The notes under the pieces: generated by a model
What the model saw: the letters and a program-made list of their open reading frames with translations, nothing else
What the model was told of the DNA's origin: nothing
The model's database searches: none
Shown: piece by piece, positions 1 through 64,000 of the stretch
Position numbering within the stretch: the stretch's first letter is position 1
How the letters are laid out: each line of letters starts with the position of its first letter
Assembly (NCBI RefSeq): GCF_015326965.1
Contig: NZ_CP017659.1
Coordinates: 3,724,501 to 3,788,500 of the forward strand
Origin: Paenibacillus sp. JZ16
Lineage (GTDB): Bacteria > Bacillota > Bacilli > Paenibacillales > Paenibacillaceae
Length of the DNA: 64,000 nt
Direction: 5' to 3'
Program-made: the position numbers and the translations under genes

Positions 1-1524
1 GTACGTTTCGGAGTTTTTGCTCCGCATCTTGGTTTTATCGGTCAGGTAGCCTTCTTCGCCAATGCGGCCGAAGTTCTCAGGTACCACATCATAATCGATC
101 TCGATCGATTCCAGCACCTTCTTCCAGTTGGCAGCCGTCTTCTCTTGACCATCCGGTACCGCATATTCCAGATAATAGCGGTAGCCGTTCTTCTGGATCA
201 TCACTTCATATTCCGTCACCCATTTATCTCCGAAGTTGTACCGAACCTCTTGAATCTGCCCTTTGACGCCCGAGATCTCCACCGGCGTAAGTCCCACGTA
301 TTCGTATGACTCTTGGACGAAGGATTCCGACAGCCAGTCTTTAAGACGCTGCCCCCAAGCTGCGAGCGTGCCATCAACCCCTGTCGGTACGGATGTCACC
401 GAGACGGACAGATAACCTTCTCCTTCGCTGCCGTATAACATATCCTTATTGTTGATTTCCCAGCCTGCAGGAATGCCAAACCATATGCCGTATTCTTCAT
501 TTCCTGCTTCGCGGAGCCCACCTACGATGGAAGAGACGTCTTTTAATGATTTGTCTCCCGCCTGATAGGTCGTTCTGAAAGAACCCAGCAAGCTCGCGTG
601 CTTGTCCATATCTTTATAGTGAACCGCTTCCGCATCGGCAAAATACAGCTCATAGACGCGGTCATTGGCATAATACTGCCGGCCTTCCCATAGGACGCCG
701 TCGATATCGCGGAAAATGACTCTGGCATACGGCACAGCTCCGCTTGCGACCGTCTCTTGGTGAAGCACAACATCTCCGGAATCGCTCAGTTCTTTCAGGA
801 GCCGTTCTAACAGATCGTCAGGACTCAGCTTTACTTTCTGGGAGGAGGCATGAACCTCAAGATAATAGCGGCCCGTAGCATCGTTGAAAGCAGCACCGCT
901 CTCGTCGTCCGTTCCTCTCCCAACGATCATCCAGGAAGGATAATTCATACTCCATTCATAATAGCTATTTCCGATTCGAGTCTTCCCGGTCGTATTGTTG
1001 ATCTCGCCCTCGTCATGCTTCTCTTCCTTATCCGTGACCATGAGGCTGATGGATAGCTTGCCTTGGGAGGAGCTTACCTTGGCTCCAATCCCCGCGGCAA
1101 CCGGACGCAGCGGTACCATCAGCGTTCCGGACACCATCGTCGGTTCTGCCGGCAGCTGGACCTTTTTCCCGTCAATCCAGGCAGTCTTGTTGTCGATAAC
1201 GAGCACAACCGTATGCGGTCCTTGCAGCAGTCGAACCCGGTTCTCGCCCTCCAGCTTGATCTCGCTGCCAAACGCTTTTTTAAACACGCCCAGCGGCACC
1301 ATCAATACGCCCTGCTTCAGCTGCGGCTTGGCTATCGTATAGGAGGTGCCATTGACCGAAGCTGAGCTGCTGCCGCTTTGCACGGTCAGGATACGCTTCT
1401 CCGGCACAACGTCATCTCCCCATACGGGAAGGGATAATGACGTGAATAGCATCAAAGCCGATAAGGTTCCAGCTGTCATCTGCCGCAAACGCCGGCTTGA
1501 CTTCGTTCTTTCTCTCTTCACCAT
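1..1524 (-). CDS. Stalk-domain (copper amine oxidase N-terminal-like) secreted protein, 3' end outside window
   Basis: The reading frame is open from an ATG at 1524-1522 to the left edge, so 508 codons are seen and the C-terminus is missing. Residues 1 to about 37 form a basic plus hydrophobic signal peptide. Residues of roughly 50-170 carry a repeated pattern ending in IDGKKVQLPAEP and VPLRPVAAGIGAKV, the hallmark of the copper amine oxidase N-terminal (stalk) domain common in Paenibacillus secreted proteins. The remaining 300 or more residues are soluble, rich in aromatic and charged residues, and I do not recognise them. The start codon overlaps the stop of the HtrA-like gene by one base (TGATG), which implies translational coupling and a shared job at the cell surface. 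The catalytic copper oxidase domain itself is not present in the visible part, so an enzyme function should not be assumed. Confidence 0.8.
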   Translation of the reverse strand, partial: MVKRERTKSSRRLRQMTAGTLSALMLFTSLSLPVWGDDVVPEKRILTVQSGSSSASVNGTSYTIAKPQLKQGVLMVPLGVFKKAFGSEIKLEGENRVRLLQGPHTVVLVIDNKTAWIDGKKVQLPAEPTMVSGTLMVPLRPVAAGIGAKVSSSQGKLSISLMVTDKEEKHDEGEINNTTGKTRIGNSYYEWSMNYPSWMIVGRGTDDESGAAFNDATGRYYLEVHASSQKVKLSPDDLLERLLKELSDSGDVVLHQETVASGAVPYARVIFRDIDGVLWEGRQYYANDRVYELYFADAEAVHYKDMDKHASLLGSFRTTYQAGDKSLKDVSSIVGGLREAGNEEYGIWFGIPAGWEINNKDMLYGSEGEGYLSVSVTSVPTGVDGTLAAWGQRLKDWLSESFVQESYEYVGLTPVEISGVKGQIQEVRYNFGDKWVTEYEVMIQKNGYRYYLEYAVPDGQEKTAANWKKVLESIEIDYDVVPENFGRIGEEGYLTDKTKMRSKNSETY

Positions 1525-2600
1525 CACTCGGCCTCCCCAGCGCTTGACGAAGCAGCTCGATTATCATCCTGGCTGAGCGTCAGTTTAACATTTACAATAT
1601 CTCCATCCCGCTGCATCAGCAGCTGGACCTGCTGGCCTGGAATGAAGGGCTTTAACCGTTCGTTGATATCAACGACGGAATAGATGCGCTTTCCGTTAAT
1701 TGCATATAACACGTCATCTTCTTGGATTCCAGCTTTTCGGGCTTGCTCGGACAGCACCTTCGTAACGGTCAATGGATCGTCTGAAGGCAGACCCACAATG
1801 GCGGACCAGCTTTCTTCCAGTTCCAACCCTAGGCCGGCTCTTCGAACCTCTCCATATTCCAATAAGTGATCCACAATATAATGGACCGTTTCCGCAGGAA
1901 TGGAAAAGCCCATATTCTCGATGCCAACAGCGGCAAACTTCTTGCTGTTGATGCCAATGACCTCGCCTTTCAGATTGACGAGCGGCCCTCCGCTGTTACC
2001 CGGGTTAATGGCGGTATCGGTTTGAATCAGGCGATAAGAGCCGTCGACGCTCCGGTTCAGGCCGCTAACCACACCCACGGATGCCGAGTTTCGTAACGAG
2101 AAAGAGATTGGCGTACCAATGGCGACCACCGTTTCTCCAACCAGCGCATTTTGCGCGGATGCGGCAAATTTAGCCGGCTTCAGAGACTTGGCGTTTATTT
2201 TGACTAATGCAATATCACTCATAGGATCGCTGTATACGCCCTTGGCTTTATAGGATTTGCCGTCTGACGTCACGACCGTGATTCCGGTAAGCCCGTCCAC
2301 TACATGAGCGTTGGTGACAATCCAGCCGTCTGACTTCCAGATCACCCCCGTACCGTGCGCCAGGTTGTATCTGTCATCCACTTCGCTGCTTCCTTGTGCG
2401 GCCTTTCCGATAATGCCAACAACCGATGGCGACATCCGGCTGATAACCTGAGGCACCGCATTTTGTTCATATGTATTCTTGGGTTTAGCGCTTGCTGCAG
2501 CCGCAATGTCTGTATGCATAACCGCATCGCCGCTTCCCGCCATAATGATGGCCCCCAGCAGTACAGCCGCCGATCGTTTTTGCCATTGTATATTCTTCAA
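1524..2600 (-). CDS. HtrA/DegP-type S1C serine protease with PDZ domain
   Basis: A 358-residue trypsin-like protease acting outside the membrane, probably in quality control of misfolded or secreted proteins. The N-terminus (about residues 1-36) is a signal peptide or signal anchor. The catalytic triad is visible as His99 (TNAHVV), Asp129 (SDIALVKI) and Ser203 (GNSGGPLV). A single PDZ domain follows at about 245-340, with the carboxylate-binding region before VLYAINGKRI. The length is a little shorter than Bacillus HtrA paralogs (about 400-450), mainly because the cytoplasmic N-terminal tail is missing. It is the first gene of a two-gene unit with the stalk-domain protein, whose ATG overlaps its TGA. 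Assignment to the S1C family is secure. Which paralog (HtrA, HtrB, YyxA) it matches cannot be told from sequence alone. Confidence 0.93.
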   Translation of the reverse strand: MKNIQWQKRSAAVLLGAIIMAGSGDAVMHTDIAAAASAKPKNTYEQNAVPQVISRMSPSVVGIIGKAAQGSSEVDDRYNLAHGTGVIWKSDGWIVTNAHVVDGLTGITVVTSDGKSYKAKGVYSDPMSDIALVKINAKSLKPAKFAASAQNALVGETVVAIGTPISFSLRNSASVGVVSGLNRSVDGSYRLIQTDTAINPGNSGGPLVNLKGEVIGINSKKFAAVGIENMGFSIPAETVHYIVDHLLEYGEVRRAGLGLELEESWSAIVGLPSDDPLTVTKVLSEQARKAGIQEDDVLYAINGKRIYSVVDINERLKPFIPGQQVQLLMQRDGDIVNVKLTLSQDDNRAASSSAGEAE

Positions 2601-2742
2601 TTCGTTTGTTCCTCCCCCGGTTCCATCCTCTACCCAGCCAACCTGTACTCCTCAATTTATCATGTTTTTCCATTTGTAGCCATTGCTTCTAGACCTATTT
2701 CTTTTACGTTTTTCCTGCGGACCGTGTAACTTTTCCCCGAAG

Positions 2743-2790
2743 AAACAAAAAGACGCCTCCACACTGCGAACAGCGGACGGGCGTCTTGTT
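2743..2790 (-). terminator. Rho-independent terminator
   Basis: On the minus strand AAGACGCC pairs with GGCGTCTT around a loop of about 22 bases, and is followed by a T-rich tract (TTTTGTTTC). It lies about 60 bases after the stop of the small membrane protein gene at 2851-3060 and separates it from the HtrA-like gene. Confidence 0.8.
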
Positions 2791-2850
2791 TGTATGTAAC
2801 TCATTACATTCGTCATATGAAGCCGCTTTACATAAGGTGCCTAGGCCAAC

Positions 2851-3060
2851 CTAATTGTTAAACCATCCTGTAATCATGGCATAGTCAGAGTACAAGAACA
2901 CAAATAAGCTGACGAGACCGAAAGCGATTGCGAATTTATTTTTTTGGCGGGCCATCAACAAGCGAACCACACCAACAAAGATCAGAATCGTAAACAGGAT
3001 CATGAAAATATCAAATGTCTTAAATGTCGCGCTCGCATCCGATGCTGCTGCAAGGATCAT
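2851..3060 (-). CDS. Small two-helix membrane protein (possibly DUF2759 family)
   Basis: A 69-residue protein with two hydrophobic segments (about residues 17-34 and 44-64) separated by the basic stretch RQKNK, so an integral membrane protein with a short cytoplasmic hinge by the positive-inside rule. A good ribosome-binding site (GAGGTACGTTTC before the ATG) and a terminator right after it argue that it is a genuine single-gene unit. The length and helix layout resemble the small DUF2759 proteins of Bacillales. That match is from memory and tentative, and no function is known to me. Confidence 0.65.
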   Translation of the reverse strand: MILAAASDASATFKTFDIFMILFTILIFVGVVRLLMARQKNKFAIAFGLVSLFVFLYSDYAMITGWFNN

Positions 3061-3315
3061 GAAACGTACCTCCTCGTGGGTTTCTTCTCGGGCAAATTTA
3101 CATATCTTCTTCTATGTTATCCATGTGCCCGTCCAGATGCAAGCCCTCCGCCCCTAAAAATCAAAAAAAGTCATAGAATTTTCTCATTTTTAACCAAATT
3201 TTCAGATATTAGCATGACTTTCATCACGGCAGAGGTTAAATCAAGCTTGCGTTATGGATTCAGGCATAGGCTGCTTCGTATATCCAAGTGACTGCGGTCA
3301 GGATCGAGAAAACGT

Positions 3316-4818
3316 TCACTCCTGTGATTCATACTCCTCAGGAGTCGATTCCTGCTCTACTGCCTCTTCCTCCTCCAAGTCTTCACTTGGCAATGCCACG
3401 GAAGGATCTGTGATCGTAATCCGATCCTCTGGGTCCTTCTTGACCTCCAGCGCAACCTCATTGGACGGTTCACTGCTTACATTCAATTCGTTTACAGCAA
3501 CGACATGGATCGCATACTGGCCGGACGGACCTACTAACATATTGCGGTTCGGAATAAGATATGCACGGCTCACTAACGGTTCCTCATTCAAACGATACAG
3601 TACTCCGTCAGGTCCTATGTAGTATACATGATAGATTACGCCTTCCTGCACATCTGTCCAGGTTAAACCAATGGATTCATCTTCCTCATTTAGGATGGCC
3701 TGAAGACCGGATATTTTATTCGGACGGCTCGAAACTTCGTTAGAATAACCACTCTTGCCGAAACTGTTCACTGCCTCGACTACATAGTAGGCCGTCTCCT
3801 GAAAACGCACGTCGGATGTTGCGTAACTGCCTGACTTCACATTCGCTCCGTCTGACAATAATGTATAACCCGTCCCGGACTTCTCGCTGTAATAGATATT
3901 GTAGGTTTCCCCTTGTTTCGCTGTCCAGGTTAATTGAATCTGCCCCTTCTCATATCGGAACTTCAGATCCGTCGGAGCAGTTGGTGCCGTTGTCGGCAAA
4001 TCCGGCTGAGATGCCAAGTTCTCTGTCCCCGCATGGGACTGTGCTGTTCCAGGAACGGAAGGAGTTGTGGATGTTGATCCCGATGATGAGGTTACGATAC
4101 CATGGATGACCGGGTGAGCACTTTCTGGTGGTGTCTCTACCTCATCCTCCGAAGTATTGGAGACGATGTGCCCCACGGCTTTCAACCACTTCGCTGTAAC
4201 CAAAGCTGCTTCTTCCTGGGTAACGATACCCTTGGGATTCCAAGCCTCGGTCACGGATTCCTGAAAGAGACCTAACTCCATGGCCAGTTCGATAGCTTCC
4301 TTAGCATAAGGGCTGAAGGAGCCCTTATATAACTCCAGCTGCTTGGCTTCCCCGTCCGAGTTTTCTTTATCAGTAATCCCTTGCAGAGCTCTTTGATACA
4401 GCACAGCCATATCCTGACGTGTCAGCGATTGTCCAAGTCCAAACCTACCGTTCCCTACCCCTTTCACCAGCCCTGCATGAACCGCACCTTCGATGGCGGA
4501 GAAAGCATAGTGATCGTTGGGTACATCCTTGAAGGTAGCGACTTCCGGACGTTCAGCCGTGCTAAGGTTTAGAGCTTTGACAATCATTATGACAAAATCC
4601 TGCCGGGTGATGGCCGCGTTCGAATGGAGATCCCCACTACCGTCACCGGGATGGAGTCCTTCCTCGGTTAACCGGAGAGTGGCTTCCTGTGCATCGAAGC
4701 GCCCCCTATCTGAGACGGGTACGGGTACAACATCATCTGCTTGAACGCTATCGGATGAGTTTATGTATAAAGCACTTGCTGCCAGAGCTATCAGAACGGA
4801 ACAGGTGATCCTCTTCAT
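3316..4818 (-). CDS. SLH-domain surface protein with fibronectin type III repeats
   Basis: A secreted protein of about 500 residues. I place the start at the ATG at 4818, because GGAGGG lies five bases upstream. An in-frame ATG 36 bases earlier has no such site. After a signal peptide (MKRITCSVLIALAASALY), about three S-layer-homology units follow (for example TFKDVPNDHYAFSAIEGAV and the RFGLGQSLTRQDMAVL region), which in this family bind pyruvylated secondary wall polymer. A Ser/Thr/Pro-rich linker leads into two fibronectin type III domains (QIQLTWTAKQGETYNIYY and SIGLTWTDVQEGVIYHVYY). The tail is strongly acidic (Glu-rich). It most likely sits on the cell wall as a binding or structural protein. 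No enzymatic domain is seen. It is monocistronic, between the small membrane protein and uvrA. Confidence 0.85.
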   Translation of the reverse strand: MKRITCSVLIALAASALYINSSDSVQADDVVPVPVSDRGRFDAQEATLRLTEEGLHPGDGSGDLHSNAAITRQDFVIMIVKALNLSTAERPEVATFKDVPNDHYAFSAIEGAVHAGLVKGVGNGRFGLGQSLTRQDMAVLYQRALQGITDKENSDGEAKQLELYKGSFSPYAKEAIELAMELGLFQESVTEAWNPKGIVTQEEAALVTAKWLKAVGHIVSNTSEDEVETPPESAHPVIHGIVTSSSGSTSTTPSVPGTAQSHAGTENLASQPDLPTTAPTAPTDLKFRYEKGQIQLTWTAKQGETYNIYYSEKSGTGYTLLSDGANVKSGSYATSDVRFQETAYYVVEAVNSFGKSGYSNEVSSRPNKISGLQAILNEEDESIGLTWTDVQEGVIYHVYYIGPDGVLYRLNEEPLVSRAYLIPNRNMLVGPSGQYAIHVVAVNELNVSSEPSNEVALEVKKDPEDRITITDPSVALPSEDLEEEEAVEQESTPEEYESQE

Positions 4819-4892
4819 ACAATCCCTCCAATTTGTCGCAATCATCAAGATCATACCATATCCTGGAATGCGAAGATATTGGAGGATGATAT

Positions 4893-4934
4893 GAAAATAA
4901 AAAAAGAGCCCCCGTTAATAAAACCAGGGACTCT
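4893..4934 (-). terminator. Terminator of the uvrBA operon
   Basis: On the minus strand AGAGTCCC pairs with GGGGCTCT (one G-U pair) around a loop of about 14 bases, followed by seven Ts. It lies about 140 bases beyond the uvrA stop and in front of the SLH gene. Confidence 0.8.
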
Positions 4935-5075
4935 GTTATTACGCTAACCTTGTTCATCTGCTGAAATATGAAATGCAATAAGCTGTGTACCCACAGTTCA
5001 CTCCAGCATGGAGCAGATTCGTTTAAGATACTGCCAATTCATCCGGTCTCCCTAGCAGAAGCGAGGGAGCAGCTG

Positions 5076-7943
5076 TTAACGTGCCGCTTCCACCTTGTTC
5101 AATTCCTTAGTTCGCTTCGTATCGCGTTCCAGGATTGGCTTCAGGTACTTCCCTGTATAAGACTCGGGTACCTTCACCAAATCCTCAGGCGTTCCGGTAG
5201 CGATGATGGTACCACCGCCGCTGCCGCCCTCTGGACCCAGGTCGATCAGATAATCTGCTGTCTTGATGACATCGAGATTGTGCTCAATGACAAGGACGGA
5301 TTCCCCGGATTCCACCAGACGATGAAGGACAACGAGCAGACGGTCGATATCGTCCACATGCAGGCCGGTGGTCGGTTCATCCAGAATATACATCGTTTTG
5401 CCCGTGCTGCGGCGGTACAGCTCGGAAGCCAGCTTCACGCGCTGGGCTTCACCACCGGACAGCGTGGTGGCAGGCTGACCCAAAGTAATATAACCCAGAC
5501 CGACATCCATCAGCGTCTGCATCTTCCGGTGTATCTTCGGAATGTTCTGGAAGAAATCCGTTGCATTCTCAACGGTCATCTCCAGTACCTCAGCGATGTT
5601 CTTGCCTTTATATTTAACTTCCAGCGTTTCGCGGTTGTAGCGTTTGCCCTTGCACACTTCGCAAGGCACGTAGATATCCGGCAGGAAGTGCATCTCAATC
5701 TTGATGATACCGTCCCCGCGGCAGGCCTCACAGCGTCCGCCCTTCACGTTGAAGCTGAAGCGGCCCTTCTTGTATCCGCGAATCTTCGCTTCATTCGTCT
5801 GGGAATAGATATCCCGGATATCGTCGAAGACGCCCGTGTAGGTCGCCGGATTGGAGCGAGGCGTACGGCCAATCGGTGACTGGTCGATGTCAATAACCTT
5901 CTCGATATGCTCCAGACCCTTCATCTCGCGGTATTGCCCCGGACGGACTTTGGCTCTGTTCAAGTCACGAGCGAGCGTCTTGTACAGGATCTCGTTGACC
6001 AATGTAGACTTGCCTGAACCGGACACGCCGGTTACCGCCGTGAAGACGCCAATCGGAATTTTCACGTTGATATTCTTCAGATTGTTCTCTTTCGCGCCTT
6101 TAATCTCGAGCCAGCGTCCATCGGTCTTACGGCGCTTGCTGCTGACCGGAATGAACTTGCGGCCGCTCAGGTACTGGCCCGTCAGAGAGTTAGGGTCGTT
6201 CATAATCTCCTTCGGCGTTCCCTCCGCGATGACCTGGCCGCCATGAATGCCTGCGCCCGGGCCGATGTCGATGATATAATCTGCGGCCATCATCGTGTCC
6301 TCGTCATGCTCGACCACAATGAGCGTATTGCCCAGATTCCGCATATGCTCCAGCGTTGAAATCAGGCGATCATTATCCCGTTGATGCAGCCCGATGCTGG
6401 GCTCGTCCAGAATGTACAGCACGCCCATCAGGCTGGAGCCGATCTGCGTAGCTAACCGGATCCGCTGCGCTTCCCCGCCCGACAGCGTTCCCGCCGAACG
6501 GCTGAGTGTCAGGTAATCCAAGCCCACATTGACAAGGAAGCCCAAACGGCTGTGAATCTCCTTCAGAATGAGATTGGCAATCTGTTTTTCTTTCTCGCTA
6601 AGCTCCAGGTGATCGAAGAATTTCAGGGATTCTCCGATCGACAGGCTGGTCACATAAGCCATGTTACGATCATTGATCGTAACCGCCAGGCTTTCCTTCC
6701 GGAGACGATGACCTTTACAAACATCGCACGGCTTGCTGCTCATATAACCTTCGATGTATTCGCGAATCCCCTCGGAATTGGTATCGCGGTAGCGACGTTC
6801 CAGGTTCGGAATGATGCCTTCGAAGGTCACATGCGCTTCCTTGCGCTGACCGAAGTCATTCTCATAACGGAAGTGAACCTTCTCATTGCCTGTACCGTAC
6901 AACAGTTTATTCATCTGTTCCTGGCTAAAGGTACTGACCGGCTTGTCCAGCGGAATGCCGAAATGTGCGCAGACCGATTTCAGAAACTGCGGATAATAAG
7001 TCGACGTGCCCCCGCTCCATGCAGCGAAGGCGCCTTCCTCTACGCTTTTGCTCGTATCCGGCACAAGCAGCTCCGGATCCACAATCATCTCGACGCCAAG
7101 TCCGTCACAATCCGGACAAGCGCCGAATGGAGTATTAAAGGAGAACATCCTCGGCGTCAGTTCTTCCATGCTGAAGCCGCAGATCGGGCAGGCAAAGTTG
7201 GAGCTGAACCGCAGCTCCTCCTGACCCATGATATCGACCAGAAGCTGGCCGCCTGACAGGTTCAGCGCGGTCTCGATCGAATCCGCCAGACGTGCCTCTA
7301 TATCTTCCTTAACTACGATCCGGTCCACAACGACCTCAATCGTATGCTTTTTGTTCTTCTCCAGCTCGATACTTTCCGACAGATCGCGCAGCTCTCCGTC
7401 GACGCGCACCCGAACGAAGCCCTGTTTCGCAATATCGGCAAACAGATTCTTATGCTCGCCCTTGCGCCCGGAAATGACCGGCGCGAGAATTTGCAGTCTC
7501 GTCTTCTCGGGATACTGCATAATGCGGTCTACCATTTGCTCGACCGTCTGGGAGGTAATCTCCACGCCATGCTCCGGACAGTGCGGATGTCCCACCCGGG
7601 CAAACAGCAGACGCAGATAATCATAGATTTCCGTTACGGTACCTACCGTAGAGCGCGGGTTGCGGCTCGTCGTTTTCTGGTCAATCGATATCGCCGGCGA
7701 TAGGCCTTCAATGGAATCGACATCCGGTTTCTCCATCTGCCCGAGGAACTGGCGTGCATAAGCGGACAAGGATTCCACGTAACGTCGCTGACCCTCGGCA
7801 TAAATCGTATCGAATGCGAGAGAGGATTTGCCCGAGCCGCTAAGCCCCGTAAGAACGACGAACTTGTCACGCGGTATCGTGACGTCGATATTTTTCAGAT
7901 TGTGTGCACGTGCGCCTTTGATCACAATATTTTCACTTGCCAA
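5076..7943 (-). CDS. uvrA: Excinuclease ABC subunit A
   Basis: A 955-residue ATPase of nucleotide excision repair that dimerises, finds bulky DNA damage and loads UvrB. The length is the family's usual one. Two ABC modules are present. The first Walker A (GLSGSGKSS) is at residues 33-41 and the second ([11 protein letters not shown]) at about 640. Both are followed by LSGGEAQR signatures and by Walker B segments ([26 protein letters not shown]). Two zinc-finger segments are visible, CPICGF..CPDCDG and [17 protein letters not shown]. It follows uvrB by about 100 bases on the same strand and has no separate terminator between, so the pair forms a uvrBA operon driven from the LexA-type promoter upstream of uvrB. 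Nothing appears damaged. Confidence 0.98.
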
Positions 7944-8046
7944 ACGATATCATCTCCTACTCCATATGGCATGCATGTTGGTGCTTATATTTTCACAAAG
8001 AGAACGACCGCATAGGCCGTCCCCCCTGTCATTCATCTCTCCAAAT

Positions 8047-10038
8047 TTATTCGGCTTGCAACTCCAGCAGCGCATCACGAAGCTCGGCCGCACGCTCGAA
8101 TTGCAAGTTCTTCGCTGCTTCCTTCATTTCGGCCTCGAGACGCTGGATCAGTTTCTGACGATCCTTCTTCGACATCTTCTGTCCTTCGCCCACCAGATAA
8201 TCCGCCTTGCCCTCCGCAACCTTCGTTGCTTCGATGACATCGCGGATCTTCTTGCGGATCGTTTGCGGCGTTATGCCGTGCTTCTCGTTGTAGGCAACCT
8301 GGATGCTGCGGCGGCGCTCGGTTTCCTTGATCGCTCGATCCATCGAGTCGGTGATCTTATCGCCGTACATGATAACTTTACCTTCCGAGTTCCGGGCTGC
8401 TCGGCCGATCGTCTGAATGAGCGAGCGATCCGAACGGAGGAAGCCTTCCTTGTCGGCATCGAGAATCGCTACCAAGGAAACCTCCGGAAGGTCAAGCCCC
8501 TCCCGTAGAAGGTTAATACCCACCAGCACGTGGAATGTACCAAGCCGCAGATCCCGTAGAATCTGCATCCGTTCCAGCGTCTTGATATCGGAGTGCATGT
8601 AACGAACCTTGATGCCGATTTCCTTCAGGTAATCGGTCAGATCCTCGGCCATTTTCTTCGTGAGGGTCGTCACGAGCACACGCTCGTCACGATCCACGCG
8701 GTCATGGATCTCGCTAATCAGGTCATCGATCTGCCCTTCAGTCGGACGCACATCGATGATCGGATCGAGCAGGCCTGTCGGCCGGATGATCTGTTCAACC
8801 ATCGTATCGCAGTGCTCCATCTCATACGGTCCCGGCGTGGCCGACACATAGATGATCTGGTTCACTTTCTCCTCGAATTCCTCAAACTTTAGCGGCCGGT
8901 TATCCAGCGCGGACGGCAGGCGGAAGCCGTGATCGACCAGCACGGTTTTCCGTGCCCGGTCACCGTTGTACATCGCTCGGATTTGCGGGAGCGTAACATG
9001 CGATTCATCAATGACAAACAGCATATCGTCCGGGAAGTAGTCAAGGAGCGTATATGGCGTAGCCCCAGGCTCCCTGAAGGTCAGAGGGCCGGAATAGTTC
9101 TCGATGCCGGAGCAGAATCCGACTTCCTTCATCATCTCGATGTCGTAACGGGTACGCTGCTCCAGGCGCTGCGCTTCCAGCAGCTTGCCTTCGGAGCGCA
9201 GCAGCTCAAGGCGTTCTTCCAACTCGCGTTCGATGTTCACGATTGCTACCCGCATCGTCTCTTCACGGGTAACGAAGTGAGACGCCGGGAAGATGGCAAT
9301 ATGCTCGCGTTCTCCAACCAGCTCGCCCGTCAAGACGTCGATCTCCGTGATCCGCTCGATCTCGTCGCCGAACAGCTCGACGCGAACGGCATGCTCCCCC
9401 TTTGAGGCAGGAAAAATCTCGATAACATCCCCACGAACGCGGAAAGTGCCGCGAACGAAGTTGATATCGTTCCGCTGATACTGGATATCAACCAGCCTCG
9501 ACAGAATCTCATTCCGCGGCTTCTCCATGCCTACCCGGAGCGACAGCAGCATTTCGCCGTACTCATGCGGCGAACCCAAGCCATATATGCAAGATACGCT
9601 CGCCACAATGATGACATCGCGCCGTTCAAACAGCGAGCTCGTTGCAGAGTGGCGGAGCTTATCAATTTCTTCATTGATGCTGGAGTCCTTCTCGATATAC
9701 GTATCGGAGGAAGGGATATAAGCTTCCGGCTGATAGTAATCGTAATAACTCACGAAATAATCCACGGAGTTGTTCGGGAAGAATTCCTTAAACTCACTGG
9801 CCAGCTGTGCAGCCAGCGTCTTGTTATGTGCAATGACGAGTGTGGGACGGTTTACTTTGGCGATTGTCTGCGCGATCGTAAACGTCTTCCCCGTTCCTGT
9901 TGCACCTAGCAGCGTCTGATGTTTTTTCCCTTGGCGGAGTCCTTCGACCAACGCATCAATAGCCGTGGGCTGATCGCCCTGCGGCTGGAATTCAGACTGG
10001 ATCTCAAAGGATTTGGTACTGACAACTAAATCGCTCAT
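8047..10038 (-). CDS. uvrB: Excinuclease ABC subunit B
   Basis: A 663-residue helicase-like damage verifier of nucleotide excision repair, which receives DNA from UvrA and recruits UvrC. Visible motifs are Walker A GATGTGKT near residue 45, the damage-probing beta-hairpin region [20 protein letters not shown], the DESH box, helicase motifs V and VI ([23 protein letters not shown]) and a C-terminal UVR motif (residues of about 625-660) that contacts UvrC. The length and motif order are typical. It is the first gene of the uvrBA operon. About 100 bases upstream there is a TATAAT promoter with a LexA-like site just downstream of it, so SOS induction is expected. Confidence 0.98.
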
Positions 10039-10144
10039 TGCCCTTCATCACCCTCATACTCTAAAATGAAATTCATGCTAAAAGATATGTCGAAACTTCC
10101 CGATGATATACTATGGGAAATTAGTGGTGTCTACGTAAGGAATA

Positions 10145-10193
10145 AGAATATTTGTTCCCGTCTCATTATACCCTTTACGTTTTTTTGATGCAA
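10145..10193 (-). promoter_or_regulatory. uvrB promoter with LexA-like SOS box
   Basis: On the minus strand TTGCAT (10193-10188), a 17-base spacer and TATAAT (10170-10165) form a good sigma-A promoter. Eight to twenty bases downstream lies GGAACAAATATTCT (10158-10145). It matches the Bacillus LexA pattern GAAC-N4-GTTC except for one half-site base. Its position just after the -10 fits repression of uvrBA until DNA damage. That it is functional is inference. Confidence 0.7.
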
Positions 10194-10340
10194 ACAGTTT
10201 AATTAAATTTTAATAAGTTCCAGCACGAATGTTCCAAGCCTCAGCTTCCTTCCGTCCGGCTGCTCCGGAATCCATGTTGGACAAGCTTGAGGCGAACCGA
10301 TGATTGTTAATTAACTTCCTTAAGGAGATGATACAGCGTT

Positions 10341-11135
10341 ATGGATATTACGATTATTCTTGGCATTCTCGCCGGCTTGGCCGCGTTGATCGGAGGGTTT
10401 TTATGGGAAGGCGGGCATCTGAGCGGCCTGCTGCAAGGTGCGGCGGCGCTTATCGTATTCGGCGGCACCATCGCCGCCGTCATCGTCAGTTTCCCTGCTA
10501 CCCGGCTCCGCACCATCCCGGCTGCGCTCAAGCTGGCCTTCGGCCGCAGCAACCGTTCGTCGGACGAGCTGATTGACGCCATCGTCGATATGTCGGTTAC
10601 AGCCAGAAGAGACGGGGTGCTGGCGCTGGAGCGCATCTCGGCCGATCACGAGGACCCGTTCCTGCGGGAAGGCATGCAGATGGTCGTGGACGGCAACGAC
10701 CCGGAAATGGTTCGTCAAATCCTGGAGCTCGATATCAATGCCGCCGAGCAGAAGCACGAAGGATATGCCAAAATTTTCGAGTCCGCCGGGGGATATGCTC
10801 CTACCATGGGGATCATCGGTACCGTCATGGGATTGATCCACGTGCTGGGCAGTCTGCAAGACCCAACCGGTCTCGGACCTTCGATCGCGGTCGCTTTTAC
10901 CGCCACTTTATACGGCGTCGCGAGTGCCAATATTATCTTTTTGCCCATTGCGTCGAAGATTAAAGCACGTTCCGAAGAAGAAATTGCAAATATGGAGCTG
11001 CTGCTCGAAGGAATTATGGCTGTTCAGAACGGAGAGCACCCGCTGTTGGTTCGTAAAAAGCTAGCCTCCTTCGCTTCCGCAGGCACCACGGACATTCCGT
11101 CCTCAAGGGGGATCGCGCATGAGACAGCCGAATAG
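10341..11135 (+). CDS. Flagellar stator protein, MotA/MotP family
   Basis: A 264-residue channel subunit of the flagellar stator, embedded in the cytoplasmic membrane and partnered by the next gene. Four hydrophobic segments are seen (about residues 4-22, 30-50, 145-170 and 175-200), with a large cytoplasmic loop between the second and third. The family signature is clear in MDITIILGILAGLAALIGG and in GYAPTMGIIGTVMGLIHVL, which carries the conserved Pro and Gly residues of helix 3. The start at 10341 has AAGGAG 13 bases upstream, a rather wide gap. The next gene overlaps by 17 bases. The ion used cannot be settled from this subunit. The general look is nearer to MotP than to Bacillus MotA. 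Confidence 0.9.
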   Translation: MDITIILGILAGLAALIGGFLWEGGHLSGLLQGAAALIVFGGTIAAVIVSFPATRLRTIPAALKLAFGRSNRSSDELIDAIVDMSVTARRDGVLALERISADHEDPFLREGMQMVVDGNDPEMVRQILELDINAAEQKHEGYAKIFESAGGYAPTMGIIGTVMGLIHVLGSLQDPTGLGPSIAVAFTATLYGVASANIIFLPIASKIKARSEEEIANMELLLEGIMAVQNGEHPLLVRKKLASFASAGTTDIPSSRGIAHETAE

Positions 11136-11943
11136 ACGGCGCCGTCATCGCAAGCAGGCGGAAGGCGACCAGCGCGAACGCTGGATGATCACCTATGCCG
11201 ACCTGATTACGCTGCTCCTGATCTTTTTTGTGGTGATGTATGCCATGAGCCGGCTCGATACGGAAAAATACAAACTCGTCACCCAATCCCTGCAGGCCAC
11301 CTTCCAGAGCGGTGACAGCATCCTGGAGATGGGCTCCGGCATTACCGGCACAGCCGATACGGAGAACCATAAGAACCCTCCGCCGAAGCCTGCTGCCGAA
11401 GAGGAGGGCGGCCAAGAGAAAGATGCAGATACGGCGGCGGAGCCGCTAACCGAGCGGGAGCTCGCTTTCCGTGCCCAGGAGGAGGAGCTGGCGAACTTTA
11501 TGGGGCTCATTCAGCAATACGTGAAGGACAACCAGCTCGAGGAAGATATCTTCATCGCGGACGAGCCGCAAGGGATTGCCATTACGCTGAGCGACCGCTT
11601 CCTGTTCGATGTCGGCAAAGCCGAGCTTAAACCCGGGGCCGCTCCGGTTCTGGGCAAATTAGCCAGCCTGTTCAGCGATTTAAACACCACGGTGAGCATC
11701 GAGGGGCATACGGACAATGTGCCAATCGGCCGCTACTCCAGTTACAAGGACAACTGGGAGCTCTCCGGTGCCCGGGCGATGTCGGTGCTGCGCTTCTTCC
11801 TCGACAACAGCAAGCTGGACCCGGAAGGCTTCCAATACGCAGGCTATGCCGATACAAGACCAGCCGCGGATAATGCGACTGCCGAAGGCAAGCAGAAGAA
11901 TCGGCGGGTTGAAATTACCGTTCTACGACAGCTTAAGGAGTAG
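11119..11943 (+). CDS. Flagellar stator protein, MotB/MotS family (OmpA-like peptidoglycan anchor)
   Basis: The 274-residue partner of the MotA-like protein. A basic N-terminus is followed by one transmembrane helix beginning WMITYADLITLLLIFFVVMY, whose Asp is the ion-carrying residue of the stator. A Pro/Glu-rich linker (about residues 70-115) leads to a C-terminal OmpA-like domain (SIEGHTDNVPIGR ... NWELSGARAMSV ... KNRRVEI) that anchors the stator to peptidoglycan. ITYADLITLLLIFF followed by MSRLD resembles MotS (sodium-type) more than MotB (proton-type) of Bacillus. This is a judgement from memory, not an alignment. No flagellar structural genes adjoin it, since it stands next to uvrB, so it may be an accessory stator. 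Confidence 0.9.
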   Translation: MRQPNRRRRHRKQAEGDQRERWMITYADLITLLLIFFVVMYAMSRLDTEKYKLVTQSLQATFQSGDSILEMGSGITGTADTENHKNPPPKPAAEEEGGQEKDADTAAEPLTERELAFRAQEEELANFMGLIQQYVKDNQLEEDIFIADEPQGIAITLSDRFLFDVGKAELKPGAAPVLGKLASLFSDLNTTVSIEGHTDNVPIGRYSSYKDNWELSGARAMSVLRFFLDNSKLDPEGFQYAGYADTRPAADNATAEGKQKNRRVEITVLRQLKE

Positions 11944-12022
11944 GAAGAGGCGTCATGCGGCTAAACCCGCTCCCCTGCCTTGCCTTAAGAAAACTTTTAA
12001 CCCATCGTCACCTATAGTAAAT

Positions 12023-12079
12023 AAGCGCCCGGCAGACTGAATGGACATGCATTCAGATCTGGCCGGGCGCTTTTGTTTT
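12023..12079 (+). terminator. Strong terminator between motB-like and ABC permease genes
   Basis: AAGCGCCCGGC pairs perfectly with GCCGGGCGCTT, with an inner CTGAATG/CATTCAG stem, followed by TTTTGTTTT on the plus strand. On the minus strand the same hairpin ends in TTATTT, so it may also stop the convergent ABC operon. Confidence 0.88.
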
Positions 12080-12142
12080 ATCAAAAAATGATTCGATCAC
12101 TGACAACGTTCCTAAGAGCCACGAGATATCCAGCATACTCGT

Positions 12143-13306
12143 TTATGCGCCGTGCCCAACTCCGCTCTCGCTTGGCCGCAGGATAGCAGAACCGACGGCG
12201 AGCAGAATGACCGCCATCAAGCCGAGAACAGCCAGAGGCAGTGCGATATCGGATAGCGTACCACCGGTGGCCGCTATCTCAACCGCTTCAATGGCCCATT
12301 TTTGCGGGATGAAGTTGGCGATTTTCTGCATGAACTCCGGCATGATGGCAAGCGGCCAGAAGCACCCGCCCAGCATGCAGGTCGGAGTGACGATCATGGA
12401 ATTGATCATGGCCGCATTCTGCCCGTTCCGGATCAACCCGGCGACCGTACTTGCCACGCCTAACGATACCAGCATAAAGGCCGTCAGAATAAGGAAATGC
12501 AGTAATAACGGCACTCCGTAATCGTAACGGAGCACATACCGGCTCAGCACAAGCACGATGATCACCTGCAGCGAGCCGACCACCAAGCTGCCCAGAAAAT
12601 TGCCTATAGCGATCTGATAGGCACGCACTGGTGCCGTGTACATGCGGGACAGCGTTCGCTGCCTGCGGTCATCGATCATCATCGAGACCACGCTGGAGAT
12701 GAGGGTCATCATGAACATCAGGGTAAAACCCGTTACGTTGGATAGGCCTGGCTTGGCGTACAGATTCAAATCCGTGACCTCCGTATCCACCCGATTCATT
12801 GCGGACTGCTTGAGCACATCTTGCAGCATCAGCATTCGGTCAACATCCGGCTCCGAGGTTTCCCGGATCAAAGCAGCTGTGCCGCTCAGACGTGTGACCG
12901 CAGAGTCTGCCGTCATTCGTATCATCACCGAAGCCTCCGAGGTTGAGACCTCGTATATCTGAACCAGCGGCTGCTGTCCTTCAATCAACCCATCGCTGAA
13001 GCCCTCCGGTATATAAACGCCTACGGTACTTTTATTCTCCACCAAGTCTTCTCTCAGCGTATTCTCGGATTCGGACTCCTTGAGTACGTATTGGCCGCTG
13101 CGCTCCAGCTCATTCATCAGATACTGACCTGCCGGGCCTTCGTCTTCATTCACATATGAGACCAGGATGCTTGCAGCCGAGGTCTGCCCCAAGAGAAACA
13201 CCGTCAAGGTAACGACCACGCAAGGAACCAGCAGGTAGACGATCCAGCCTCTTTTTCGCCCCAGCGTGCGCCGCACCATATGCCAGGCAATGGTTAGGCT
13301 ATGCAT
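12143..13306 (-). CDS. ABC-2 type exporter permease (second)
   Basis: A 387-residue membrane permease of an ABC-2 exporter. One N-terminal helix (about residues 20-40) is followed by a large extracytoplasmic domain (about 45-180) and five or six C-terminal helices, the YhaP/YhfE-like layout of ABC2_membrane_3. The segment IDDRRQRTLSRMYTAPV before the C-terminal helices is the typical cytoplasmic coupling stretch of this family. Its ATG overlaps the stop of the preceding permease by eight bases, so the two are coupled. With the ATPase gene further upstream this forms a three-gene exporter operon. The substrate cannot be read from sequence. Such systems beside a LuxR-type two-component system often export lipids, drugs or peptides. 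Confidence 0.88.
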   Translation of the reverse strand: MHSLTIAWHMVRRTLGRKRGWIVYLLVPCVVVTLTVFLLGQTSAASILVSYVNEDEGPAGQYLMNELERSGQYVLKESESENTLREDLVENKSTVGVYIPEGFSDGLIEGQQPLVQIYEVSTSEASVMIRMTADSAVTRLSGTAALIRETSEPDVDRMLMLQDVLKQSAMNRVDTEVTDLNLYAKPGLSNVTGFTLMFMMTLISSVVSMMIDDRRQRTLSRMYTAPVRAYQIAIGNFLGSLVVGSLQVIIVLVLSRYVLRYDYGVPLLLHFLILTAFMLVSLGVASTVAGLIRNGQNAAMINSMIVTPTCMLGGCFWPLAIMPEFMQKIANFIPQKWAIEAVEIAATGGTLSDIALPLAVLGLMAVILLAVGSAILRPSESGVGHGA

Positions 13307-14480
13307 GGTATCCCACCTTTCTGTACGTAATCATGGCTGCAGCTGACAGAGCTGCGGTAATCGCCGCCAGCATGCCGAGGCAGGTGACGATCAAATGCAC
13401 GTCGCTGTTCAGCATCATACGCAGCATGCTCTGCATGGCCCAATGATTGACGGTGAAGGAAGCGATCTTTTGGAAAAATTCCACGGGAAGCGGCATGAAT
13501 CCCCCGCTCACAAATGTCATGGCGATAATGATCGCCTGCATGAGCCCCCTGGCTCCTGCCGCCGTTGAGGAGACCAGGGTGATGAACGTGGCAATGGTCA
13601 TGGACGATAATGTGATTAATACGCAGACCACGATAAGCAGCAGGGGGTGGGGCCCCCATTTCACGCCGTACAGCCACATGGAACCAAGTACGATGGCTGC
13701 TGCCTGTACAAGCGTGATCAGACTGCAGCCGATAATTTTACCGGCAAATACGGTTCCGGGGGTGACGGGTGCGCTTTGCAGGCGATACAGGGTCCGGCTT
13801 TCCCGCTCTCCCAGCAGACTGCTGCTTGCCATCAGACCCGAATACAAAAGAAACATAATCAGCATGGAGGCAGCGTAGTATTGGGCTGCTGAATACGTGG
13901 CTCCTTTCTCGCCCAGTTTCCCGATGGTTACGTTCGGTCCAGACGAGGTTTCCACAGGTGCTGCCGCTTGAGCCGCAAGAACTTTATCTCCGCCCATAAC
14001 GATAACCTCAGCCTGTTTGTGATTGACATCTGCGATAAAGGTCTTAAAGATCGTGTCTGCCACCAGGTTGAGATTACGGTCTCTTCCGGGCAGCAATTCA
14101 AGCTTCACGGCCGCTCCCTGACCCATCCGTTCATCAAAGGAAGCGGGAACCACTACCGCGTAATCGACCTCGCCCCTGCGCAGCTTTCCTTCAACCTCTT
14201 CACGGCTGGCTGCCATCTCATGAACGAGAATTTCCTGGATCTCCGGCGAGCCGGTTAGAGCCTGAATACTCCCCGGCAGCTGGCCTCCATCTGCAGCACC
14301 CAACACAAACCCCACCCTGACCGATGACTGTTTAAATTCCTGATCATTGCCGAACCAGCCCGAGAGCGCGTTTCCCAATATAAAAATAAGGATGAGCGGC
14401 AGCAAAAACTGGTTGATCAGCACCGTTCGGCTGGTAGCCATCCGCTTCAGCTCAAACCAGGCGATAATCATCATATTCAT
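13299..14480 (-). CDS. ABC-2 type exporter permease (first)
   Basis: A permease of about 393 residues with the same layout as its downstream neighbour: an N-terminal helix (about residues 16-35), a long outside domain and a C-terminal block of about five helices. I prefer the ATG at 14480 (MNMMIIAWFELKRM), because GGAGG lies ten bases upstream and because the 17 residues before it are hydrophilic and unlike the family. A longer frame begins at 14531. The coupling segment GERESRTLYRLQSAPVTPG precedes the C-terminal helices, as in the ABC2_membrane_3 family. The two permeases probably form a heterodimer over the ATPase encoded just upstream. Confidence 0.88.
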   Translation of the reverse strand: MNMMIIAWFELKRMATSRTVLINQFLLPLILIFILGNALSGWFGNDQEFKQSSVRVGFVLGAADGGQLPGSIQALTGSPEIQEILVHEMAASREEVEGKLRRGEVDYAVVVPASFDERMGQGAAVKLELLPGRDRNLNLVADTIFKTFIADVNHKQAEVIVMGGDKVLAAQAAAPVETSSGPNVTIGKLGEKGATYSAAQYYAASMLIMFLLYSGLMASSSLLGERESRTLYRLQSAPVTPGTVFAGKIIGCSLITLVQAAAIVLGSMWLYGVKWGPHPLLLIVVCVLITLSSMTIATFITLVSSTAAGARGLMQAIIIAMTFVSGGFMPLPVEFFQKIASFTVNHWAMQSMLRMMLNSDVHLIVTCLGMLAAITAALSAAAMITYRKVGYHA

Positions 14481-14527
14481 CTTCGGTATTCCTCCTTCAT
14501 GGATTCCTCTGCACGTGTCCCTTATGA

Positions 14528-15466
14528 TCAATCGCGAAGCGTGCGCCCGGTCAGGCTGAGAAACAGCGTTTCAAGCCCCGGCTCCTCGCACTGCAAGGAG
14601 CGAAGCGTCGTACGGTGTTTACTGCAGATGAACAAAATATCCTGCAGCTCACCCTGAGCTGACGGTACATAAACTTCGATCTCGTTATCATTCTGCGTGA
14701 CGCGCCGAACGCGCGGGTGAATGGTCAGCTCCTCCACCAGTTCCGGTGTGATCCCATCAGCAGTAAGCATGATTTTTTCCTCATGCGCAACGCGTGCCCG
14801 AAGCTCATGCTGCGTCCCGCAGGCGATAACATGACCTTGATCCATAATCGCCACCCGATCACTGATCGCGGCAACTTCCTCCATGTAATGACTTGTATAA
14901 ATAACGGTAGAACCCATGCGGTTCAGCGTCTTCACGGATTCCAGGATATGATTCCGGGACTGCGGATCAATCCCTACCGTAGGCTCATCCATAATGATCA
15001 GCTTCGGACGGTGCGTGATCGAGCATGCAATATTCAATCTTCGTTTCATCCCTCCGGAGAAGGTGGACGGCTTTTCCTTCGCCCGATCTTGCAGGCCGAC
15101 AAACTCCAGCGCTTCTTCCACTCGTTCCTTTAACAAAGGGCCGCGCAGTCCATATAATTTTGCAAAAAAAGCAACATTGTCCCAAGCCGACATCTCTTCG
15201 TACAGAGCCAGATCCTGCGGCACCAACCCGATTCTCCGCTTCACTTCCAGCGGCTGCTCTTCAATCGAGATGCCGTCCACCTTAATGCTGCCCTGATCCT
15301 TGGGAAGAAGTCCGCAGATCATATTGATGGACGTGCTTTTGCCCGCCCCGTTCGGTCCCAGAAGCCCAAAGATTTCCCCTTCGTTCACTTCCAGGTTCAT
15401 ATGATCCACCGACAGCTTGTTTCCATATCGTTTCACGACATCCTTCATCTGCAGAAAGACCGCCAT
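14528..15466 (-). CDS. ABC transporter ATP-binding protein
   Basis: The ATPase of the three-gene ABC-2 exporter. Walker A is GPNGAGKST, the Q-loop is LVPQDLALYEE, the signature is FSGGMKRRLNIA (a GGMKRR signature typical of the CcmA/DrrA/NatA group), Walker B is PKLIIMDEPTVGID, and the H-loop is SHYMEE. The C-terminal 90 residues form the regulatory extension seen in DrrA-type proteins. I place the start at the ATG at 15466 (MAVFLQMKDVV), with GGAG nine bases upstream. An in-frame ATG 15 bases earlier is possible. The operon is divergent from a histidine kinase and response regulator, the usual arrangement for a sensor-controlled exporter. Confidence 0.92.
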   Translation of the reverse strand: MAVFLQMKDVVKRYGNKLSVDHMNLEVNEGEIFGLLGPNGAGKSTSINMICGLLPKDQGSIKVDGISIEEQPLEVKRRIGLVPQDLALYEEMSAWDNVAFFAKLYGLRGPLLKERVEEALEFVGLQDRAKEKPSTFSGGMKRRLNIACSITHRPKLIIMDEPTVGIDPQSRNHILESVKTLNRMGSTVIYTSHYMEEVAAISDRVAIMDQGHVIACGTQHELRARVAHEEKIMLTADGITPELVEELTIHPRVRRVTQNDNEIEVYVPSAQGELQDILFICSKHRTTLRSLQCEEPGLETLFLSLTGRTLRD

Positions 15467-15551
15467 CTTCACCATCTCCATTTCTCAAATCTCTCGTATC
15501 CATTCGTTGATTTTATTCTATCTGGAATCGCCGAATTTTTAAGGTAGAAGA

Positions 15552-15610
15552 AGTCACTTTATAGGGTGACGAAAGTCATCTCCTTACCGAAAACATCCAT
15601 GTGATATAAT
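15552..15610 (+). promoter_or_regulatory. Putative promoter and operator of the two-component system
   Basis: TATAAT at 15605-15610 lies 55 bases before the kinase start, but no -35 matching TTGACA stands at the right distance, which is usual for activator-dependent promoters. Upstream, GTCAC (15553-15557) and GTGAC (15566-15570) form an inverted repeat, and AGTCA recurs 22 bases further on. This is a candidate response-regulator site in the divergent region. No experimental basis is available. Confidence 0.4.
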
Positions 15611-15664
15611 GAAGCCAATGTTTTGAACGGTTTGATTTCACTAAGGAAAAGGGTTTGATCGCAC

Positions 15665-16825
15665 GTGACATCCCCACTCACCTATCTAAGGTATGGCTTC
15701 ATTCTCCTTCCGGCCGCCGCGGACATCTTTTTGCAGCAGCTCGATGATTACGGGGCATACATGGTGTACATATTGCTGTTTCTGGCGATTACGGTGCTAA
15801 GCCGCTTTTTGCCATCGCCTGCTTATCTGAAGGCAGCCGCTCTGCTGGAAATCCCACTATCTCTGTGGCTATGTCATCAATTCGGCTTCATGATGGTGTT
15901 CCTATCCATCTCCACCCTATGTGTCTATTTGCCCTTGTTCGAGCGACCAGGCAGGCAATGGGCGGCGTTCGGTCACCTTCTGCTGCTCAACATGGCTATT
16001 ATCGATTACGATGCAATGCTGCTGACGACCGCCAATCTACTGTTTCTGTTCGTGGCGGTAACGTTCAACCACATCCATGAAATGAAGCAGAAGGAAGCGG
16101 ATCATATTCAGTTATACGACGAGCTGAAAAGACTGCATTTCCAGCAGGACGAGGCCGCCAGACAATTGCTGCAATTCGCCCATCAGGTAGAGAGTGCGGC
16201 GCAGGCCGAGGAGCGCAACCGGATCTCCCGCCAGCTGCATGACGACATCGGCCACCGGCTGATTCGAGTTAAAATGATGATGGAAGCAGCCCTCCTCACC
16301 GTTCCGCATGATTCCGCGCGCGGCATGGATATGCTCCGTCAAATCCGTGACCAGCTGGGAGAGAGCATGGAGCAGATGCGAACGGCCGTGAAACAGATGA
16401 ATCCGGCGCGGCGGATTACAGACGACTATTCCCTCGATCGGCTCCTGGAGGAGACAGGCAGACAGACCGGGATCGAGACAGAGCTAATATTGCAAGGAAT
16501 TCCCTATCCGCTCTATCCCAGTCAACAGGTGGTGTTATACAAAAATGCCCGTGAAGCTATCACGAACGCCATCCGCCATGGCGAGGCTAAACGGGTCCAG
16601 ATCATCCTGCATTACGGGGAACAGGACGTCCGGATGGAGGTTTCCAACGATGGTGCAGTCCAGGAGCCGGCTGGCGGCGAAGCTTCATCAAACCGTCAAG
16701 GTATCGGAATGAGCGGCATGCTCGAACGAACCCAAGTGGTGGGCGGGACGCTGGAGGTACGGAGAACCGTGCCTTTTACCGTCATCACCCGGCTGCCTGT
16801 CTACCGGAAGCGTGAGATTATGTAA
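15665..16825 (+). CDS. Two-component sensor histidine kinase (HisKA_3 family)
   Basis: A 386-residue membrane kinase of the NarL/LiaS/DesK type, starting at a GTG. Five or six hydrophobic segments fill residues of about 10-140 with almost no extracellular loop, so it probably senses a signal inside the membrane. A coiled coil leads into the dimerisation and phosphoacceptor box EERNRISRQLHDDIGHRL, with the phosphorylated His in RQLHDD. The ATPase domain shows the N-box KNAREAITNAIRHG and the G-box RQGIGMSGM. It is followed after about 50 bases by its response regulator. Divergent transcription from the ABC-2 exporter suggests that the exporter is its target, perhaps for membrane or antibiotic stress. 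No symbol can be given. Confidence 0.9.
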   Translation: MTSPLTYLRYGFILLPAAADIFLQQLDDYGAYMVYILLFLAITVLSRFLPSPAYLKAAALLEIPLSLWLCHQFGFMMVFLSISTLCVYLPLFERPGRQWAAFGHLLLLNMAIIDYDAMLLTTANLLFLFVAVTFNHIHEMKQKEADHIQLYDELKRLHFQQDEAARQLLQFAHQVESAAQAEERNRISRQLHDDIGHRLIRVKMMMEAALLTVPHDSARGMDMLRQIRDQLGESMEQMRTAVKQMNPARRITDDYSLDRLLEETGRQTGIETELILQGIPYPLYPSQQVVLYKNAREAITNAIRHGEAKRVQIILHYGEQDVRMEVSNDGAVQEPAGGEASSNRQGIGMSGMLERTQVVGGTLEVRRTVPFTVITRLPVYRKREIM

Positions 16826-16873
16826 TATAACAAGACGCAGTATCTTATTTTATCGAAAAGGTCGTGGACATCC

Positions 16874-17524
16874 ATGATATCTGTTTTAATTGTAGATGAT
16901 GATCCGTTCATTCGGGAAAGCTTGAAATTGCTGGTGGGGATGGATCCGGATATCGAAGTATCAGCTGTCGCAGAGCACGGAGAGGAAGCGTTGGCTTTGT
17001 TGGAGGAGGGACTTCCTGTCGATGTCGTGCTCATGGACATTCGCATGCCGGTATGCGACGGCGTAGAGGGATCGCGGCGGATTTGTGAACGTCACTCGGA
17101 TGTGCGAGTGCTTATGCTGACCACCTTCGATGATGATGAATATATTGTCGAAGCTCTGCGGAACGGGGCCAGCGGTTATCTGCTGAAGAACATTCCGCCG
17201 GACCGGATCATCCAGGGGATTAAAACCGTGCATGACGGAAACATGCTGATTCATCCCGATATCGCACGCAAGCTGTCCGGCATGCTTCGTCCAACGGCGC
17301 AGCCCGCCCCTAAATCCGCTGAGCTGGAACAATTCGGGCTGACCCCGACCGAGAAGAAGGTCGTCGTCCTTATTGCGGAGGGCCTGTCCAATAAGGAAAT
17401 TGCCGGACAGCTTTATTTAAGTGAAGGTACCGTCAAAAACTATGTCACCGAAATCTTGGGAAAGCTCAATCTTCGGGACCGCACGCAAATCGCCATTTTT
17501 TATTTAAAAAAAGTGCAGGGCTAA
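16874..17524 (+). CDS. Response regulator, NarL/LuxR family
   Basis: A 216-residue DNA-binding regulator paired with the kinase just upstream. The receiver domain (residues 1-120) keeps the acidic pair VDDD, phosphoacceptor Asp55 (VVLMDIRMPV), the switch Thr in LTTFDDD and the conserved Lys in YLLKN. The C-terminal LuxR-type helix-turn-helix (about 148-212) reads LTPTEKKVVVLIAEGLSNKE with the recognition helix in SEGTVKNYV. All residues needed for activity appear intact. It most likely controls the divergent ABC-2 operon and itself through the inverted repeats near 15552-15574. That is inferred from arrangement only. Confidence 0.93.
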   Translation: MISVLIVDDDPFIRESLKLLVGMDPDIEVSAVAEHGEEALALLEEGLPVDVVLMDIRMPVCDGVEGSRRICERHSDVRVLMLTTFDDDEYIVEALRNGASGYLLKNIPPDRIIQGIKTVHDGNMLIHPDIARKLSGMLRPTAQPAPKSAELEQFGLTPTEKKVVVLIAEGLSNKEIAGQLYLSEGTVKNYVTEILGKLNLRDRTQIAIFYLKKVQG

Positions 17525-17546
17525 CTCCATATACAGCATTTTGCAA

Positions 17547-17592
17547 CCAAAAAAGCGGGTCACTGTCCGATATAGGACAAAGGCCCGCTTTC
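17547..17592. terminator. Bidirectional terminator between response regulator and minJ
   Basis: AAAGCGGG pairs with CCCGCTTT around a 24-base loop that itself can pair (TGTCC/GGACA). It is followed by TTTTTTGG on the minus strand and by TTTCC on the plus strand. It therefore serves minJ best and the response regulator gene more weakly. Confidence 0.78.
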
Positions 17593-17597
17593 CAGTA

Positions 17598-18920
17598 TCA
17601 TGATGAATGGAAACCTGTTTCTTCGGAGCCGCCGGTCGTTGCATTGCCGGAAGAACCCCGCTTGCTGCGAATATGAAGTTTATTCGCCAGCAGCGTGATC
17701 AAGCTTACCGGCTTCAATCTCACCGCTATGCCATCTCTCGGATCAGGCGCCACGATAGCTCCCAGCTGATGATGATCCCCCGCGTAAATCGCACGCTGCA
17801 GGAACTTGCTCTCCCCTTGATGATTCTGAACCTCCAGCTTACAGAAGGCCGAATTCTGACGAAGGGCGCTATGCAGCTGTTCCTTGCTATGGATCAGTTT
17901 ACCGTTCACCTTCAGAATCGTCTCTCCAGCCAGAATGCCTAGTTCGCTTGCCGGACTATTCGGAAGCACCGCGAGGACGCGTAATCCACGAATCGGATGA
18001 ACAAAGATCGGACTGCGCTGCTGCTCTTCATAACGGCTGTACCACACCAAGCCTTCGTGCAGCAATAATGCCGCTAATGCAGCCACGATAGTAAGCGGTG
18101 TCCACCACTCGGCAAGCAGGCTCAATGCCAGCACAATCGCTCCGTAGAATATGAGCCGCTTCGATGTGATTCCTGCCTTCTCCTGTGGAAGCATGCTCTG
18201 CGTCATTTCCCCGAAGCCAATTACGACCGGGAGCGCCATCATCGTAAAGCCTGCGCTCCAGGCATCACCGCCGAAGAATGGCGTCCAGGGCAGCACGCTG
18301 CCTCCGCTTACCGCCGGAACAAGCAGGAACAAGGGCAAGGGCCAGAAACTCTGCATATGATAGCCGCCAACGAGCTTGCCACGCTTCCCCTCAAGGAACA
18401 GCGGTGTAGCAAAACCCGAACCCTGTATCCTGACAAGTAAGGCTTCGGCAAAATGCAGGACGGCGGATAAAGCCAGCAGCGCGGGAATGTCCAATCCAAC
18501 AATCGTTGTGGTTACTTGACTGATCCACCCATCCGGCTGCCAATTCGGAAACCAGCTTAATCCAAACTGAATGATTCCAAGAAGGCCGATGGAATAGGCA
18601 AAGCATAAGTACCGGATATGAAACAGCATCAGGATCAGGGAAGTCACCCATATGCATATAATGGCTTCCAGGCTTAAGGATATCCCGAGGAAGGCCACAA
18701 CGACGGACACGCCGATTCCTGCCAGCAGCCCGCCTAGAAACGTTCGCCATGTCTGCAACCCCCAGGAATGCAGCTTCACATGGAACAGCTTGCGCTCCAC
18801 CAGCACCTGCCTTCGGTAAAACAGCATCACAAACAAAATCGAAATATAATAAAAGGGCTGCGTCAGCAGTTGTATGCCTGCATCTATCCCATACATAAGC
18901 AGTTGTTTCAATGTCTCCAA
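17598..18920 (-). CDS. minJ: MinJ-like division topology protein with PDZ domain
   Basis: A 440-residue polytopic membrane protein that in Bacillus subtilis links DivIVA to MinCD and restricts division to midcell. Seven or eight hydrophobic segments occupy residues of about 5-300. The N-terminal motif FYRRQVLVERKLFHVKL strongly resembles MinJ. A C-terminal PDZ domain (about 315-395) contains LPNSPASELGILAGETILKVNGK. B. subtilis MinJ is about 400 residues, so this one has a slightly longer tail, rich in Ser and Gly. The start is a TTG with AAGGAG about 12 bases upstream. An in-frame ATG lies eight codons in. Its place next to ctpB and ftsEX is the same as in Bacillus and supports the identification. 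Confidence 0.85.
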   Translation of the reverse strand: METLKQLLMYGIDAGIQLLTQPFYYISILFVMLFYRRQVLVERKLFHVKLHSWGLQTWRTFLGGLLAGIGVSVVVAFLGISLSLEAIICIWVTSLILMLFHIRYLCFAYSIGLLGIIQFGLSWFPNWQPDGWISQVTTTIVGLDIPALLALSAVLHFAEALLVRIQGSGFATPLFLEGKRGKLVGGYHMQSFWPLPLFLLVPAVSGGSVLPWTPFFGGDAWSAGFTMMALPVVIGFGEMTQSMLPQEKAGITSKRLIFYGAIVLALSLLAEWWTPLTIVAALAALLLHEGLVWYSRYEEQQRSPIFVHPIRGLRVLAVLPNSPASELGILAGETILKVNGKLIHSKEQLHSALRQNSAFCKLEVQNHQGESKFLQRAIYAGDHHQLGAIVAPDPRDGIAVRLKPVSLITLLANKLHIRSKRGSSGNATTGGSEETGFHSS

Positions 18921-18983
18921 CAGCTTGCCACGCTCCTTTCAGCTTCAAGACGCTTCAAAGCTTATACTTTCTGATATCTTAAA

Positions 18984-19015
18984 AGAAAAAAAGAAGGCTA
19001 ACGTTCAGCCTTCTT
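18984..19015 (-). terminator. Terminator overlapping the ctpB stop codon
   Basis: On the minus strand AAGAAGGCT pairs with AGCCTTCTT around a seven-base loop and is followed by seven Ts. The first stem arm contains part of the ctpB stop codon (19014-19016). It suggests that minJ is mostly transcribed on its own. Confidence 0.85.
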
Positions 19016-20510
19016 ACTTGTTCGACGCCTGAGCGGCGATTTCCTTCCGAACCTCGGCAATTCCGCGATTCATTTGATTATCCTCTTTCGGATCCTGAAT
19101 CTTCTCGATCAATGCGGCTTCCAACGCCTCGGCTGTGGCGCCGTTAAGAATACCGTCCGCTTTCAGCTTGTGCTTGCTCTGGAAGCTCTTGATCGCCTTC
19201 TCCGTGTTCCGGTCGAAATAGCCATCGGTACGCCCAGTCTTATAGCCAACGGCTTCAAGCATGATCTGCGCGTTCTTCACATCCGTGCTATTGGTGTCGT
19301 ACGTATAGGTTTTCTTCTTATCGATTGGTGCAACGGTAAAGTATTCCGGCTGTGACACCTGAATATCCGGCTCAATTCCCTTCTCATGGATCCAGGTACC
19401 GTTTGGTGTCAACCATTTGGCAATCGTAACTTTGAGCAGGCTTCCATCGCCAAATTGCTTATCGAAGCTCGTTTGCACGGTTCCTTTACCGAAGGAATGC
19501 TCACCCATCAAGGTAGCTCCCGCCGACTGCTGCAGCGCGCCCGCCAAAATTTCGGAAGCGCTGGCGCTGCCCTTGTTCATCAGCACCGTAATCGGATAGG
19601 ATTTCGCCTCACCGTTCGACGGATGCTTCTCCCGCTTCTTATTCTTATCCTCTACCTGAACGATCAACTCGCCTTTAGGTACGAACTGCTCTGCAATGTC
19701 AATGACAACGGACAGCACGCCGCCTGGATTGTTCCGGACGTCGATCAGCAGTCCCTTCATGCCCTGGCTTTCCAGTTTCTCGAGTTCTTCCTTAAAGCGT
19801 TCGCCTGTGTTCAGCGAGAATTGGGAGATCTCAATAACGCCGATTCCGCCCTTCTCCATCCGTGCCGATACGGTTTCCAGATCGACGTCATCACGAACGA
19901 TAACATACTCGATCGGCTGTTCGGAGCCAGCACGCTTGATCTGAAGGACGGCCTTGGAGCCCTTCGGACCGCGAATCTTGTTGACGGCCGCGTTCAGCTC
20001 AAGGCCCTGCAAGGATTCGCCATTGACTGAAAGGATGGTGTCCTTCGCCCGAATGCCGGCTTTATCCGCAGGAGATCCCTTGATCGGAGACACAACGACC
20101 ACACTGCCATCTACAGAGGACACCTCCGCGCCAATCCCCGAGAAGGAGCCCTCGATGCTCTCTTCAAACTGGGCTGCCGTTTCTTTTCCCATATAGTTGG
20201 AATATGGATCTTCCAGCGCTTCCATCATCCCGTTGATGGCGCCGTCGATCAGTTTCGACCGATCGATATCCTTGTAATAATTGCTTTCGATGAGGTCAAT
20301 TGCTGTCCCCAGTTTTTTCGCTTCAGACTGCTCCAGTCCATTCCTGTTCGCTATACTGGCCAGCAGCCCCTCACCATCTCCAGTCTGGCTGGGAGCGGGC
20401 AGCTGGGTCAAAGCCATCGTTAACAGCACGCCGCATAGCATGGCAGCTATGACCAGAAAGACAGCCGTTCGTTTTTTCAGCAAGTACTTCACCGCCTTTG
20501 TACGTTTCAA
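19014..20510 (-). CDS. ctpB: C-terminal processing serine protease (S41) with PDZ and peptidoglycan-binding domains
   Basis: A 498-residue exported protease. One N-terminal helix (about residues 14-34) anchors or exports it. A PDZ domain spans about 118-195 (GIGAEVSSVDG ... AGIRAKDTILSVNG). The S41 core follows with the nucleophile region GSASASEI (315-320) and the general-base Lys342 in SFGKGTVQ. Residues of about 405-465 form a peptidoglycan-binding domain (MLEAVGYKTGRTDGYFD). B. subtilis CtpB cleaves SpoIVFA during sporulation. The neighbours ftsEX and minJ match that locus. The start shown is TTG. A GTG six codons later is an alternative, and neither has a strong ribosome-binding site. 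Confidence 0.92.
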   Translation of the reverse strand: MKRTKAVKYLLKKRTAVFLVIAAMLCGVLLTMALTQLPAPSQTGDGEGLLASIANRNGLEQSEAKKLGTAIDLIESNYYKDIDRSKLIDGAINGMMEALEDPYSNYMGKETAAQFEESIEGSFSGIGAEVSSVDGSVVVVSPIKGSPADKAGIRAKDTILSVNGESLQGLELNAAVNKIRGPKGSKAVLQIKRAGSEQPIEYVIVRDDVDLETVSARMEKGGIGVIEISQFSLNTGERFKEELEKLESQGMKGLLIDVRNNPGGVLSVVIDIAEQFVPKGELIVQVEDKNKKREKHPSNGEAKSYPITVLMNKGSASASEILAGALQQSAGATLMGEHSFGKGTVQTSFDKQFGDGSLLKVTIAKWLTPNGTWIHEKGIEPDIQVSQPEYFTVAPIDKKKTYTYDTNSTDVKNAQIMLEAVGYKTGRTDGYFDRNTEKAIKSFQSKHKLKADGILNGATAEALEAALIEKIQDPKEDNQMNRGIAEVRKEIAAQASNK

Positions 20511-20614
20511 CTGCTACACACACGGGGAATCCCGTCCACCTAGTATATGATTGGCTTGCCGGGAATATTTATACAGCGGTCTGAAGGTTATATGGTATAA
20601 GTCATGAAATTCTG

Positions 20615-21901
20615 TTACAGATAAGGCGAAGGATTCACCGGCGATCCATTGACCCGAACCTCAAAATGAAGATGCGGTCCTGTGCTCTGACCCGTGGAGC
20701 CTACTTCGGCAATCTTCTGCCCTCTGGACACCTTATCGCCTTCGCTGACTTTAATGCCGCCGTTGCGGATATGTCCATACAATGTCCATACGCCGCCCCC
20801 ATGATCAACAATAACACAGTTTCCGTAACCGCTCCACCATTCGGCCAAGATCACCGTGCCGCTCTCGGCTGCACGGATCTCCGTCCCTTGCGGAGCCGCA
20901 AAATCCTGGCCCGTATGCATCTTGCCAACCTCACCCGTTACCGGATGGACTCGCGGCCCATAACCGGAAGACAGTCTGGCTCCGGAGACCGGAAGGGCGA
21001 ATGGTCCGCCGTTACCTGTATATCCGTCGCCGCCGCTACTACCGCCGAGGGTGGTCGCCTTGGCTCTTTTCGCCGCAGCCGCTCTTTTTGCCGCAGCCGC
21101 TTTGGCAGCCGCTGCTTTACGGGCAGCTTCCTCGGCCGCAAGCTTATTCTTTTCCTTCTGCAGATCCGAACGTTTGCTTGCCAGGGCAACCAGCATTCTA
21201 TCCTGCTCTTCGGTCAAGATTTCCGCATCCTCAATTTCCTGATCATACTGGGCCAGTAGTACGCGCTTCTCCTGTTCCTTCTCGTTCAAGATGCTCTTAC
21301 GGTCCTCCATTTGGCCATACAGGTCCTTGGCGGTTGCATACTGTCCTTCAAGTTCCTTCTTCTTGTCAATGACCAGCAGCTTGTCCTGCTTATGCTCCAC
21401 CAGCAAATCCTGGTCCTGGTTAACGATCGTCTTCAAGGAATCCGCACGCTCAATAAAATCGCTGAAGCTGGTCGAGGAGAGCAGCACATCCAGATACGAT
21501 ACTTGCCCATCCATATAGATGAGGCGAATTCGGGATTCCAACAGCTTCTCACGGGAGCCGATACGCTCCTCCGCCGCTTCAAGTTCCTTGGTCGTTTTTC
21601 TTAGCAGATCCTCTGTCTCCTCGATCTTCATGGAGATTTTGGTCAATTCATTGCTGACGATGCTGATCTGCTCCATCACATATTTCAGATTCTTCGTTGT
21701 TTTCTTCTTGTAATGCTGAGCTTCTTGTTTATTTTCCGCTGCTTTGTTCTTCTGCGCCCGAGCTTTCTTGACCTGCTCCTGAAGCACTCTCAGCTCTCGA
21801 TCTACATCGGCTGAAGTCTTCTTCTCGGCTTGTCCGACGGTCGGTTGGATCATAACAGTGGCCAGTAATAAGGCTGCTACTCCTGCGGCGATCTTCTTCA
21901 A
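20615..21901 (-). CDS. Murein hydrolase activator/M23 endopeptidase with coiled coil (EnvC/PcsB-like)
   Basis: A 428-residue secreted protein. A signal peptide (residues 1-25) precedes a long coiled coil (about 28-260, heptads rich in Glu, Lys and Leu, ending in an Ala/Lys-rich run), then a C-terminal LytM/M23 domain (about 300-428). The zinc ligands expected for an active M23 enzyme are present: His and Asp in MHTGQDFAAP and the final HLHFE. Unlike E. coli EnvC, it therefore looks catalytically competent. It follows ftsX directly, and in many Firmicutes and Proteobacteria such coiled-coil proteins are the extracellular partners gated by FtsEX. The start is TTG with GGGGAG six bases upstream. 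It may fill the role that CwlO plays in Bacillus. Confidence 0.9.
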   Translation of the reverse strand: MKKIAAGVAALLLATVMIQPTVGQAEKKTSADVDRELRVLQEQVKKARAQKNKAAENKQEAQHYKKKTTKNLKYVMEQISIVSNELTKISMKIEETEDLLRKTTKELEAAEERIGSREKLLESRIRLIYMDGQVSYLDVLLSSTSFSDFIERADSLKTIVNQDQDLLVEHKQDKLLVIDKKKELEGQYATAKDLYGQMEDRKSILNEKEQEKRVLLAQYDQEIEDAEILTEEQDRMLVALASKRSDLQKEKNKLAAEEAARKAAAAKAAAAKRAAAAKRAKATTLGGSSGGDGYTGNGGPFALPVSGARLSSGYGPRVHPVTGEVGKMHTGQDFAAPQGTEIRAAESGTVILAEWWSGYGNCVIVDHGGGVWTLYGHIRNGGIKVSEGDKVSRGQKIAEVGSTGQSTGPHLHFEVRVNGSPVNPSPYL

Positions 21902-21928
21902 GTTTCGCTCCCCATCCTTTACCTTGTT

Positions 21929-22837
21929 TTATACTTTCAAAAATTTACGTATCGACATGGTGCTTCCCCAGATGCCAATGACAATGCCCAGCCCAACAAC
22001 AATGGTGCCGATCGGCAGCCACAAATCGCCTAGAGGGATTAAACTTTGGGCTAACGTCAAATCCGTTTGCGATGCGGCGTACAGGCGGTTGTAGCCTACA
22101 AACAATAGCGTGACCGTCACAATGGAGCCCATCAGGCCGATCATGGCGCCCTCCACGAAGAACGGCCAGCGAATGAAGTTGTTGGTCGCGCCGACAAGCT
22201 TCATAATGCCGATCTCGCGGCGACGGGCCAAAATCGTAACCCGAATGGTGTTCGAGATCAAGAACATGGACATCAAGCCGAGTCCCGCTACGAAAATAAA
22301 GCCGATATTCCGTACCGTCTTCGTAATCTTGAACAGGGTTTCTACCGTGCCTTCCCCATACTTGACACGCAGGATCGGCTCCTCCGTATACTTCTTGTTC
22401 AGGGCCGTAATCTTGTCGGCAACAAAACCGACCGTGGTCGGTTCAATAACGGAAACTTCGAATGCATCCGGTAGGGGATTCTGGTCCGCCTCGCTGAAGC
22501 CTTCCACCCATTCGGAGCCCAGGCTTTCCTCAAGCTCCTTCATGCCCTCTTCCTTGGACACGAACTTGATGGCGCTGACCTCCGGCATGGCCTCGAGTTC
22601 ACCCTTAATGGTCTCGCGCAGCTTCTCATCCACGTTGAGATTTAAGTACGTATTGATTTGCACATTGCTATCTGCTTTATCGGCTAAAGCGTTCACATTC
22701 ATGACTAACAGCATGAAAACGCCGAGTATAAACAAAGACACCACGATGGAAGTGACGGATGCGACCGACATCCATCCGTTCCGGAAAACGCTCTTCGCCC
22801 CTTCCCGCAAGTGCCGCAAGAAGGTTCTAAAATTCAT
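21929..22837 (-). CDS. ftsX: Cell division ABC transporter permease FtsX
   Basis: A membrane protein of 302 residues starting at the ATG at 22837, with GGAG nine bases upstream. A longer frame extends to 22891 but lies inside ftsE. A cytoplasmic N-terminus ([20 protein letters not shown]) is followed by helix 1 (about 25-45), an extracytoplasmic domain of about 110 residues, and three C-terminal helices. The FtsX-family segment ISNTIRVTILARRREIGIMK is clear. It overlaps the ftsE stop by 11 bases, so the pair is translationally coupled. FtsEX uses ATP to switch on peptidoglycan hydrolases outside the cell. The downstream coiled-coil M23 protein is the obvious partner here. Confidence 0.95.
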   Translation of the reverse strand: MNFRTFLRHLREGAKSVFRNGWMSVASVTSIVVSLFILGVFMLLVMNVNALADKADSNVQINTYLNLNVDEKLRETIKGELEAMPEVSAIKFVSKEEGMKELEESLGSEWVEGFSEADQNPLPDAFEVSVIEPTTVGFVADKITALNKKYTEEPILRVKYGEGTVETLFKITKTVRNIGFIFVAGLGLMSMFLISNTIRVTILARRREIGIMKLVGATNNFIRWPFFVEGAMIGLMGSIVTVTLLFVGYNRLYAASQTDLTLAQSLIPLGDLWLPIGTIVVGLGIVIGIWGSTMSIRKFLKV

Positions 22838-23513
22838 ACCCGTAATCTCCTCTCTGCTGGTCACGAACGATTTGTCCGTGCTCAATCGCAAGAACGCGTT
22901 TGCGCATGGTGTTCACGATATCCCTGTTGTGGGTAGCCATTACGATGGTGGTTCCCCTGAAATTGATCTCATCCAGCAGCTGCATGATGCCCCACGAGGT
23001 TTCCGGATCCAGATTACCTGTAGGCTCGTCCGCAATAATGACGGCGGGGTTGTTCACAATCGCTCTGGCGATTGCGATCCGCTGCTGCTCCCCGCCGGAG
23101 AGCTGGGAAGGTTCGCGGTTCGCCTTGGCTTTCAGACCCACAAGCTCCAGCACCTCCATGACCCGTCTCTTGATGAGACGCGGCGGCGCTTCAATAACCT
23201 CCATGGCAAAAGCTACATTTTCGTAAGCAGTCAGCTTGGGCAGCAGACGATAGTCTTGAAAAATAACCCCGATATTTCGGCGAACATAGGGGATTTTGCG
23301 CTGTTGCAGCTTCCCGATATTAAATCCGTTAACGGAAATTTGACCCTTGGTAGGAACTTCTTCTCTATAGATAAGTTTCATAAACGTCGATTTGCCCGCA
23401 CCTGATGGTCCGACAACATAGACGAATTCATTTCGATTGATTTTGACGGAAACTCCCTGAAGCGCATGAGCGCCGTTCGGATAGGTCTTCCATACGTCCT
23501 GCATTTCGATCAC
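22827..23513 (-). CDS. ftsE: Cell division ATP-binding protein FtsE
   Basis: A 228-residue ABC ATPase that drives FtsX. Motifs are Walker [11 protein letters not shown]-loop [10 protein letters not shown], signature [12 protein letters not shown], Walker [13 protein letters not shown] and H-loop ATHNRD, all intact. I choose the GTG at 23513 ([14 protein letters not shown]), because the B. subtilis protein begins at the matching MIEM. A TTG five codons further upstream (23528) is the alternative. It leads the ftsE-ftsX-M23-ctpB cluster. Its promoter region carries a palindromic WalR-type box, which would tie cell-wall hydrolase control to the essential WalRK system. Confidence 0.95.
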
Positions 23514-23601
23514 TTCATCACTTCCCAATCCTTAATTAGCCATTATACTTTCGACAGTTTCCATCGAATTCCTTTAAAATCCATGAAAAATCCTCACGAC
23601 A

Positions 23602-23626
23602 TCGTCTATTGTAACAAATTTGTTAC
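23602..23626. promoter_or_regulatory. WalR-type box and ftsE promoter element
   Basis: On the plus strand TGTAAC-AAATT-TGTTAC (23610-23626) fits the WalR (YycF) consensus TGTWAH-N5-TGTWAH exactly. Its core GTAACAAATTTGTTAC is a perfect 16-base palindrome. On the minus strand TACAAT, a plausible -10 for ftsE, overlaps its edge. It lies 97 bases before the ftsE start and about 94 before the VanW-type gene, so either or both could be controlled. The match is seen. WalR binding is inference. Confidence 0.6.
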
Positions 23627-23719
23627 CTTTTGAGTACCCGAAAGTTTAAGCCCACCGTGACATATACATGAACAAGTGCATGAACTGCGGCCAATACGAA
23701 GTTAAGAAGGTGGTTTCGA

Positions 23720-25156
23720 ATGAAAAAAATTCATCTTGGTCTCATCATTGTCATCAGTTTCGGTCTTCTCCTCTCCGTCGGCTTCGGTCTATTGACGATG
23801 TACGTGAACCAGAAGGAACTCCCGAAGGGGGTTGTTCTCTCCGGTTGGCAGGTAGGCGGTAAACCATCAGACGAGGTGCTGTCAGAGCTGGATCAACGGC
23901 TGCAGGCGATGACAGCGCTGAAGGTGGAGCTGCAATCGGACGCGCTTAAGGGACACACGGAAAGCTTCACTCTCCGAGAGGCCGGGGTTCAATTCAACGC
24001 AGCCGATTTTCAGGAGGCTATCGCCAGGTTGTCCGAAGGATCACTATGGGATCAAGTTCTATACCGGCGTAACTTTCAGCTGGAATGGCATATATCCACG
24101 GACTGGGATCGTGATGTGTTAAAAGAGAGGCTGAGCGAAGAGTGGCAAAAGGAACGCTTCGGGGAACCCGTCAATGCGGTGCGGAGCATATCCGAAGATG
24201 ATGTTGTCCGGTACACTCCGGAGAAAACGGCATACCGTATTGATTGGCCCGCATTCTATGAAGGGTTCAGCGCTGTGCTTCCGAATGAGTCTCACTTCAC
24301 CGAGCCGAATCCCGATAAGATCATTACGGTTTCGCTGCCTCTCATCCGTCAAAAGCCCCCCGTTACCGTAAAATCGCTGCAGGATGAAGGGATTGAGCGC
24401 AAAATCGTTGAATTCTCCACCAGTCTCGGATCCAGCGGGCCTGGACGCGTTCATAACGTGACCGCTGCTGCCAAATCCGTAGACGGCATGATTCTGAAGC
24501 CCGGCGATGAATTCAATTATGCTCATATTATTGATACCGCGAAAAAGGAATACGGTTTTGAAGAAGCTCCTGTCATCGTGAACGGCAAGCTGGTCCCCGG
24601 CATCGGCGGCGGAATCTGCCAGGTATCCAGCACGGTGTATCATGCCGCCCTACTGATCGGACTGGAGATCACCGAAAGGCGGAATCATTCCCTTCCGGTC
24701 AGCTACCTGCCCAAGGGGCAGGATGCCACCTTCGCGGAAGGGGCGATCAATTTCCGTTTCCGAAACAACACAGGCAAGCATCTGCTTATTTTATCGGAAG
24801 TATCGCACGGTAATTTAACGTTGAAGATGTTTGGCACCTTCCCGGAAAACACGGAATATGAGCTTGTGTCCACCACCGTTGAAACCTTGCCGTCACCAGA
24901 GAAGGTCATTCACAATAACTCGCTGCCGCCAGGACTCAAGCAGGTGGTTCAGAACGGGAAGCCAGGCTATGTGGTTGAAACCTACCGAACCAAGAAAGTA
25001 AACGGCAAGGTTGTAGAGAAGGTTAAAATATCCAAGGATACCTATCGCCCCCAGAACAGCATCGTTGCCATCAATCCGACAAGCGAGGTCCAACTGCCGG
25101 AAGCGAATGACACACCGAAAGAGGAAGTGATTGAGGACGGTATCAGCGCACCCTAA
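23720..25156 (+). CDS. VanW family protein with G5 domain
   Basis: A 478-residue exported protein. An N-terminal helix (about residues 5-27) is a signal anchor. Residues of about 35-230 form a peptidoglycan-binding-4-like region. The VanW domain follows (about 235-370, for example GRVHNVTAAAKSVDG and GIGGGICQVSSTVYHAALL, with its conserved Cys). A G5 domain (about 385-450) contains PPGLKQVVQNGKPGYVVETY. VanW proteins occur in glycopeptide-resistance clusters but are widespread in normal Firmicutes, and their biochemical role is not settled. Here it is divergent from ftsE and shares the WalR-type box region, which fits a cell-wall role. The AAGGTGG ribosome-binding site supports the start. Confidence 0.9.
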   Translation: MKKIHLGLIIVISFGLLLSVGFGLLTMYVNQKELPKGVVLSGWQVGGKPSDEVLSELDQRLQAMTALKVELQSDALKGHTESFTLREAGVQFNAADFQEAIARLSEGSLWDQVLYRRNFQLEWHISTDWDRDVLKERLSEEWQKERFGEPVNAVRSISEDDVVRYTPEKTAYRIDWPAFYEGFSAVLPNESHFTEPNPDKIITVSLPLIRQKPPVTVKSLQDEGIERKIVEFSTSLGSSGPGRVHNVTAAAKSVDGMILKPGDEFNYAHIIDTAKKEYGFEEAPVIVNGKLVPGIGGGICQVSSTVYHAALLIGLEITERRNHSLPVSYLPKGQDATFAEGAINFRFRNNTGKHLLILSEVSHGNLTLKMFGTFPENTEYELVSTTVETLPSPEKVIHNNSLPPGLKQVVQNGKPGYVVETYRTKKVNGKVVEKVKISKDTYRPQNSIVAINPTSEVQLPEANDTPKEEVIEDGISAP

Positions 25157-25264
25157 ACCTGGAGATAGCATTGAAAACATCGACGTCTACTCTATCGGTT
25201 CCGTTCTGCGGCGAAAGCCCTTGAGGATTTCCCATTGGTCATACCGAACATAGTAGAAACATGG

Positions 25265-25308
25265 AACAGCCCGGATTCGCGAATAGAACCGCGAATCCGG
25301 GCTGTTTG
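25265..25308 (+). terminator. Terminator after the VanW gene
   Basis: A perfect 17-base stem (AACAGCCCGGATTCGCG with its complement) and an eight-base loop, followed only by a short TTT. The stem is very stable, so it probably terminates despite the weak T tract. Confidence 0.7.
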
Positions 25309-25439
25309 CCTTGCCGCTATTTAGTGTAAGACATCGATTTTATAAAAGGTCCCGACTTCTGCCATGGCATCTGCGCTGAAGGCCTCGGTATATTCCACCT
25401 GTTCGGCCTAAGGCCTGAACGCGGGGATGGTTTCCAGCC

Positions 25440-26168
25440 TTAAAACCGCCTGGACGCTCTGACCTCGGCTTCCGGATGCTGTGACAGTTCATCTCTGTAC
25501 TCCACTTGCCGAATCTCGCAACCTTTGCCTAGGATCACCCGATTACCGCGGACGATATCAGCTTCGACATACTCGAGATCAAGGACGTCGCCTTCAATAA
25601 TACGCGCCTCCAGGTGCGTTCCCCTTAAAGACAAGGACAGCATTTCCCAGAGCCGCTTCCCTTTTTTGCGAATCGTGATCCGGTCTCCAACGATTTCCTG
25701 TGCAAGGCAGCGACCCAATACTCGGATATCCGCTGTTCCAACATGCAGGCGGCCATCGATCTTAAAGCCTCCCTGGAACGTGGCGGATTCACTCCGCACA
25801 TCACCATGGCTTCTCAAGTTTCCGGTAACCTCAAGCTTCTTCGATTCGGAATCTCCGTGAACGCTGCAATGCCCCCCGATGTAGATGGATCTGCTGCGCA
25901 ATCCTTCTTTCAAGCTCAGGCTGCCGGCAACATTCAGCTCCTCAGACTCCACGGCCCCCTTAATGGTTCCCGAACCGTTCACGCGAATCGTACGCGCAGC
26001 GACGGCGCCATTGACGCTCATCGTTCCATTGCCTATCAATTCCCGGCACTCCAGATCTCCATTTATTTGCCCGGCACCGTCAATGCGTACCTTGTCGTAT
26101 TGGCCGCCGCTTGAACTTCCGGTGCCCGTAATCTTCAGATCGGATAGCTTGTCGTCACGTGGTATCAT
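25440..26168 (-). CDS. Polymer-forming cytoskeletal (bactofilin-like) protein
   Basis: A 242-residue cytoplasmic protein made of short, regular beta-strand repeats (VRIDGAGQINGDLECRELI, IRVNGSGTIKGAVESEELN, and so on, period about 20 residues), the pattern of a right-handed beta-helix such as bactofilin (DUF583). I place the start at the ATG at 26168, with GGAGG seven bases upstream. A frame starting six codons earlier has no such site. It lacks the extended N-terminal membrane-binding tail and instead ends in a basic tail (EAEVRASRRF). In Bacillus, related proteins lie beside a transmembrane partner, but none is seen here. Bactofilins act in shape, wall synthesis or motility. Its task here is unknown. 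Confidence 0.8.
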   Translation of the reverse strand: MIPRDDKLSDLKITGTGSSSGGQYDKVRIDGAGQINGDLECRELIGNGTMSVNGAVAARTIRVNGSGTIKGAVESEELNVAGSLSLKEGLRSRSIYIGGHCSVHGDSESKKLEVTGNLRSHGDVRSESATFQGGFKIDGRLHVGTADIRVLGRCLAQEIVGDRITIRKKGKRLWEMLSLSLRGTHLEARIIEGDVLDLEYVEADIVRGNRVILGKGCEIRQVEYRDELSQHPEAEVRASRRF

Positions 26169-26326
26169 GAGTATCCTCCATATCACAAAGTAATCACTAT
26201 CTATATCTAAACTGCTTCATCACAACAATTACCTTAAATAAAAGTCCATCCTCCACCAGGGTGGAGCCATAATCTCCCTCTAAGATACCACAACCCCGCT
26301 AATCATAGAACAGCCCGATGGCTGAA

Positions 26327-26356
26327 CTTCGCCTCGGTCTCAAGACCGAGATGAAG
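26327..26356. repeat. Inverted repeat in the divergent bactofilin/esterase region
   Basis: CTCGGTCT (26333-26340) and AGACCGAG (26343-26350) are exact complements two bases apart, flanked by CTTC and GAAG that extend the stem. No T tract follows, so it is more likely an operator or structural element than a terminator. Confidence 0.5.
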
Positions 26357-26484
26357 TATACAGCTTATCCTATCCATTTCGATTCCGGCCCGAGCCGCCT
26401 TTATATCCCCGAGGATTGTGATATGATTTAAATAGACTCGTCTTTTCGATCTCACATTTACAAAAGTGAAAGGGGATACATAAC

Positions 26485-27258
26485 ATGGCTCTTATGCAAT
26501 GTCACTTCTACTCGGAGGTACTCGGTCTCAGCACGTCCATGACCGTTATTCTCCCTCAGCAAACCTCTTCGCAGATCGGTATGACCAATCATGCCAAAAA
26601 AGGGCTGCATCCGACGCTCTTCCTGCTGCACGGCCTGTCCGACGACGATTCCATCTGGCTTCGCAGAACCTCCATCGAACGCTATGTGGCCGAGATGGGT
26701 ATTGCCGTCGTTATGCCGCAGGTGCACCGCAGCTTCTATACGGACATGGAATACGGCGGCAAATACTGGACCTTCATCAGCCAGGAGCTGCCGGCCATTG
26801 CCCGTTCCTTCTTCCCGTTATCCCACGCGAGAGAAGATAACTTCGTCGCTGGCTTGTCCATGGGCGGGTACGGGGCATTCAAGCTGGCCCTTCGCTGTCC
26901 CGAAGCCTTTGCCGCAGCTGCCAGTTTGTCGGGCGCGCTCGATATGGCGGGTCATGTCCGGAGGAATGAGGCCTTGTTTGAACATCAATTAGTCTACGGA
27001 GATCAAGATATTACCGGCACCGACAACGACCTGCTGTGGCTGCTTCAGGAAGTCGATCGATCAGAGGGGCCTAAGCCGCTGCTTTATCAATGCTGCGGAA
27101 CCGAAGACTTCCTCTATGAAGACAATCAAGCGTTCCGCAAGGCCTGCGAAGAAACCTCCCTCGATCTCACCTATCTGGAAGGCCCAGGCGGCCATGATTG
27201 GGGATATTGGGATACTCACATTCAGGATGTGCTGAAGTGGCTTCCGTTGAAAGCCTGA
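26485..27258 (+). CDS. Alpha/beta-hydrolase esterase (esterase D/acetylesterase type)
   Basis: A 257-residue cytoplasmic hydrolase of the PF00756 esterase group (S-formylglutathione hydrolase/EstA-like). The nucleophile elbow [15 protein letters not shown] carries the Ser. An Asp is in [11 protein letters not shown] and the His in [11 protein letters not shown], giving a full triad. The oxyanion region [10 protein letters not shown] is also typical. The length matches the family. AAAGGGG precedes the ATG by nine bases. It stands alone, convergent with the arginine operon and sharing a bidirectional terminator. The substrate cannot be read. Relatives cleave short acyl esters. Confidence 0.88.
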
Positions 27259-27371
27259 TGAATCCAGATATGCATGCCCATCCTACGGGCAGCAGTTGTC
27301 CCGCTGTTCGGTTTATCCGCATGCAATGGAGGACACCGCCCCTGCGATTCGTTCATACTTTTTTGATATCT

Positions 27372-27422
27372 TAAAAAAGGTGGATCGGCAAATGTAGCGT
27401 TTGCCGGTCCACCTCTATTTTT
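27372..27422. terminator. Bidirectional terminator between esterase and argH
   Basis: A 15-base stem (AGGTGGATCGGCAAA with TTTGCCGGTCCACCT, one mismatch) and a seven-base loop. The minus strand continues with TTTTTTAA directly after the stem and the plus strand with CTATTTTTT, so it ends both the arginine operon and the esterase gene. Confidence 0.88.
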
Positions 27423-27445
27423 TCACGCTTGCGATTTCTGTATCG

Positions 27446-28860
27446 TTACTCTACATTCCCTTGACGGAGACCCAGCCATTCTTCCGTAACCTGAAGCGTC
27501 CGCACGCTGCGGTCAATGGCCGCCTTCACTTGCTCGGTTGCCGTGCCGCCGTAAACGTTACGCGCATTGACTACCGTCTCGGGTTGAAGCACACCATAAA
27601 TGGAGTCGTCGAACAGCTCCGAGAACTGCTTGAACTCATCCAGCGTCAGGTCCAGCAGATACTTGTTGTTCTGGATGCAGTACAATACGGTCTTGCCGAT
27701 CACTTCATGCGCTTGACGGAAAGGAAGCCCTTTGCCAACCAGGAAGTCCGCGATGTCGGTTGCGTTGGAGAAGTCGGTATTCACCGCTTCACGCATGCGG
27801 CCTTTGTTGACCTTCATCGTGGCAATCATCGGAGCAAACAGCTGCAATGCGCCTTCCAGTGTAGCCACCGTATCGAACATGCCCTCTTTATCTTCCTGCA
27901 TATCCTTGTTATAAGCAAGCGGCAGCGACTTCAGCACGGTGAGCAGACCCATCAGGTTGCCATATACACGACCGGTTTTGCCGCGGACCAGCTCTGGTAC
28001 ATCCGGATTCTTCTTCTGCGGCATTATGCTGCTGCCCGTACAGAACGCATCATCCAGCTCGATGAAGTTGAACTCTGTGCTGCTCCAGAGCACCAGCTCC
28101 TCGCTCAAGCGGGACAAGTGCATCATGATGATGGAAGCATCCGAGAGGAATTCCAGAATGAAGTCGCGGTCGCTGACCGCATCCAGACTGTTCTCGTAAA
28201 CGCCGTCAAACCCAAGCTGCTCCGCCACGAAATGGCGGTCGATCGGGAACGTCGTCCCCGCTAGCGCGCCTGCCCGAGCGGCAACACATTAATGCGCTTA
28301 TAGCTGTCGATCAGACGGTCGATATCCCGCTGGAACATGGACACGTAAGCCATCAGATGATGCGCAAACAGAATCGGCTGAGCACGCTGCAGATGCGTAT
28401 ACCCCGGAATAATTGTGTCCAGGTTATCCTTGGCTTGCCCGATTAATGCGGTTTGCAGCTCATGCAGCATGCCGGTCAGCGCCACCACGCGGTTACGCAA
28501 ATACAGATGCATATCCGTAGCCACTTGATCGTTACGGCTGCGTCCTGTGTGGAGCTTGCCGCCGACAGGTCCGATTTCCTCGATCAGATTCTTCTCGATG
28601 TTCATATGGATATCCTCATCCGAAACGGAGAACTCGATGCTGCCCTCACGGATGCGCTCCAGCACCTTGTTCAAGCCAGCCTTGATCGTCTCCACGTCTT
28701 CGGCCGGCACGATGCCGCATTTGCCCAGCATGGACACATGCGCAAGGCTTCCCTGGATATCCTCCTCAGCCAGCTGCTTATCAAAACCGATGGATGCCGT
28801 ATATTCCTCTACCAATGCGTTGGTCTGCTTCGTAAAGCGTCCGCCCCATAACTTGCTCAC
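27446..28860 (-). pseudogene. argH: Argininosuccinate lyase, split by a one-base frameshift
   Basis: The last enzyme of arginine synthesis, cleaving argininosuccinate to arginine and fumarate. The start is best placed at a GTG at 28860 ([12 protein letters not shown]) with AGAGGGG nine bases upstream. The frame reads well to NVLPLG and then hits TAG at 28263-28261. In the +1 frame the protein resumes with [15 protein letters not shown] and runs to 27446, including the superfamily signature [12 protein letters not shown]. Restoring one G in the GGG run at 28273-28275 would rejoin the two parts into a normal protein of about 471 residues. Both halves are well conserved, so the damage is recent or a sequencing error. 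It is the last gene of argCJBDFGH, before a strong terminator. Confidence 0.92.
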
Positions 28861-28991
28861 AACACTTGCCCCTCTCTGTTTAAGGCAGAGGGCCGCTTCC
28901 CGCTTAAGAAGTCCCATTGATCCCGGTTACGCGAGAATCAACGGAGCTCCCTTGCATGAAAACGGCCTTCAGCCTGTTCATTATTGTAAAC

Positions 28992-30224
28992 TTATTGATT
29001 CTGGTTCACGCCGGTTGCCACTTTCAAACGCAGTGCGTTCAAGCGGATAAAGCCGGTCGCATCGCCCTGATCATAAGCTTGCGTTGGATCGGCTTCCATC
29101 GTAGCAATATCCGGGTTGTACAGACTAACCGGACTCTTTACGCCTGCGCCGATAATGTTGCCTTTATACAGCTTCACGCGCACCGTACCGGATACGTTCT
29201 TCTGGCTCTCGGTTACCAGGGCCTGCAGTGCCAGACGTTCCGGCGCAAACCAGAAACCGTTATAAACCAAGGTGCTGTAACGGGTAATCAGGCTGTCGCG
29301 CAGGTTCATCACTTCGCGGTCCATCGTGATGGATTCCATTTTGCGATGAGCGGTGAACAGGATCGTTCCACCCGGCGTCTCGTAGACACCGCGGCTCTTC
29401 ATGCCTACGAAACGGTTCTCCACCATATCCACGCGACCGATGCCGTGCTTGCCGCCCAGCTCGTTCAGCTTCTCCATCACTTGCAGCGGGCTCATCGTTT
29501 CGCCGTTCAGCGCAACAACATTCCCTTGCTCAAACGTAAGCTCGAGGTATTCCGCCTCGTCCGGCGCATCCTCAGGCGATACGCTGAGCAGGTACATATC
29601 CTTGCTGTCCTCTGCGCTAGCATCGAACCAAGGATCCTCCAGCACGCCGCTCTCATAACTGATATGGAGCAGGTTGCGGTCCATGGAGTAGGATTTCGCC
29701 GCGGATGCCGTTACCGGAATGCCATGGGCTTCCGCGTAAGCGATCATCTCTGCGCGACCCGGGAAGGAGTTACGGAACTCCTCGATGCGCCAAGGCGCGA
29801 TTACTTCTATGTCCGGTGCCAAGCCGGCTACGCCCAGCTCAAAACGAACCTGGTCGTTCCCTTTGCCCGTAGCGCCGTGCGCAATCGCCGTCGCGCCTTC
29901 GGCACGAGCGATATCCACCATGCGCTTGGCAATCAACGGACGCGCGATGCTGGTCCCGAGCAGGTACTGCCCTTCGTACATAGCACCCGCCTGGAACATC
30001 GGATAGATGAAATCCGTTGCAAATTCGTCGCGCAGATCATCGATGTATACTTTGGAGGCGCCGGTCGCCAGCGCTTTTTCCTCAAGTCCGTCCAGCTCTT
30101 CCTTCTGGCCGATATCGGCCGTGAAAGCAATGATCTCCGCATCGTAAGTTTCTTTCAGCCATTTCAGAATAACGGACGTATCCAGGCCACCGGAATACGC
30201 CAGCACGATTTTTTGTTTTGCCAT
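28992..30224 (-). CDS. argG: Argininosuccinate synthase
   Basis: Joins citrulline and aspartate with ATP to give argininosuccinate in the cytoplasm. The 410-residue length is standard. The start at 30224 ([17 protein letters not shown]) has AGGGAG about eight bases upstream. A longer frame to 30254 lacks one. The ATP-pyrophosphatase loop YSGGLDTS is at residues of about 9-16. Other family blocks ([24 protein letters not shown] and the C-terminal [16 protein letters not shown]) are intact. It lies between argF and argH in the operon, with no internal terminator visible. Confidence 0.97.
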
Positions 30225-30330
30225 CGTTAAACTCCCTCTCTTTGTTACTATCAACCCTGTCGTTCATTATACTAAAGATAACGTCCATTGACGCATTTTC
30301 ATAGAGAATGTTCGCTTGCCATCAACGGCA

Positions 30331-31287
30331 TTATGCCATCAAAGCAACCATCAAAGCCTTCTGGGCATGGAGACGGTTCTCGGCCTGATCAAAAATGACG
30401 GAATTGGCACCGTCGATCACGCCTTCACTGACCTCTTCGCCGCGGTGGGCCGGGAGGCAATGCAGGAACAAGTAATCCGGCTTCGCCGCCTTCACAAGTT
30501 CCTCATTCACCTGGTAGTCCGCAAACGCAGCCTCCCGCTGTGCCTGCTCCTCTTCAAAGCCCATGCTTGCCCATACATCCGTATAGATCACGTCCGCATC
30601 CTTCGCGGCTTCGATCGGGTCTTGCGTAATCGTAATTTTGCCACCCGTTTGCGCCGCGATTTCCTCGCTCAGCTTCACGATGCTGGCATCCGCCTCATAG
30701 CCCTTCGGACTGGCTACGGCCACATGCATGCCCATCTTGGCACCGCCAATCAGGAGCGAATGCGCCATGTTGTTGCCATCGCCGATAAAGGCCATTTTGA
30801 GACCTTTCAATTTGCCTTTGTGCTCCAGCACCGTCTGCAAATCGGCCAGCACCTGACATGGATGCGCCATGTCACTCAGGCCGTTGATAACCGGAATGGA
30901 GGCATATTTCGCCAGGTTGACCACGTTATCGTGCCCGAAGGTACGGATCATCAAGCCGTCCAAATAACGGGACATCACCTGCGCCGTATCGCTGATCGGC
31001 TCGCCGCGTCCGAGCTGAATATCGTTTTTACTTAAAAAGAGTGCATGTCCGCCCAGCTGGAACATCCCAGCCTCGAATGAAACCCGCGTCCGCGTGGACG
31101 ACTTCTCAAAAATCAATCCGATCGTCTTGCCTTTCAGCGGCTGATAGACTTCGCCGTTCTTCTGCTTGCGCTTGATCTCAATTGCCGAATCGAGCAAGAA
31201 CTGAATCTCTTCCGTCGAGTATTCGTCCAGCTCGATCATATCCCGCCCTTTCAGGCTTAATTCCTTCACTTGTCCGCTAGTGGCCAT
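30331..31287 (-). CDS. argF: Ornithine carbamoyltransferase
   Basis: A 318-residue enzyme making citrulline from ornithine and carbamoyl phosphate. The carbamoyl-phosphate loop FEKSSTRTRVSFE, the motif DGLMIRTF, HPCQVLADLQT and the ornithine-binding HCLPAHRGEE are all present. It differs from the Bacillus subtilis operon in that no carAB genes stand next to it, so carbamoyl phosphate must come from a carbamoyl phosphate synthase encoded elsewhere. AGGAGG lies ten bases upstream of the ATG. Gene order argD-argF-argG-argH is continuous on the minus strand. Confidence 0.96.
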   Translation of the reverse strand: MATSGQVKELSLKGRDMIELDEYSTEEIQFLLDSAIEIKRKQKNGEVYQPLKGKTIGLIFEKSSTRTRVSFEAGMFQLGGHALFLSKNDIQLGRGEPISDTAQVMSRYLDGLMIRTFGHDNVVNLAKYASIPVINGLSDMAHPCQVLADLQTVLEHKGKLKGLKMAFIGDGNNMAHSLLIGGAKMGMHVAVASPKGYEADASIVKLSEEIAAQTGGKITITQDPIEAAKDADVIYTDVWASMGFEEEQAQREAAFADYQVNEELVKAAKPDYLFLHCLPAHRGEEVSEGVIDGANSVIFDQAENRLHAQKALMVALMA

Positions 31288-31345
31288 ATTCTCCAGTCCT
31301 CCTTAACCATGCTGTTATTGTCCAAAATGCTGCAACACGATTCTT

Positions 31346-32566
31346 CTATGCTTGGCTAACCGCCGTATGCTCATGTATAAGTTCCGTAACAATCGATACC
31401 GCCTGGTCGATCTCTTCTTTAGTGACGTACAGATTCGGAAGCAGCCGGATCACATTCGGTCCTGCCGTTACGAACAGCAGCCCGCGGCTCTGCCCTTTCA
31501 GCACCAGCTCGCCAACCGGCTCAACGCATTCGATGCCGATCAGCAGACCTTTACCCCGGATCGCCTTCACAAAGGGATGACTGCCGAGGCTCTCATTCAG
31601 CTTCGTCATCAAATATTCTCCGGCTTCGGCCGCACGCTGCGGCACATTGTCCTCCAGCATCGTTTCGATAGTGGCCTGGATAACGGCGCTCGCAATCGGT
31701 GTGCCGCCAAACGTTGTCGCATGGCTTCCTGCCGTGAAGGCTTCGCGCAAGTAAGCTTTACCCAGCATCGCGCCGACCGGGAACCCGGAGCCGAGCCCTT
31801 TGGCCACGGTAAAGATATCCGGCTCAATGCCGTAATGCTCATGCGCAAACAGCTTCCCGGTCCGGCCCATGCCCGTCTGCACCTCGTCCACGATCAGCAG
31901 CAGTCCATGCTTCTTGCACAGCTCGGTGACGGCTTGAAGGAACTCCGGCTCTACCGGATGCACACCGCCCTCCGCCTGCACCATTTCGATCATGATCGCA
32001 GCGGTGTTGTCGTTAACAGCCGCTTCCAGTGCCGGAAGGTCATGCAGCGGAACGCTTTTGAAGCCTGCCGGAAGCGGAAGGAACCCTTCCTTTACCTTAT
32101 CCTGGCCGGTGGCCGTCAGCGTAGCCAGCGTCCGTCCGTGGAAGGACTGCGTAAACGTAATGACCTCGTAGCGCCCCGTTCCCTTCACCTTCTGATGGTA
32201 GCGGCGCGCCAGCTTAATGGCCGCTTCGTTCGCTTCCGCCCCGCTGTTGCAGAAGAAAACCGCATCCGCGCAGGTGTTCGCTGTCAGCAGCTCGGCTGCT
32301 TTTTCCTGACCCGGAATGTGGAACAGGTTCGAGACATGCCACAATTCATCCAGCTGGGACTTCAGCTTCTCTTTCACTTTTATCGGGGCATGGCCGAGAT
32401 TCGTTACCGCCAGGCCTGCCATAAAATCAAGATATTTGTTGCCTTGAGCGTCCCATAACCAGCTTCCTTCCCCTTTGACCAGGGCGATTGGATATCTGGC
32501 GTACGTCTGGAACAACGAGCTTTCATTCGCTGCTTTAACACCGCCTGCTGCTGTTTCTTTTCCCAT
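31346..32566 (-). CDS. argD: Acetylornithine aminotransferase
   Basis: A PLP enzyme (class III aminotransferase) converting N-acetylglutamate semialdehyde to N-acetylornithine, about 406 residues from the ATG at 32566 (MGKETAAGGVK). Frames reaching 32596 and 32638 exist but encode a non-homologous lead. AAAGGAG lies about 12 bases upstream of the chosen start. Visible are the PLP phosphate-binding FFCNSGAEANEAAIK, the Asp-containing LLIVDEVQTGMGRTG and the Schiff-base Lys in FTVAKGLGSGFP. All are intact. About 250 bases separate it from argB, unusually long for this operon, and hold an inverted repeat. Confidence 0.94.
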   Translation of the reverse strand: MGKETAAGGVKAANESSLFQTYARYPIALVKGEGSWLWDAQGNKYLDFMAGLAVTNLGHAPIKVKEKLKSQLDELWHVSNLFHIPGQEKAAELLTANTCADAVFFCNSGAEANEAAIKLARRYHQKVKGTGRYEVITFTQSFHGRTLATLTATGQDKVKEGFLPLPAGFKSVPLHDLPALEAAVNDNTAAIMIEMVQAEGGVHPVEPEFLQAVTELCKKHGLLLIVDEVQTGMGRTGKLFAHEHYGIEPDIFTVAKGLGSGFPVGAMLGKAYLREAFTAGSHATTFGGTPIASAVIQATIETMLEDNVPQRAAEAGEYLMTKLNESLGSHPFVKAIRGKGLLIGIECVEPVGELVLKGQSRGLLFVTAGPNVIRLLPNLYVTKEEIDQAVSIVTELIHEHTAVSQA

Positions 32567-32688
32567 AACCTTCACACACTCCTTTGCATTTGGCATAGCT
32601 TCGTGCTTCACGTTTGAACCGTCGTACGATATGAACATCCATTAAGCTTAACCAGCACTGCGCATGTGGATTGTTCTTCCGATCGCTG

Positions 32689-32740
32689 TTGCCCCCAGAT
32701 TGTTATTGAAATGGTTGCAGCGGTTAAAATCCGGGGGCAA
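32689..32740. repeat. Inverted repeat in the argB-argD gap
   Basis: TTGCCCCC (32689-32696) and GGGGGCAA (32733-32740) are exact complements, with ATT/AAT nearby lengthening the stem around a loop of about 30 bases. No T run follows on the minus strand, so it is probably an RNA processing or stability element rather than a terminator. Confidence 0.5.
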
Positions 32741-32817
32741 AGGCGACCGCGCTGCTTCTCCAGAACAATTCCACCTACTCCGTTGAAGCCGCTCTGTCTA
32801 TAATCTCTAATCTCAAT

Positions 32818-33654
32818 TTACATCCTCACGATGCGCGTACCCAGCACTTCTCCGCCAAGCACGCGGCTCAGTACATTCGGCTCGCTTCCGTCCACGATGA
32901 CAACCTCGCTCACCTTGCCGTGAATGCAGCTGATGGCCGCTCTGACCTTCGGTATCATGCCGCCGTAGATTTCGCCTGTCCCGATCATATCCTCGATCTC
33001 CTGAACCGTCACGGTTGGAAGCACCCGCTTCTCGCCGCCCGATCCTTTCATAATTCCAGGTACGTCAGTGACAACGATCATCCGGTTTACGCCCAGATGA
33101 GAAGCCACGGCACCCGCCGCCGTATCGGCATTGATATTGTAGCGCTGACCGGATTGATCCACCCCAATCGGCGCAACCACCGGCATGTATCCCATCTCCA
33201 GCACGCCGCTCAGGATGGATGACTTCACAAACGTAACGTCGCCGACCCAGCCGACCTCCGCGTGGTTCGTCACCGGTTTGGCCTCGATCAGCCCGCCGTC
33301 CGAGCCGGATAAACCGATGGCAGAGCCGCCTACGCTTTGAATCCGTCGTACGATCTGCTTATTGATGGTGCCCGCAAGTACCATCTCCACAACGTCCAGC
33401 ACATCCTCCGTCGTCTTGCGCAGCCCGTTCACGAACTCGGTCTCGATGCCAAGCTTCTCCAGATTGCCGGAGATCGCGGGTCCGCCACCATGAACGATAA
33501 CGGGGTTAACTCCCTTTTGCTGCAGATTCTTCAAATCCTCGAAGAAGCTGTCAGGAAGGGCCGCGAGCGTGCTGCCGCCGCATTTCATCACGAACGTATC
33601 CGCACCTGATGTTTGACCCGGCAGCGTAACCTTTTGATCGATCGTGCTCTTCAT
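32818..33654 (-). CDS. argB: Acetylglutamate kinase
   Basis: Phosphorylates N-acetylglutamate, the second step of arginine synthesis. It has 278 residues with the amino-acid-kinase fold: MKCGGSTL near residue 24, PVIVHGGGPAIS, and the nucleotide-binding part with DVPGIMKG. The N-terminal 20 residues (MKSTIDQKVTLPGQ) are an extra lead compared with many family members. GGAGGAG precedes the ATG by about six bases, so the start is well supported. The acetyl group is recycled by the bifunctional ArgJ next door, so feedback by arginine may act on either enzyme. Confidence 0.95.
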   Translation of the reverse strand: MKSTIDQKVTLPGQTSGADTFVMKCGGSTLAALPDSFFEDLKNLQQKGVNPVIVHGGGPAISGNLEKLGIETEFVNGLRKTTEDVLDVVEMVLAGTINKQIVRRIQSVGGSAIGLSGSDGGLIEAKPVTNHAEVGWVGDVTFVKSSILSGVLEMGYMPVVAPIGVDQSGQRYNINADTAAGAVASHLGVNRMIVVTDVPGIMKGSGGEKRVLPTVTVQEIEDMIGTGEIYGGMIPKVRAAISCIHGKVSEVVIVDGSEPNVLSRVLGGEVLGTRIVRM

Positions 33655-33689
33655 ATCCGTCTCCTCCGTCCTACTGAATGTTTGATTAT

Positions 33690-34916
33690 CTAAGTACGAT
33701 AAGCCGCATTAATGCGGACATAATCATAAGTTAAATCACAGCCCCAGGCCGTAGCCGAGCCATTTCCGATATGCAGCTTCACGTCAATATCCACGGTGTC
33801 TCCCTGAAGGTAAACCAGAGCTGCATCTTCGTCAAAAGCAACGGGTCTTGACTGCTCCAGCACCGAAATCGGGCCTATGGCAATATCGACCGTCTCCGGA
33901 TTAACCGGACGGCCCGCACGGCCGACAGCCGCAATAATGCGTCCCCAGTTGGCATCTGCGCCGAATACGGCGGATTTGACCAGGCTGGAGCCAATGATCG
34001 TCTTGGCAATCGCTTGCGCGTCATCATCGCTTTCAGCACCGTCCACGCGAACCTCGATCAGGCGGGAAGCTCCCTCTCCGTCACGCGCGATCGCCTTCGC
34101 CAGCTGCTGGCAAACATAATGGAAGCCAGCTGCGAATGCATCCCAATCCGGGTGCTCCGGCGAAAGCATGTCGTGCCCCGCCATGCCGCTAGCCATCGCA
34201 ACCAGCATATCGTTGGTGCTCGTATCGCCATCCACCGTAATCATATTAAAGGTCAGATTGGTCGTTTCGCGCAGCAGCAGCTGCAACGCTTCCTGACCAA
34301 TGACCGCATCTGTCGTCATAAATCCGAGCATGGTCGCCATGTTCGGATGAATCATCCCCGACCCCTTCGCTGTTCCGGCGATAGTCACCTTCGTACCGTT
34401 AACTTGAACGGTCACGCAGGCTTCCTTTTTCACGAGATCGGTTGTCAAAATCGCTTGGCTGAAGCTCTCAGCCCCTTCGCTTCCGCCGCTAAGTCGTGCA
34501 GGCAGGCCAGCAATCCCTGAGGAAACGCGGTCCATCTTCAGCAGTTCCCCGATGACTCCCGTTGAGGCGACGGCCACATCGTTCTCGTCCAGGCCGAATT
34601 GCGCAGCCGTATTGGCACGCATCGTGTAAGCATCCTCTTCACCCTGCTTACCCGTACAGGCATTGGCATTCCCGCTGTTCACGACAATCGCGCGAAGCTT
34701 GCCGTCCTGCAGGCTTTCACGCGTTACCTTCAGCGGTGCCGCTTGAAACAGATTCGTCGTATATACAGCTGCCGCCACGGCAGGCACGTCACATACAATG
34801 ACACCCAGATCGTTACGGTCGGTCTTCTTAAGTCCACAGTGGAGTCCGGCAGCCTTGAAGCCTTGCGGCGTTACGATGCTGCCCCCATCAATAATCGCAA
34901 ACATATTCTCTCCCAT
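33690..34916 (-). CDS. argJ: Bifunctional ornithine acetyltransferase/N-acetylglutamate synthase
   Basis: A 408-residue enzyme that recycles the acetyl group from N-acetylornithine to glutamate and may also use acetyl-CoA. Family blocks are clear: FKAAGLHCGLK, NSGNANACTGKQG, and KGSGMIHPNMATMLGF, whose Thr is the nucleophile that appears after self-cleavage into alpha and beta chains. The tail CDLTYDYVRINAAYRT is the normal C-terminus. The ATG at 34916 has GGGG eight bases upstream. It stands between argC and argB with short gaps. Confidence 0.96.
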   Translation of the reverse strand: MGENMFAIIDGGSIVTPQGFKAAGLHCGLKKTDRNDLGVIVCDVPAVAAAVYTTNLFQAAPLKVTRESLQDGKLRAIVVNSGNANACTGKQGEEDAYTMRANTAAQFGLDENDVAVASTGVIGELLKMDRVSSGIAGLPARLSGGSEGAESFSQAILTTDLVKKEACVTVQVNGTKVTIAGTAKGSGMIHPNMATMLGFMTTDAVIGQEALQLLLRETTNLTFNMITVDGDTSTNDMLVAMASGMAGHDMLSPEHPDWDAFAAGFHYVCQQLAKAIARDGEGASRLIEVRVDGAESDDDAQAIAKTIIGSSLVKSAVFGADANWGRIIAAVGRAGRPVNPETVDIAIGPISVLEQSRPVAFDEDAALVYLQGDTVDIDVKLHIGNGSATAWGCDLTYDYVRINAAYRT

Positions 34917-34934
34917 GTCTGTATCCCCAGCCGC

Positions 34935-35990
34935 TTACGGATAAATCGGCGTAAACGTAAGTCCGAGGCTCTCCTCCCATCCCATCATCAAATTCAGGTT
35001 CTGGATTGCCTGACCGGCCGCACCCTTCACCACGTTGTCAATGACCGATATAATGGTCACTCTGTTCGTACGCGCATCTACCGCGAATCCGATGTCGCAG
35101 TAATTGGACCCGCTGACTTCTTTTGTCCCAGGCCATACGCCCAAGTCCCGGATTCTCACAAACTTGCGATCCTTGAAATACTGGCGATACAGTTCAATAA
35201 AATCCTCTTCCGTGTATGGACCATTCAGCGTGGCATACATGGTGGTCATGATTCCCCTCGTCATCGGCACCAAATGGGTGGTAAAGGTAACGGTAATCGG
35301 TTCGCCCGCCACCTGAGTCAATACCTGCTCAACCTCGGGAATATGCTGGTGTTTATTCACCTTATAGGCTTTGAAGTTCTCATTGATCTCGGCATAATGC
35401 GTCATCAAACTCGTTCCCCGGCCTGCACCGGATACGCCGGATTTGGCATCGATAATAAGGGAAGAGGCATCAATCCATCCCGCGCTGATGGCCGGAATCA
35501 GCCCGAGCAGCGTCGCTGTCGGATAGCAGCCCGGATTGGAGATGAAATCGACATCGCGGACCTCTTCGCCAAACACTTCGCATAGACCGTATACGGCTTT
35601 CTCCAATAGTTCCGCACTCGGAGCCGTATGCTTATACCACTGTTCATACACTGCCCCGTCTTTTAAGCGAAAATCTCCCGACAGATCAATGACCTTCAGG
35701 CCTGCATCCAGCAGCTCCGGCACCAGCTTGGCACTGACGCCCGAAGGCGTGGCCGCGAACACCAGGTCTGCCACCTCAGCGATTTCCGCCGGGTTAACGC
35801 CATCCAGGTTCTGGGTCATGATATTTGTCAAATGCGGAAAACCGTCCGATATCGGTACGCCTGCAGTTGAAGACGAGATTACCGATGTAATCTCAACGCG
35901 CGGGTGTGCTTGCAGCAGCCGGATCAGTTCCACGCCACCGTAGCCGGTAGATCCTACAATAGCTACTTTTACTATGTTTGTGTCCGTCAT
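34935..35990 (-). CDS. argC: N-acetyl-gamma-glutamyl-phosphate reductase
   Basis: An NADPH-dependent reductase and the first gene of the arginine operon, 351 residues. The N-terminal Rossmann motif VAIVGSTGYGGVELIRLL is at residues 8-25, and the catalytic Cys lies in SNPGCYPTATLL. The tail NLNLMMGWEESLGL is typical. AGGAG lies immediately upstream of the ATG (only a few bases), after an unusually long leader of about 300 bases that begins at the ArgR-controlled promoter. The leader can fold into several hairpins and holds a small reading frame. Confidence 0.96.
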   Translation of the reverse strand: MTDTNIVKVAIVGSTGYGGVELIRLLQAHPRVEITSVISSSTAGVPISDGFPHLTNIMTQNLDGVNPAEIAEVADLVFAATPSGVSAKLVPELLDAGLKVIDLSGDFRLKDGAVYEQWYKHTAPSAELLEKAVYGLCEVFGEEVRDVDFISNPGCYPTATLLGLIPAISAGWIDASSLIIDAKSGVSGAGRGTSLMTHYAEINENFKAYKVNKHQHIPEVEQVLTQVAGEPITVTFTTHLVPMTRGIMTTMYATLNGPYTEEDFIELYRQYFKDRKFVRIRDLGVWPGTKEVSGSNYCDIGFAVDARTNRVTIISVIDNVVKGAAGQAIQNLNLMMGWEESLGLTFTPIYP

Positions 35991-36097
35991 TTCTCCTCAT
36001 CCCTCTCCCCAAGGAACAGCTGAAGGACCTTATGCAAGGTCCCATTCATCCATCCTTCATCTCTACGTCATACTCATCCGTTTCCTTATCCGATCGA

Positions 36098-36178
36098 TCA
36101 CGCTGCCGCTGATGCTATCCTCATCATATGATGGGTTATCAAAAACCACGCGTGTCTACTGGTGCTTCTTGATATCAT
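36098..36178 (-). other. Small open reading frame in the argC leader (possible leader peptide)
   Basis: A 26-codon frame inside the argC leader containing three rare arginine codons (AGA, AGA, AGG). Its ribosome-binding site is poor (GAAG, seven bases upstream). The hairpin CTTCTTGA/TCAAGAAG surrounds its start. It could be chance. It is listed because arginine-dependent leader peptides exist in other operons. Confidence 0.2.
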
Positions 36179-36291
36179 TTTTACTTCAAGAAGCAGTCAA
36201 GCTGGTAATGGTCTTCTTCGGAGTTTTTGTCTCCTGCGTTAGCACACGCTTTATTCCTAGGTATTCATTGACTTTATCCGTCTCATAAATA

Positions 36292-36326
36292 TGTATTATT
36301 ATACGACTGTATTCATATAAATACAA
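36292..36326 (-). promoter_or_regulatory. arg operon promoter with two ArgR/AhrC-type boxes
   Basis: On the minus strand TTGTAT (36326-36321), 17 bases, then TATAAT (36303-36298) form a strong sigma-A promoter. The 18-base palindrome TGTATTCATATAAATACA (36308-36325) covers the -35 and spacer. A second, weaker palindrome (TGTATTATTATAC, 36292-36304) covers the -10, offset by 16 bases. Paired AT-rich palindromes over a biosynthetic arg promoter are the normal arrangement of ArgR/AhrC operators. Binding itself is inferred. Confidence 0.7.
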
Positions 36327-36379
36327 TGGATTATTCAAATTTGATCCCATTGCACATGAATTCCAATCGCCTTACAATG

Positions 36380-36946
36380 CTAAAGAGTTTCATATTCTTC
36401 TTTTAGAATGGAGTATAATTTGAGGTCCCAATGCCGTCCTTTGGTCTTAATCCCCTTCCTCAACGTCCCCTCATAGGACATGCCGACCTTCTCCATCACA
36501 CGCTGAGAGCCGATATTCCCTTCTATGCAACGCGCTTGGATGCGCACAAGATCCATTTCACCAAAACCGAGTTTCAGTAGAGCAGAAGCAGCTTCCGTCA
36601 TGAGACCTTGTCCCCAACAATCCCGCGCGAGTACATATCCAATCTCGGCGCTCTGCTGTTCGGGCTTCCACCATACGAAATCCACCGTCCCGACCAGACG
36701 TCCGCTTTCCTTCAGCTCGATTCCCCAAGGGGCAATATCATGCTTGGCATACTGGACAAGTATAAACTGGATGAATTTCTTACTGTCGTTGATCGAGCGG
36801 TGAGTTTCCCATGTTACGTACTTGGCAACCTCATCATCAGAGGCATAGGCATACATCTGGTCCGCATCCTGCATCGATATTCTGCGAAGTCTCAGGCGTT
36901 CGGTTTCCAGCACCGGCAAATTAGCAAAGATCCGTTCGATTTCCAT
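36380..36946 (-). CDS. GNAT family N-acetyltransferase (RimJ/RimL-like)
   Basis: A 188-residue acetyltransferase of the RimJ/RimL group. It opens with LETERLRLRRISMQDADQMY, the usual first strand and helix. The acetyl-CoA binding part is EIGYVLARDCWGQGLMTEAA, followed by RIQARCIEGNIGSQRVMEKVGM, a family hallmark. AGGAGATT stands directly before the ATG. It lies upstream of the arg promoter on the same strand but is not part of the arginine operon, since the operon has its own promoter between. The substrate is unknown (ribosomal protein, peptide, drug or metabolite). Confidence 0.88.
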   Translation of the reverse strand: MEIERIFANLPVLETERLRLRRISMQDADQMYAYASDDEVAKYVTWETHRSINDSKKFIQFILVQYAKHDIAPWGIELKESGRLVGTVDFVWWKPEQQSAEIGYVLARDCWGQGLMTEAASALLKLGFGEMDLVRIQARCIEGNIGSQRVMEKVGMSYEGTLRKGIKTKGRHWDLKLYSILKEEYETL

Positions 36947-37171
36947 AATCTCCTACCCCCTGAACAATATTAGATACCATTATATGCTCTTTGCTAGAAA
37001 AATAAAGGAAAATTCAAGGCATATCGGCTTGGCTCCCACCGGACAGTAGATCCCAATCGGAAAAACGACTATCGACGCACTTCACAGAGGACAGACCACG
37101 TTTAGAGGAAGCTTTGCTTGCAACTCAACGAACGGTTCAGCTTCGCTGAAAACTTATACATTCTATAGTCC

Positions 37172-37205
37172 ACAAAAAAAAGAGACGGTGATATACACCG
37201 CCTCT
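37172..37205 (-). terminator. Terminator of the YitT-family gene
   Basis: On the minus strand AGAGGCGGTG pairs with CACCGTCTCT (one mismatched position) around a short loop, followed by eight Ts. It stands about 40 bases after the YitT-family stop. Confidence 0.88.
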
Positions 37206-37243
37206 CCGAGTGCCGAGAACCTCTCGACACAGCTTTTATTGTT

Positions 37244-38149
37244 TTACGCCTTAATATTGCGGAAGCCCTCACCCAATACCTCATGGGCATTGCTAATGAT
37301 GACAAACGCATTCGGGTCCACCGATTGTACCACCGTCTTCAGACGTGGAATTTCACTCTGTCCGACCACAACCATCAGAACCGTCCGGTGTTCACCCGTA
37401 TAGCCTCCCTCTGCGGTCAGCTTGGTTAATCCACGGTCGAGGTCCTCGAGGATGGCCTTGGTTATAGGCTCCGTATGATCGGATATAATGTAAGCCACCT
37501 TGGTGAAGCTAAAGCCCAGCTCAATCGCATCAATCACTTTGCCTGTCACGTACAGTCCAATGAGTGCGTACAACGCCTGCTCCAGCGACAGCACGAGGGC
37601 TGCCGAAGAGATCACAATCGCATCCAAGAGCACGACGCAAAGGGAGAAGCTGAGGCCGCTGTATTTTTGCAGGAGCTGAGCCACGATGGTCAATCCACCG
37701 GTTGAACCCCTGCCGCGATAGACCAGCCCCATGCCGATCCCGACGCCGATCCCGCCATAGATGGAAGCCAAGAGGGGATTGGAGGTTGGAATCGGCCAGT
37801 CCTTGGTCAAAAATACGAACAATGGCAAAACCACGCTTCCCAAAAGGGAACGAATGCCATAGTCACGTCCTAGCAGCCAGAAGCCGAGCACAAACAAGGG
37901 GATATTGAGCGCCCACTGCGTAAAGGCCGGTTCAATGCCGAGCCATGCTTGCGCAAGAACCGACAATCCGGACACACCGCCTGAGGCGATGTGGTTGGGC
38001 AAGAAAAACAGATTAAATGACAGCGCCATAATAAAGGAGCCGATGATGATAAAAACGGTGTCCACCGTCTGTCGAAGGGGACCGTTGATCGGAATCAGGG
38101 GTTCTCTTTTTCTTTTGTTAATCGATGGATTGCCAGCGGATTGCGCCAT
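37244..38149 (-). CDS. YitT family membrane protein (DUF161/DUF2179)
   Basis: A 301-residue membrane protein with about six helices in residues 30-215, including SFNLFFLPNHIASGGVSGLS and the Gly-rich YGGIGVGIGMGLVYRGRGS typical of the family. The C-terminal 75 residues form a soluble DUF2179 domain (TKVAYIISDHTEPITKAIL ... GGYTGEHRTVLMVVVG). Bacillus subtilis has yvjA at the same place after prfB, supporting the assignment to that group. The function of the family is not established. A transport or lipid-flipping role has been suggested. AGGAG precedes the ATG by about 13 bases. Confidence 0.88.
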   Translation of the reverse strand: MAQSAGNPSINKRKREPLIPINGPLRQTVDTVFIIIGSFIMALSFNLFFLPNHIASGGVSGLSVLAQAWLGIEPAFTQWALNIPLFVLGFWLLGRDYGIRSLLGSVVLPLFVFLTKDWPIPTSNPLLASIYGGIGVGIGMGLVYRGRGSTGGLTIVAQLLQKYSGLSFSLCVVLLDAIVISSAALVLSLEQALYALIGLYVTGKVIDAIELGFSFTKVAYIISDHTEPITKAILEDLDRGLTKLTAEGGYTGEHRTVLMVVVGQSEIPRLKTVVQSVDPNAFVIISNAHEVLGEGFRNIKA

Positions 38150-38175
38150 AGTTCTTCAAATCTCTCCTCAACGTC

Positions 38176-39289
38176 CTACTCGACTTCCTGCTTGATCTGG
38201 CTGCGCAGATATCCATCGATAAAAGCATCCAGATCCCCGTCCATGACGGCTCCTATATTTCCGGTCTCCACCTGTGTACGATGGTCTTTCACCATGCTGT
38301 ACGGATGGAAAACATACGAGCGGATCTGGCTGCCCCATGCGATGTCGGACTGCTCGCCGCGGATTTCCGCCAATTCCTTCTGCTGCTCTTCAATCTTGCG
38401 CTCGTAGAGCTTGGAACGAAGCATGGTCATCGCACGCTCACGGTTCTTAATCTGGGACCGTTCATTCTGACAGGTTACGACCACACCCGTTGGCAAGTGA
38501 GTGATCCGTACGGCCGAGTCCGTCGTATTGATATGCTGACCACCGGCACCGCTCGCACGGTAAGTATCAATCTTCAGGTCCTCCGTGCGGATGTCCAGTT
38601 CAATCTCATCGTTAATCTCCGGAACGACGTCACAGGACACAAATGAGGTATGGCGACGGCCGGAAGAATCGAACGGGGAGATCCGAACCAGGCGATGCAC
38701 GCCTTTTTCGGCCTTCAAATACCCATAAGCATTGTAGCCCTTAATGAGCAGCGTCACGCTCTTGATCCCCGCTTCGTCCCCAGGCAAATAATCCAGCGTC
38801 TCTACCTTGAAGCCGCGTTTCTCCGCCCAACGCGTATACATGCGATGCAGCATTTGGCCCCAGTCCTGCGACTCGGTACCCCCCGCGCCCGGATGCAGCT
38901 CAAGGATGGCATTCATTTTATCGTAAGGCTGGTTCAACAGCAGTTGGAGTTCAAACTCTTCCACACGCCCAACCAGGTCCTTGATCGTCTCTCCAATTTC
39001 TCCCGCAAGAGAGTCATCGCCTTCTTCATCCGCCAGCTCGATCATCACGACGGCATCGTCGTAATCCGCTTGCAGCTTCAGATATTGATCAACGGATGAC
39101 TTCACGGCATTCATCTCGGCAATGAGCGCCTGCGCTTTCTCATTGTCTTCCCAGAAATCCGGGGCCGCCATCTTCTCTTCAAAGTTCTCAATCATCTCCT
39201 GCTTTAAATCTAAGTCAAAGAGACCCCCTAAGATTGGTTAGTTTCTTGCTAATTTCACGCAGGTCCTGCTTCACACTTGGATCGATCAT
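38176..39289 (-). CDS. prfB: Peptide chain release factor 2, with programmed +1 frameshift
   Basis: Recognises UGA and UAA stop codons and releases the nascent chain. The gene begins at the ATG at 39289 ([13 protein letters not shown]). After 24 codons the zero frame meets an in-frame TGA (39217-39215). Translation continues in the +1 frame as [15 protein letters not shown]. The slippery CTT TGA C and the internal Shine-Dalgarno-like AGGGGG three bases before CTT are exactly the known prfB regulatory site. Later motifs are complete: [19 protein letters not shown] with the catalytic GGQ. An annotation that starts at 39195 misses 31 residues. Total length is about 370 residues, the normal size. 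Autoregulation is therefore conserved. Confidence 0.96.
39215..39229 (-). promoter_or_regulatory. prfB programmed frameshift site
   Basis: On the minus strand AGGGGG-TCT-CTT-TGA. The CTT codon slips +1 to TTT at the TGA when release factor 2 is scarce, aided by the upstream AGGGGG pairing with 16S rRNA. All elements known from Bacillus and E. coli prfB are present. Confidence 0.95.
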
Positions 39290-39683
39290 GAGTCCTCGTC
39301 CTTTCTTATCTTCATGTAATAATTTCAGTATACCCTCTCCTGTATGAAAAACGTTCCATTTCAAGAGAAAATCCATGTCACATCGCTTCACAACAGGTTT
39401 CGCTGTTTATTCAGATAAACTCCCTTAAGCGCAACAGTGATTCCGGATCACGGTGGAATAGACCACAATCACCCGGTTCATCTGCCGCTCTTAAGGGAGT
39501 TGAAAAGTTCGCGCCCATATTCTGGACGGGCTTATAAGAATCACCGAATTCGTCGGTTTTAGCGAAACTGAACAAATTCGATCATCGCAAGAAAATGATC
39601 CTCTACACGCGATCCGACTGCTGTAAAAGCGTGTCGATGGATGCTTTTCTTATATTATATTCATCGCCAATAGGCCGTATCGC
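39290..39683. other. Gene-free spacer between secA and prfB, with inverted repeats
   Basis: No convincing gene is seen. It contains an exact 12-base inverted repeat (AACTCCCTTAAG at 39418-39429, CTTAAGGGAGTT at 39490-39501). Two smaller hairpins lie inside it (GTGAT/ATCAC and GTGG/CCAC), which together could fold as a branched RNA or DNA structure. The prfB promoter must lie near the left part, but I could not fix it. Confidence 0.5.
39625..39648 (-). terminator. Possible weak terminator of secA
   Basis: On the minus strand AAAAGC pairs with GCTTTT around a 12-base loop, about 36 bases after the secA stop. The stem is short and the T run is part of the stem, so confidence is low. Confidence 0.35.
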
Positions 39684-42197
39684 TTATGCGTTCTGTCCAT
39701 GGCAGTGCTTATATTTCTTGCCGCTGCCGCAAGGGCATGCATCATTCCGGCCAATCTGTTCAGCCACTTGGACCGGACGCTTCTCGGCAGGTTCGCTGCT
39801 GCTGTTCGTGGAGACTTTGTTCTCGTCCACAACGGCTTGACGCTCCTGATTCGTCGCGATTTGGGCCTTCATGATGTACGTCGCCACTTCTTCCTGGATC
39901 GTCGCGATCATGGCATTAAACATTTCGAAGCCTTCGAATTGGTATTCGCGAAGCGGATCGGTACCGCCGTAAGCACGAAGGTGAATACCTTGACGCAATT
40001 GGTCCATTGCATCGATATGATCCATCCACTTACTGTCTACCGCACGCAGCACGATAACCTTCTCGAACTCGCGAACCATTTCTTCGCCGATGGCTTGCTC
40101 ACGCTCTTCGTACTTCTTCATCACGCGATCGAAGATGTACTCGGTAAGCTCTTCTGCTTCTTTACCCCACAGATCTTCGCGGGTAACGGCACCCTCGTCC
40201 AGCAGCTTGCTGTTGACGTAGTCTGCCACTTCTTGCAGTTCCCAGTTCTCCGGAATGTCATCGCTGCAGTGAGCCTGAACGACACGATCAATGACCGGCT
40301 TAATCATCTCTACAACGATTTGCTTAATGTCTTGGGACTCCAAGATCTCGCGGCGCTGTTTGTAGATGATCTCACGCTGCTGGTTCATGACGTCATCATA
40401 TTGGAGAACGACTTTACGCATGTCGAAGTTGTTGCCTTCTACCCGCTTCTGCGCGGATTCAACCGCACGGGTAATCATTTTGCTCTCAATCGGCTGGTCT
40501 TCTTCAAAACCAAGGCGCTCCATCATGTTCAGCACGTTGTCCGTACCAAAACGTTTCATCAGCTCATCGCCGAGGGACAGATAGAACTGAGTCGACCCCG
40601 GGTCACCCTGACGACCGGCACGACCGCGCAGCTGGTTATCGATCCGGCGCGATTCGTGACGTTCCGTACCGATAATGTGAAGTCCGCCAATATCCTGTAC
40701 GCCTTCACCAAGCAAAATATCCGTACCGCGTCCAGCCATATTCGTCGCGATCGTTACCGATCCCGGCTGACCGGCGCGGGAAATGATTTCCGCTTCCTCC
40801 GCATGGTACTTCGCATTCAGAACTTTATGCTGGACGCCTTTGCGCTTCAGCATTTCCGATAAACGCTCGGAGTTCTCGATGGAAACCGTACCCACCAGAA
40901 TCGGCTGGTTCTTTTTGTGACGCTCCACGATCTCAGCTACAACCGCCTTAAACTTGCCCTCTTCGCTCTTATAAACCACATCCGGCATGTCGATACGCTG
41001 ATTTGGTTTGTTCGTAGGAATTTGCAGCACTTCAAGACCATAAATCTTCTTGAATTCTTCTTCCTCGGTTTTCGCCGTACCGGTCATACCTGCCAGCTTG
41101 CGATACATCCGGAAGTAGTTCTGGAAGGTGATGGTTGCAAGGGTCATACTCTCGTTCTGAACCTCGATGCCTTCCTTCGCTTCAATCGCCTGGTGGAGTC
41201 CGTCGCTGTAGCGGCGTCCAGCCATCAGACGTCCCGTAAATTCATCAACGATGACCACTTCATCGTCGGTAACAACGTAATCCACATCGCGGCGCATGAT
41301 CACGTTCGCTTTCAGCGCTTGTACAATGTGGTGGTTCAAGGTTACGTGGTTATGGTCATACAGGTTGTCGATGCCGAAGGAACGCTCCGCCAGCGCTACG
41401 CCTTTTTCAGTTAAGGCCACGGATTTGACTTTAATGTCTACCGTATAATCCTCTTCCGCAGTCAGACGCTTCACGAAACGGTCAGCGGCAAAGTACAGCT
41501 CGGTCGATTTCTGAGCTTGACCTGAGATGATGAGCGGCGTACGCGCTTCGTCAACCAGGATGGAGTCCACTTCATCAATGATACAGAAATAGAGTGGGCG
41601 CTGAACCATCTGCTCTTTGTAGAGGACCATGTTATCCCGCAGATAGTCAAAGCCGAACTCATTGTTCGTTCCGTACGTAATATCGCAAGCATATGCCTGC
41701 TGTTTATCCGGGTGTTCCATGCCGCTCAGGTTAACCCCGACCGTCATTCCCAGGAAATTATATATTTGCGCCATCTCTTGGCTGTCACGCTGCGCCAGAT
41801 AATCATTGACCGTTACAACGTGAACACCTTTGCCAAGCAGGGCATTTAAGTAAACCGGCAGCGTACCTACAAGGGTCTTACCTTCACCGGTCTTCATCTC
41901 TGCAATTCTGCCTTCGTGGAGGGCCATTCCTCCGATCAGCTGCACGTCATAGTGACGCTTGCCGAGTGTCCGTCTGGAAGCTTCACGAACTGTCGCAAAC
42001 GCTTCAGGAAGCAATTCCTCCAGCGTCTCACCTTTCTCGATCCGCGCACGGAACTCTTCGGTTTTGGATTGCAGCTGCTCATCGGAGAGCTTCTCAAAAT
42101 CCGGTTCCAGTTTGTTGATTACATCGACCGTCTTCATGAGACGTTTGACATCACGCTCGTTGGTGTCGCCGAATATCTTTTTGACAAGTCCTAGCAT
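39684..42197 (-). CDS. secA: Preprotein translocase ATPase SecA
   Basis: The motor of the Sec export pathway, acting at SecYEG on the inner membrane face. It has 837 residues from the ATG at 42197 ([10 protein letters not shown]), with AAAGGGG six bases upstream. A frame starting 18 codons earlier is not supported. Walker [10 protein letters not shown] is at residues of about 101-109. Helicase motifs include [20 protein letters not shown] and [16 protein letters not shown]. The C-terminus holds the zinc-binding [15 protein letters not shown] motif that contacts SecB or the ribosome. It is complete and normal in length, and sits between prfB and hpf as in Bacillus. Confidence 0.98.
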
Positions 42198-42346
42198 GGT
42201 TAACCCCTTTCGTGCAAAACAAGTGATAGAATCAACTTCATTAAATGCCAAAGGGTTAAATGATGAAATCGATTCATTGATTCCTTATGATGGTCCCATT
42301 TCATGCAGGCTAAAAAGCCCGTCCCATAAAATGAGGGTTTGCATAA

Positions 42347-42375
42347 ATTGTAACAGTTTGTAAGGGATGCCGCAA
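42347..42375 (-). promoter_or_regulatory. Putative secA promoter
   Basis: On the minus strand TTGCGG (42375-42370), a 17-base spacer and TACAAT (42352-42347) stand about 150 bases before the secA start. Spacing is optimal and each box is a fair match to sigma-A consensus. Confidence 0.5.
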
Positions 42376-42789
42376 CAATATGTGCTATCACAAGAGATGT
42401 CTGTTACGTGAAGCCCTTACTCTATGAGACGCGGGAAGGCTCAAAAAAGTTGCGTGGAGCATTTACCCAGTCATAACCAATGGAAGTATATTCATTTCAT
42501 AAATGAAACTCTACATCTAAGTGGGTGCCAAATATTCATCTCTCATTGTCCGAAAACAACAAAGACTCCGCCCTAGAACTATCGCTGAATCGTGGCTAAC
42601 CGAACGTTAATCCTCTTATATAGGAAGTCCTTAAGACGTTGTACCTGAAGCTGTTAAAGAAACGGCCCCGAAGTCCCCTAAGAGCCACCTCATTGAAAAA
42701 ATGATTGCACTATTCAGCACACTCCGATGGGCTTACCATCATATGCCAGCGTCTTTACGATGCCTATCGCATCGAAAACGTATATATCC
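42376..42789. other. Gene-free region between secA and hpf
   Basis: No complete gene, repeat or RNA gene is recognised. Short open stretches on the minus strand (for example one ending in DGKPIGVC near 42715) look protein-like but have no start or length, so they may be gene remnants. A small hairpin GATGC/GCATC lies near 42758-42772, and a near-palindrome of the type TTCATTTCATAAATGAA near 42494-42510. Confidence 0.4.
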
Positions 42790-42827
42790 AAATAAAGAGC
42801 CCCACCCGCTTACACGGATGAAGGCTC
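42790..42827 (-). terminator. Terminator of hpf
   Basis: On the minus strand GAGCC (42827-42823) pairs with GGCTC (42801-42797), with an inner CATCCG/CGGGTG stem, followed by TTTATTT. It lies about 95 bases after the hpf stop. Confidence 0.7.
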
Positions 42828-42920
42828 ATCTTACATTTCAATTTCATTTCAACGTTTAAAATTTAAAATTCGATCAGGTCCAACTGCCTCTACATTCCGT
42901 TTGGAATGCCGTTTAAAAAC

Positions 42921-43487
42921 TTAGTCCCGCTCGATCAATCCGTACTTGCCGTCATCACGCTTGTAAACGACATTTACTTCTTGTGTGTCAATGTTGGAAA
43001 ATACGAAGAAATTATGGCCTACCATGTTCATCTGCAGGATCGCTTCTTCCACGTCCATCGGCTTCATGGTAAAACGTTTCGTACGGACAACTTCGTAATT
43101 GTCCTCGTCATACTCGACTTGCTCTGCATCCATCTGACTGGTTGCCGCTGCTCCGTTCGCCGCAATAAGCGTCTTCAGTCCGCCCTCTTGCTTGATCTTA
43201 CGGTTCAGCTTGGTTTTGTGCTTGCGAATCTGACGTTCCAACTTGTCCACAACAGCGTCAATGGAAGCGTACATATCGTCGCTTCGGTCTTCCGCACGCA
43301 GTACCACGCCTGTGAGCGGAATGGTCACTTCCACTGTGTGCAATCCTCGAATGACATTCAGTGTGACATATCCTTCGGAGGTGGGGGGTGCATCAAAATA
43401 CTTATCTAGCCTGCTGAGTTTCTTGTCAACATAGTCTTTCAAAGCATCGGTCACTTCAATTTGTTGACCTCGGATAGTGAATTGCAT
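42921..43487 (-). CDS. hpf: Ribosome hibernation promoting factor (long form)
   Basis: A 188-residue protein that dimerises 70S ribosomes into inactive 100S particles in stationary phase or stress. The start at 43487 (MQFTIRGQQIEVTDAL) has GGAGGAG about eight bases upstream. A longer frame to 43565 has none. The N-terminal S30AE domain (residues 1-100) carries DYVDKKLSRLDKYFD and the basic helix KLERQIRKHKTKLNRKIK. After a linker, the C-terminal domain (about 130-188) with EAILQMNMVGHNFFVFSN is the dimerisation part of long HPF. The neighbourhood with secA is the same as for Bacillus yvyD. Confidence 0.96.
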   Translation of the reverse strand: MQFTIRGQQIEVTDALKDYVDKKLSRLDKYFDAPPTSEGYVTLNVIRGLHTVEVTIPLTGVVLRAEDRSDDMYASIDAVVDKLERQIRKHKTKLNRKIKQEGGLKTLIAANGAAATSQMDAEQVEYDEDNYEVVRTKRFTMKPMDVEEAILQMNMVGHNFFVFSNIDTQEVNVVYKRDDGKYGLIERD

Positions 43488-43591
43488 TGGGCACTCCTCC
43501 TTTGCACCTTCATTATAGCATTTTGTTAAGGCTATGTAAAAAGTCAGAATTGTGAATTTTAGCACAATATTTTAAAGGGGTCGGCGCACAG

Positions 43592-43620
43592 AAAAAAGAC
43601 TCCGGACGAACCGGAGTCTT
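43592..43620 (-). terminator. Terminator of the cold-shock gene
   Basis: On the minus strand AAGACTCCGG and CCGGAGTCTT form a perfect ten-base stem with a four-base loop, followed by six Ts. A degenerate copy of this hairpin occurs again at 46779-46803. Confidence 0.9.
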
Positions 43621-43685
43621 GGGCTAGCGAATCTCGAACTGTTAATCATCTATACCGTTTATGTAGGTCGGCTGTGCCGGGATGA

Positions 43686-43883
43686 TTATAATTTGATTAC
43701 GTTAGCTGCTTGCGGGCCACGAGCGCCTTCAACGATCTCGAATTCTACGGATTGTCCTTCTTCCAGAGTCTTGAAGCCCTCGGATTGGATCGCGGAGAAA
43801 TGCACGAATACGTCGCCGCCGTCCTCAGTCTCGATGAAGCCATAACCTTTCTCTGCGTTGAACCATTTCACTTTACCTTGCAT
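43686..43883 (-). CDS. Cold-shock family RNA chaperone
   Basis: A 65-residue single OB-fold protein, standard for CspA/CspB/CspD. The RNA-binding motifs are KGYGFIET (RNP1) and VFVHFSAI (RNP2). The protein starts [13 protein letters not shown] and ends ANVIKL as usual. AAGGGA lies ten bases upstream. A leader of more than 100 bases before it is the kind of 5' region that responds to cold. A decayed second copy of the gene, with its terminator and leader, lies 3 kb away at 46779-47105, beyond the next gene. The exact paralog name cannot be given. Confidence 0.95.
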
Positions 43884-44190
43884 GCACTAACATTCCCTTC
43901 ATTGTCAAATAAAGTGTGACACTAATTGTCCACATTTCCGACTATAGCACCCGACTTATCCAGTGTCAATTACCAAGGAAAAGGTTTTCTTTTGCAAAAA
44001 AACCGAAAAAATGTCGACTTGGCTTCAGGCCTGAGCTGGCGGGCAAAAATAGTTTGCGGACAAAATAGATTTAGGGTTATTTACCCGGTAAAAAATATAA
44101 TGAACCAAGTTCTTCAGAAAAATACCTGTCCAAATTATACAAAAACGTAGTGAAAGGATCCTCATTAAGCTAAATTAAAGTTATGTCAAA
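43884..44190. other. Cold-shock leader and spacer
   Basis: No gene is recognised. The part next to csp holds its promoter and leader. The stretch near 43975-44040 is still recognisable in the decayed copy (compare 47045-47105), which shows that the duplicated unit included the leader. Confidence 0.5.
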
Positions 44191-44229
44191 AAATGCTCTT
44201 GGCAGCGCCTACGGCACCTCCAAGAGCAT
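44191..44229 (-). terminator. Terminator of the 777-residue surface protein gene
   Basis: On the minus strand ATGCTCTTGG pairs with CCAAGAGCAT around a 17-base loop, followed by six Ts, about 25 bases after the stop codon. Confidence 0.85.
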
Positions 44230-44252
44230 AAATACTATAGATACATTCCGTC

Positions 44253-46586
44253 TTAATGGGCACCCGGATCATAGGGTGGGGTTTCCGGTACAATTGTCCC
44301 CGTATCATAAGAATTCACTTCAAACGTAATAATCTTATCATAGAATACATAATCCTTACGATTTACAAACGGCCCTTTATTATTATTGTATTTATTGATA
44401 CCATACATAGCTGTTCCAACGCCGTTGGCACGTTCTTCATACCAGTTAATGAAGGCATTCACCTCCGTCATGGATAAGTCGTACTCTCTATCGATGCCAT
44501 TTAAAAGGATAAGACGAAGCAAGGCCCGCTCTCCTTCTTGACCATCACCAGGACCGGGAGGATTTACTGCCTTCGGTGTAGCGGAAGCTTCATTTGAATC
44601 GCCACTTTCACCTGCTGCAGTAACCGCGGTAACAATATAATAATATGTAGTGCCATTCATAACATTGCTATCTGTGTAACTGTAAGTATTGCCTGTTACG
44701 GTTCCAATTACAGCATACGGTCCGCCAGATACCGTGGCTCGCTTTACATTAAAGCTTGTGGCGGCATTGTTAGAACTGCTGCTCCAATGTAAAACAACGT
44801 TTTTATTACCGGCAGTAGCAACTAAATTAAATGGTGCCTCTGGAGGCAATTCCCCGCCTTTCCCAAACACATTCCATTCGTAAACTCTTGAATTGGCTCC
44901 CGTGTATTTTAAAACAACTGTCGATACATCTGGTACGGGGGCTGGTAGCGTCTCTACAGCATCATTGGTAGATAGTTCGTATCTTTGCAGCAGGTTATTG
45001 TTTACATCATAAAATTCAACCGCTACTGGATTAGTATACTTTGCAACGACGCCAGAAACCTCAACCGGGGAAGGGAAAGTATACCACACAAATTCCCCAT
45101 TGCTCATGACCTTAGTAGTAGATATATTGTTGTCCGTCAGTTCTCGTGCAATTCCTGTCGGACTGGATATCGATTTGCCTACTTGCAAAGTAACCCAATC
45201 AAGCAAACCTCCCGTGTACTTCGTTGCTTCAATTTTGATACTCTTCTCAGGTGAGTTGCTGCTTTCCCCTGCCTGATTCACCGCAGAAACTACATAATAA
45301 TATGTCGTTCCATTGGTTACGGTGTTATCAGAAAAAGAGGTTCCTTTAACATTCGCAATCACTGCATAAGGACCACCTGGAGAAGTAGCACGCTTAACAT
45401 TGTACGACTCTGCTCCATTTGCCGTCCATTCCAGTTTAGCTACCTGATCACCGCCTTGAATCCAGGTAATCGCTGTTGGCAACGGAGCCGTTAATGGAGC
45501 CGCAAACACATTCCATTCGTAAACTCTCGAATTAGCTCCCGTATATTTCAGCGCAACTGTCGATACACCTTGTACCGGAGCCGGAAGCGTCTGAACTCCA
45601 TCATTGCTTAATAGTTCATATCTTTGCAGTAAGTTATTATTTACATCATAAAACTCAACCGCTACTGGATTAGTATATTTGGCAATGACCGCAGAAATCT
45701 CAACTGGGGCAGGGAAAGTATGCCACACAAATTCCCCATTGCTTATGACCTTTGTAGTAGATATATTGTTATCCGTCAGTTCTCGTGTATTTCCTGTCGG
45801 ATTGGATATCGATTTGCCTACTTGCAAAGTAACCCAATCAAGCAAACCTCCCGTGTACTTCGTTGCTTCAATTTTGATACTCTTCTCAGGCGAGTTGCTG
45901 CTTTCTCCCGCCTGATTAACAGCGGAAACTACATAATAATATGTCGTTCCATTTGTTACGGTGTTATCGGAATATGAGGTTCCTTTAACATTCGCAATCG
46001 TGGCATAAGGTCCACCTGGAGAAGTAGCACGTTTAACATTGTACGATTCTGCTCCATTTGCCGTCCATTCCAGTTTCGCTACTTGATCACCGCCTTGAAT
46101 CCAGGTAATCGCTGTTGGCAACGGAGCCGTTAATGGAGCCGCAAACACATTCCATTCGTAAACTCTCGAATTAGCTCCCGTATATTTCAACGCAACTGAT
46201 GAAACATTTTGTACCGGGGCCGGAAGCGTTTGAACTCCATCACTGCTTAATATTTCATATCTTTGTAGTAAGTTATTATTTACATCATAAAACTCAACAG
46301 CTACTGGGCTACTATATCTTGCAATGACCGCGGAAATCTCCACAGGAGAAGTAAAAGTGTACCAAGCAAGACTTCCGTTAGCCAGAACTACTGAGGTCGA
46401 TGGATCATCGTCTGTCAACTGTGTAGCTATAGAGGATGATTGTCCTACGGAAGATCCAATTTGTACCGTCTCTCCATCCAGTAGCCCACCAGTATACTGA
46501 GTTGCTGCTTCGACTACTGCGGGATTGATAAATGCTAAACTTAAAAACAGAGATAGAATAAGGAATAAATTGCTAGTTTTCTTCAA
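44253..46586 (-). CDS. Secreted repeat protein with discoidin-like and fibronectin III modules
   Basis: A 777-residue exported protein starting at a TTG with GGAGG seven bases upstream. After a signal peptide (residues 1-27), three units alternate: a beta-rich module (YTGGLLDGETVQIG ... EFYDVNNNLLQRYE ... YTGANSRVYEWNVF), possibly discoidin-like, and a fibronectin III module (KLEWTANGAESYNVKRA ... NGTTYYYVVSAVNQAGES). Units 1 and 2 are almost identical. The last 90 residues (from ERALLRLILLNGIDREYD) form a separate C-terminal module that I believe recurs in Paenibacillus secreted proteins. No wall anchor, SLH or enzyme is seen. It probably binds carbohydrate or another surface. It lies between the intact and the decayed csp loci and is AT-rich compared with the housekeeping genes. 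Confidence 0.85.
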   Translation of the reverse strand: MKKTSNLFLILSLFLSLAFINPAVVEAATQYTGGLLDGETVQIGSSVGQSSSIATQLTDDDPSTSVVLANGSLAWYTFTSPVEISAVIARYSSPVAVEFYDVNNNLLQRYEILSSDGVQTLPAPVQNVSSVALKYTGANSRVYEWNVFAAPLTAPLPTAITWIQGGDQVAKLEWTANGAESYNVKRATSPGGPYATIANVKGTSYSDNTVTNGTTYYYVVSAVNQAGESSNSPEKSIKIEATKYTGGLLDWVTLQVGKSISNPTGNTRELTDNNISTTKVISNGEFVWHTFPAPVEISAVIAKYTNPVAVEFYDVNNNLLQRYELLSNDGVQTLPAPVQGVSTVALKYTGANSRVYEWNVFAAPLTAPLPTAITWIQGGDQVAKLEWTANGAESYNVKRATSPGGPYAVIANVKGTSFSDNTVTNGTTYYYVVSAVNQAGESSNSPEKSIKIEATKYTGGLLDWVTLQVGKSISSPTGIARELTDNNISTTKVMSNGEFVWYTFPSPVEVSGVVAKYTNPVAVEFYDVNNNLLQRYELSTNDAVETLPAPVPDVSTVVLKYTGANSRVYEWNVFGKGGELPPEAPFNLVATAGNKNVVLHWSSSSNNAATSFNVKRATVSGGPYAVIGTVTGNTYSYTDSNVMNGTTYYYIVTAVTAAGESGDSNEASATPKAVNPPGPGDGQEGERALLRLILLNGIDREYDLSMTEVNAFINWYEERANGVGTAMYGINKYNNNKGPFVNRKDYVFYDKIITFEVNSYDTGTIVPETPPYDPGAH
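45181..46458 (-). repeat. Tandem 639-base repeat inside the 777-residue gene
   Basis: The sequence beginning ACTTGCAAAGTAACCCAATC at 45181 recurs from 45820, a period of 639 bases (213 codons). Long stretches are identical or differ only at silent positions. The outer edges diverge more, as if the middle were homogenised by recombination. Confidence 0.75.
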
Positions 46587-46778
46587 TTTTTATCCTCCTA
46601 TAGTATTATATTGGTTCTTTTATACTATTAATCTAGCACTTTAATCCATTTTTGTCTATGTATATATTCCTAGTTTCGAGGATTATTTTATTATGACTTC
46701 TATCTTTTATTGCTAAAGGACTTGATTGAAATTCCAGAAGTGTACAAGATTAAAATCAATACTTAAGTTTCGACAAAA

Positions 46779-47105
46779 AAGACCCCCGGAGATCCGGAGT
46801 CTTCGACACAAGTTTTTGAATTGTTTAAACATCCATTCAGTTTTTATGCTGGTCGGCTATTTATAATTTGTCTATTGCGAATCACGAGTGCCTTCAACAA
46901 ATCTCGAATTCTAGGGATTGTACTTTTTTCAGAGTTTTTGAAGCCTATTAGATCGAAGAAATGTTCGAATCCTCCTCGGTCTCAACTAAGACATAACCTT
47001 CTCTGCGTAAAAAAGTGTTATATTATATCCCTCATCCCGACCCACTCCCAAAAAAGATTTTCTTGCAAAACACCTGAAAATTGTCGTCTTTGCTTCTTTT
47101 ACGAA
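46779..47105 (-). pseudogene. Decayed copy of the cold-shock gene with its terminator and leader
   Basis: Between about 46861 and 47010 the DNA follows the csp gene at 43686-43883 base by base with many substitutions and gaps. Shared words include GAGTGCCTTCAAC, ATCTCGAATTCTA, TTGAAGCC, ATAACC and TCTCTGCGT (plus strand). The frame is destroyed, so it is not translated as a cold-shock protein. The terminator hairpin (46779-46803 versus 43597-43620) and the leader (near 47045-47105) are also duplicated. The whole csp locus was therefore copied and then lost function. It is AT-enriched relative to the intact copy. Confidence 0.8.
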
Positions 47106-47129
47106 CGCAAATATTAAATGAGGCAGTGA

Positions 47130-47792
47130 CTATTTTAGACTTCTTTTGTATTCTTTAGCAGGATTACCGAATACAATCCTTTCGGCATCAATATCATTAA
47201 GAACATTAGAACCCATCCCTACAAAAGCATAATCTTCTATTCGAACACGTTCCCTTACTGTCGAATTCAGCCCTATAAATACACCATTAGCCACATTAAT
47301 AAATGATCCTAAGCATGTAGATGCAGCAATAAAGTTGTTACTTTCTAAATTAGTATCGTGTTCCACTACAACATTCGAATTGATAATATTAAAATCTCCT
47401 AATGTTACATTGGCTTGTACAGAACTATGTGATAACACCACATTTCCAAAGCCCATCTTGCAGCTTTTAGAAATATAAGAGTTAGGATGTATAAAATTAC
47501 AAAACTTCTCACGAGGAATATCATAACTCTTCAGCAATTGAACTCTCTCTCTCATTTTATCAGGATTATATAGAGCGTATAGAAATCCAATATCTGAATA
47601 ATGGCTATACATAGCATTTAAATCTCTTGTTTTACACAATATAGGATGGCCATTAATATTTTCACCAAAGGCAGGATCATCAAACGCATAACCCAAAAAT
47701 TCTGCTTTTGCTCCGTAGGACCGATGAGCATCTACAATTTGTTCCGCAATATTAACCGCGGTGCCTTTTCCTCCAATAACTATTATTTTCAT
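47130..47792 (-). CDS. Sugar O/N-acyltransferase, NeuD/PglD family
   Basis: A 220-residue enzyme starting at the ATG at 47792, with AGAGGA upstream. An N-terminal Rossmann-like part (MKIIVIGGKGTAVNIAEQI) is followed by a left-handed beta-helix (about residues 95-200) made of hexapeptide repeats (GFGNVVLSHSSVQANVTLGD, IGLNSTVRERVRIEDY). The end GNPAKEYKRSLK is the usual tail. Enzymes of this family acetylate amino sugars such as bacillosamine or sialic acid. The neighbouring aminotransferase would make the amino sugar, so the two could act in sequence. A longer frame to 47849 overlaps the upstream wbqC-like gene. Confidence 0.85.
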   Translation of the reverse strand: MKIIVIGGKGTAVNIAEQIVDAHRSYGAKAEFLGYAFDDPAFGENINGHPILCKTRDLNAMYSHYSDIGFLYALYNPDKMRERVQLLKSYDIPREKFCNFIHPNSYISKSCKMGFGNVVLSHSSVQANVTLGDFNIINSNVVVEHDTNLESNNFIAASTCLGSFINVANGVFIGLNSTVRERVRIEDYAFVGMGSNVLNDIDAERIVFGNPAKEYKRSLK

Positions 47793-47814
47793 GAGTTCCT
47801 CTCCCATTAAATAA

Positions 47815-48522
47815 CTACTTGAATAATTCATACTTAAGCAGCAATTCACTTATTTCGCTTTTTGAATTAAACATTAGAACATCTATAATTGAAAGATTAG
47901 ATACAAACTCATCATTGTTAAATTGTGGATATCTGATGCCGTTAGTTTTAAGGAAGCTAAGTTGGATACCATTTATATCAAACTGATTTTTCGAATATAA
48001 ATTAGTTCCACCAATTGGATTTATATAATGGTCTCCCTTTAGTAAACTAACTATATCAATAATGGCATCTTCTCCTTTAAGACTAGGATCTCTATTGATT
48101 TCAGACGAGAGTAGCAAAGGAGTCTTAATATCAAGATGCTTACATATTTTAGAAATATGATTGGAAATAAATTCAGAAATATTTTGAGTATTGAACTGAA
48201 ATATATCAGTAATCAAATTCATTGTATCTTTAAAATAAGGCGCTTTTGAATAAAAATACTCTAAACTTTTCAATAATTTCTTACTTTCATTATCAAACTC
48301 CTCCGAGAACTTTCTTTCATTAATATTTAAGGTTGAAGAATCTTTTTTTAAGCTCATTGTAAAGAGGAATGGTTGATCCTTATTTAGTAATCTATTCCGG
48401 TTGATCCATCCTCTATTTATATATTGAACATCATCATATATGACAAACAAATCTGAACAATTAATTAGTTGAAAATAACCGATATATGGAAATAAATATG
48501 GTTGCATTATCCCTACCTTCAT
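47815..48522 (-). CDS. WbqC-like family protein
   Basis: A 235-residue protein beginning MKVGIMQPYLFPYIGYFQLI, the hallmark of the WbqC family (PF08889). A second block is DLFVIYDDVQYINRGWINRN. These genes occur in O-antigen and amino-sugar clusters and may transfer amino acids or related groups to an amino sugar, but no reaction is firmly known to me. Its ATG overlaps the stop of the aminotransferase gene by four bases, and it is followed by the NeuD-like gene, so the three seem to be a coupled sugar-modification set. Confidence 0.85.
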   Translation of the reverse strand: MKVGIMQPYLFPYIGYFQLINCSDLFVIYDDVQYINRGWINRNRLLNKDQPFLFTMSLKKDSSTLNINERKFSEEFDNESKKLLKSLEYFYSKAPYFKDTMNLITDIFQFNTQNISEFISNHISKICKHLDIKTPLLLSSEINRDPSLKGEDAIIDIVSLLKGDHYINPIGGTNLYSKNQFDINGIQLSFLKTNGIRYPQFNNDEFVSNLSIIDVLMFNSKSEISELLLKYELFK

Positions 48523-49601
48523 TTCACCAACGCCTCTTTCACTGTTTGAATAATTCTTCGCTGGTCATTAATATCAAGGGAATCGTACAATGGAAGACAA
48601 AGTATCCTGCTTGAAACTGAATTAGAGACAGGCATGAATCTCGACTCTACATAATCCAACCTATCTAAGGAAGGGTGAAAATATCTTCTTGGAATAATAC
48701 CCTTAAGGGATAGTTGCTCTCTGACAAGCAACAGTGATTGTTCGTCTTCTAATATAATAGGAAAGTAACTAAAGTTATTTGAGCAATTAAGGTTTTGTTT
48801 TTGTAGCTTCACCAGTGGATCAAATTGAAAAGCAGCCTCATATGCCCTGAACAATTTCTCGCGTTTCTCATTAATTTTTTCTATATCATCTAATACGCAA
48901 AGCCCCATAGCCGCTTGAAACTCATTCATTTTTGCATTTATGCCAAGATAGCGCACTCTGTCTGGGCCATCTATTCCAAAGTCAATCATTTTTCGAGCCT
49001 TCACATATAAATCCCTATCCTTAATAATTAAAGCCCCACCTTCAATAGTATGAAATAACTTAGTAGCATGAAAGCTTAGTATAGAGATGTCTCCAAAGTT
49101 TAGGATGCTTTGATTTTTATACCTAACTCCAAAAGCATGAGCAGCGTCATATACCACTTTTAAGTTGTATTCTTTAGCAATTGCCTCGACTTCATTTATG
49201 TCGCAACCATTTCCAAAAACATGCACGGGAACTATCGCTGTTGTTGAATCAGTTATATTTCTTTCAATTTCATCAGGGTTAATATTCAAAGTTTCTTCAT
49301 CTATATCAGTAAATACTGGTTTTAAATCTTCCCACACTAAACTACTTGTAGTAGCGACAAAAGAAAAAGGAGTTGTAATAACTTCTCCTTGTAATCCCAA
49401 TAATTTATAAGCAACGGATAAAGCTAAGGTGCCGTTAGAGACAAGCAGAATGTTCTCTACTCCTAAATATGAGGCTAATCGCCTCTCTAATTCTAATAGT
49501 AATTCGCCGTTATTGGTTAATCTCTCCGAACGGAAGATTTGAGAAACATAGTGATTAAACTTTTCCTCATCAGGCAGATAAGGTTTTGTAACAAATATCA
49601 T
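48519..49601 (-). CDS. DegT/DnrJ/EryC1/StrS-type PLP aminotransferase
   Basis: A 360-residue aminotransferase that converts a nucleotide-linked keto sugar to an amino sugar. The PLP Lys is in LSFHATKLFHTIEGGALI, the cofactor-binding Asp in VVYDAAHAFGV, and VSNGTLALSVAYKLLGL forms the phosphate loop. The C-terminal segment ILCLPLYDSLDINDQRRI is typical. It precedes WbqC- and NeuD-like genes, matching the order of steps amination then acylation. The nucleotide sugar dehydratase expected before it is not in the window, so it must be encoded elsewhere. Confidence 0.9.
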   Translation of the reverse strand: MIFVTKPYLPDEEKFNHYVSQIFRSERLTNNGELLLELERRLASYLGVENILLVSNGTLALSVAYKLLGLQGEVITTPFSFVATTSSLVWEDLKPVFTDIDEETLNINPDEIERNITDSTTAIVPVHVFGNGCDINEVEAIAKEYNLKVVYDAAHAFGVRYKNQSILNFGDISILSFHATKLFHTIEGGALIIKDRDLYVKARKMIDFGIDGPDRVRYLGINAKMNEFQAAMGLCVLDDIEKINEKREKLFRAYEAAFQFDPLVKLQKQNLNCSNNFSYFPIILEDEQSLLLVREQLSLKGIIPRRYFHPSLDRLDYVESRFMPVSNSVSSRILCLPLYDSLDINDQRRIIQTVKEALVK

Positions 49602-49616
49602 CGAGTTTTTCCTTCT

Positions 49617-50981
49617 TTACTTAGTAGGATTAGACCATTGCAGGTTAGAGACAATAGAATCAAACGCAAAGTTATATTGGTCCGCTATAGCTAGTAACAA
49701 TTCCAGTGCATATTTCCTGTTACTTGGCCAAATGTACGTTAGCCTCCAACGTATATAATTAAATATTCTAATTTGCAACCAAAGCTCTAAATCTTCTACA
49801 TTCATTCCTTTTGCCAATGCAAATGTATATAGTCTTTCAAATTCCTCAACGGTAGAAAAATCTCGATCACTTGGCATATTATTTGATAAATTCTCGCCAT
49901 GTACTCTGTAAACTCCGACATGGTTTTCGATAAATGCTACATCACCAAGTAACATCAATTTTAAATATAGAAAAGTATCCTGACTGTACACTTCTTCTAA
50001 AAGACACCCCATACGAATTGCATCATCCTTACGAAACATCGATGTGAGTGTGCTCGGAATTGGTGGATATTTTACTTTTTGATAATTCAAAAAGTAATCG
50101 AGACCATCAACCCTGCTTTCTATATTTAAATTGGTTCCGTTAAAACCTTGTGGGGACTGCGTATTCATAATTTTTACATTAGCAAACACGAGTGAGATAT
50201 CTTGATTAGATTCTAATATTGCTACTGCTTTACTAATATAGTCTGTTTGTGTTAAATAATCATCGTGATTAATAAATAATACATATTTTGCTTGAGCGTA
50301 TTTGTATAATAATTGCTGAGAATTTATGCTCGAACCAAGGTTCACCTTGTTTTGAACGTAACGCACTCTTGAATCGTCTTTATATTCACTCATCACTTCA
50401 AAGGTGCCATCTGTGGAGCAATCATCTGCAATGATGATTTCTAAATTAGAAAAATCCTGCGCCAATACACTATCTATCGCTTCTTTCAAATATTCCTTCA
50501 TGTTATACGTTGGAATTAGAACGCTAACAATTGGGGTAGTCTTGTTATCTAAACATTCCTTCTCTTCTAACGGGATTTCTTTACCCTTACTCGATAGTTT
50601 AACAATTACATCGTTAATTTGTACTATTAGCTCCTCAGAAGCATTTTTTTTTGCATTCTGATAACAATGTAAAGCTCCAACTAAGTCTCCCTTAATTTCA
50701 TGAAAATATCCGAAGTTAAACCAAAGGTCTGGGTTATCTTTATCTAAAGTAAGTCCCATTCGTAATGCTTGCTCAGCACGATTCATATTACCTTCCATAA
50801 TTGCAACTACTGATTCAACCGAATAGATTTCAATATTTCTAGGATCTAATCTCCTATATTCTCTAATAAGATGATTTGCATCATCAAAGCGACCATCTTC
50901 TAAGAGGTTCTCAATATCATTTTTAAATTGATTGTAATAATCACTAATTACATTTACCATGTATAATGATGTCCCTTCCAT
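49617..50981 (-). CDS. Family 2 glycosyltransferase with N-terminal TPR region
   Basis: A 454-residue protein. Residues of about 15-125 are helical TPR-like repeats (LLEDGRFDDANHLIREYRRL, PDLWFNFGYFHEIKGDLVGA). A GT-A domain follows from about 150: VSVLIPTYNMKEYLKEAIDS, IIIADDCSTDGTFEV, and FINHDDYL, the last in place of a DxD. A C-terminal helical part of about 150 residues ends the protein. TPR plus GT2 is frequent in flagellin or peptide glycosyltransferases. The start could also be the ATG at 50960. Its position 15 bases before the aminotransferase gene indicates one operon. Confidence 0.85.
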   Translation of the reverse strand: MEGTSLYMVNVISDYYNQFKNDIENLLEDGRFDDANHLIREYRRLDPRNIEIYSVESVVAIMEGNMNRAEQALRMGLTLDKDNPDLWFNFGYFHEIKGDLVGALHCYQNAKKNASEELIVQINDVIVKLSSKGKEIPLEEKECLDNKTTPIVSVLIPTYNMKEYLKEAIDSVLAQDFSNLEIIIADDCSTDGTFEVMSEYKDDSRVRYVQNKVNLGSSINSQQLLYKYAQAKYVLFINHDDYLTQTDYISKAVAILESNQDISLVFANVKIMNTQSPQGFNGTNLNIESRVDGLDYFLNYQKVKYPPIPSTLTSMFRKDDAIRMGCLLEEVYSQDTFLYLKLMLLGDVAFIENHVGVYRVHGENLSNNMPSDRDFSTVEEFERLYTFALAKGMNVEDLELWLQIRIFNYIRWRLTYIWPSNRKYALELLLAIADQYNFAFDSIVSNLQWSNPTK

Positions 50982-51018
50982 TTAATACTTTAATTTGAAT
51001 GTAATATAGATGCATTAT

Positions 51019-52221
51019 TTATACTTTCATATCCTTTACAAGCACAGACACATGTGCCAGTGAATAGTAATTATTCAACTTAAGCTCTTCAAGAACAGAT
51101 TTGATGTAACGATTATTATGTTCCATAACCTTTGCGTAAGATTGAACAACTCGAATAACTAGTTCATCATCTAATGATTTGTGTTTACCTGATACTCCTA
51201 CTAAATGAATCTTCAATAAAGCGTACAACGTCGCAATAATAACGAATTCATCAAATAAAGAGCTATTCCTACCATCACTGCTTGGAAACAACAAATTATA
51301 TACCAAATTCACTACATAGTTTTCCAAAATATATTCCTTAGTTTGCATATAAGGAAAATAATAATCATTGAAGTTAGTTTTATAACATTCTTTAAACGAA
51401 TCGAAATTTGAATTTTCATCCACTTGATTAAAACCCTCGATCATTTCTTTCATTGTTATTAAATACCTGTCGCTTTCTATCCCTAATTTTGTTCTGTATT
51501 TGATAAGCTCAAAAAGAACTTGTAGTTGAACATCTAAGTTAGTATTTAAGTTACAGATAGAAGCTAGAAAATTGGAATCCTTTAGGTTCGCTTGATATAA
51601 TTCTATTATCTGCGGTATTTTACTCTCATTCGCATTATTTATTTCTGTTTGCAGAGCATTAATAAACATGCCCAACACCAACATGCGGTCCCCTAAGCTT
51701 ATTTGGCGTGATTGCAAGATCTCGATTGCAAGCATACGAACTGGCCAGAAATAACTTTTTATTCCGTTAGATGATTCCGAATCTTGGTATCTATATAGTG
51801 GCCACACTGGATTTATCTCAAAATCAAGTGACTCAAATTCAATTCCATTAGGTTGTAATAATGCAAGTCTGGCGACCTCGGGACACGAAACTCTAGCTGA
51901 AAGTTCTAAATTATCATCAACCTTATTAAGATTCCTTGGGTAACTTTGGCAAGTTACAGACAACGCTTCTTCTCCAAGCTCTTTTTGGATCTGACACCAT
52001 TTATCCTCTGTTAACATGGAACAACAGCCATTACTGCCCATAATAAATCGTGCATACAGTTCGTCACTTTTTATATCACTTGTCTTTATTCGTTTAACAT
52101 TATCTTTTAACTTTGTACGTAACTCATTATCATTTAATTTTTGATATTTTTTATATGTTTTTTTATCGATAGTAACAGTCCACCCTGAACAACAAGTATC
52201 CGCACATTCCCCCCTATACAT
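51019..52221 (-). CDS. fliB: Flagellin lysine N-methylase (FliB-type), N-terminus frameshifted
   Basis: A 400-residue protein with the Cys-rich FliB signature: GECADTCCSGWTVTIDKKT near the start, then GSNGCCSM, WCQIQKEL and SVTCQSYPR. These probably bind a metal cluster used for SAM-dependent methylation of flagellin lysines. The readable frame begins at an ATG at 52221. The expected family start lies in another frame: from ATG 52265 (GGGGAG seven bases upstream) comes MLQGTLIPKYMKDFKCIGG, which would join GECADTCC if the G6 run at 52209-52214 had seven Gs. As given, that frame stops after 43 residues. AAGGA before 52221 could allow a shortened product that keeps the cysteines. It lies between two glycosyltransferase genes near fliD. 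Confidence 0.8.
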   Translation of the reverse strand: MYRGECADTCCSGWTVTIDKKTYKKYQKLNDNELRTKLKDNVKRIKTSDIKSDELYARFIMGSNGCCSMLTEDKWCQIQKELGEEALSVTCQSYPRNLNKVDDNLELSARVSCPEVARLALLQPNGIEFESLDFEINPVWPLYRYQDSESSNGIKSYFWPVRMLAIEILQSRQISLGDRMLVLGMFINALQTEINNANESKIPQIIELYQANLKDSNFLASICNLNTNLDVQLQVLFELIKYRTKLGIESDRYLITMKEMIEGFNQVDENSNFDSFKECYKTNFNDYYFPYMQTKEYILENYVVNLVYNLLFPSSDGRNSSLFDEFVIIATLYALLKIHLVGVSGKHKSLDDELVIRVVQSYAKVMEHNNRYIKSVLEELKLNNYYSLAHVSVLVKDMKV

Positions 52222-52302
52222 TTAAAATCCTTCATATACTTAGGAATTAATGTTCCCTGAAGCATGTTTAATCTCCCCTTTTCTCCAAATACGTTAATAC
52301 TA

Positions 52303-53397
52303 TTATTCATTAGTTATCAGTTGCAATCTATCCATCGCTGGTTTATAGTTTTCCAAGCTGCTTTCTTGATAAGCAGCAATAGCCCCTTTTTTATCTCCAG
52401 TTAATTCTTTGAAAATCCCTAGATTATAGAATGCCTTATAAGATCCAACCCCAGAAACTGTCTCGTATTTTCTTGAATCCGGTTCACCTAGAGCAATACA
52501 CGCTTCAAAAATTCCAGGTATTAAATCAATATGATTAACTGACTTCATTTTTGTTAAGGTACATCCATACAAAAAATATAGATCCGTGTAATCAGGGTAT
52601 CTATCTATCGCTGAATAAAGCAACGCAAGTAATGTCTCGAATTTGGAATTTTCTAGTAATGTCCATCCATACGTTTGGATGATGGTACTATGAAAAATTT
52701 CATTACCATTAGCAGACCTATACGCTTTATTCAAGTAATGTTCTGCTTTGTCATGTTCACCATTAACTGAATATGTCCTACCTATTTGAAAGTTCAAGTA
52801 AGAATCTTCTGGTTTATCTCGTAGTTCAGAAAATAACAATTCTAAATTCCTTTGGATCTTATTATTTCGAGCAACTCTTTCTTTAGAGTAACCATCATGC
52901 ATAACTTTCAATTCAGTATCGAAATATGATAGTGATCTATTTTTAGAGTGTATTTGTTCGTGTACAGCACCTTCAAAAAAAATGTCGGTACTGTTACTGA
53001 ACAATCTGGCTGCCGATGATCTTGTTGTTTCATTATCCTCCGTTTGATTAATTATGCTTAATCTTCCAATCATACTATTATTCTCTACTATAAAATTATA
53101 GCTTCGTTGCAATAATTCTTGTTGATCAGCCACAAGTATTTCATCTGCATCTATCATTAATATAACTGGTTTGCTGGCAATCCTTATGAGTTCGTTACGA
53201 ACCATAGAAAAGCTATTATTCCAGGAAGTTTGTTCTACAATAACCTTTTTGCATTTGGCAATCTCTACTGTTTTATCAGTAGAGCCGGTATCTAGAACAA
53301 TTACTTCTTCTACGTAAGGACTGATCGAATCAATACATTGGGCAATAACGTTTTCTTCATTTTTTGTCATAATACAAGCGGATATTGGCTGCTTCAT
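52303..53397 (-). CDS. Family 2 glycosyltransferase (SunS-like, with TPR tail)
   Basis: A 364-residue protein. The GT-A domain occupies the first 220 residues: ISACIMTKNEENVIAQCIDS, EVIVLDTGSTDKTVEIAK and the metal-binding VILMIDADEIL with a DxD. The C-terminal 140 residues are TPR-like helices (PEDSYLNFQIGRTYSVNGEH, KAEHYLNKAYRSA). This type includes glycosyltransferases acting on peptides or flagellin. It is separated by a terminator from the VWA protein gene, and by about 80 bases from fliB. AGGAG supports the start. Confidence 0.87.
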   Translation of the reverse strand: MKQPISACIMTKNEENVIAQCIDSISPYVEEVIVLDTGSTDKTVEIAKCKKVIVEQTSWNNSFSMVRNELIRIASKPVILMIDADEILVADQQELLQRSYNFIVENNSMIGRLSIINQTEDNETTRSSAARLFSNSTDIFFEGAVHEQIHSKNRSLSYFDTELKVMHDGYSKERVARNNKIQRNLELLFSELRDKPEDSYLNFQIGRTYSVNGEHDKAEHYLNKAYRSANGNEIFHSTIIQTYGWTLLENSKFETLLALLYSAIDRYPDYTDLYFLYGCTLTKMKSVNHIDLIPGIFEACIALGEPDSRKYETVSGVGSYKAFYNLGIFKELTGDKKGAIAAYQESSLENYKPAMDRLQLITNE

Positions 53398-53423
53398 TAA
53401 GTGAATCTCCTATGGATAAATAA

Positions 53424-53462
53424 TAAAAACAGGTGCCTAAATGGCTTAGACACCTGTTTGGG
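53424..53462 (-). terminator. Terminator of the VWA/IPT protein gene
   Basis: On the minus strand AAACAGGTGTCTAA pairs with TTAGGCACCTGTTT (one mismatch) around a five-base loop, followed by TTATT. It directly follows the stop of the VWA protein. Confidence 0.88.
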
Positions 53463-53466
53463 AGCC

Positions 53467-56400
53467 TTATTGATACGTAAACCCTTGTGTTATTATTATA
53501 AATTGACCATCAGGATTAATGACTTTAACATCTACCGGGCCTGTCTTGGAACTAATAGGTAATCTAAACCTTAATTGCTTACTACTTAAAAAAGAAGTCA
53601 GTACTGGAGTTGAATTGTCCACTGACACTTTAGCACCTTCAACAAAGTTATCTCCGTTAACATACACAAACATATTACTGTCTTTTAATCCAGTATTTGG
53701 AGTGATAGAAGTCACTATAGGCGCTGGCTTCATTGGTTTGGGTTCAAATGTTATTCCTTCAGCAAGAGTTATAGATTGGCCATCAGGATTAACCAATCTA
53801 ACCGATACAGTTTCAGGGTTAGACCAAATCGGCACTCTAAAACGTATCTGCTTATCACTTAAATAACTTACTGTAACTTCTTTATCTGCAATAAATGCTT
53901 TTACACCGTATTGCAAATTATTACCATCAAGTAAAACTAATTCTGCTGAGTCCAACACCATATGATTCGGTGTTAATTTCGTGATTACTGGCGGAGGAGG
54001 AAGAATAAATTCCAAGCTACTTGTAGTAAGCTGCCCATCCGGATTTGTCACTGATACTTCAATGGTTTCTGCTTTTGGCCATGATGGTACACGAACGCGA
54101 AGTTGTTTATCAGATAAGAACGATGCCGAGATGGTCTGATTACCAAATTTGACGACTGATTGAGCATTGAAATTCTCACCATTTATATAAACAAATTCTC
54201 CTCCAGTAAGAACGGCCTTATTTGGACTAAGCTCTGTGATTTGAGGTGCTGGCCCAAGTGCTGGAGGAGTAAAAGTAAACGTAGACTCACCCTCCAATCC
54301 ATCTGGATTAATGACTTTAAGAACAACCGCTTCTGGTGCCGTCCATAAAGGAGCCCTCACCCTTAATTGACTATTGCTTAGAAATGAAACTGTTACCTCA
54401 GTACCACCAAAATACACCTTTGCCCCTTGTTTAAAATGATTACCATTAATGAAGACAAAGTACCCACCTGTCATCTCACCAGAGTCAGGAGACAACGACA
54501 AAATTGCAGGGGCTGGATCTGGAGCTGGGTTTGTAAAGTGAAGGGATTGATTTAATACATGACTCTGGCCATCGGGATTCATTACTTTAACATCAACAGT
54601 CTCCTCTTGGCTCCATGTTGGTGCTCTAAAGCGAAGCTGCTGAGGACTGAGAAAAGATACAGACGAAAGTTTGAAATCATTCAGCCATACACTTGCACCA
54701 TTCTGGAAGTTTTCACCTTCGATAAATATAAACTCGTCACTCGTTCTCACCATTTCATTTGGTGTTATTTTTAGAATTTTAGGTTCTGGTAGTGGCGGTG
54801 GAGCGAGATATTCATAAGCATCACTTAATATGACTTCTCGTTGGTAATTATCAACGATTTTTAAATCTACTTTACCAGCTTCTAATGCCTTAGGAGCCCT
54901 AATAGAAAGCTGTTCATTCGATATAAATGAATGGATAATTTTGGTATTATCAATGTATACTGATAAAGTATTACTAAATTCTTTACCGTTTATATAAATC
55001 ATATTTCCACCTTCAAGCGGACCGCTCGTTGGCGATATAGAACTCACTTCGAATACTGGTGGTAGCTTATAAGTATAGGCCTGCTCCAACTTTGACAACT
55101 TACCATCAGGATTTTTAACAGTTATATCAACAGTTTCTTCAGTCGTCCATTGTGGTGATCTAACCCTCAAATGATTTTTATCTAGGTAGCTTGGCGAAAT
55201 TTCTTTATCCTTAAACAGTACCTTTGACTCGGGCAGAAAATTCTGGCCTTCTATTACAATAAGATCTCCGCCAGTTACCAATCCTTCATTTGGACTGATC
55301 TTCTCAATTATTGGTGCCGGATATTCATAGTTAAATCCTTTTTCTAATGTTGCAATTTGTCCATCAGGATTCATAACAACAACATTGACTGCCTCCGCTC
55401 TACTCCAAACTGGTGTTGAAACTTTCAACTCCGTTGAGGAGACATATTCAGCTTGTAATGTATATGAATTGAATTTAACTACTGCACCATCTCTAAAATG
55501 ATCACCTGTTATCAAAACACTGTCGCCACCAGTAATTAATCCAGATGAAGGGGTTATATCATGAATGACTGGACCTTCCAAATATTCATAAGCATTTGGC
55601 ATCACTGTCTCAGTTCCATCAGGATTAACTACTTGGACATCAACTTTTCCAGGCTCTGATGAACTAGGTGCGATAATTGAAATAAGCGTAGAGGTGGTAC
55701 TTTTTACAACTGCTTCGTTTTCTCCAAGCTTGACCTTCGCACCTTGCATGAAATATTTACCTGATATTTTTATTTCATTGCCACCACCGATAGGGCCTAT
55801 TTTAGGATTAAGGTCAGTAATTTCAGGAATAGCAAAGTATCTATATGTAGTAGTTGCAAACTGTCCATCTTTATTTGTAACTTTTACATCAGTTATACCT
55901 TGCACCCCTGGTGGTGTTGTAATAATAATTTGGGTTGAATCTATAAACTGAACCGAAGTAGCATCTTTCGTTCCGAAAGTGACCTTAGGATTATCAAGGA
56001 AGTTTTCTCCATTTATAGCTACTGTTTCTCCCCCATTAATTAATCCATTATCCTCTACGATTGAGCTGATTATAGGAGCAGGATACGACACTTTTATCAC
56101 AGGGTGGCTCACATTAAAATGATGTGGTGCTCCTGTATAATCTTTATAAGTAACGTTAATTTCTTCTGCACCAACAGATATCGAGCCGGTTGCTGCTCCT
56201 GATTTATGGCGAATTTTATAGTGTAAAGATAATTTCTCTTCCTTAAGCTCATTAAACTTCCATTCAAGTTTATTCCCAATTACTGTTGGCTGTGGAATAT
56301 TGTCCTGATAAGAATTTGGTACTATCTCAAATTCTGGGCTCACAGTGTCAGTGATAATAACATCATAAGCACTAGCCACGCCAATTTCATCAACTATAGC

Positions 56401-57159
56401 TTGATAGATTTCAGCCAATCCCACAGACCCTAAGACAAAATGATGGTGATGAGCAGTCGTAGCCATTTCCTTCATTAACTGGTTTGGAGCGCTAGTCGCG
56501 GGATTTTCATTAGCTTTTAAAAGAGCAATTGTATAAAAAACTACTGATTCACCTTTAGCGGAATTGGCTTGTTCCAGTGCTTTAAGACGTGCATTTTCTA
56601 CTGGAGCGGGTTCAGTAGCTTCGCCATCCGTAAGCAATAATATAACAGGCTGAGCTTCACTTCTATGATTCCTCAATAGCTCACGAGACTTTTCAATTGC
56701 GCTTTGAGTATTTGTTCCCCCACTGGCCTGAATACCATTTATATAGTTTTTCAACTCGTCTGGATTATTTGAAAGTTCTTTGTATTTCACATTACTCGAG
56801 AAATCAACAACACCAACACGATGCTTGGTGAAATCCACTAGATCAATAAAGCCTTTAGCGGCAGCTTTAGCGTTAGCCATCTTATCCTCACCATTGTTGT
56901 TACTCGGTAGCATACTTCCCGATCTATCAATAATTAAGATAATATCATTAGGCTTTACGAAATTCACATCTCCAGATCCTGATACATTCAATTCAACATC
57001 TGCTTCTTCACCAATTAAGATCTCGGATGGTGACACCCTTTTTTCTACGCTTACAGCTTCAGTATTAGCTGCTGCAGCATTGGGTTGAAGGGGAAGCTGA
57101 CTTATAATGATAAAACAGGCTAATATAGAAATTAATACTTTTAATATAGCCTTATGCAT
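53467..57159 (-). CDS. Secreted von Willebrand A protein with ten IPT/TIG repeats
   Basis: A 1230-residue exported protein. The signal peptide is residues 1 to about 30. A VWA domain (about 45-250) has an intact metal site DRSGS in IILIIDRSGSMLP, a TNTQSA segment and LLLTDGEATEP. A beta-sandwich (about 255-355) comes next. Ten IPT/TIG immunoglobulin-like repeats follow to the end, each about 85 residues and opening with a P-x-I-x-x-x-x-P-N/S-x-G pattern (for example APIIEKISPNEGLVTGG). No LPXTG, SLH or transmembrane anchor is seen. Long IPT arrays serve as stalks in adhesins. It sits between the glycosyltransferase block and fliT, with AGGAGG before its ATG and its own terminator. A role on or near the flagellum is suggested only by position. 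Confidence 0.88.
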   Translation of the reverse strand: MHKAILKVLISILACFIIISQLPLQPNAAAANTEAVSVEKRVSPSEILIGEEADVELNVSGSGDVNFVKPNDIILIIDRSGSMLPSNNNGEDKMANAKAAAKGFIDLVDFTKHRVGVVDFSSNVKYKELSNNPDELKNYINGIQASGGTNTQSAIEKSRELLRNHRSEAQPVILLLTDGEATEPAPVENARLKALEQANSAKGESVVFYTIALLKANENPATSAPNQLMKEMATTAHHHHFVLGSVGLAEIYQAIVDEIGVASAYDVIITDTVSPEFEIVPNSYQDNIPQPTVIGNKLEWKFNELKEEKLSLHYKIRHKSGAATGSISVGAEEINVTYKDYTGAPHHFNVSHPVIKVSYPAPIISSIVEDNGLINGGETVAINGENFLDNPKVTFGTKDATSVQFIDSTQIIITTPPGVQGITDVKVTNKDGQFATTTYRYFAIPEITDLNPKIGPIGGGNEIKISGKYFMQGAKVKLGENEAVVKSTTSTLISIIAPSSSEPGKVDVQVVNPDGTETVMPNAYEYLEGPVIHDITPSSGLITGGDSVLITGDHFRDGAVVKFNSYTLQAEYVSSTELKVSTPVWSRAEAVNVVVMNPDGQIATLEKGFNYEYPAPIIEKISPNEGLVTGGDLIVIEGQNFLPESKVLFKDKEISPSYLDKNHLRVRSPQWTTEETVDITVKNPDGKLSKLEQAYTYKLPPVFEVSSISPTSGPLEGGNMIYINGKEFSNTLSVYIDNTKIIHSFISNEQLSIRAPKALEAGKVDLKIVDNYQREVILSDAYEYLAPPPLPEPKILKITPNEMVRTSDEFIFIEGENFQNGASVWLNDFKLSSVSFLSPQQLRFRAPTWSQEETVDVKVMNPDGQSHVLNQSLHFTNPAPDPAPAILSLSPDSGEMTGGYFVFINGNHFKQGAKVYFGGTEVTVSFLSNSQLRVRAPLWTAPEAVVLKVINPDGLEGESTFTFTPPALGPAPQITELSPNKAVLTGGEFVYINGENFNAQSVVKFGNQTISASFLSDKQLRVRVPSWPKAETIEVSVTNPDGQLTTSSLEFILPPPPVITKLTPNHMVLDSAELVLLDGNNLQYGVKAFIADKEVTVSYLSDKQIRFRVPIWSNPETVSVRLVNPDGQSITLAEGITFEPKPMKPAPIVTSITPNTGLKDSNMFVYVNGDNFVEGAKVSVDNSTPVLTSFLSSKQLRFRLPISSKTGPVDVKVINPDGQFIIITQGFTYQ

Positions 57160-57175
57160 TAACTTAACCTCCTAA

Positions 57176-57514
57176 TTACTTTTTGTAATCCAAGAAAAAA
57201 GCATCTACACCATCATAGCTAGATACTTTTCCGTATTGATTCGAAACATGCTTTTTTTTATTAAAATTAAGAAATTGTTCCCCTAAGTTCGATTTCTCTA
57301 ATAGAATCATACTTATGATTTGTTCATGCAACAGTGTTAACTCATGTAACTTCCATTTTTCTTCTTCTGCTATACCCAGTTTTAAGTGGTCATATAGTTG
57401 ATCAATATCTTCAGCTCTAGCCTCATAACTTTCAAAAGTGCGCTCATTCAATATTTCTTTATACATCACTAAAAGACGGCTTATAGTTGGTGAAGTTCCC
57501 GGAATATCAAACAT
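57176..57514 (-). CDS. fliT: FliT-like flagellar protein
   Basis: A 112-residue helical protein with Glu/Lys-rich segments. There is no strong signature, as is usual for FliT, and the identification rests mainly on position after fliS and on size. FliT helps export FliD and in Bacillus acts as an export chaperone. The ATG overlaps the fliS stop by eight bases. It is the last gene of the flaG-fliD-fliS-fliT group before the AT-rich accessory block. Confidence 0.65.
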   Translation of the reverse strand: MFDIPGTSPTISRLLVMYKEILNERTFESYEARAEDIDQLYDHLKLGIAEEEKWKLHELTLLHEQIISMILLEKSNLGEQFLNFNKKKHVSNQYGKVSSYDGVDAFFLDYKK

Positions 57515-57899
57515 TATTGCTACCTCTATCTGATTTAAGAAGCATCAAGGCTTCTTTCCAGGTTTCCAATAACCCTTTAGCAAAGTCCAAAGTTCCATCA
57601 AGTTGACTAACATCTTTATTAATGATGAATTGAGCAATCTGATTGTTATAGAATAAATACAACTGCTTGAGATTTTGAGAAATATCATATTGTAAATCCA
57701 GTGTAATGATCAGTTCATTAAAAATATCTCTGACTTTATATAAGACCTCATTCATCAATTGGTATTCGCCTTGGGAGTATAACTGTCTTGCTTTTAGTAA
57801 TGACTTCACTATTTCCTGATACAGAAGTAAAGTCAATTCTCCCGGGCTTGCTGTCTCCACTTGAACTTTTAGATATTGAAGGTGTTGAGCATTTTGCAT
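57507..57899 (-). CDS. fliS: Flagellar export chaperone FliS
   Basis: A 130-residue four-helix chaperone that binds the C-terminus of flagellin before export. From the ATG at 57899 (TGGAGAG seven bases upstream) it reads MQNAQHLQYLKVQVETASPG, with the family motif ASPGELTLLLYQEIVKSL. The longer frame to 57920 adds seven unconserved residues. In Bacillus FliS also frees FliW from Hag, so it is tied to the csrA-fliW circuit at 60.9-61.5 kb. Confidence 0.93.
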   Translation of the reverse strand: MQNAQHLQYLKVQVETASPGELTLLLYQEIVKSLLKARQLYSQGEYQLMNEVLYKVRDIFNELIITLDLQYDISQNLKQLYLFYNNQIAQFIINKDVSQLDGTLDFAKGLLETWKEALMLLKSDRGSNNV

Positions 57900-57953
57900 G
57901 TTAATCTCTCCATAAGTCATTCTATTAGTGAACTTAAAAAATTCGGGATATTA

Positions 57954-59449
57954 TCAACCCAATTGGGAAGCCAACCATGATCCTTGACTGTTCAGCTTCT
58001 GTAGAGCCTTCTCCATGGCTGTGAATTTCTTGTAATATCTTGTTTCAATGTCTTCTAGTTTCCTCTGCCATTCTGATTCTCTAGTTCCCAACTCCTTCAA
58101 TTGCTTGCCTAGAACACTGTCATCTAGTGCTTCAACGGAACCCGAACCAATTTTCTTTGTGAATTTTGCAAGTTGAGTGTTTACTGCTTCATATACTCGT
58201 TCAGCAAACCCGAGTTCTTGTCTCCTCTTATTCGCATTTTCCGGCGTGTCAGTACCTGTATCAGAAGGTGTCGTAAATAACTGTACTACTTCGTCAAATC
58301 GGTTATTTAGTGCATCAGATAACTTGTTTTCATCAAGTTCCAACTTCCCATTCTCTCGATAATCTGACTTAACAGTGATACCGATTTGAGAAAGAAGTTT
58401 CAACTGATTGGGGTCTGATGTAGCTAAAGGTAAATTCAAGGCTGATCTTAGAGACGAGAGGGTGTCTGTGAGCAAACTATCTCTGTATAATGTTCCTTCT
58501 CTAGCTTTTTTTCCCACAACTCAATCTCTTTATCAGTCATGCTGCTTTTCTCTTCTGTAGTGAGTGGTTGATATGACCGGTTTTTTTTGGTACTAGATGC
58601 ACTAGAGAATAAATCAACAATTTCGTTATACTTCTCAACAAAATTCTTGACTTTATCTGTAACTGCACTTCGATCGGCGACAGCGTTTATAGTTACATCA
58701 CCTGTCCCTCGAAGATTAACCTGAACACCATTAATAGTTATATTATTTGAGCTGGATTTAATTATTTCACTTCCATTTACAGTAAATTCAGCATCTTCCC
58801 CTGTAACGGACAACTTGGCAGGGTCTAAATTAAAAACATCAGCTAAAGCATTAGTAGTTCCTGTCGAAGTAATATTAATCTTAGAGGAACCACCTGAAGT
58901 AGTTGAGCTTAGATACAACACACCAGTAGTTTGGTCTAGACTCGCTTTAACTCCTGTGAGTTTTGAAGAATTATTAATATCCTTTACTATCGATTCCATT
59001 GTAGAGACACCAGGAGTAATCTTAATATTTGTTGAACCAGAAGCACCTGTTATAGTGACAGAACCATCTGCATTTACTGGTTCTGTAGGTGATCCAGTGA
59101 CTCCTCTTCCAACAATAGACGCAGATGTAGCCAAGTTTTTGACTGAAACTTGACTAAAACTAGGGTTAGAACCTCCTGATATTACCTCCAAGATATTGGT
59201 ATTAGAAGATGATGCTTTGACACTCTCAAAGTTTGATTCCAGCCTTAAATCGCTAACTGCTTTCCTAAGATTAAGTAATGCAGTGTTCATTGATCGATAA
59301 TCTTCACGTTGCCACACTGTAAATTGTTTCTGCTTTAAAATATTATCTAATGGCAAACGCTCAGCTCTCATTAAATCTTTAATTAAACTATCCGTATCTA
59401 AGGCACCGCTGAATCCTGTCAACCTAATAGGCCCGTTAATTCCAGCCAT
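57954..59449 (-). pseudogene. fliD: Flagellar cap protein FliD, split by a one-base frameshift
   Basis: The filament cap that folds flagellin at the tip. The N-terminal part (MAGINGPIRLTGFSGALDTD, residues 1-313) reads to ELWEKK and then drifts into a foreign tail ending at 58448. The true sequence resumes in another frame as KAREGTLYRDSLLTDTLSSL and runs to 57954, ending LNSQGSWLASQLG. The junction is the A7 run at 58506-58512. Eight As would restore one frame of about 497 residues, a normal FliD length. Both parts are well conserved. The cause may be a sequencing error, a true loss of swimming, or slippage in the A run that makes some full-length protein. Confidence 0.92.
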
Positions 59450-59463
59450 TTCACTACCCCTCC

Positions 59464-59796
59464 CTACATTTTCTCATCCAAAAACACTCCTACTTGTACG
59501 CACATGTTATACATGATATCAAGCATCTTCTCTTTTGGTATTTCCCTTATCACTTCTTCTGTCTCATCAGCTACAACAAGTACCATGATAGTCTTTGTTT
59601 TCTCATGTAACTTCACTTGAATATGGGTACCAGACTCGACAAGTTTCTTATTTATCTTATCAGTCAATTCATTTACGGTATGGTCACCTTTATTTTTGTT
59701 AGTTTCTGTCTCTTTTCTAAAAGACGTATTGGAGGAGAGATTTTCTTTCAGCCCTGATATAAGATTCGTAGGCGAAGTGCTTTGATCAACCCTCAC
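59464..59796 (-). CDS. flaG: FlaG family flagellar protein
   Basis: A 110-residue protein of the FlaG/YvyC family. The C-terminal half carries the family pattern VKLHEKTKTIMVLVVADETE followed by EVIREIPKEKMLDIM. The N-terminal half is polar and disordered (Ser, Thr, Lys, Asn). The start is a GTG with AGGAGG eight bases upstream. It stands between the hag terminator and fliD, as in Bacillus. FlaG influences filament length. Confidence 0.9.
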   Translation of the reverse strand: MRVDQSTSPTNLISGLKENLSSNTSFRKETETNKNKGDHTVNELTDKINKKLVESGTHIQVKLHEKTKTIMVLVVADETEEVIREIPKEKMLDIMYNMCVQVGVFLDEKM

Positions 59797-59828
59797 TTAT
59801 TTACCTCCTAGCACTAAAAGAAATGTTA

Positions 59829-59861
59829 TAAAAAAAGGCCGGCCGGTTCCCCGGCCGGCCT
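59829..59861 (-). terminator. hag terminator
   Basis: On the minus strand an 11-base perfect GC-rich stem (AGGCCGGCCGG with its complement), a four-base loop and six or seven Ts. Such strong terminators are typical after hag. Confidence 0.92.
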
Positions 59862-59871
59862 ATGTCCAAAA

Positions 59872-60705
59872 TTAACGCAGTAATTGCAATACGCCCTGTG
59901 GTTGTTGATTTGCCTGTGCCAACATCGCAGTAGCTGCTTGTTGGAGAATGTTGTTTTTAGTAAACTCACTCATTTCCTTAGCCATATCTACGTCACGAAT
60001 ACGGGACTCAGCAGCTTGAAGGTTTTCTGAAGTGGTTCCCAAGTTATTTATTGTGTGCTCAAGACGATTTTGAACAGCACCAAGATCGGAGCGAGCGCCA
60101 GATACTGTATTGATAGCATCCTGAACAGCTTTCAAGTTGTCTGAAGCATTCGCATGAGTTTGACCATCAACTGTGATATCTTTCAAGGATGCTCCGTCAA
60201 CCAAGAGTGTAGCAGCCTTCATGTTTTGCAAAGTAAGGTCAATGGTTTCGCCTTTATTAGCACCAACTTGGAATTTAACCGTTGCTGTAGAACCATCAAG
60301 AAGCTTTTTAGTGTTAAATTGCGTCTGGTTAGCAATTGCATCAATCTGAGCACTTAATTGATCAACTTCAGCTTTAATTTTAGCTGTATCCGTTGTAGTC
60401 AACACTTCGTTAGCTGCTTGTGTAAACAGTTCACCCATACGCTGCAGCATGGAATGAGTTTCGTTCAGTGCACCCTCAGCCGTTTGGATCAGGGAGATAC
60501 CGTCCAAAGCATTCTTCGAAGCTTGCTCCAAACCACGGATTTGGTTACGCATTTTCTCGGAGATTGCAAGACCAGCAGCATCGTCAGCTGCACGGTTGAT
60601 GCGGTAGCCGGAAGACAGCTTTTCAAGGGATTTACCTTGTTGAGTGTTGTTGAAAGACAATTGACGCTGTGTGTTGTAAGAACTGATATTGTGGTTAATA
60701 CGCAT
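59872..60705 (-). CDS. hag: Flagellin
   Basis: A 277-residue flagellin, the filament subunit. The N-terminal D0/D1 region (MRINHNISSYNTQRQL ... RAADDAAGLAISEKMRNQIR) and the C-terminal D1/D0 region (RIRDVDMAKEMSEFTKNNIL ... ANQQPQGVLQLLR) are complete. Only a short variable domain (about residues 130-200) is present, so the exposed part is small. It has AAGGAGG before the ATG, inside a possible CsrA hairpin. Expression is probably set by sigma-D and CsrA. The nearby fliB and glycosyltransferase genes suggest methylation or glycosylation of this protein. Confidence 0.97.
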   Translation of the reverse strand: MRINHNISSYNTQRQLSFNNTQQGKSLEKLSSGYRINRAADDAAGLAISEKMRNQIRGLEQASKNALDGISLIQTAEGALNETHSMLQRMGELFTQAANEVLTTTDTAKIKAEVDQLSAQIDAIANQTQFNTKKLLDGSTATVKFQVGANKGETIDLTLQNMKAATLLVDGASLKDITVDGQTHANASDNLKAVQDAINTVSGARSDLGAVQNRLEHTINNLGTTSENLQAAESRIRDVDMAKEMSEFTKNNILQQAATAMLAQANQQPQGVLQLLR

Positions 60706-60712
60706 GATAAAA

Positions 60713-60750
60713 TTCCTCCTTGGAATGTGTTGGTGATTAGCATCCTTGCT
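60713..60750 (-). promoter_or_regulatory. Two CsrA-type GGA hairpins in the hag leader
   Basis: On the minus strand AGCA-AGGA-TGCT (60750-60739) and TTCC-AAGGA-GGAA (60725-60713) form hairpins with GGA in the loop. The second contains the Shine-Dalgarno of hag. In Bacillus, CsrA binds two such sites to block hag translation. csrA is the next gene upstream. Confidence 0.65.
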
Positions 60751-60816
60751 TCACCCTATTGTGATCGGGACATGGCGTTCGGCCGTTACTGCCATGCCTT
60801 TCGACCCATATTATAT

Positions 60817-60844
60817 TTATCGGAAACTTCACTCTATTGTTTAT
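60817..60844 (-). promoter_or_regulatory. Sigma-D type promoter of hag
   Basis: On the minus strand TAAA (60844-60841) is followed after 16 bases by TCCGATAA (60824-60817), close to the sigma-D consensus TAAA-N15-GCCGATAT. It lies about 110 bases before the hag start, leaving a leader long enough for both CsrA hairpins. Confidence 0.7.
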
Positions 60845-60872
60845 AGCAGAATATCAATTTCTAAATAAAAAT

Positions 60873-61109
60873 TTATTTCTTCTCTTTTGGAATGACACCC
60901 TGCAATATATTTTGTATATCATCATTGAATTCAACTGCATTTTGATTCTGCTGCTTGATAGCTTCATAAATTTCTTCACGATATATAGTTACATTCCCAG
61001 GAGCTTCAATACCAATTCTGACCTGATCACCATTTACCTCAATAACAGAAAGAACAATGTTATCATTAATCATAATTTTCTGTCCCTTATTTCTTGACAG
61101 AATCAGCAT
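60873..61109 (-). CDS. csrA: Carbon storage regulator CsrA
   Basis: A 78-residue RNA-binding protein that represses translation of hag. It begins MLILSRNKGQKIMINDNIVL and has the conserved VRIGIEAPGNVTIYREEIYE, with the Arg and Glu of the RNA-binding face. The size is normal for Bacillales. It overlaps the end of fliW by 23 bases. In the known circuit FliW binds CsrA and frees hag. When flagellin is secreted, FliW is released from Hag. Confidence 0.97.
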   Translation of the reverse strand: MLILSRNKGQKIMINDNIVLSVIEVNGDQVRIGIEAPGNVTIYREEIYEAIKQQNQNAVEFNDDIQNILQGVIPKEKK

Positions 61110-61551
61110 TAATTTCAGCCCCCTTCTTCTCTCTTAACAAAGGCTGCTGTGTCGTATACCCCCCATGATCTAAGACAATCTGTGCAGCGCTATTGTTGGA
61201 CTTATTGATGACAACAGGCGCCTTTAAATTGCAGGATATGTCATCTGCAGACCGGACCGTAACGATAACCATGATCGATATATCAGATTCATTAGTAATG
61301 GCTAATGCCTCAAGCCAATGCGGTTCCAAATGAAATTCATATTGAGGAAAAAAAACAAAGGGGTCAGTAACAATAAAACTCAGATCTTCATTTTCCGCAG
61401 ACTGCAAGAACTCAAAGGGACTCGCCTTCTCCTCTGATTGAAGCAAAATATATTTCTGAAAATCTCCGAAACCCAATATCGGACTCTCAAATACGATCAT
61501 TTGGTTGCTATCTATCTCTATTTTGCCGAATCTTTTTGTATTTACAATCAT
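61087..61551 (-). CDS. fliW: Flagellar assembly factor FliW
   Basis: A 154-residue protein that binds flagellin and CsrA and so couples export to translation. The family sequences FGKIEIDSNQMIVFESPILGF, DPFVFFPQYEFHL and AITNESDISIMVIVTV are present. GGAGG precedes the ATG by eight bases. It lies upstream of csrA in the usual order and follows the strong terminator of the flgK-flgL-yviE operon, so fliW-csrA starts from its own promoter. Confidence 0.95.
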   Translation of the reverse strand: MIVNTKRFGKIEIDSNQMIVFESPILGFGDFQKYILLQSEEKASPFEFLQSAENEDLSFIVTDPFVFFPQYEFHLEPHWLEALAITNESDISIMVIVTVRSADDISCNLKAPVVINKSNNSAAQIVLDHGGYTTQQPLLREKKGAEINADSVKK

Positions 61552-61567
61552 AGGTTACTCCTCCTTC

Positions 61568-61613
61568 GTTAAAAACAATAGCTATAATGAAACAAGTTTC
61601 ATTATAGCTATTG
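61568..61613 (-). terminator. Terminator of flgK-flgL-yviE
   Basis: A perfect 19-base stem, ACAATAGCTATAATGAAAC with its complement, only two bases apart, followed by TTTT on the minus strand. The near-loop-free palindrome may form a cruciform as well. Confidence 0.85.
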
Positions 61614-61624
61614 TATATCTACAA

Positions 61625-62200
61625 CTAGACAACTGCATCAAGCTGTTTACCTGTTGCCGACATAAATATAAAATTTTGATTGATTAAATATGGGTTAACC
61701 TTGCCGGGATAATAATCAACTACTGGTTTATGGATCTCGGGATTAAAGCTAACTCCACCTGGAATATAGTTAGTTTTCACCTGACCAGGAATATAAGTAA
61801 TGTCTACATTATCATATCCAGGATCACCGGTTAGCTCGACCCTTGGACGTTCCTTGAACACGTTATTCCTCGCAATTTCTGCAAATACATTGCCACCTTC
61901 ATGAGTTGCCATCATTTGATCACCATTCCGGGCTATATCCGCAATATTTTGCATTGAAATCTGTAATGAAGATTGTGCTATTCTATCGGTAGCTTCTTCA
62001 AAGCGAGCCTTCCCTAGAGCCGACCACGCCTTGCGTGAATCAATCTCCAATGTTCCCTTAGCTTGCTCCACCTCTAGTATGGCATTCTTCTGGGTCATAT
62101 TTATGGATGATCTAGGCTGCTCTATACTCTGTTGGCCCTTCGTTGATTGAAGGCCAATCTGTGAATATCCTTGCTGAATTTGTATTCGGGGGATATTCAT
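61625..62200 (-). CDS. yviE: YviE-like protein (DUF6470)
   Basis: A 191-residue protein between flgL and fliW, the same place as yviE in Bacillus. It begins MNIPRIQIQQGYSQIGLQST, a typical start, and contains VELTGDPGYDNVDITYIPGQ and VDYYPGKVNPYL, repeats of a YxPGxV pattern. Its biochemical role is not known. Its position suggests filament or hook-junction assembly. GGAGGG precedes the ATG by eight bases. Confidence 0.82.
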   Translation of the reverse strand: MNIPRIQIQQGYSQIGLQSTKGQQSIEQPRSSINMTQKNAILEVEQAKGTLEIDSRKAWSALGKARFEEATDRIAQSSLQISMQNIADIARNGDQMMATHEGGNVFAEIARNNVFKERPRVELTGDPGYDNVDITYIPGQVKTNYIPGGVSFNPEIHKPVVDYYPGKVNPYLINQNFIFMSATGKQLDAVV

Positions 62201-62215
62201 GCTGCATACCCTCCT

Positions 62216-63109
62216 TTATCTTAGGAAATCCAACAGACTCGGACGAATAATTCTAGCCATAGTATCTAAAGAAGCCTGATAAACACTCTCGGAAGTCTTG
62301 AGATCTATAATAACTTTTGAGATATCTGCGTCTTCCACTTTTGATTGTAAATCCATGTAGTTTAAATTAAGATCTCCAAGCCTGCTAAGCGTAAACTCCA
62401 GACGGTTTTGTTTACCGCCCATCTCCGCTTGGGCAGTAATTGTCGTCTCGAGATTCTTCTGCAGTGAAGGTATGGCACTTTGAATACCTGCTGTATCATC
62501 AGCAAGCAGTGCCTTCTTAAGATTATCTACCACAGCAAATATGCCCGAAGTGTCTCCATATGCTCCAAACACTTGCTCTCCTAAAGTGTTCACAGACACT
62601 GTGATTCCAGCACCTACTTGATACCTTACTTCGCCATCATCCAAAGCATATGAGGTTTGGGTTGGATCCTCAGGGAATGGCTTTTCATCGGTTCTCTCAC
62701 CATTAAAAATATACTTCCCTTTGAATTGCGAATTGCCGAGAGAAACCAACTGCTGGAATAACTGATCCACCTCAGCGGCAATATTTTCCCTAGCATCCTT
62801 TGGTACCGTATCCGTTCCGCCCTGCACCGCCAGCTCCGAAAGCTTTTGGATAATCTGTGTAACTTCGGTCATGACCGTATCCCCATACTTTAGCCACGCA
62901 TCCGCATCATCCGCATTTTGCTCAAACTGCGTTGTAGCAGTGATTTGACCACGGTATTGGAGAGCACTGGCTACACCCACCGGATCGTCGGAAGGACGAT
63001 TAATCCGGCGCTGGGTCATCATTTGCTCCTGATATTTATCCAGTCTGCGATAGTTGCCTTGTAAGCCGCTCATCATGGAGCTAGTCATCATGGATTGGGT
63101 TATGCGCAT
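62216..63109 (-). CDS. flgL: Flagellar hook-filament junction protein FlgL
   Basis: A 297-residue junction protein. The N-terminal MRITQSMMTSSMMSGLQGNY and RINRPSDDPVGVASALQYR resemble flagellin D0/D1. The C-terminus (QSKVEDADISKVIIDLKTSE ... LDFLR) is also typical. The start has AGGAGG eight bases upstream. It follows flgK after 12 bases and precedes yviE, so the three form one operon. Confidence 0.95.
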   Translation of the reverse strand: MRITQSMMTSSMMSGLQGNYRRLDKYQEQMMTQRRINRPSDDPVGVASALQYRGQITATTQFEQNADDADAWLKYGDTVMTEVTQIIQKLSELAVQGGTDTVPKDARENIAAEVDQLFQQLVSLGNSQFKGKYIFNGERTDEKPFPEDPTQTSYALDDGEVRYQVGAGITVSVNTLGEQVFGAYGDTSGIFAVVDNLKKALLADDTAGIQSAIPSLQKNLETTITAQAEMGGKQNRLEFTLSRLGDLNLNYMDLQSKVEDADISKVIIDLKTSESVYQASLDTMARIIRPSLLDFLR

Positions 63110-63121
63110 GATTTATTCCTC

Positions 63122-64000
63122 CTATCTGCCGACGACGCCGGTGCCGTTGATTAATTTATCCAACATTTCGTCAATCGTAGTGACAACACGTGATGAGGCG
63201 CTGTAAGCATGCTGGAAGCGGATCAGATCCGACATCTCTTCATCAAGGGATACACTGCTAATCGATAGACGGAGTGTATCTGCATGCTCCACCAACAACG
63301 TGCCGTTCTCCACCATCTTATTGGCATTGCTGCTGTCCGTACCCAATTTGGAGATAACTGACTGCAGATACCCTTCAAAATTCGTGATGTCCGTTACTGA
63401 ACCATTGTTGTTATTCGGATTAAAATTAAACGTACGTTCTGACAATTGCGCAATCAGAAGCGCCATGCCACCATTACCTTTCAAAACGACCTCGGAGGTC
63501 GTACCATTCGGATCCGTCTTCATTTCGGTCCGCAGGGAAGCGCCAATGTTCTTCAGATCAGCTTGGATCGTCTGGCTTAATCTCATATTTCCAGCGGTAA
63601 TTGGCCCGCCGTTAGCAGATACAAAGAAGTCGCCACCGGTTGTGGCCGGCTCATTAAGGGTATAACCCAACTTATGTAATCCGTTGAGGCCATCAACCGT
63701 ATGCTTCGCATCCTGAGCAAGCTTGCGAGGATTATTTGCATCCATAACAGCATTCGGAATGTTCACGCCTGGCGGAAGAATCGTTCCAGCCGGCAGGGTC
63801 ACTTCTACTTTGCCTGTAGCCAGTGTGTTGGCCATAATGTTCAGCTGGGTGATATATCCTTGAACATGCACATCACGGGAGGTCACATAACCAGCGATCT
63901 CCCCGCCGGTCAATGTCCCGGCAATCGCGTTCGTAATCGGTGTGGACGTCATATCGTCAACCACGACCTGGTTGCCAAACGTCACTTGATAAACGTCACC
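63122..64000 (-). CDS. flgK: Flagellar hook-associated protein FlgK, 5' end outside window
   Basis: The frame is open from the right edge to 63122, giving the last 293 residues of FlgK. No start is present in the window, and a GTG at 63985 is an internal Val. The C-terminus carries SVSLDEEMSDLIRFQHAYSA followed by SSRVVTTIDEMLDKLINGTG, the normal FlgK ending. FlgK forms the first ring between hook and filament. The operon continues with flgL. Confidence 0.96.
   Translation of the reverse strand, partial: GDVYQVTFGNQVVVDDMTSTPITNAIAGTLTGGEIAGYVTSRDVHVQGYITQLNIMANTLATGKVEVTLPAGTILPPGVNIPNAVMDANNPRKLAQDAKHTVDGLNGLHKLGYTLNEPATTGGDFFVSANGGPITAGNMRLSQTIQADLKNIGASLRTEMKTDPNGTTSEVVLKGNGGMALLIAQLSERTFNFNPNNNNGSVTDITNFEGYLQSVISKLGTDSSNANKMVENGTLLVEHADTLRLSISSVSLDEEMSDLIRFQHAYSASSRVVTTIDEMLDKLINGTGVVGR

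What the first reader, a model, noticed from the sequence alone, without database searches (positions are those of the whole stretch)
47130..57159. Accessory flagellin-modification block inserted between hpf/csp and fliT
In Bacillus, hpf and fliT are neighbours. Here about 13 kb of AT-rich DNA separates them: NeuD-like, WbqC, DegT aminotransferase, two TPR-containing glycosyltransferases, FliB and a giant VWA/IPT protein. The set could make an acylated amino sugar, attach it to flagellin (or another protein) and methylate lysines. I know no described system with exactly this combination.
Basis: partly seen in the sequence, partly recalled or inferred. Interest (0 to 1): 0.75.

Follow-up and report, generated by a model that had tools for sequence, protein, structure and literature searches.

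The report
Swapped flagellar filament cassette with modifiers
In this Paenibacillus, the genes for the flagellar filament and for enzymes that probably decorate it form one block that closely related species carry in other versions, which suggests that these bacteria exchange their flagellar "coat" as a package.

Summary
The VWA/IPT protein, however, is a homologue of CmoA, an extracellular protein needed for motility on hard agar, not a modification enzyme. The interval is a recurrent cargo slot: 40 of 98 measurable genus genomes carry over 5 kb there; 38 of those 40 hold a glycosyltransferase or Maf, 12 hold Maf with NeuB. It is best read as a flagellin-glycosylation slot. Here the cargo is a GmaR/SunS-like TPR glycosyltransferase, FliB (frame broken in this assembly), a second TPR glycosyltransferase, and DegT-WbqC-NeuD, which probably make an N-acylated amino-deoxy sugar. 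The block is part of a larger segment: DNA identity to a sister genome is 91-94% on both sides but drops to at most 75%, or nothing alignable, from 44.3 to 62.2 kb. Hag, FliD and FliS group with P. chitinolyticus and P. lutrae, not with sister species. Most likely the filament genes and their modifiers were replaced as one cassette. Flagellin as substrate is inferred, not shown. New variant of a known kind.

The parts
47130..47849 (-). neuD: NeuD/VioB-family sugar N-acyltransferase (longest ORF; the true start is probably internal)
   Evidence: TIGR03570 141.6 bits, cut-off 160.8; best PDB sequence match VioB 7txp, E 1.8e-17
47815..48522 (-). wbqC: WbqC family protein; fold model resembles BshC
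48519..49601 (-). degT: sugar aminotransferase, nearest DesI
   Evidence: PF01041 293 bits; DesI TIGR04427 257 bits, cut-off 650; best PDB match 2po3, E 8e-55; 60-61% identical to DegT in the same slot of G016 and G001
49617..50981 (-). GT2: N-terminal TPR + family-2 glycosyltransferase (FlmG-like domain order)
   Evidence: PF00535 91 bits at 153-266, TPR_19 at 26-87; full-length relatives at 51-55% in the protein search
51019..52265 (-). fliB: flagellin lysine methylase; reading frame broken near 52,21x at a homopolymer run, inside the CX4CX3CC motif
   Evidence: NF038110 290 bits over the ORF 51019-52221; upstream ATG at 52265 in another frame; frames; intact 96% homologue P0241
52303..53397 (-). 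GT1: family-2 glycosyltransferase + TPR, GmaR/SunS-like
   Evidence: PF00535 61 bits, TPR matches; PDB GmaR 22ao E 3.6e-24, SunS 7msp E 1.8e-23; DAD at residue 83
53467..57159 (-). cmoA homologue: VWA + ten IPT/TIG stretches, N-terminal hydrophobic stretch
   Evidence: homologous to the 1064-aa CmoA ORF of NAIST15-1; after the fliT-position gene in 14 of the 14 genus intervals that hold it, 50 examined
57176..57514 (-). fliT-position small gene
   Evidence: position and size only; no family hit at E<=0.01; relatives in the same position
57507..57920 (-). fliS
   Evidence: PF02561 87.3 bits
57954..59449 (-). fliD, reading frame broken at a homopolymer run near 58,51x (two ORFs, 58448-59449 and 57954-58517)
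   Evidence: homology of the downstream piece to fliD regions of relatives. Gene name by position and homology; no family search was run on it
59464..59796 (-). flaG-position gene
   Evidence: position; homologues in the same position in relatives
59872..60705 (-). hag (flagellin, 277 aa)
   Evidence: genus search
60873..61551 (-). csrA (60873-61109) and fliW (61087-61551)
   Evidence: same order in relatives; names by order and recalled family features
44045..62217 (.). divergent segment: edge against G070 44316 and 62217; against G032 44045 and about 65206 (beyond the window)
   Evidence: blastn segments; gene-by-gene identities
53427..53459 (-). terminator-like hairpin between cmoA and GT1 (15 pairs)
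   Evidence: 13 such sites in the region, 10.4 expected by chance

Best explanation
The block is the modification half of a flagellar filament cassette. The cassette runs from fliW, csrA, hag, flaG, fliD, fliS and the fliT-position gene through cmoA, GT1 and fliB to, in this lineage, GT2-degT-wbqC-neuD. It replaced the resident version between conserved flanks (supported by breakpoints and trees; recombination in the flanks as the route is inferred). Inferred chemistry: DegT aminates a dTDP-4-keto-6-deoxy sugar; WbqC and/or NeuD acylates the new amine; GT1, a cytoplasmic GmaR-type TPR enzyme, puts the first sugar on flagellin Ser/Thr before export; GT2 adds the amino sugar or an inner sugar; FliB, if intact in the living strain, methylates flagellin lysines. 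CmoA is secreted and helps flagellated cells move over hard surfaces; it is not an enzyme of the pathway.
For: Sharp loss of DNA identity against sister genomes at 44.3 and 62.2 kb with 91-94% flanks (G070). Filament tree (hag+fliD piece+fliS) puts the window with P. lutrae and P. chitinolyticus, and rejects a clade with G070, G033 and G024 (p-AU 2.4e-69). GT1 and fliB also are nearer those distant species (50-51%, 54-57%) than G070 (38%, 43%). Same slot: 38 of 40 intervals over 5 kb hold a glycosyltransferase or Maf; Maf and the GT1 cluster largely replace each other (GT1 cluster in 2 of 12 Maf intervals, 23 of 28 others, p 1.7e-4). GT1 resembles GmaR. DegT, NeuD and a genomic dTDP-glucose dehydratase fit an N-acylated 4-amino-6-deoxy sugar. 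All 55 CmoA loci found hold a flagellin match.
Against: No flagellin mass or mutant. GT1 matches SunS about as well as GmaR and scores far below the SunS cut-off. DegT and NeuD are below their equivalog or subfamily cut-offs; rmlA-like genes are below cut-off. The four closest WbqC relatives in the family (43-51%) have polysaccharide-type neighbours (flippase, glycosyltransferase, GNAT, epimerase), not flagellar genes, in the 3.7 kb seen. The GT2-degT-wbqC-neuD set was not seen in any other interval or in the 55 CmoA loci. fliB and fliD are broken as assembled. Other intervals hold LicD, CDP-glycerol transferase and SLH proteins, so some cargo of the slot may serve the wall. Fisher tests ignore relatedness.
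Confidence: 0.6

Rival explanations
1. The sugar genes act on a wall polymer, S-layer protein or exopolysaccharide and only happen to sit in the flagellar region.
For: Close WbqC relatives lie beside polysaccharide genes; in other genomes the slot also carries SLH proteins (17 genomes in the cluster), LicD and CDP-glycerol transferase genes.
Against: GT1 is GmaR-like with TPR; the slot carries Maf+NeuB and, in 6 of 40 intervals, extra flagellin genes; no flippase or polymerase family among the nine proteins scanned.
Confidence: 0.2
2. CmoA, not flagellin, is the protein that GT1 and its partners modify.
For: 12 of 13 CmoA intervals over 5 kb hold the GT1 cluster, and CmoA is in 0 of 12 Maf intervals.
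Against: CmoA occurs without a GT1 match: G010, G012 and NAIST15-1, where it works; GT1-cluster enzymes occur in 13 of 27 intervals over 5 kb that lack CmoA; CmoA is secreted while GT1 and GT2 look cytoplasmic.
Confidence: 0.08
3. The locus is decaying: the breaks in fliB and fliD are real and the block is on its way to relic DNA.
For: Two broken frames about 6.3 kb apart; 15 of 16 genus FliB matches start at profile position 1, only the window's at 12.
Against: Both breaks lie at homopolymer runs, a usual place for assembly error; the other genes of the block are open; an intact FliB 96% identical exists (P0241).
Confidence: 0.1

Closest known systems
Flagellin glycosylation islands of Geobacillus, Clostridium and Enterobacteriaceae (PMC5109656, PMC13317340, PMC4875605)
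   Same: Variable, low-GC sets of glycosyltransferase and sugar genes inside the flagellar locus; FliB with glycosyltransferases in a few
   Different: Geobacillus islands lie between flaA2 and flaG; here the slot is between the fliT position and csp/hpf, CmoA is included, and the filament genes themselves are exchanged with it
CmoA locus of Paenibacillus sp. NAIST15-1 (PMC5072692)
   Same: VWA + IPT/TIG protein after fliS and a small gene; in NAIST15-1 fliB follows cmoA
   Different: NAIST15-1 has no GT1 match in its locus; the window adds five further genes besides fliB after cmoA
P. alvei CCM 2051T flagellin glycosylation island (Janesch 2016; not held, recalled)
   Same: Two GT1-like glycosyltransferase genes right after cmoA and before csp-hpf in the P. 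alvei DSM 29 locus; taken to be the same strain (recalled)
   Different: No fliB, DegT, WbqC or NeuD match there
GmaR of Listeria (PMC9638930) and FlmG of Caulobacter (PMC7591256)
   Same: TPR + glycosyltransferase proteins acting on flagellin; GT1 has GmaR's domain order, GT2 has FlmG's
   Different: GT1 (364 aa) is too short to hold GmaR's antirepressor part (GmaR is 637 aa); sugars unknown
Viosamine island of Pseudomonas syringae (PMC3927599)
   Same: VioA/VioB-like aminotransferase and acyltransferase with a transferase, for a capping N-acyl amino sugar on flagellin
   Different: No VioS, VioR, ACP or VioM among the six genes here; WbqC is present instead

Membership tests
Flagellin glycosylation island | Glycosyltransferase and sugar genes inside a flagellar locus | tested here: met
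Flagellin glycosylation island | Low GC and variable content between near relatives | tested here: met
Flagellin glycosylation island | Flagellin carries the glycan | not testable with these tools
   needs mass spectrometry
CmoA | VWA domain plus tandem IPT/TIG domains | tested here: met
CmoA | Encoded after fliS and a small gene | tested here: met
CmoA | Secreted, needed for motility on hard agar | not testable with these tools
   hydrophobic N-terminus seen in the translation; no experiment
FliB | Match to NF038110 over its cut-off | tested here: met
   290 bits against 85
FliB | CX4CX3CC [4Fe-4S] motif in one reading frame | tested here: not met
   first cysteine and the other three lie in different frames in this assembly; intact relatives have it
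GmaR | N-terminal glycosyltransferase domain followed by TPR | tested here: met
GmaR | C-terminal antirepressor domain (637-aa protein) | tested here: not met
   GT1 is 364 aa; PDB match 22ao covers query 3-194 only
SunS | Match to TIGR04195 over its cut-off | tested here: not met
   104.8 bits against 350
VioA/VioB amino-sugar pathway | DegT and NeuD over family cut-offs | tested here: inconclusive
   DesI 257 of 650 bits, NeuD_NnaD 141.6 of 160.8; VioB is the best PDB match of NeuD
VioA/VioB amino-sugar pathway | dTDP-4-keto-6-deoxyglucose supply in the genome | tested here: inconclusive
   dehydratase 504.9 bits, over cut-off; best rmlA-like 251.5 bits, below 360.65
BshC (for WbqC) | Shared fold and sequence profile | tested here: inconclusive

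The most novel reading that the evidence does not exclude
Paenibacillus species exchange the whole outer flagellum as one package: flagellin, cap, chaperones, CmoA and the enzymes that decorate flagellin move together between conserved flanks, much like an H-antigen swap. In this strain the package adds a GmaR-type O-glycan capped with an N-(amino)acylated viosamine whose acyl group is attached by WbqC acting as a BshC-like amino-sugar ligase, plus FliB methylation.
Probability: 0.25. Interest if true: 0.7.

Novelty: new variant of a known kind. Interest (0 to 1): 0.5.

Why it matters
It suggests that, around the Paenibacillus lautus group, filament genes and their modifiers are inherited as a swappable unit, and it gives pairs of near-identical genomes with different cassettes (the window's and P. 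lautus G032; P. alvei and NAIST15-1) in which to test what flagellin decoration does. It links CmoA, known from hard-agar motility, to flagellin-modification genes. It also offers a testable enzymatic idea for the WbqC family, for which I saw no assigned reaction in the Pfam entry line or the paper listing.

Tried and rejected
VWA/IPT protein as part of the modification pathway: rejected, CmoA homologue. Simple insertion of the block between fliT and hpf: rejected as the whole story, because divergence from sister genomes reaches back to the flgL stop. Mobile-element insertion: no tRNA in the window and no integrase or transposase family among the nine proteins scanned, so recombination in the flanks is the likelier route; not tested further.

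WbqC function by sequence: no PDB sequence match of worth (best E 0.042, KEX1). A text search for the term gave 12 papers, several unrelated; by title and abstract start none is a functional study of WbqC (none of the 12 was opened). Profile comparison with BshC did not confirm the fold match. Fold prediction of the fliT-position protein was not obtained. Reading PMC5207245 for amino-sugar genes gave no term match.

Phase variation of fliB or fliD: possible, but the runs are short; not favoured and not tested. Split genes over 1-38 kb were only eyeballed in an ORF list; no claim is made.

The P. alvei paper (Janesch 2016) is not held. Its content is recalled, or seen as cited in PMC5109656; the hag tag PAV_2c01710 was seen in PMC3776848, the recalled glycosyltransferase tags in no held paper.

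Papers: passages only of PMC5072692, PMC13317340, PMC3927599, PMC9638930, PMC8598068, PMC3776848, PMC7591256, PMC4875605, PMC2674064; outline, section 5 part 1 and passages of PMC5109656. No paper was read whole.
Full report
What is there. In transcription order: flgL, a 191-aa ORF, fliW, csrA, hag, flaG, fliD (broken), fliS, a fliT-position gene, a 1230-aa VWA/IPT protein, GT1, fliB (broken), GT2, degT, wbqC, neuD, an Fn3 protein, csp, hpf, secA. From GT1 to neuD the gaps are small: 37 bases from GT1 to the upstream ATG of fliB, 37 from fliB to GT2, 15 from GT2 to degT, then two overlaps. This fits one transcript. A 15-pair terminator-like hairpin lies between cmoA and GT1; 13 such sites were found in the scanned region with 10.4 expected by chance.

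The VWA/IPT protein is CmoA-like. CmoA of Paenibacillus sp. NAIST15-1 (1,064 aa, vWFA plus eight IPT/TIG domains, encoded after yvyC-fliD-fliS and a small gene) is extracellular and needed for motility on hard agar (PMC5072692, passages). The NAIST15-1 locus found (L168) holds a 1064-aa ORF in that position, 40% identical to the window's protein. In a scan of named genomes for relatives of the CmoA N-terminus, 55 of 55 distinct loci also hold a flagellin match, 40 a GT1-like match, 17 a fliB match and 0 a wbqC match; records of the window's own or very near genomes may be left out of that scan.

The slot. In the 100 genomes of the genus set, fliS and hpf lie on one contig in 98. They keep order and strand, with a gap of 948 to 31,962 bases, median 2,971; 58 are under 5 kb, 9 are 5-10 kb and 31 over 10 kb. 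I examined 50 of the 100 intervals, the window's included and all 40 over 5 kb among them, and clustered their ORFs. Of the 40, 38 hold a glycosyltransferase cluster or Maf, 12 Maf, 25 the GT1 cluster, 13 CmoA, 6 fliB, 6 an extra flagellin. NeuB is in 12 of 12 Maf intervals and 0 of 28 others. The GT1 cluster is in 2 of 12 Maf intervals and 23 of 28 others (p 1.7e-4); CmoA in 0 of 12 and 13 of 28 (p 0.0035) (families). These tests ignore relatedness. In the first version of the test, on 46 intervals, the GT1-Maf p was 0.0055 and the CmoA-Maf p 0.0088. GT1-type enzymes thus look like an alternative to Maf in a flagellin-modification slot. Other intervals also hold LicD, CDP-glycerol transferase and SLH genes, so not all cargo need act on flagellin. 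FliB occurs in 16 of 100 genus genomes, in 6 inside this interval; WbqC in 5 of 100, only the window's near fliS.

The larger cassette. By SecA, PrfB and Hpf the window's genome belongs with G032 (contig length equal to that of P. lautus NBRC 15380, L191), G033, G069, G070 and G024. FlgL is 73-95% identical in nine other genomes and 44% or less in the other 90, among them the nearest by Hpf (G032: Hpf 99%, FlgL 40%). DNA comparison gives sharp edges: against G070, 91-94% identity outside 44316-62217; against G032, 93-97% outside 44045-65206; inside, only patches of about 75% or less align. In the hag + fliD piece + fliS tree the window joins P. lutrae and P. chitinolyticus (support 97); the filament data reject a clade with G070, G033 and G024 (p-AU 2.4e-69), while SecA+Hpf rejects a pair with P. 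lutrae (p-AU 0.006, with a long branch). These are quick trees with SH-aLRT support only. flgK+flgL place the window with G070, G033 and G024, so there the window's copy looks vertical, and G032, G069 and G052 carry the other type. In P. lutrae cmoA-GT1-fliB stands directly before csp-hpf, so that trio looks like the core and GT2-degT-wbqC-neuD a further module. Equal contig lengths suggest that relatives of GT2 (53%) and WbqC (64%) share one 121,996-base contig elsewhere, which I could not open. P. alvei DSM 29 and NAIST15-1 show the same discordance: flgK 98%, flgL 94%, secA 98%, but fliD 40%, fliS 53%, cmoA 41%. Exchange of flagellar glycosylation islands independently of the genome has precedent in Clostridium botulinum (PMC2674064, passages). 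The Fn3 gene (44253-46586) is 81% identical in G052 at the same place, so the edge there may lie nearer 46.6 kb.

FliB. CX4CX3CC binds the [4Fe-4S] cluster in Salmonella FliB (PMC8598068, passages). In the window the first cysteine and the other three lie in different frames. Intact homologues exist, one of 429 aa at 96%. fliD is broken likewise. Whether these are assembly errors or real cannot be told here.

Natural contrast. NAIST15-1 has fliB but no GT1 match in its locus, and its flagellin ran close to its deduced size; P. alvei has two GT1-like enzymes and no fliB match there, and is cited as needing flagellin glycosylation for assembly and motility (PMC5109656). This agrees with GT1 being the flagellin glycosyltransferase but is only two strains.

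Verdict. Flagellin modification is the best reading of GT1 to neuD, unproven. The block is one state of a recurrent slot inside a swapped filament cassette. Known kind, new variant.

Noticed in passing
58448-58517: fliD is split into two overlapping ORFs at a homopolymer run, like fliB 6 kb away; assembly error or real loss. The P. alvei DSM 29 locus (L166) also shows a split fliD in its ORF list.
   Followed up: partly
44253-46586: A 777-aa Fn3 protein, 81% identical in G052 and 73% in G003 at the same place, where G052 has no other cargo between the fliT position and hpf except a reverse-strand ORF.
   Followed up: partly
61625-62200: A 191-aa ORF between flgL and fliW, where Bacillus subtilis has yviE (recalled); the segment edge against G070 falls just upstream, at the flgL stop.
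   Followed up: no
L166 and L168: P. alvei DSM 29 and Paenibacillus sp. NAIST15-1 are 98% identical in SecA and 94-98% in FlgL and FlgK, but only 40-53% in FliD, FliS and CmoA: a second pair with exchanged filament genes.
   Followed up: partly
L188, L193, L195-L203, L208-L210: CmoA relatives beside flagellin also occur outside Paenibacillus and Cohnella (Anaerovirgula, Geosporobacter, Anoxybacillus, Gottfriedia, Cytobacillus, Domibacillus, Sporosarcina, Brevibacillus, Clostridium punense and others), often between hag and flaG/fliD.
   Followed up: no
59836-59861: Strong 11-pair GC-rich terminator-like hairpin with a T run right after hag, between hag and flaG.
   Followed up: no
G000:C1:3694827-3713928: Sugar-nucleotide genes (dTDP-glucose dehydratase, rmlA-like, two further epimerase-type matches, another nucleotidyltransferase match) cluster about 60-80 kb from the block.
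   Followed up: no
genus search with hag: Many genus genomes have flagellin open frames of 400-800 aa that match the 277-aa window flagellin only at both ends, so a large variable middle.
   Followed up: no
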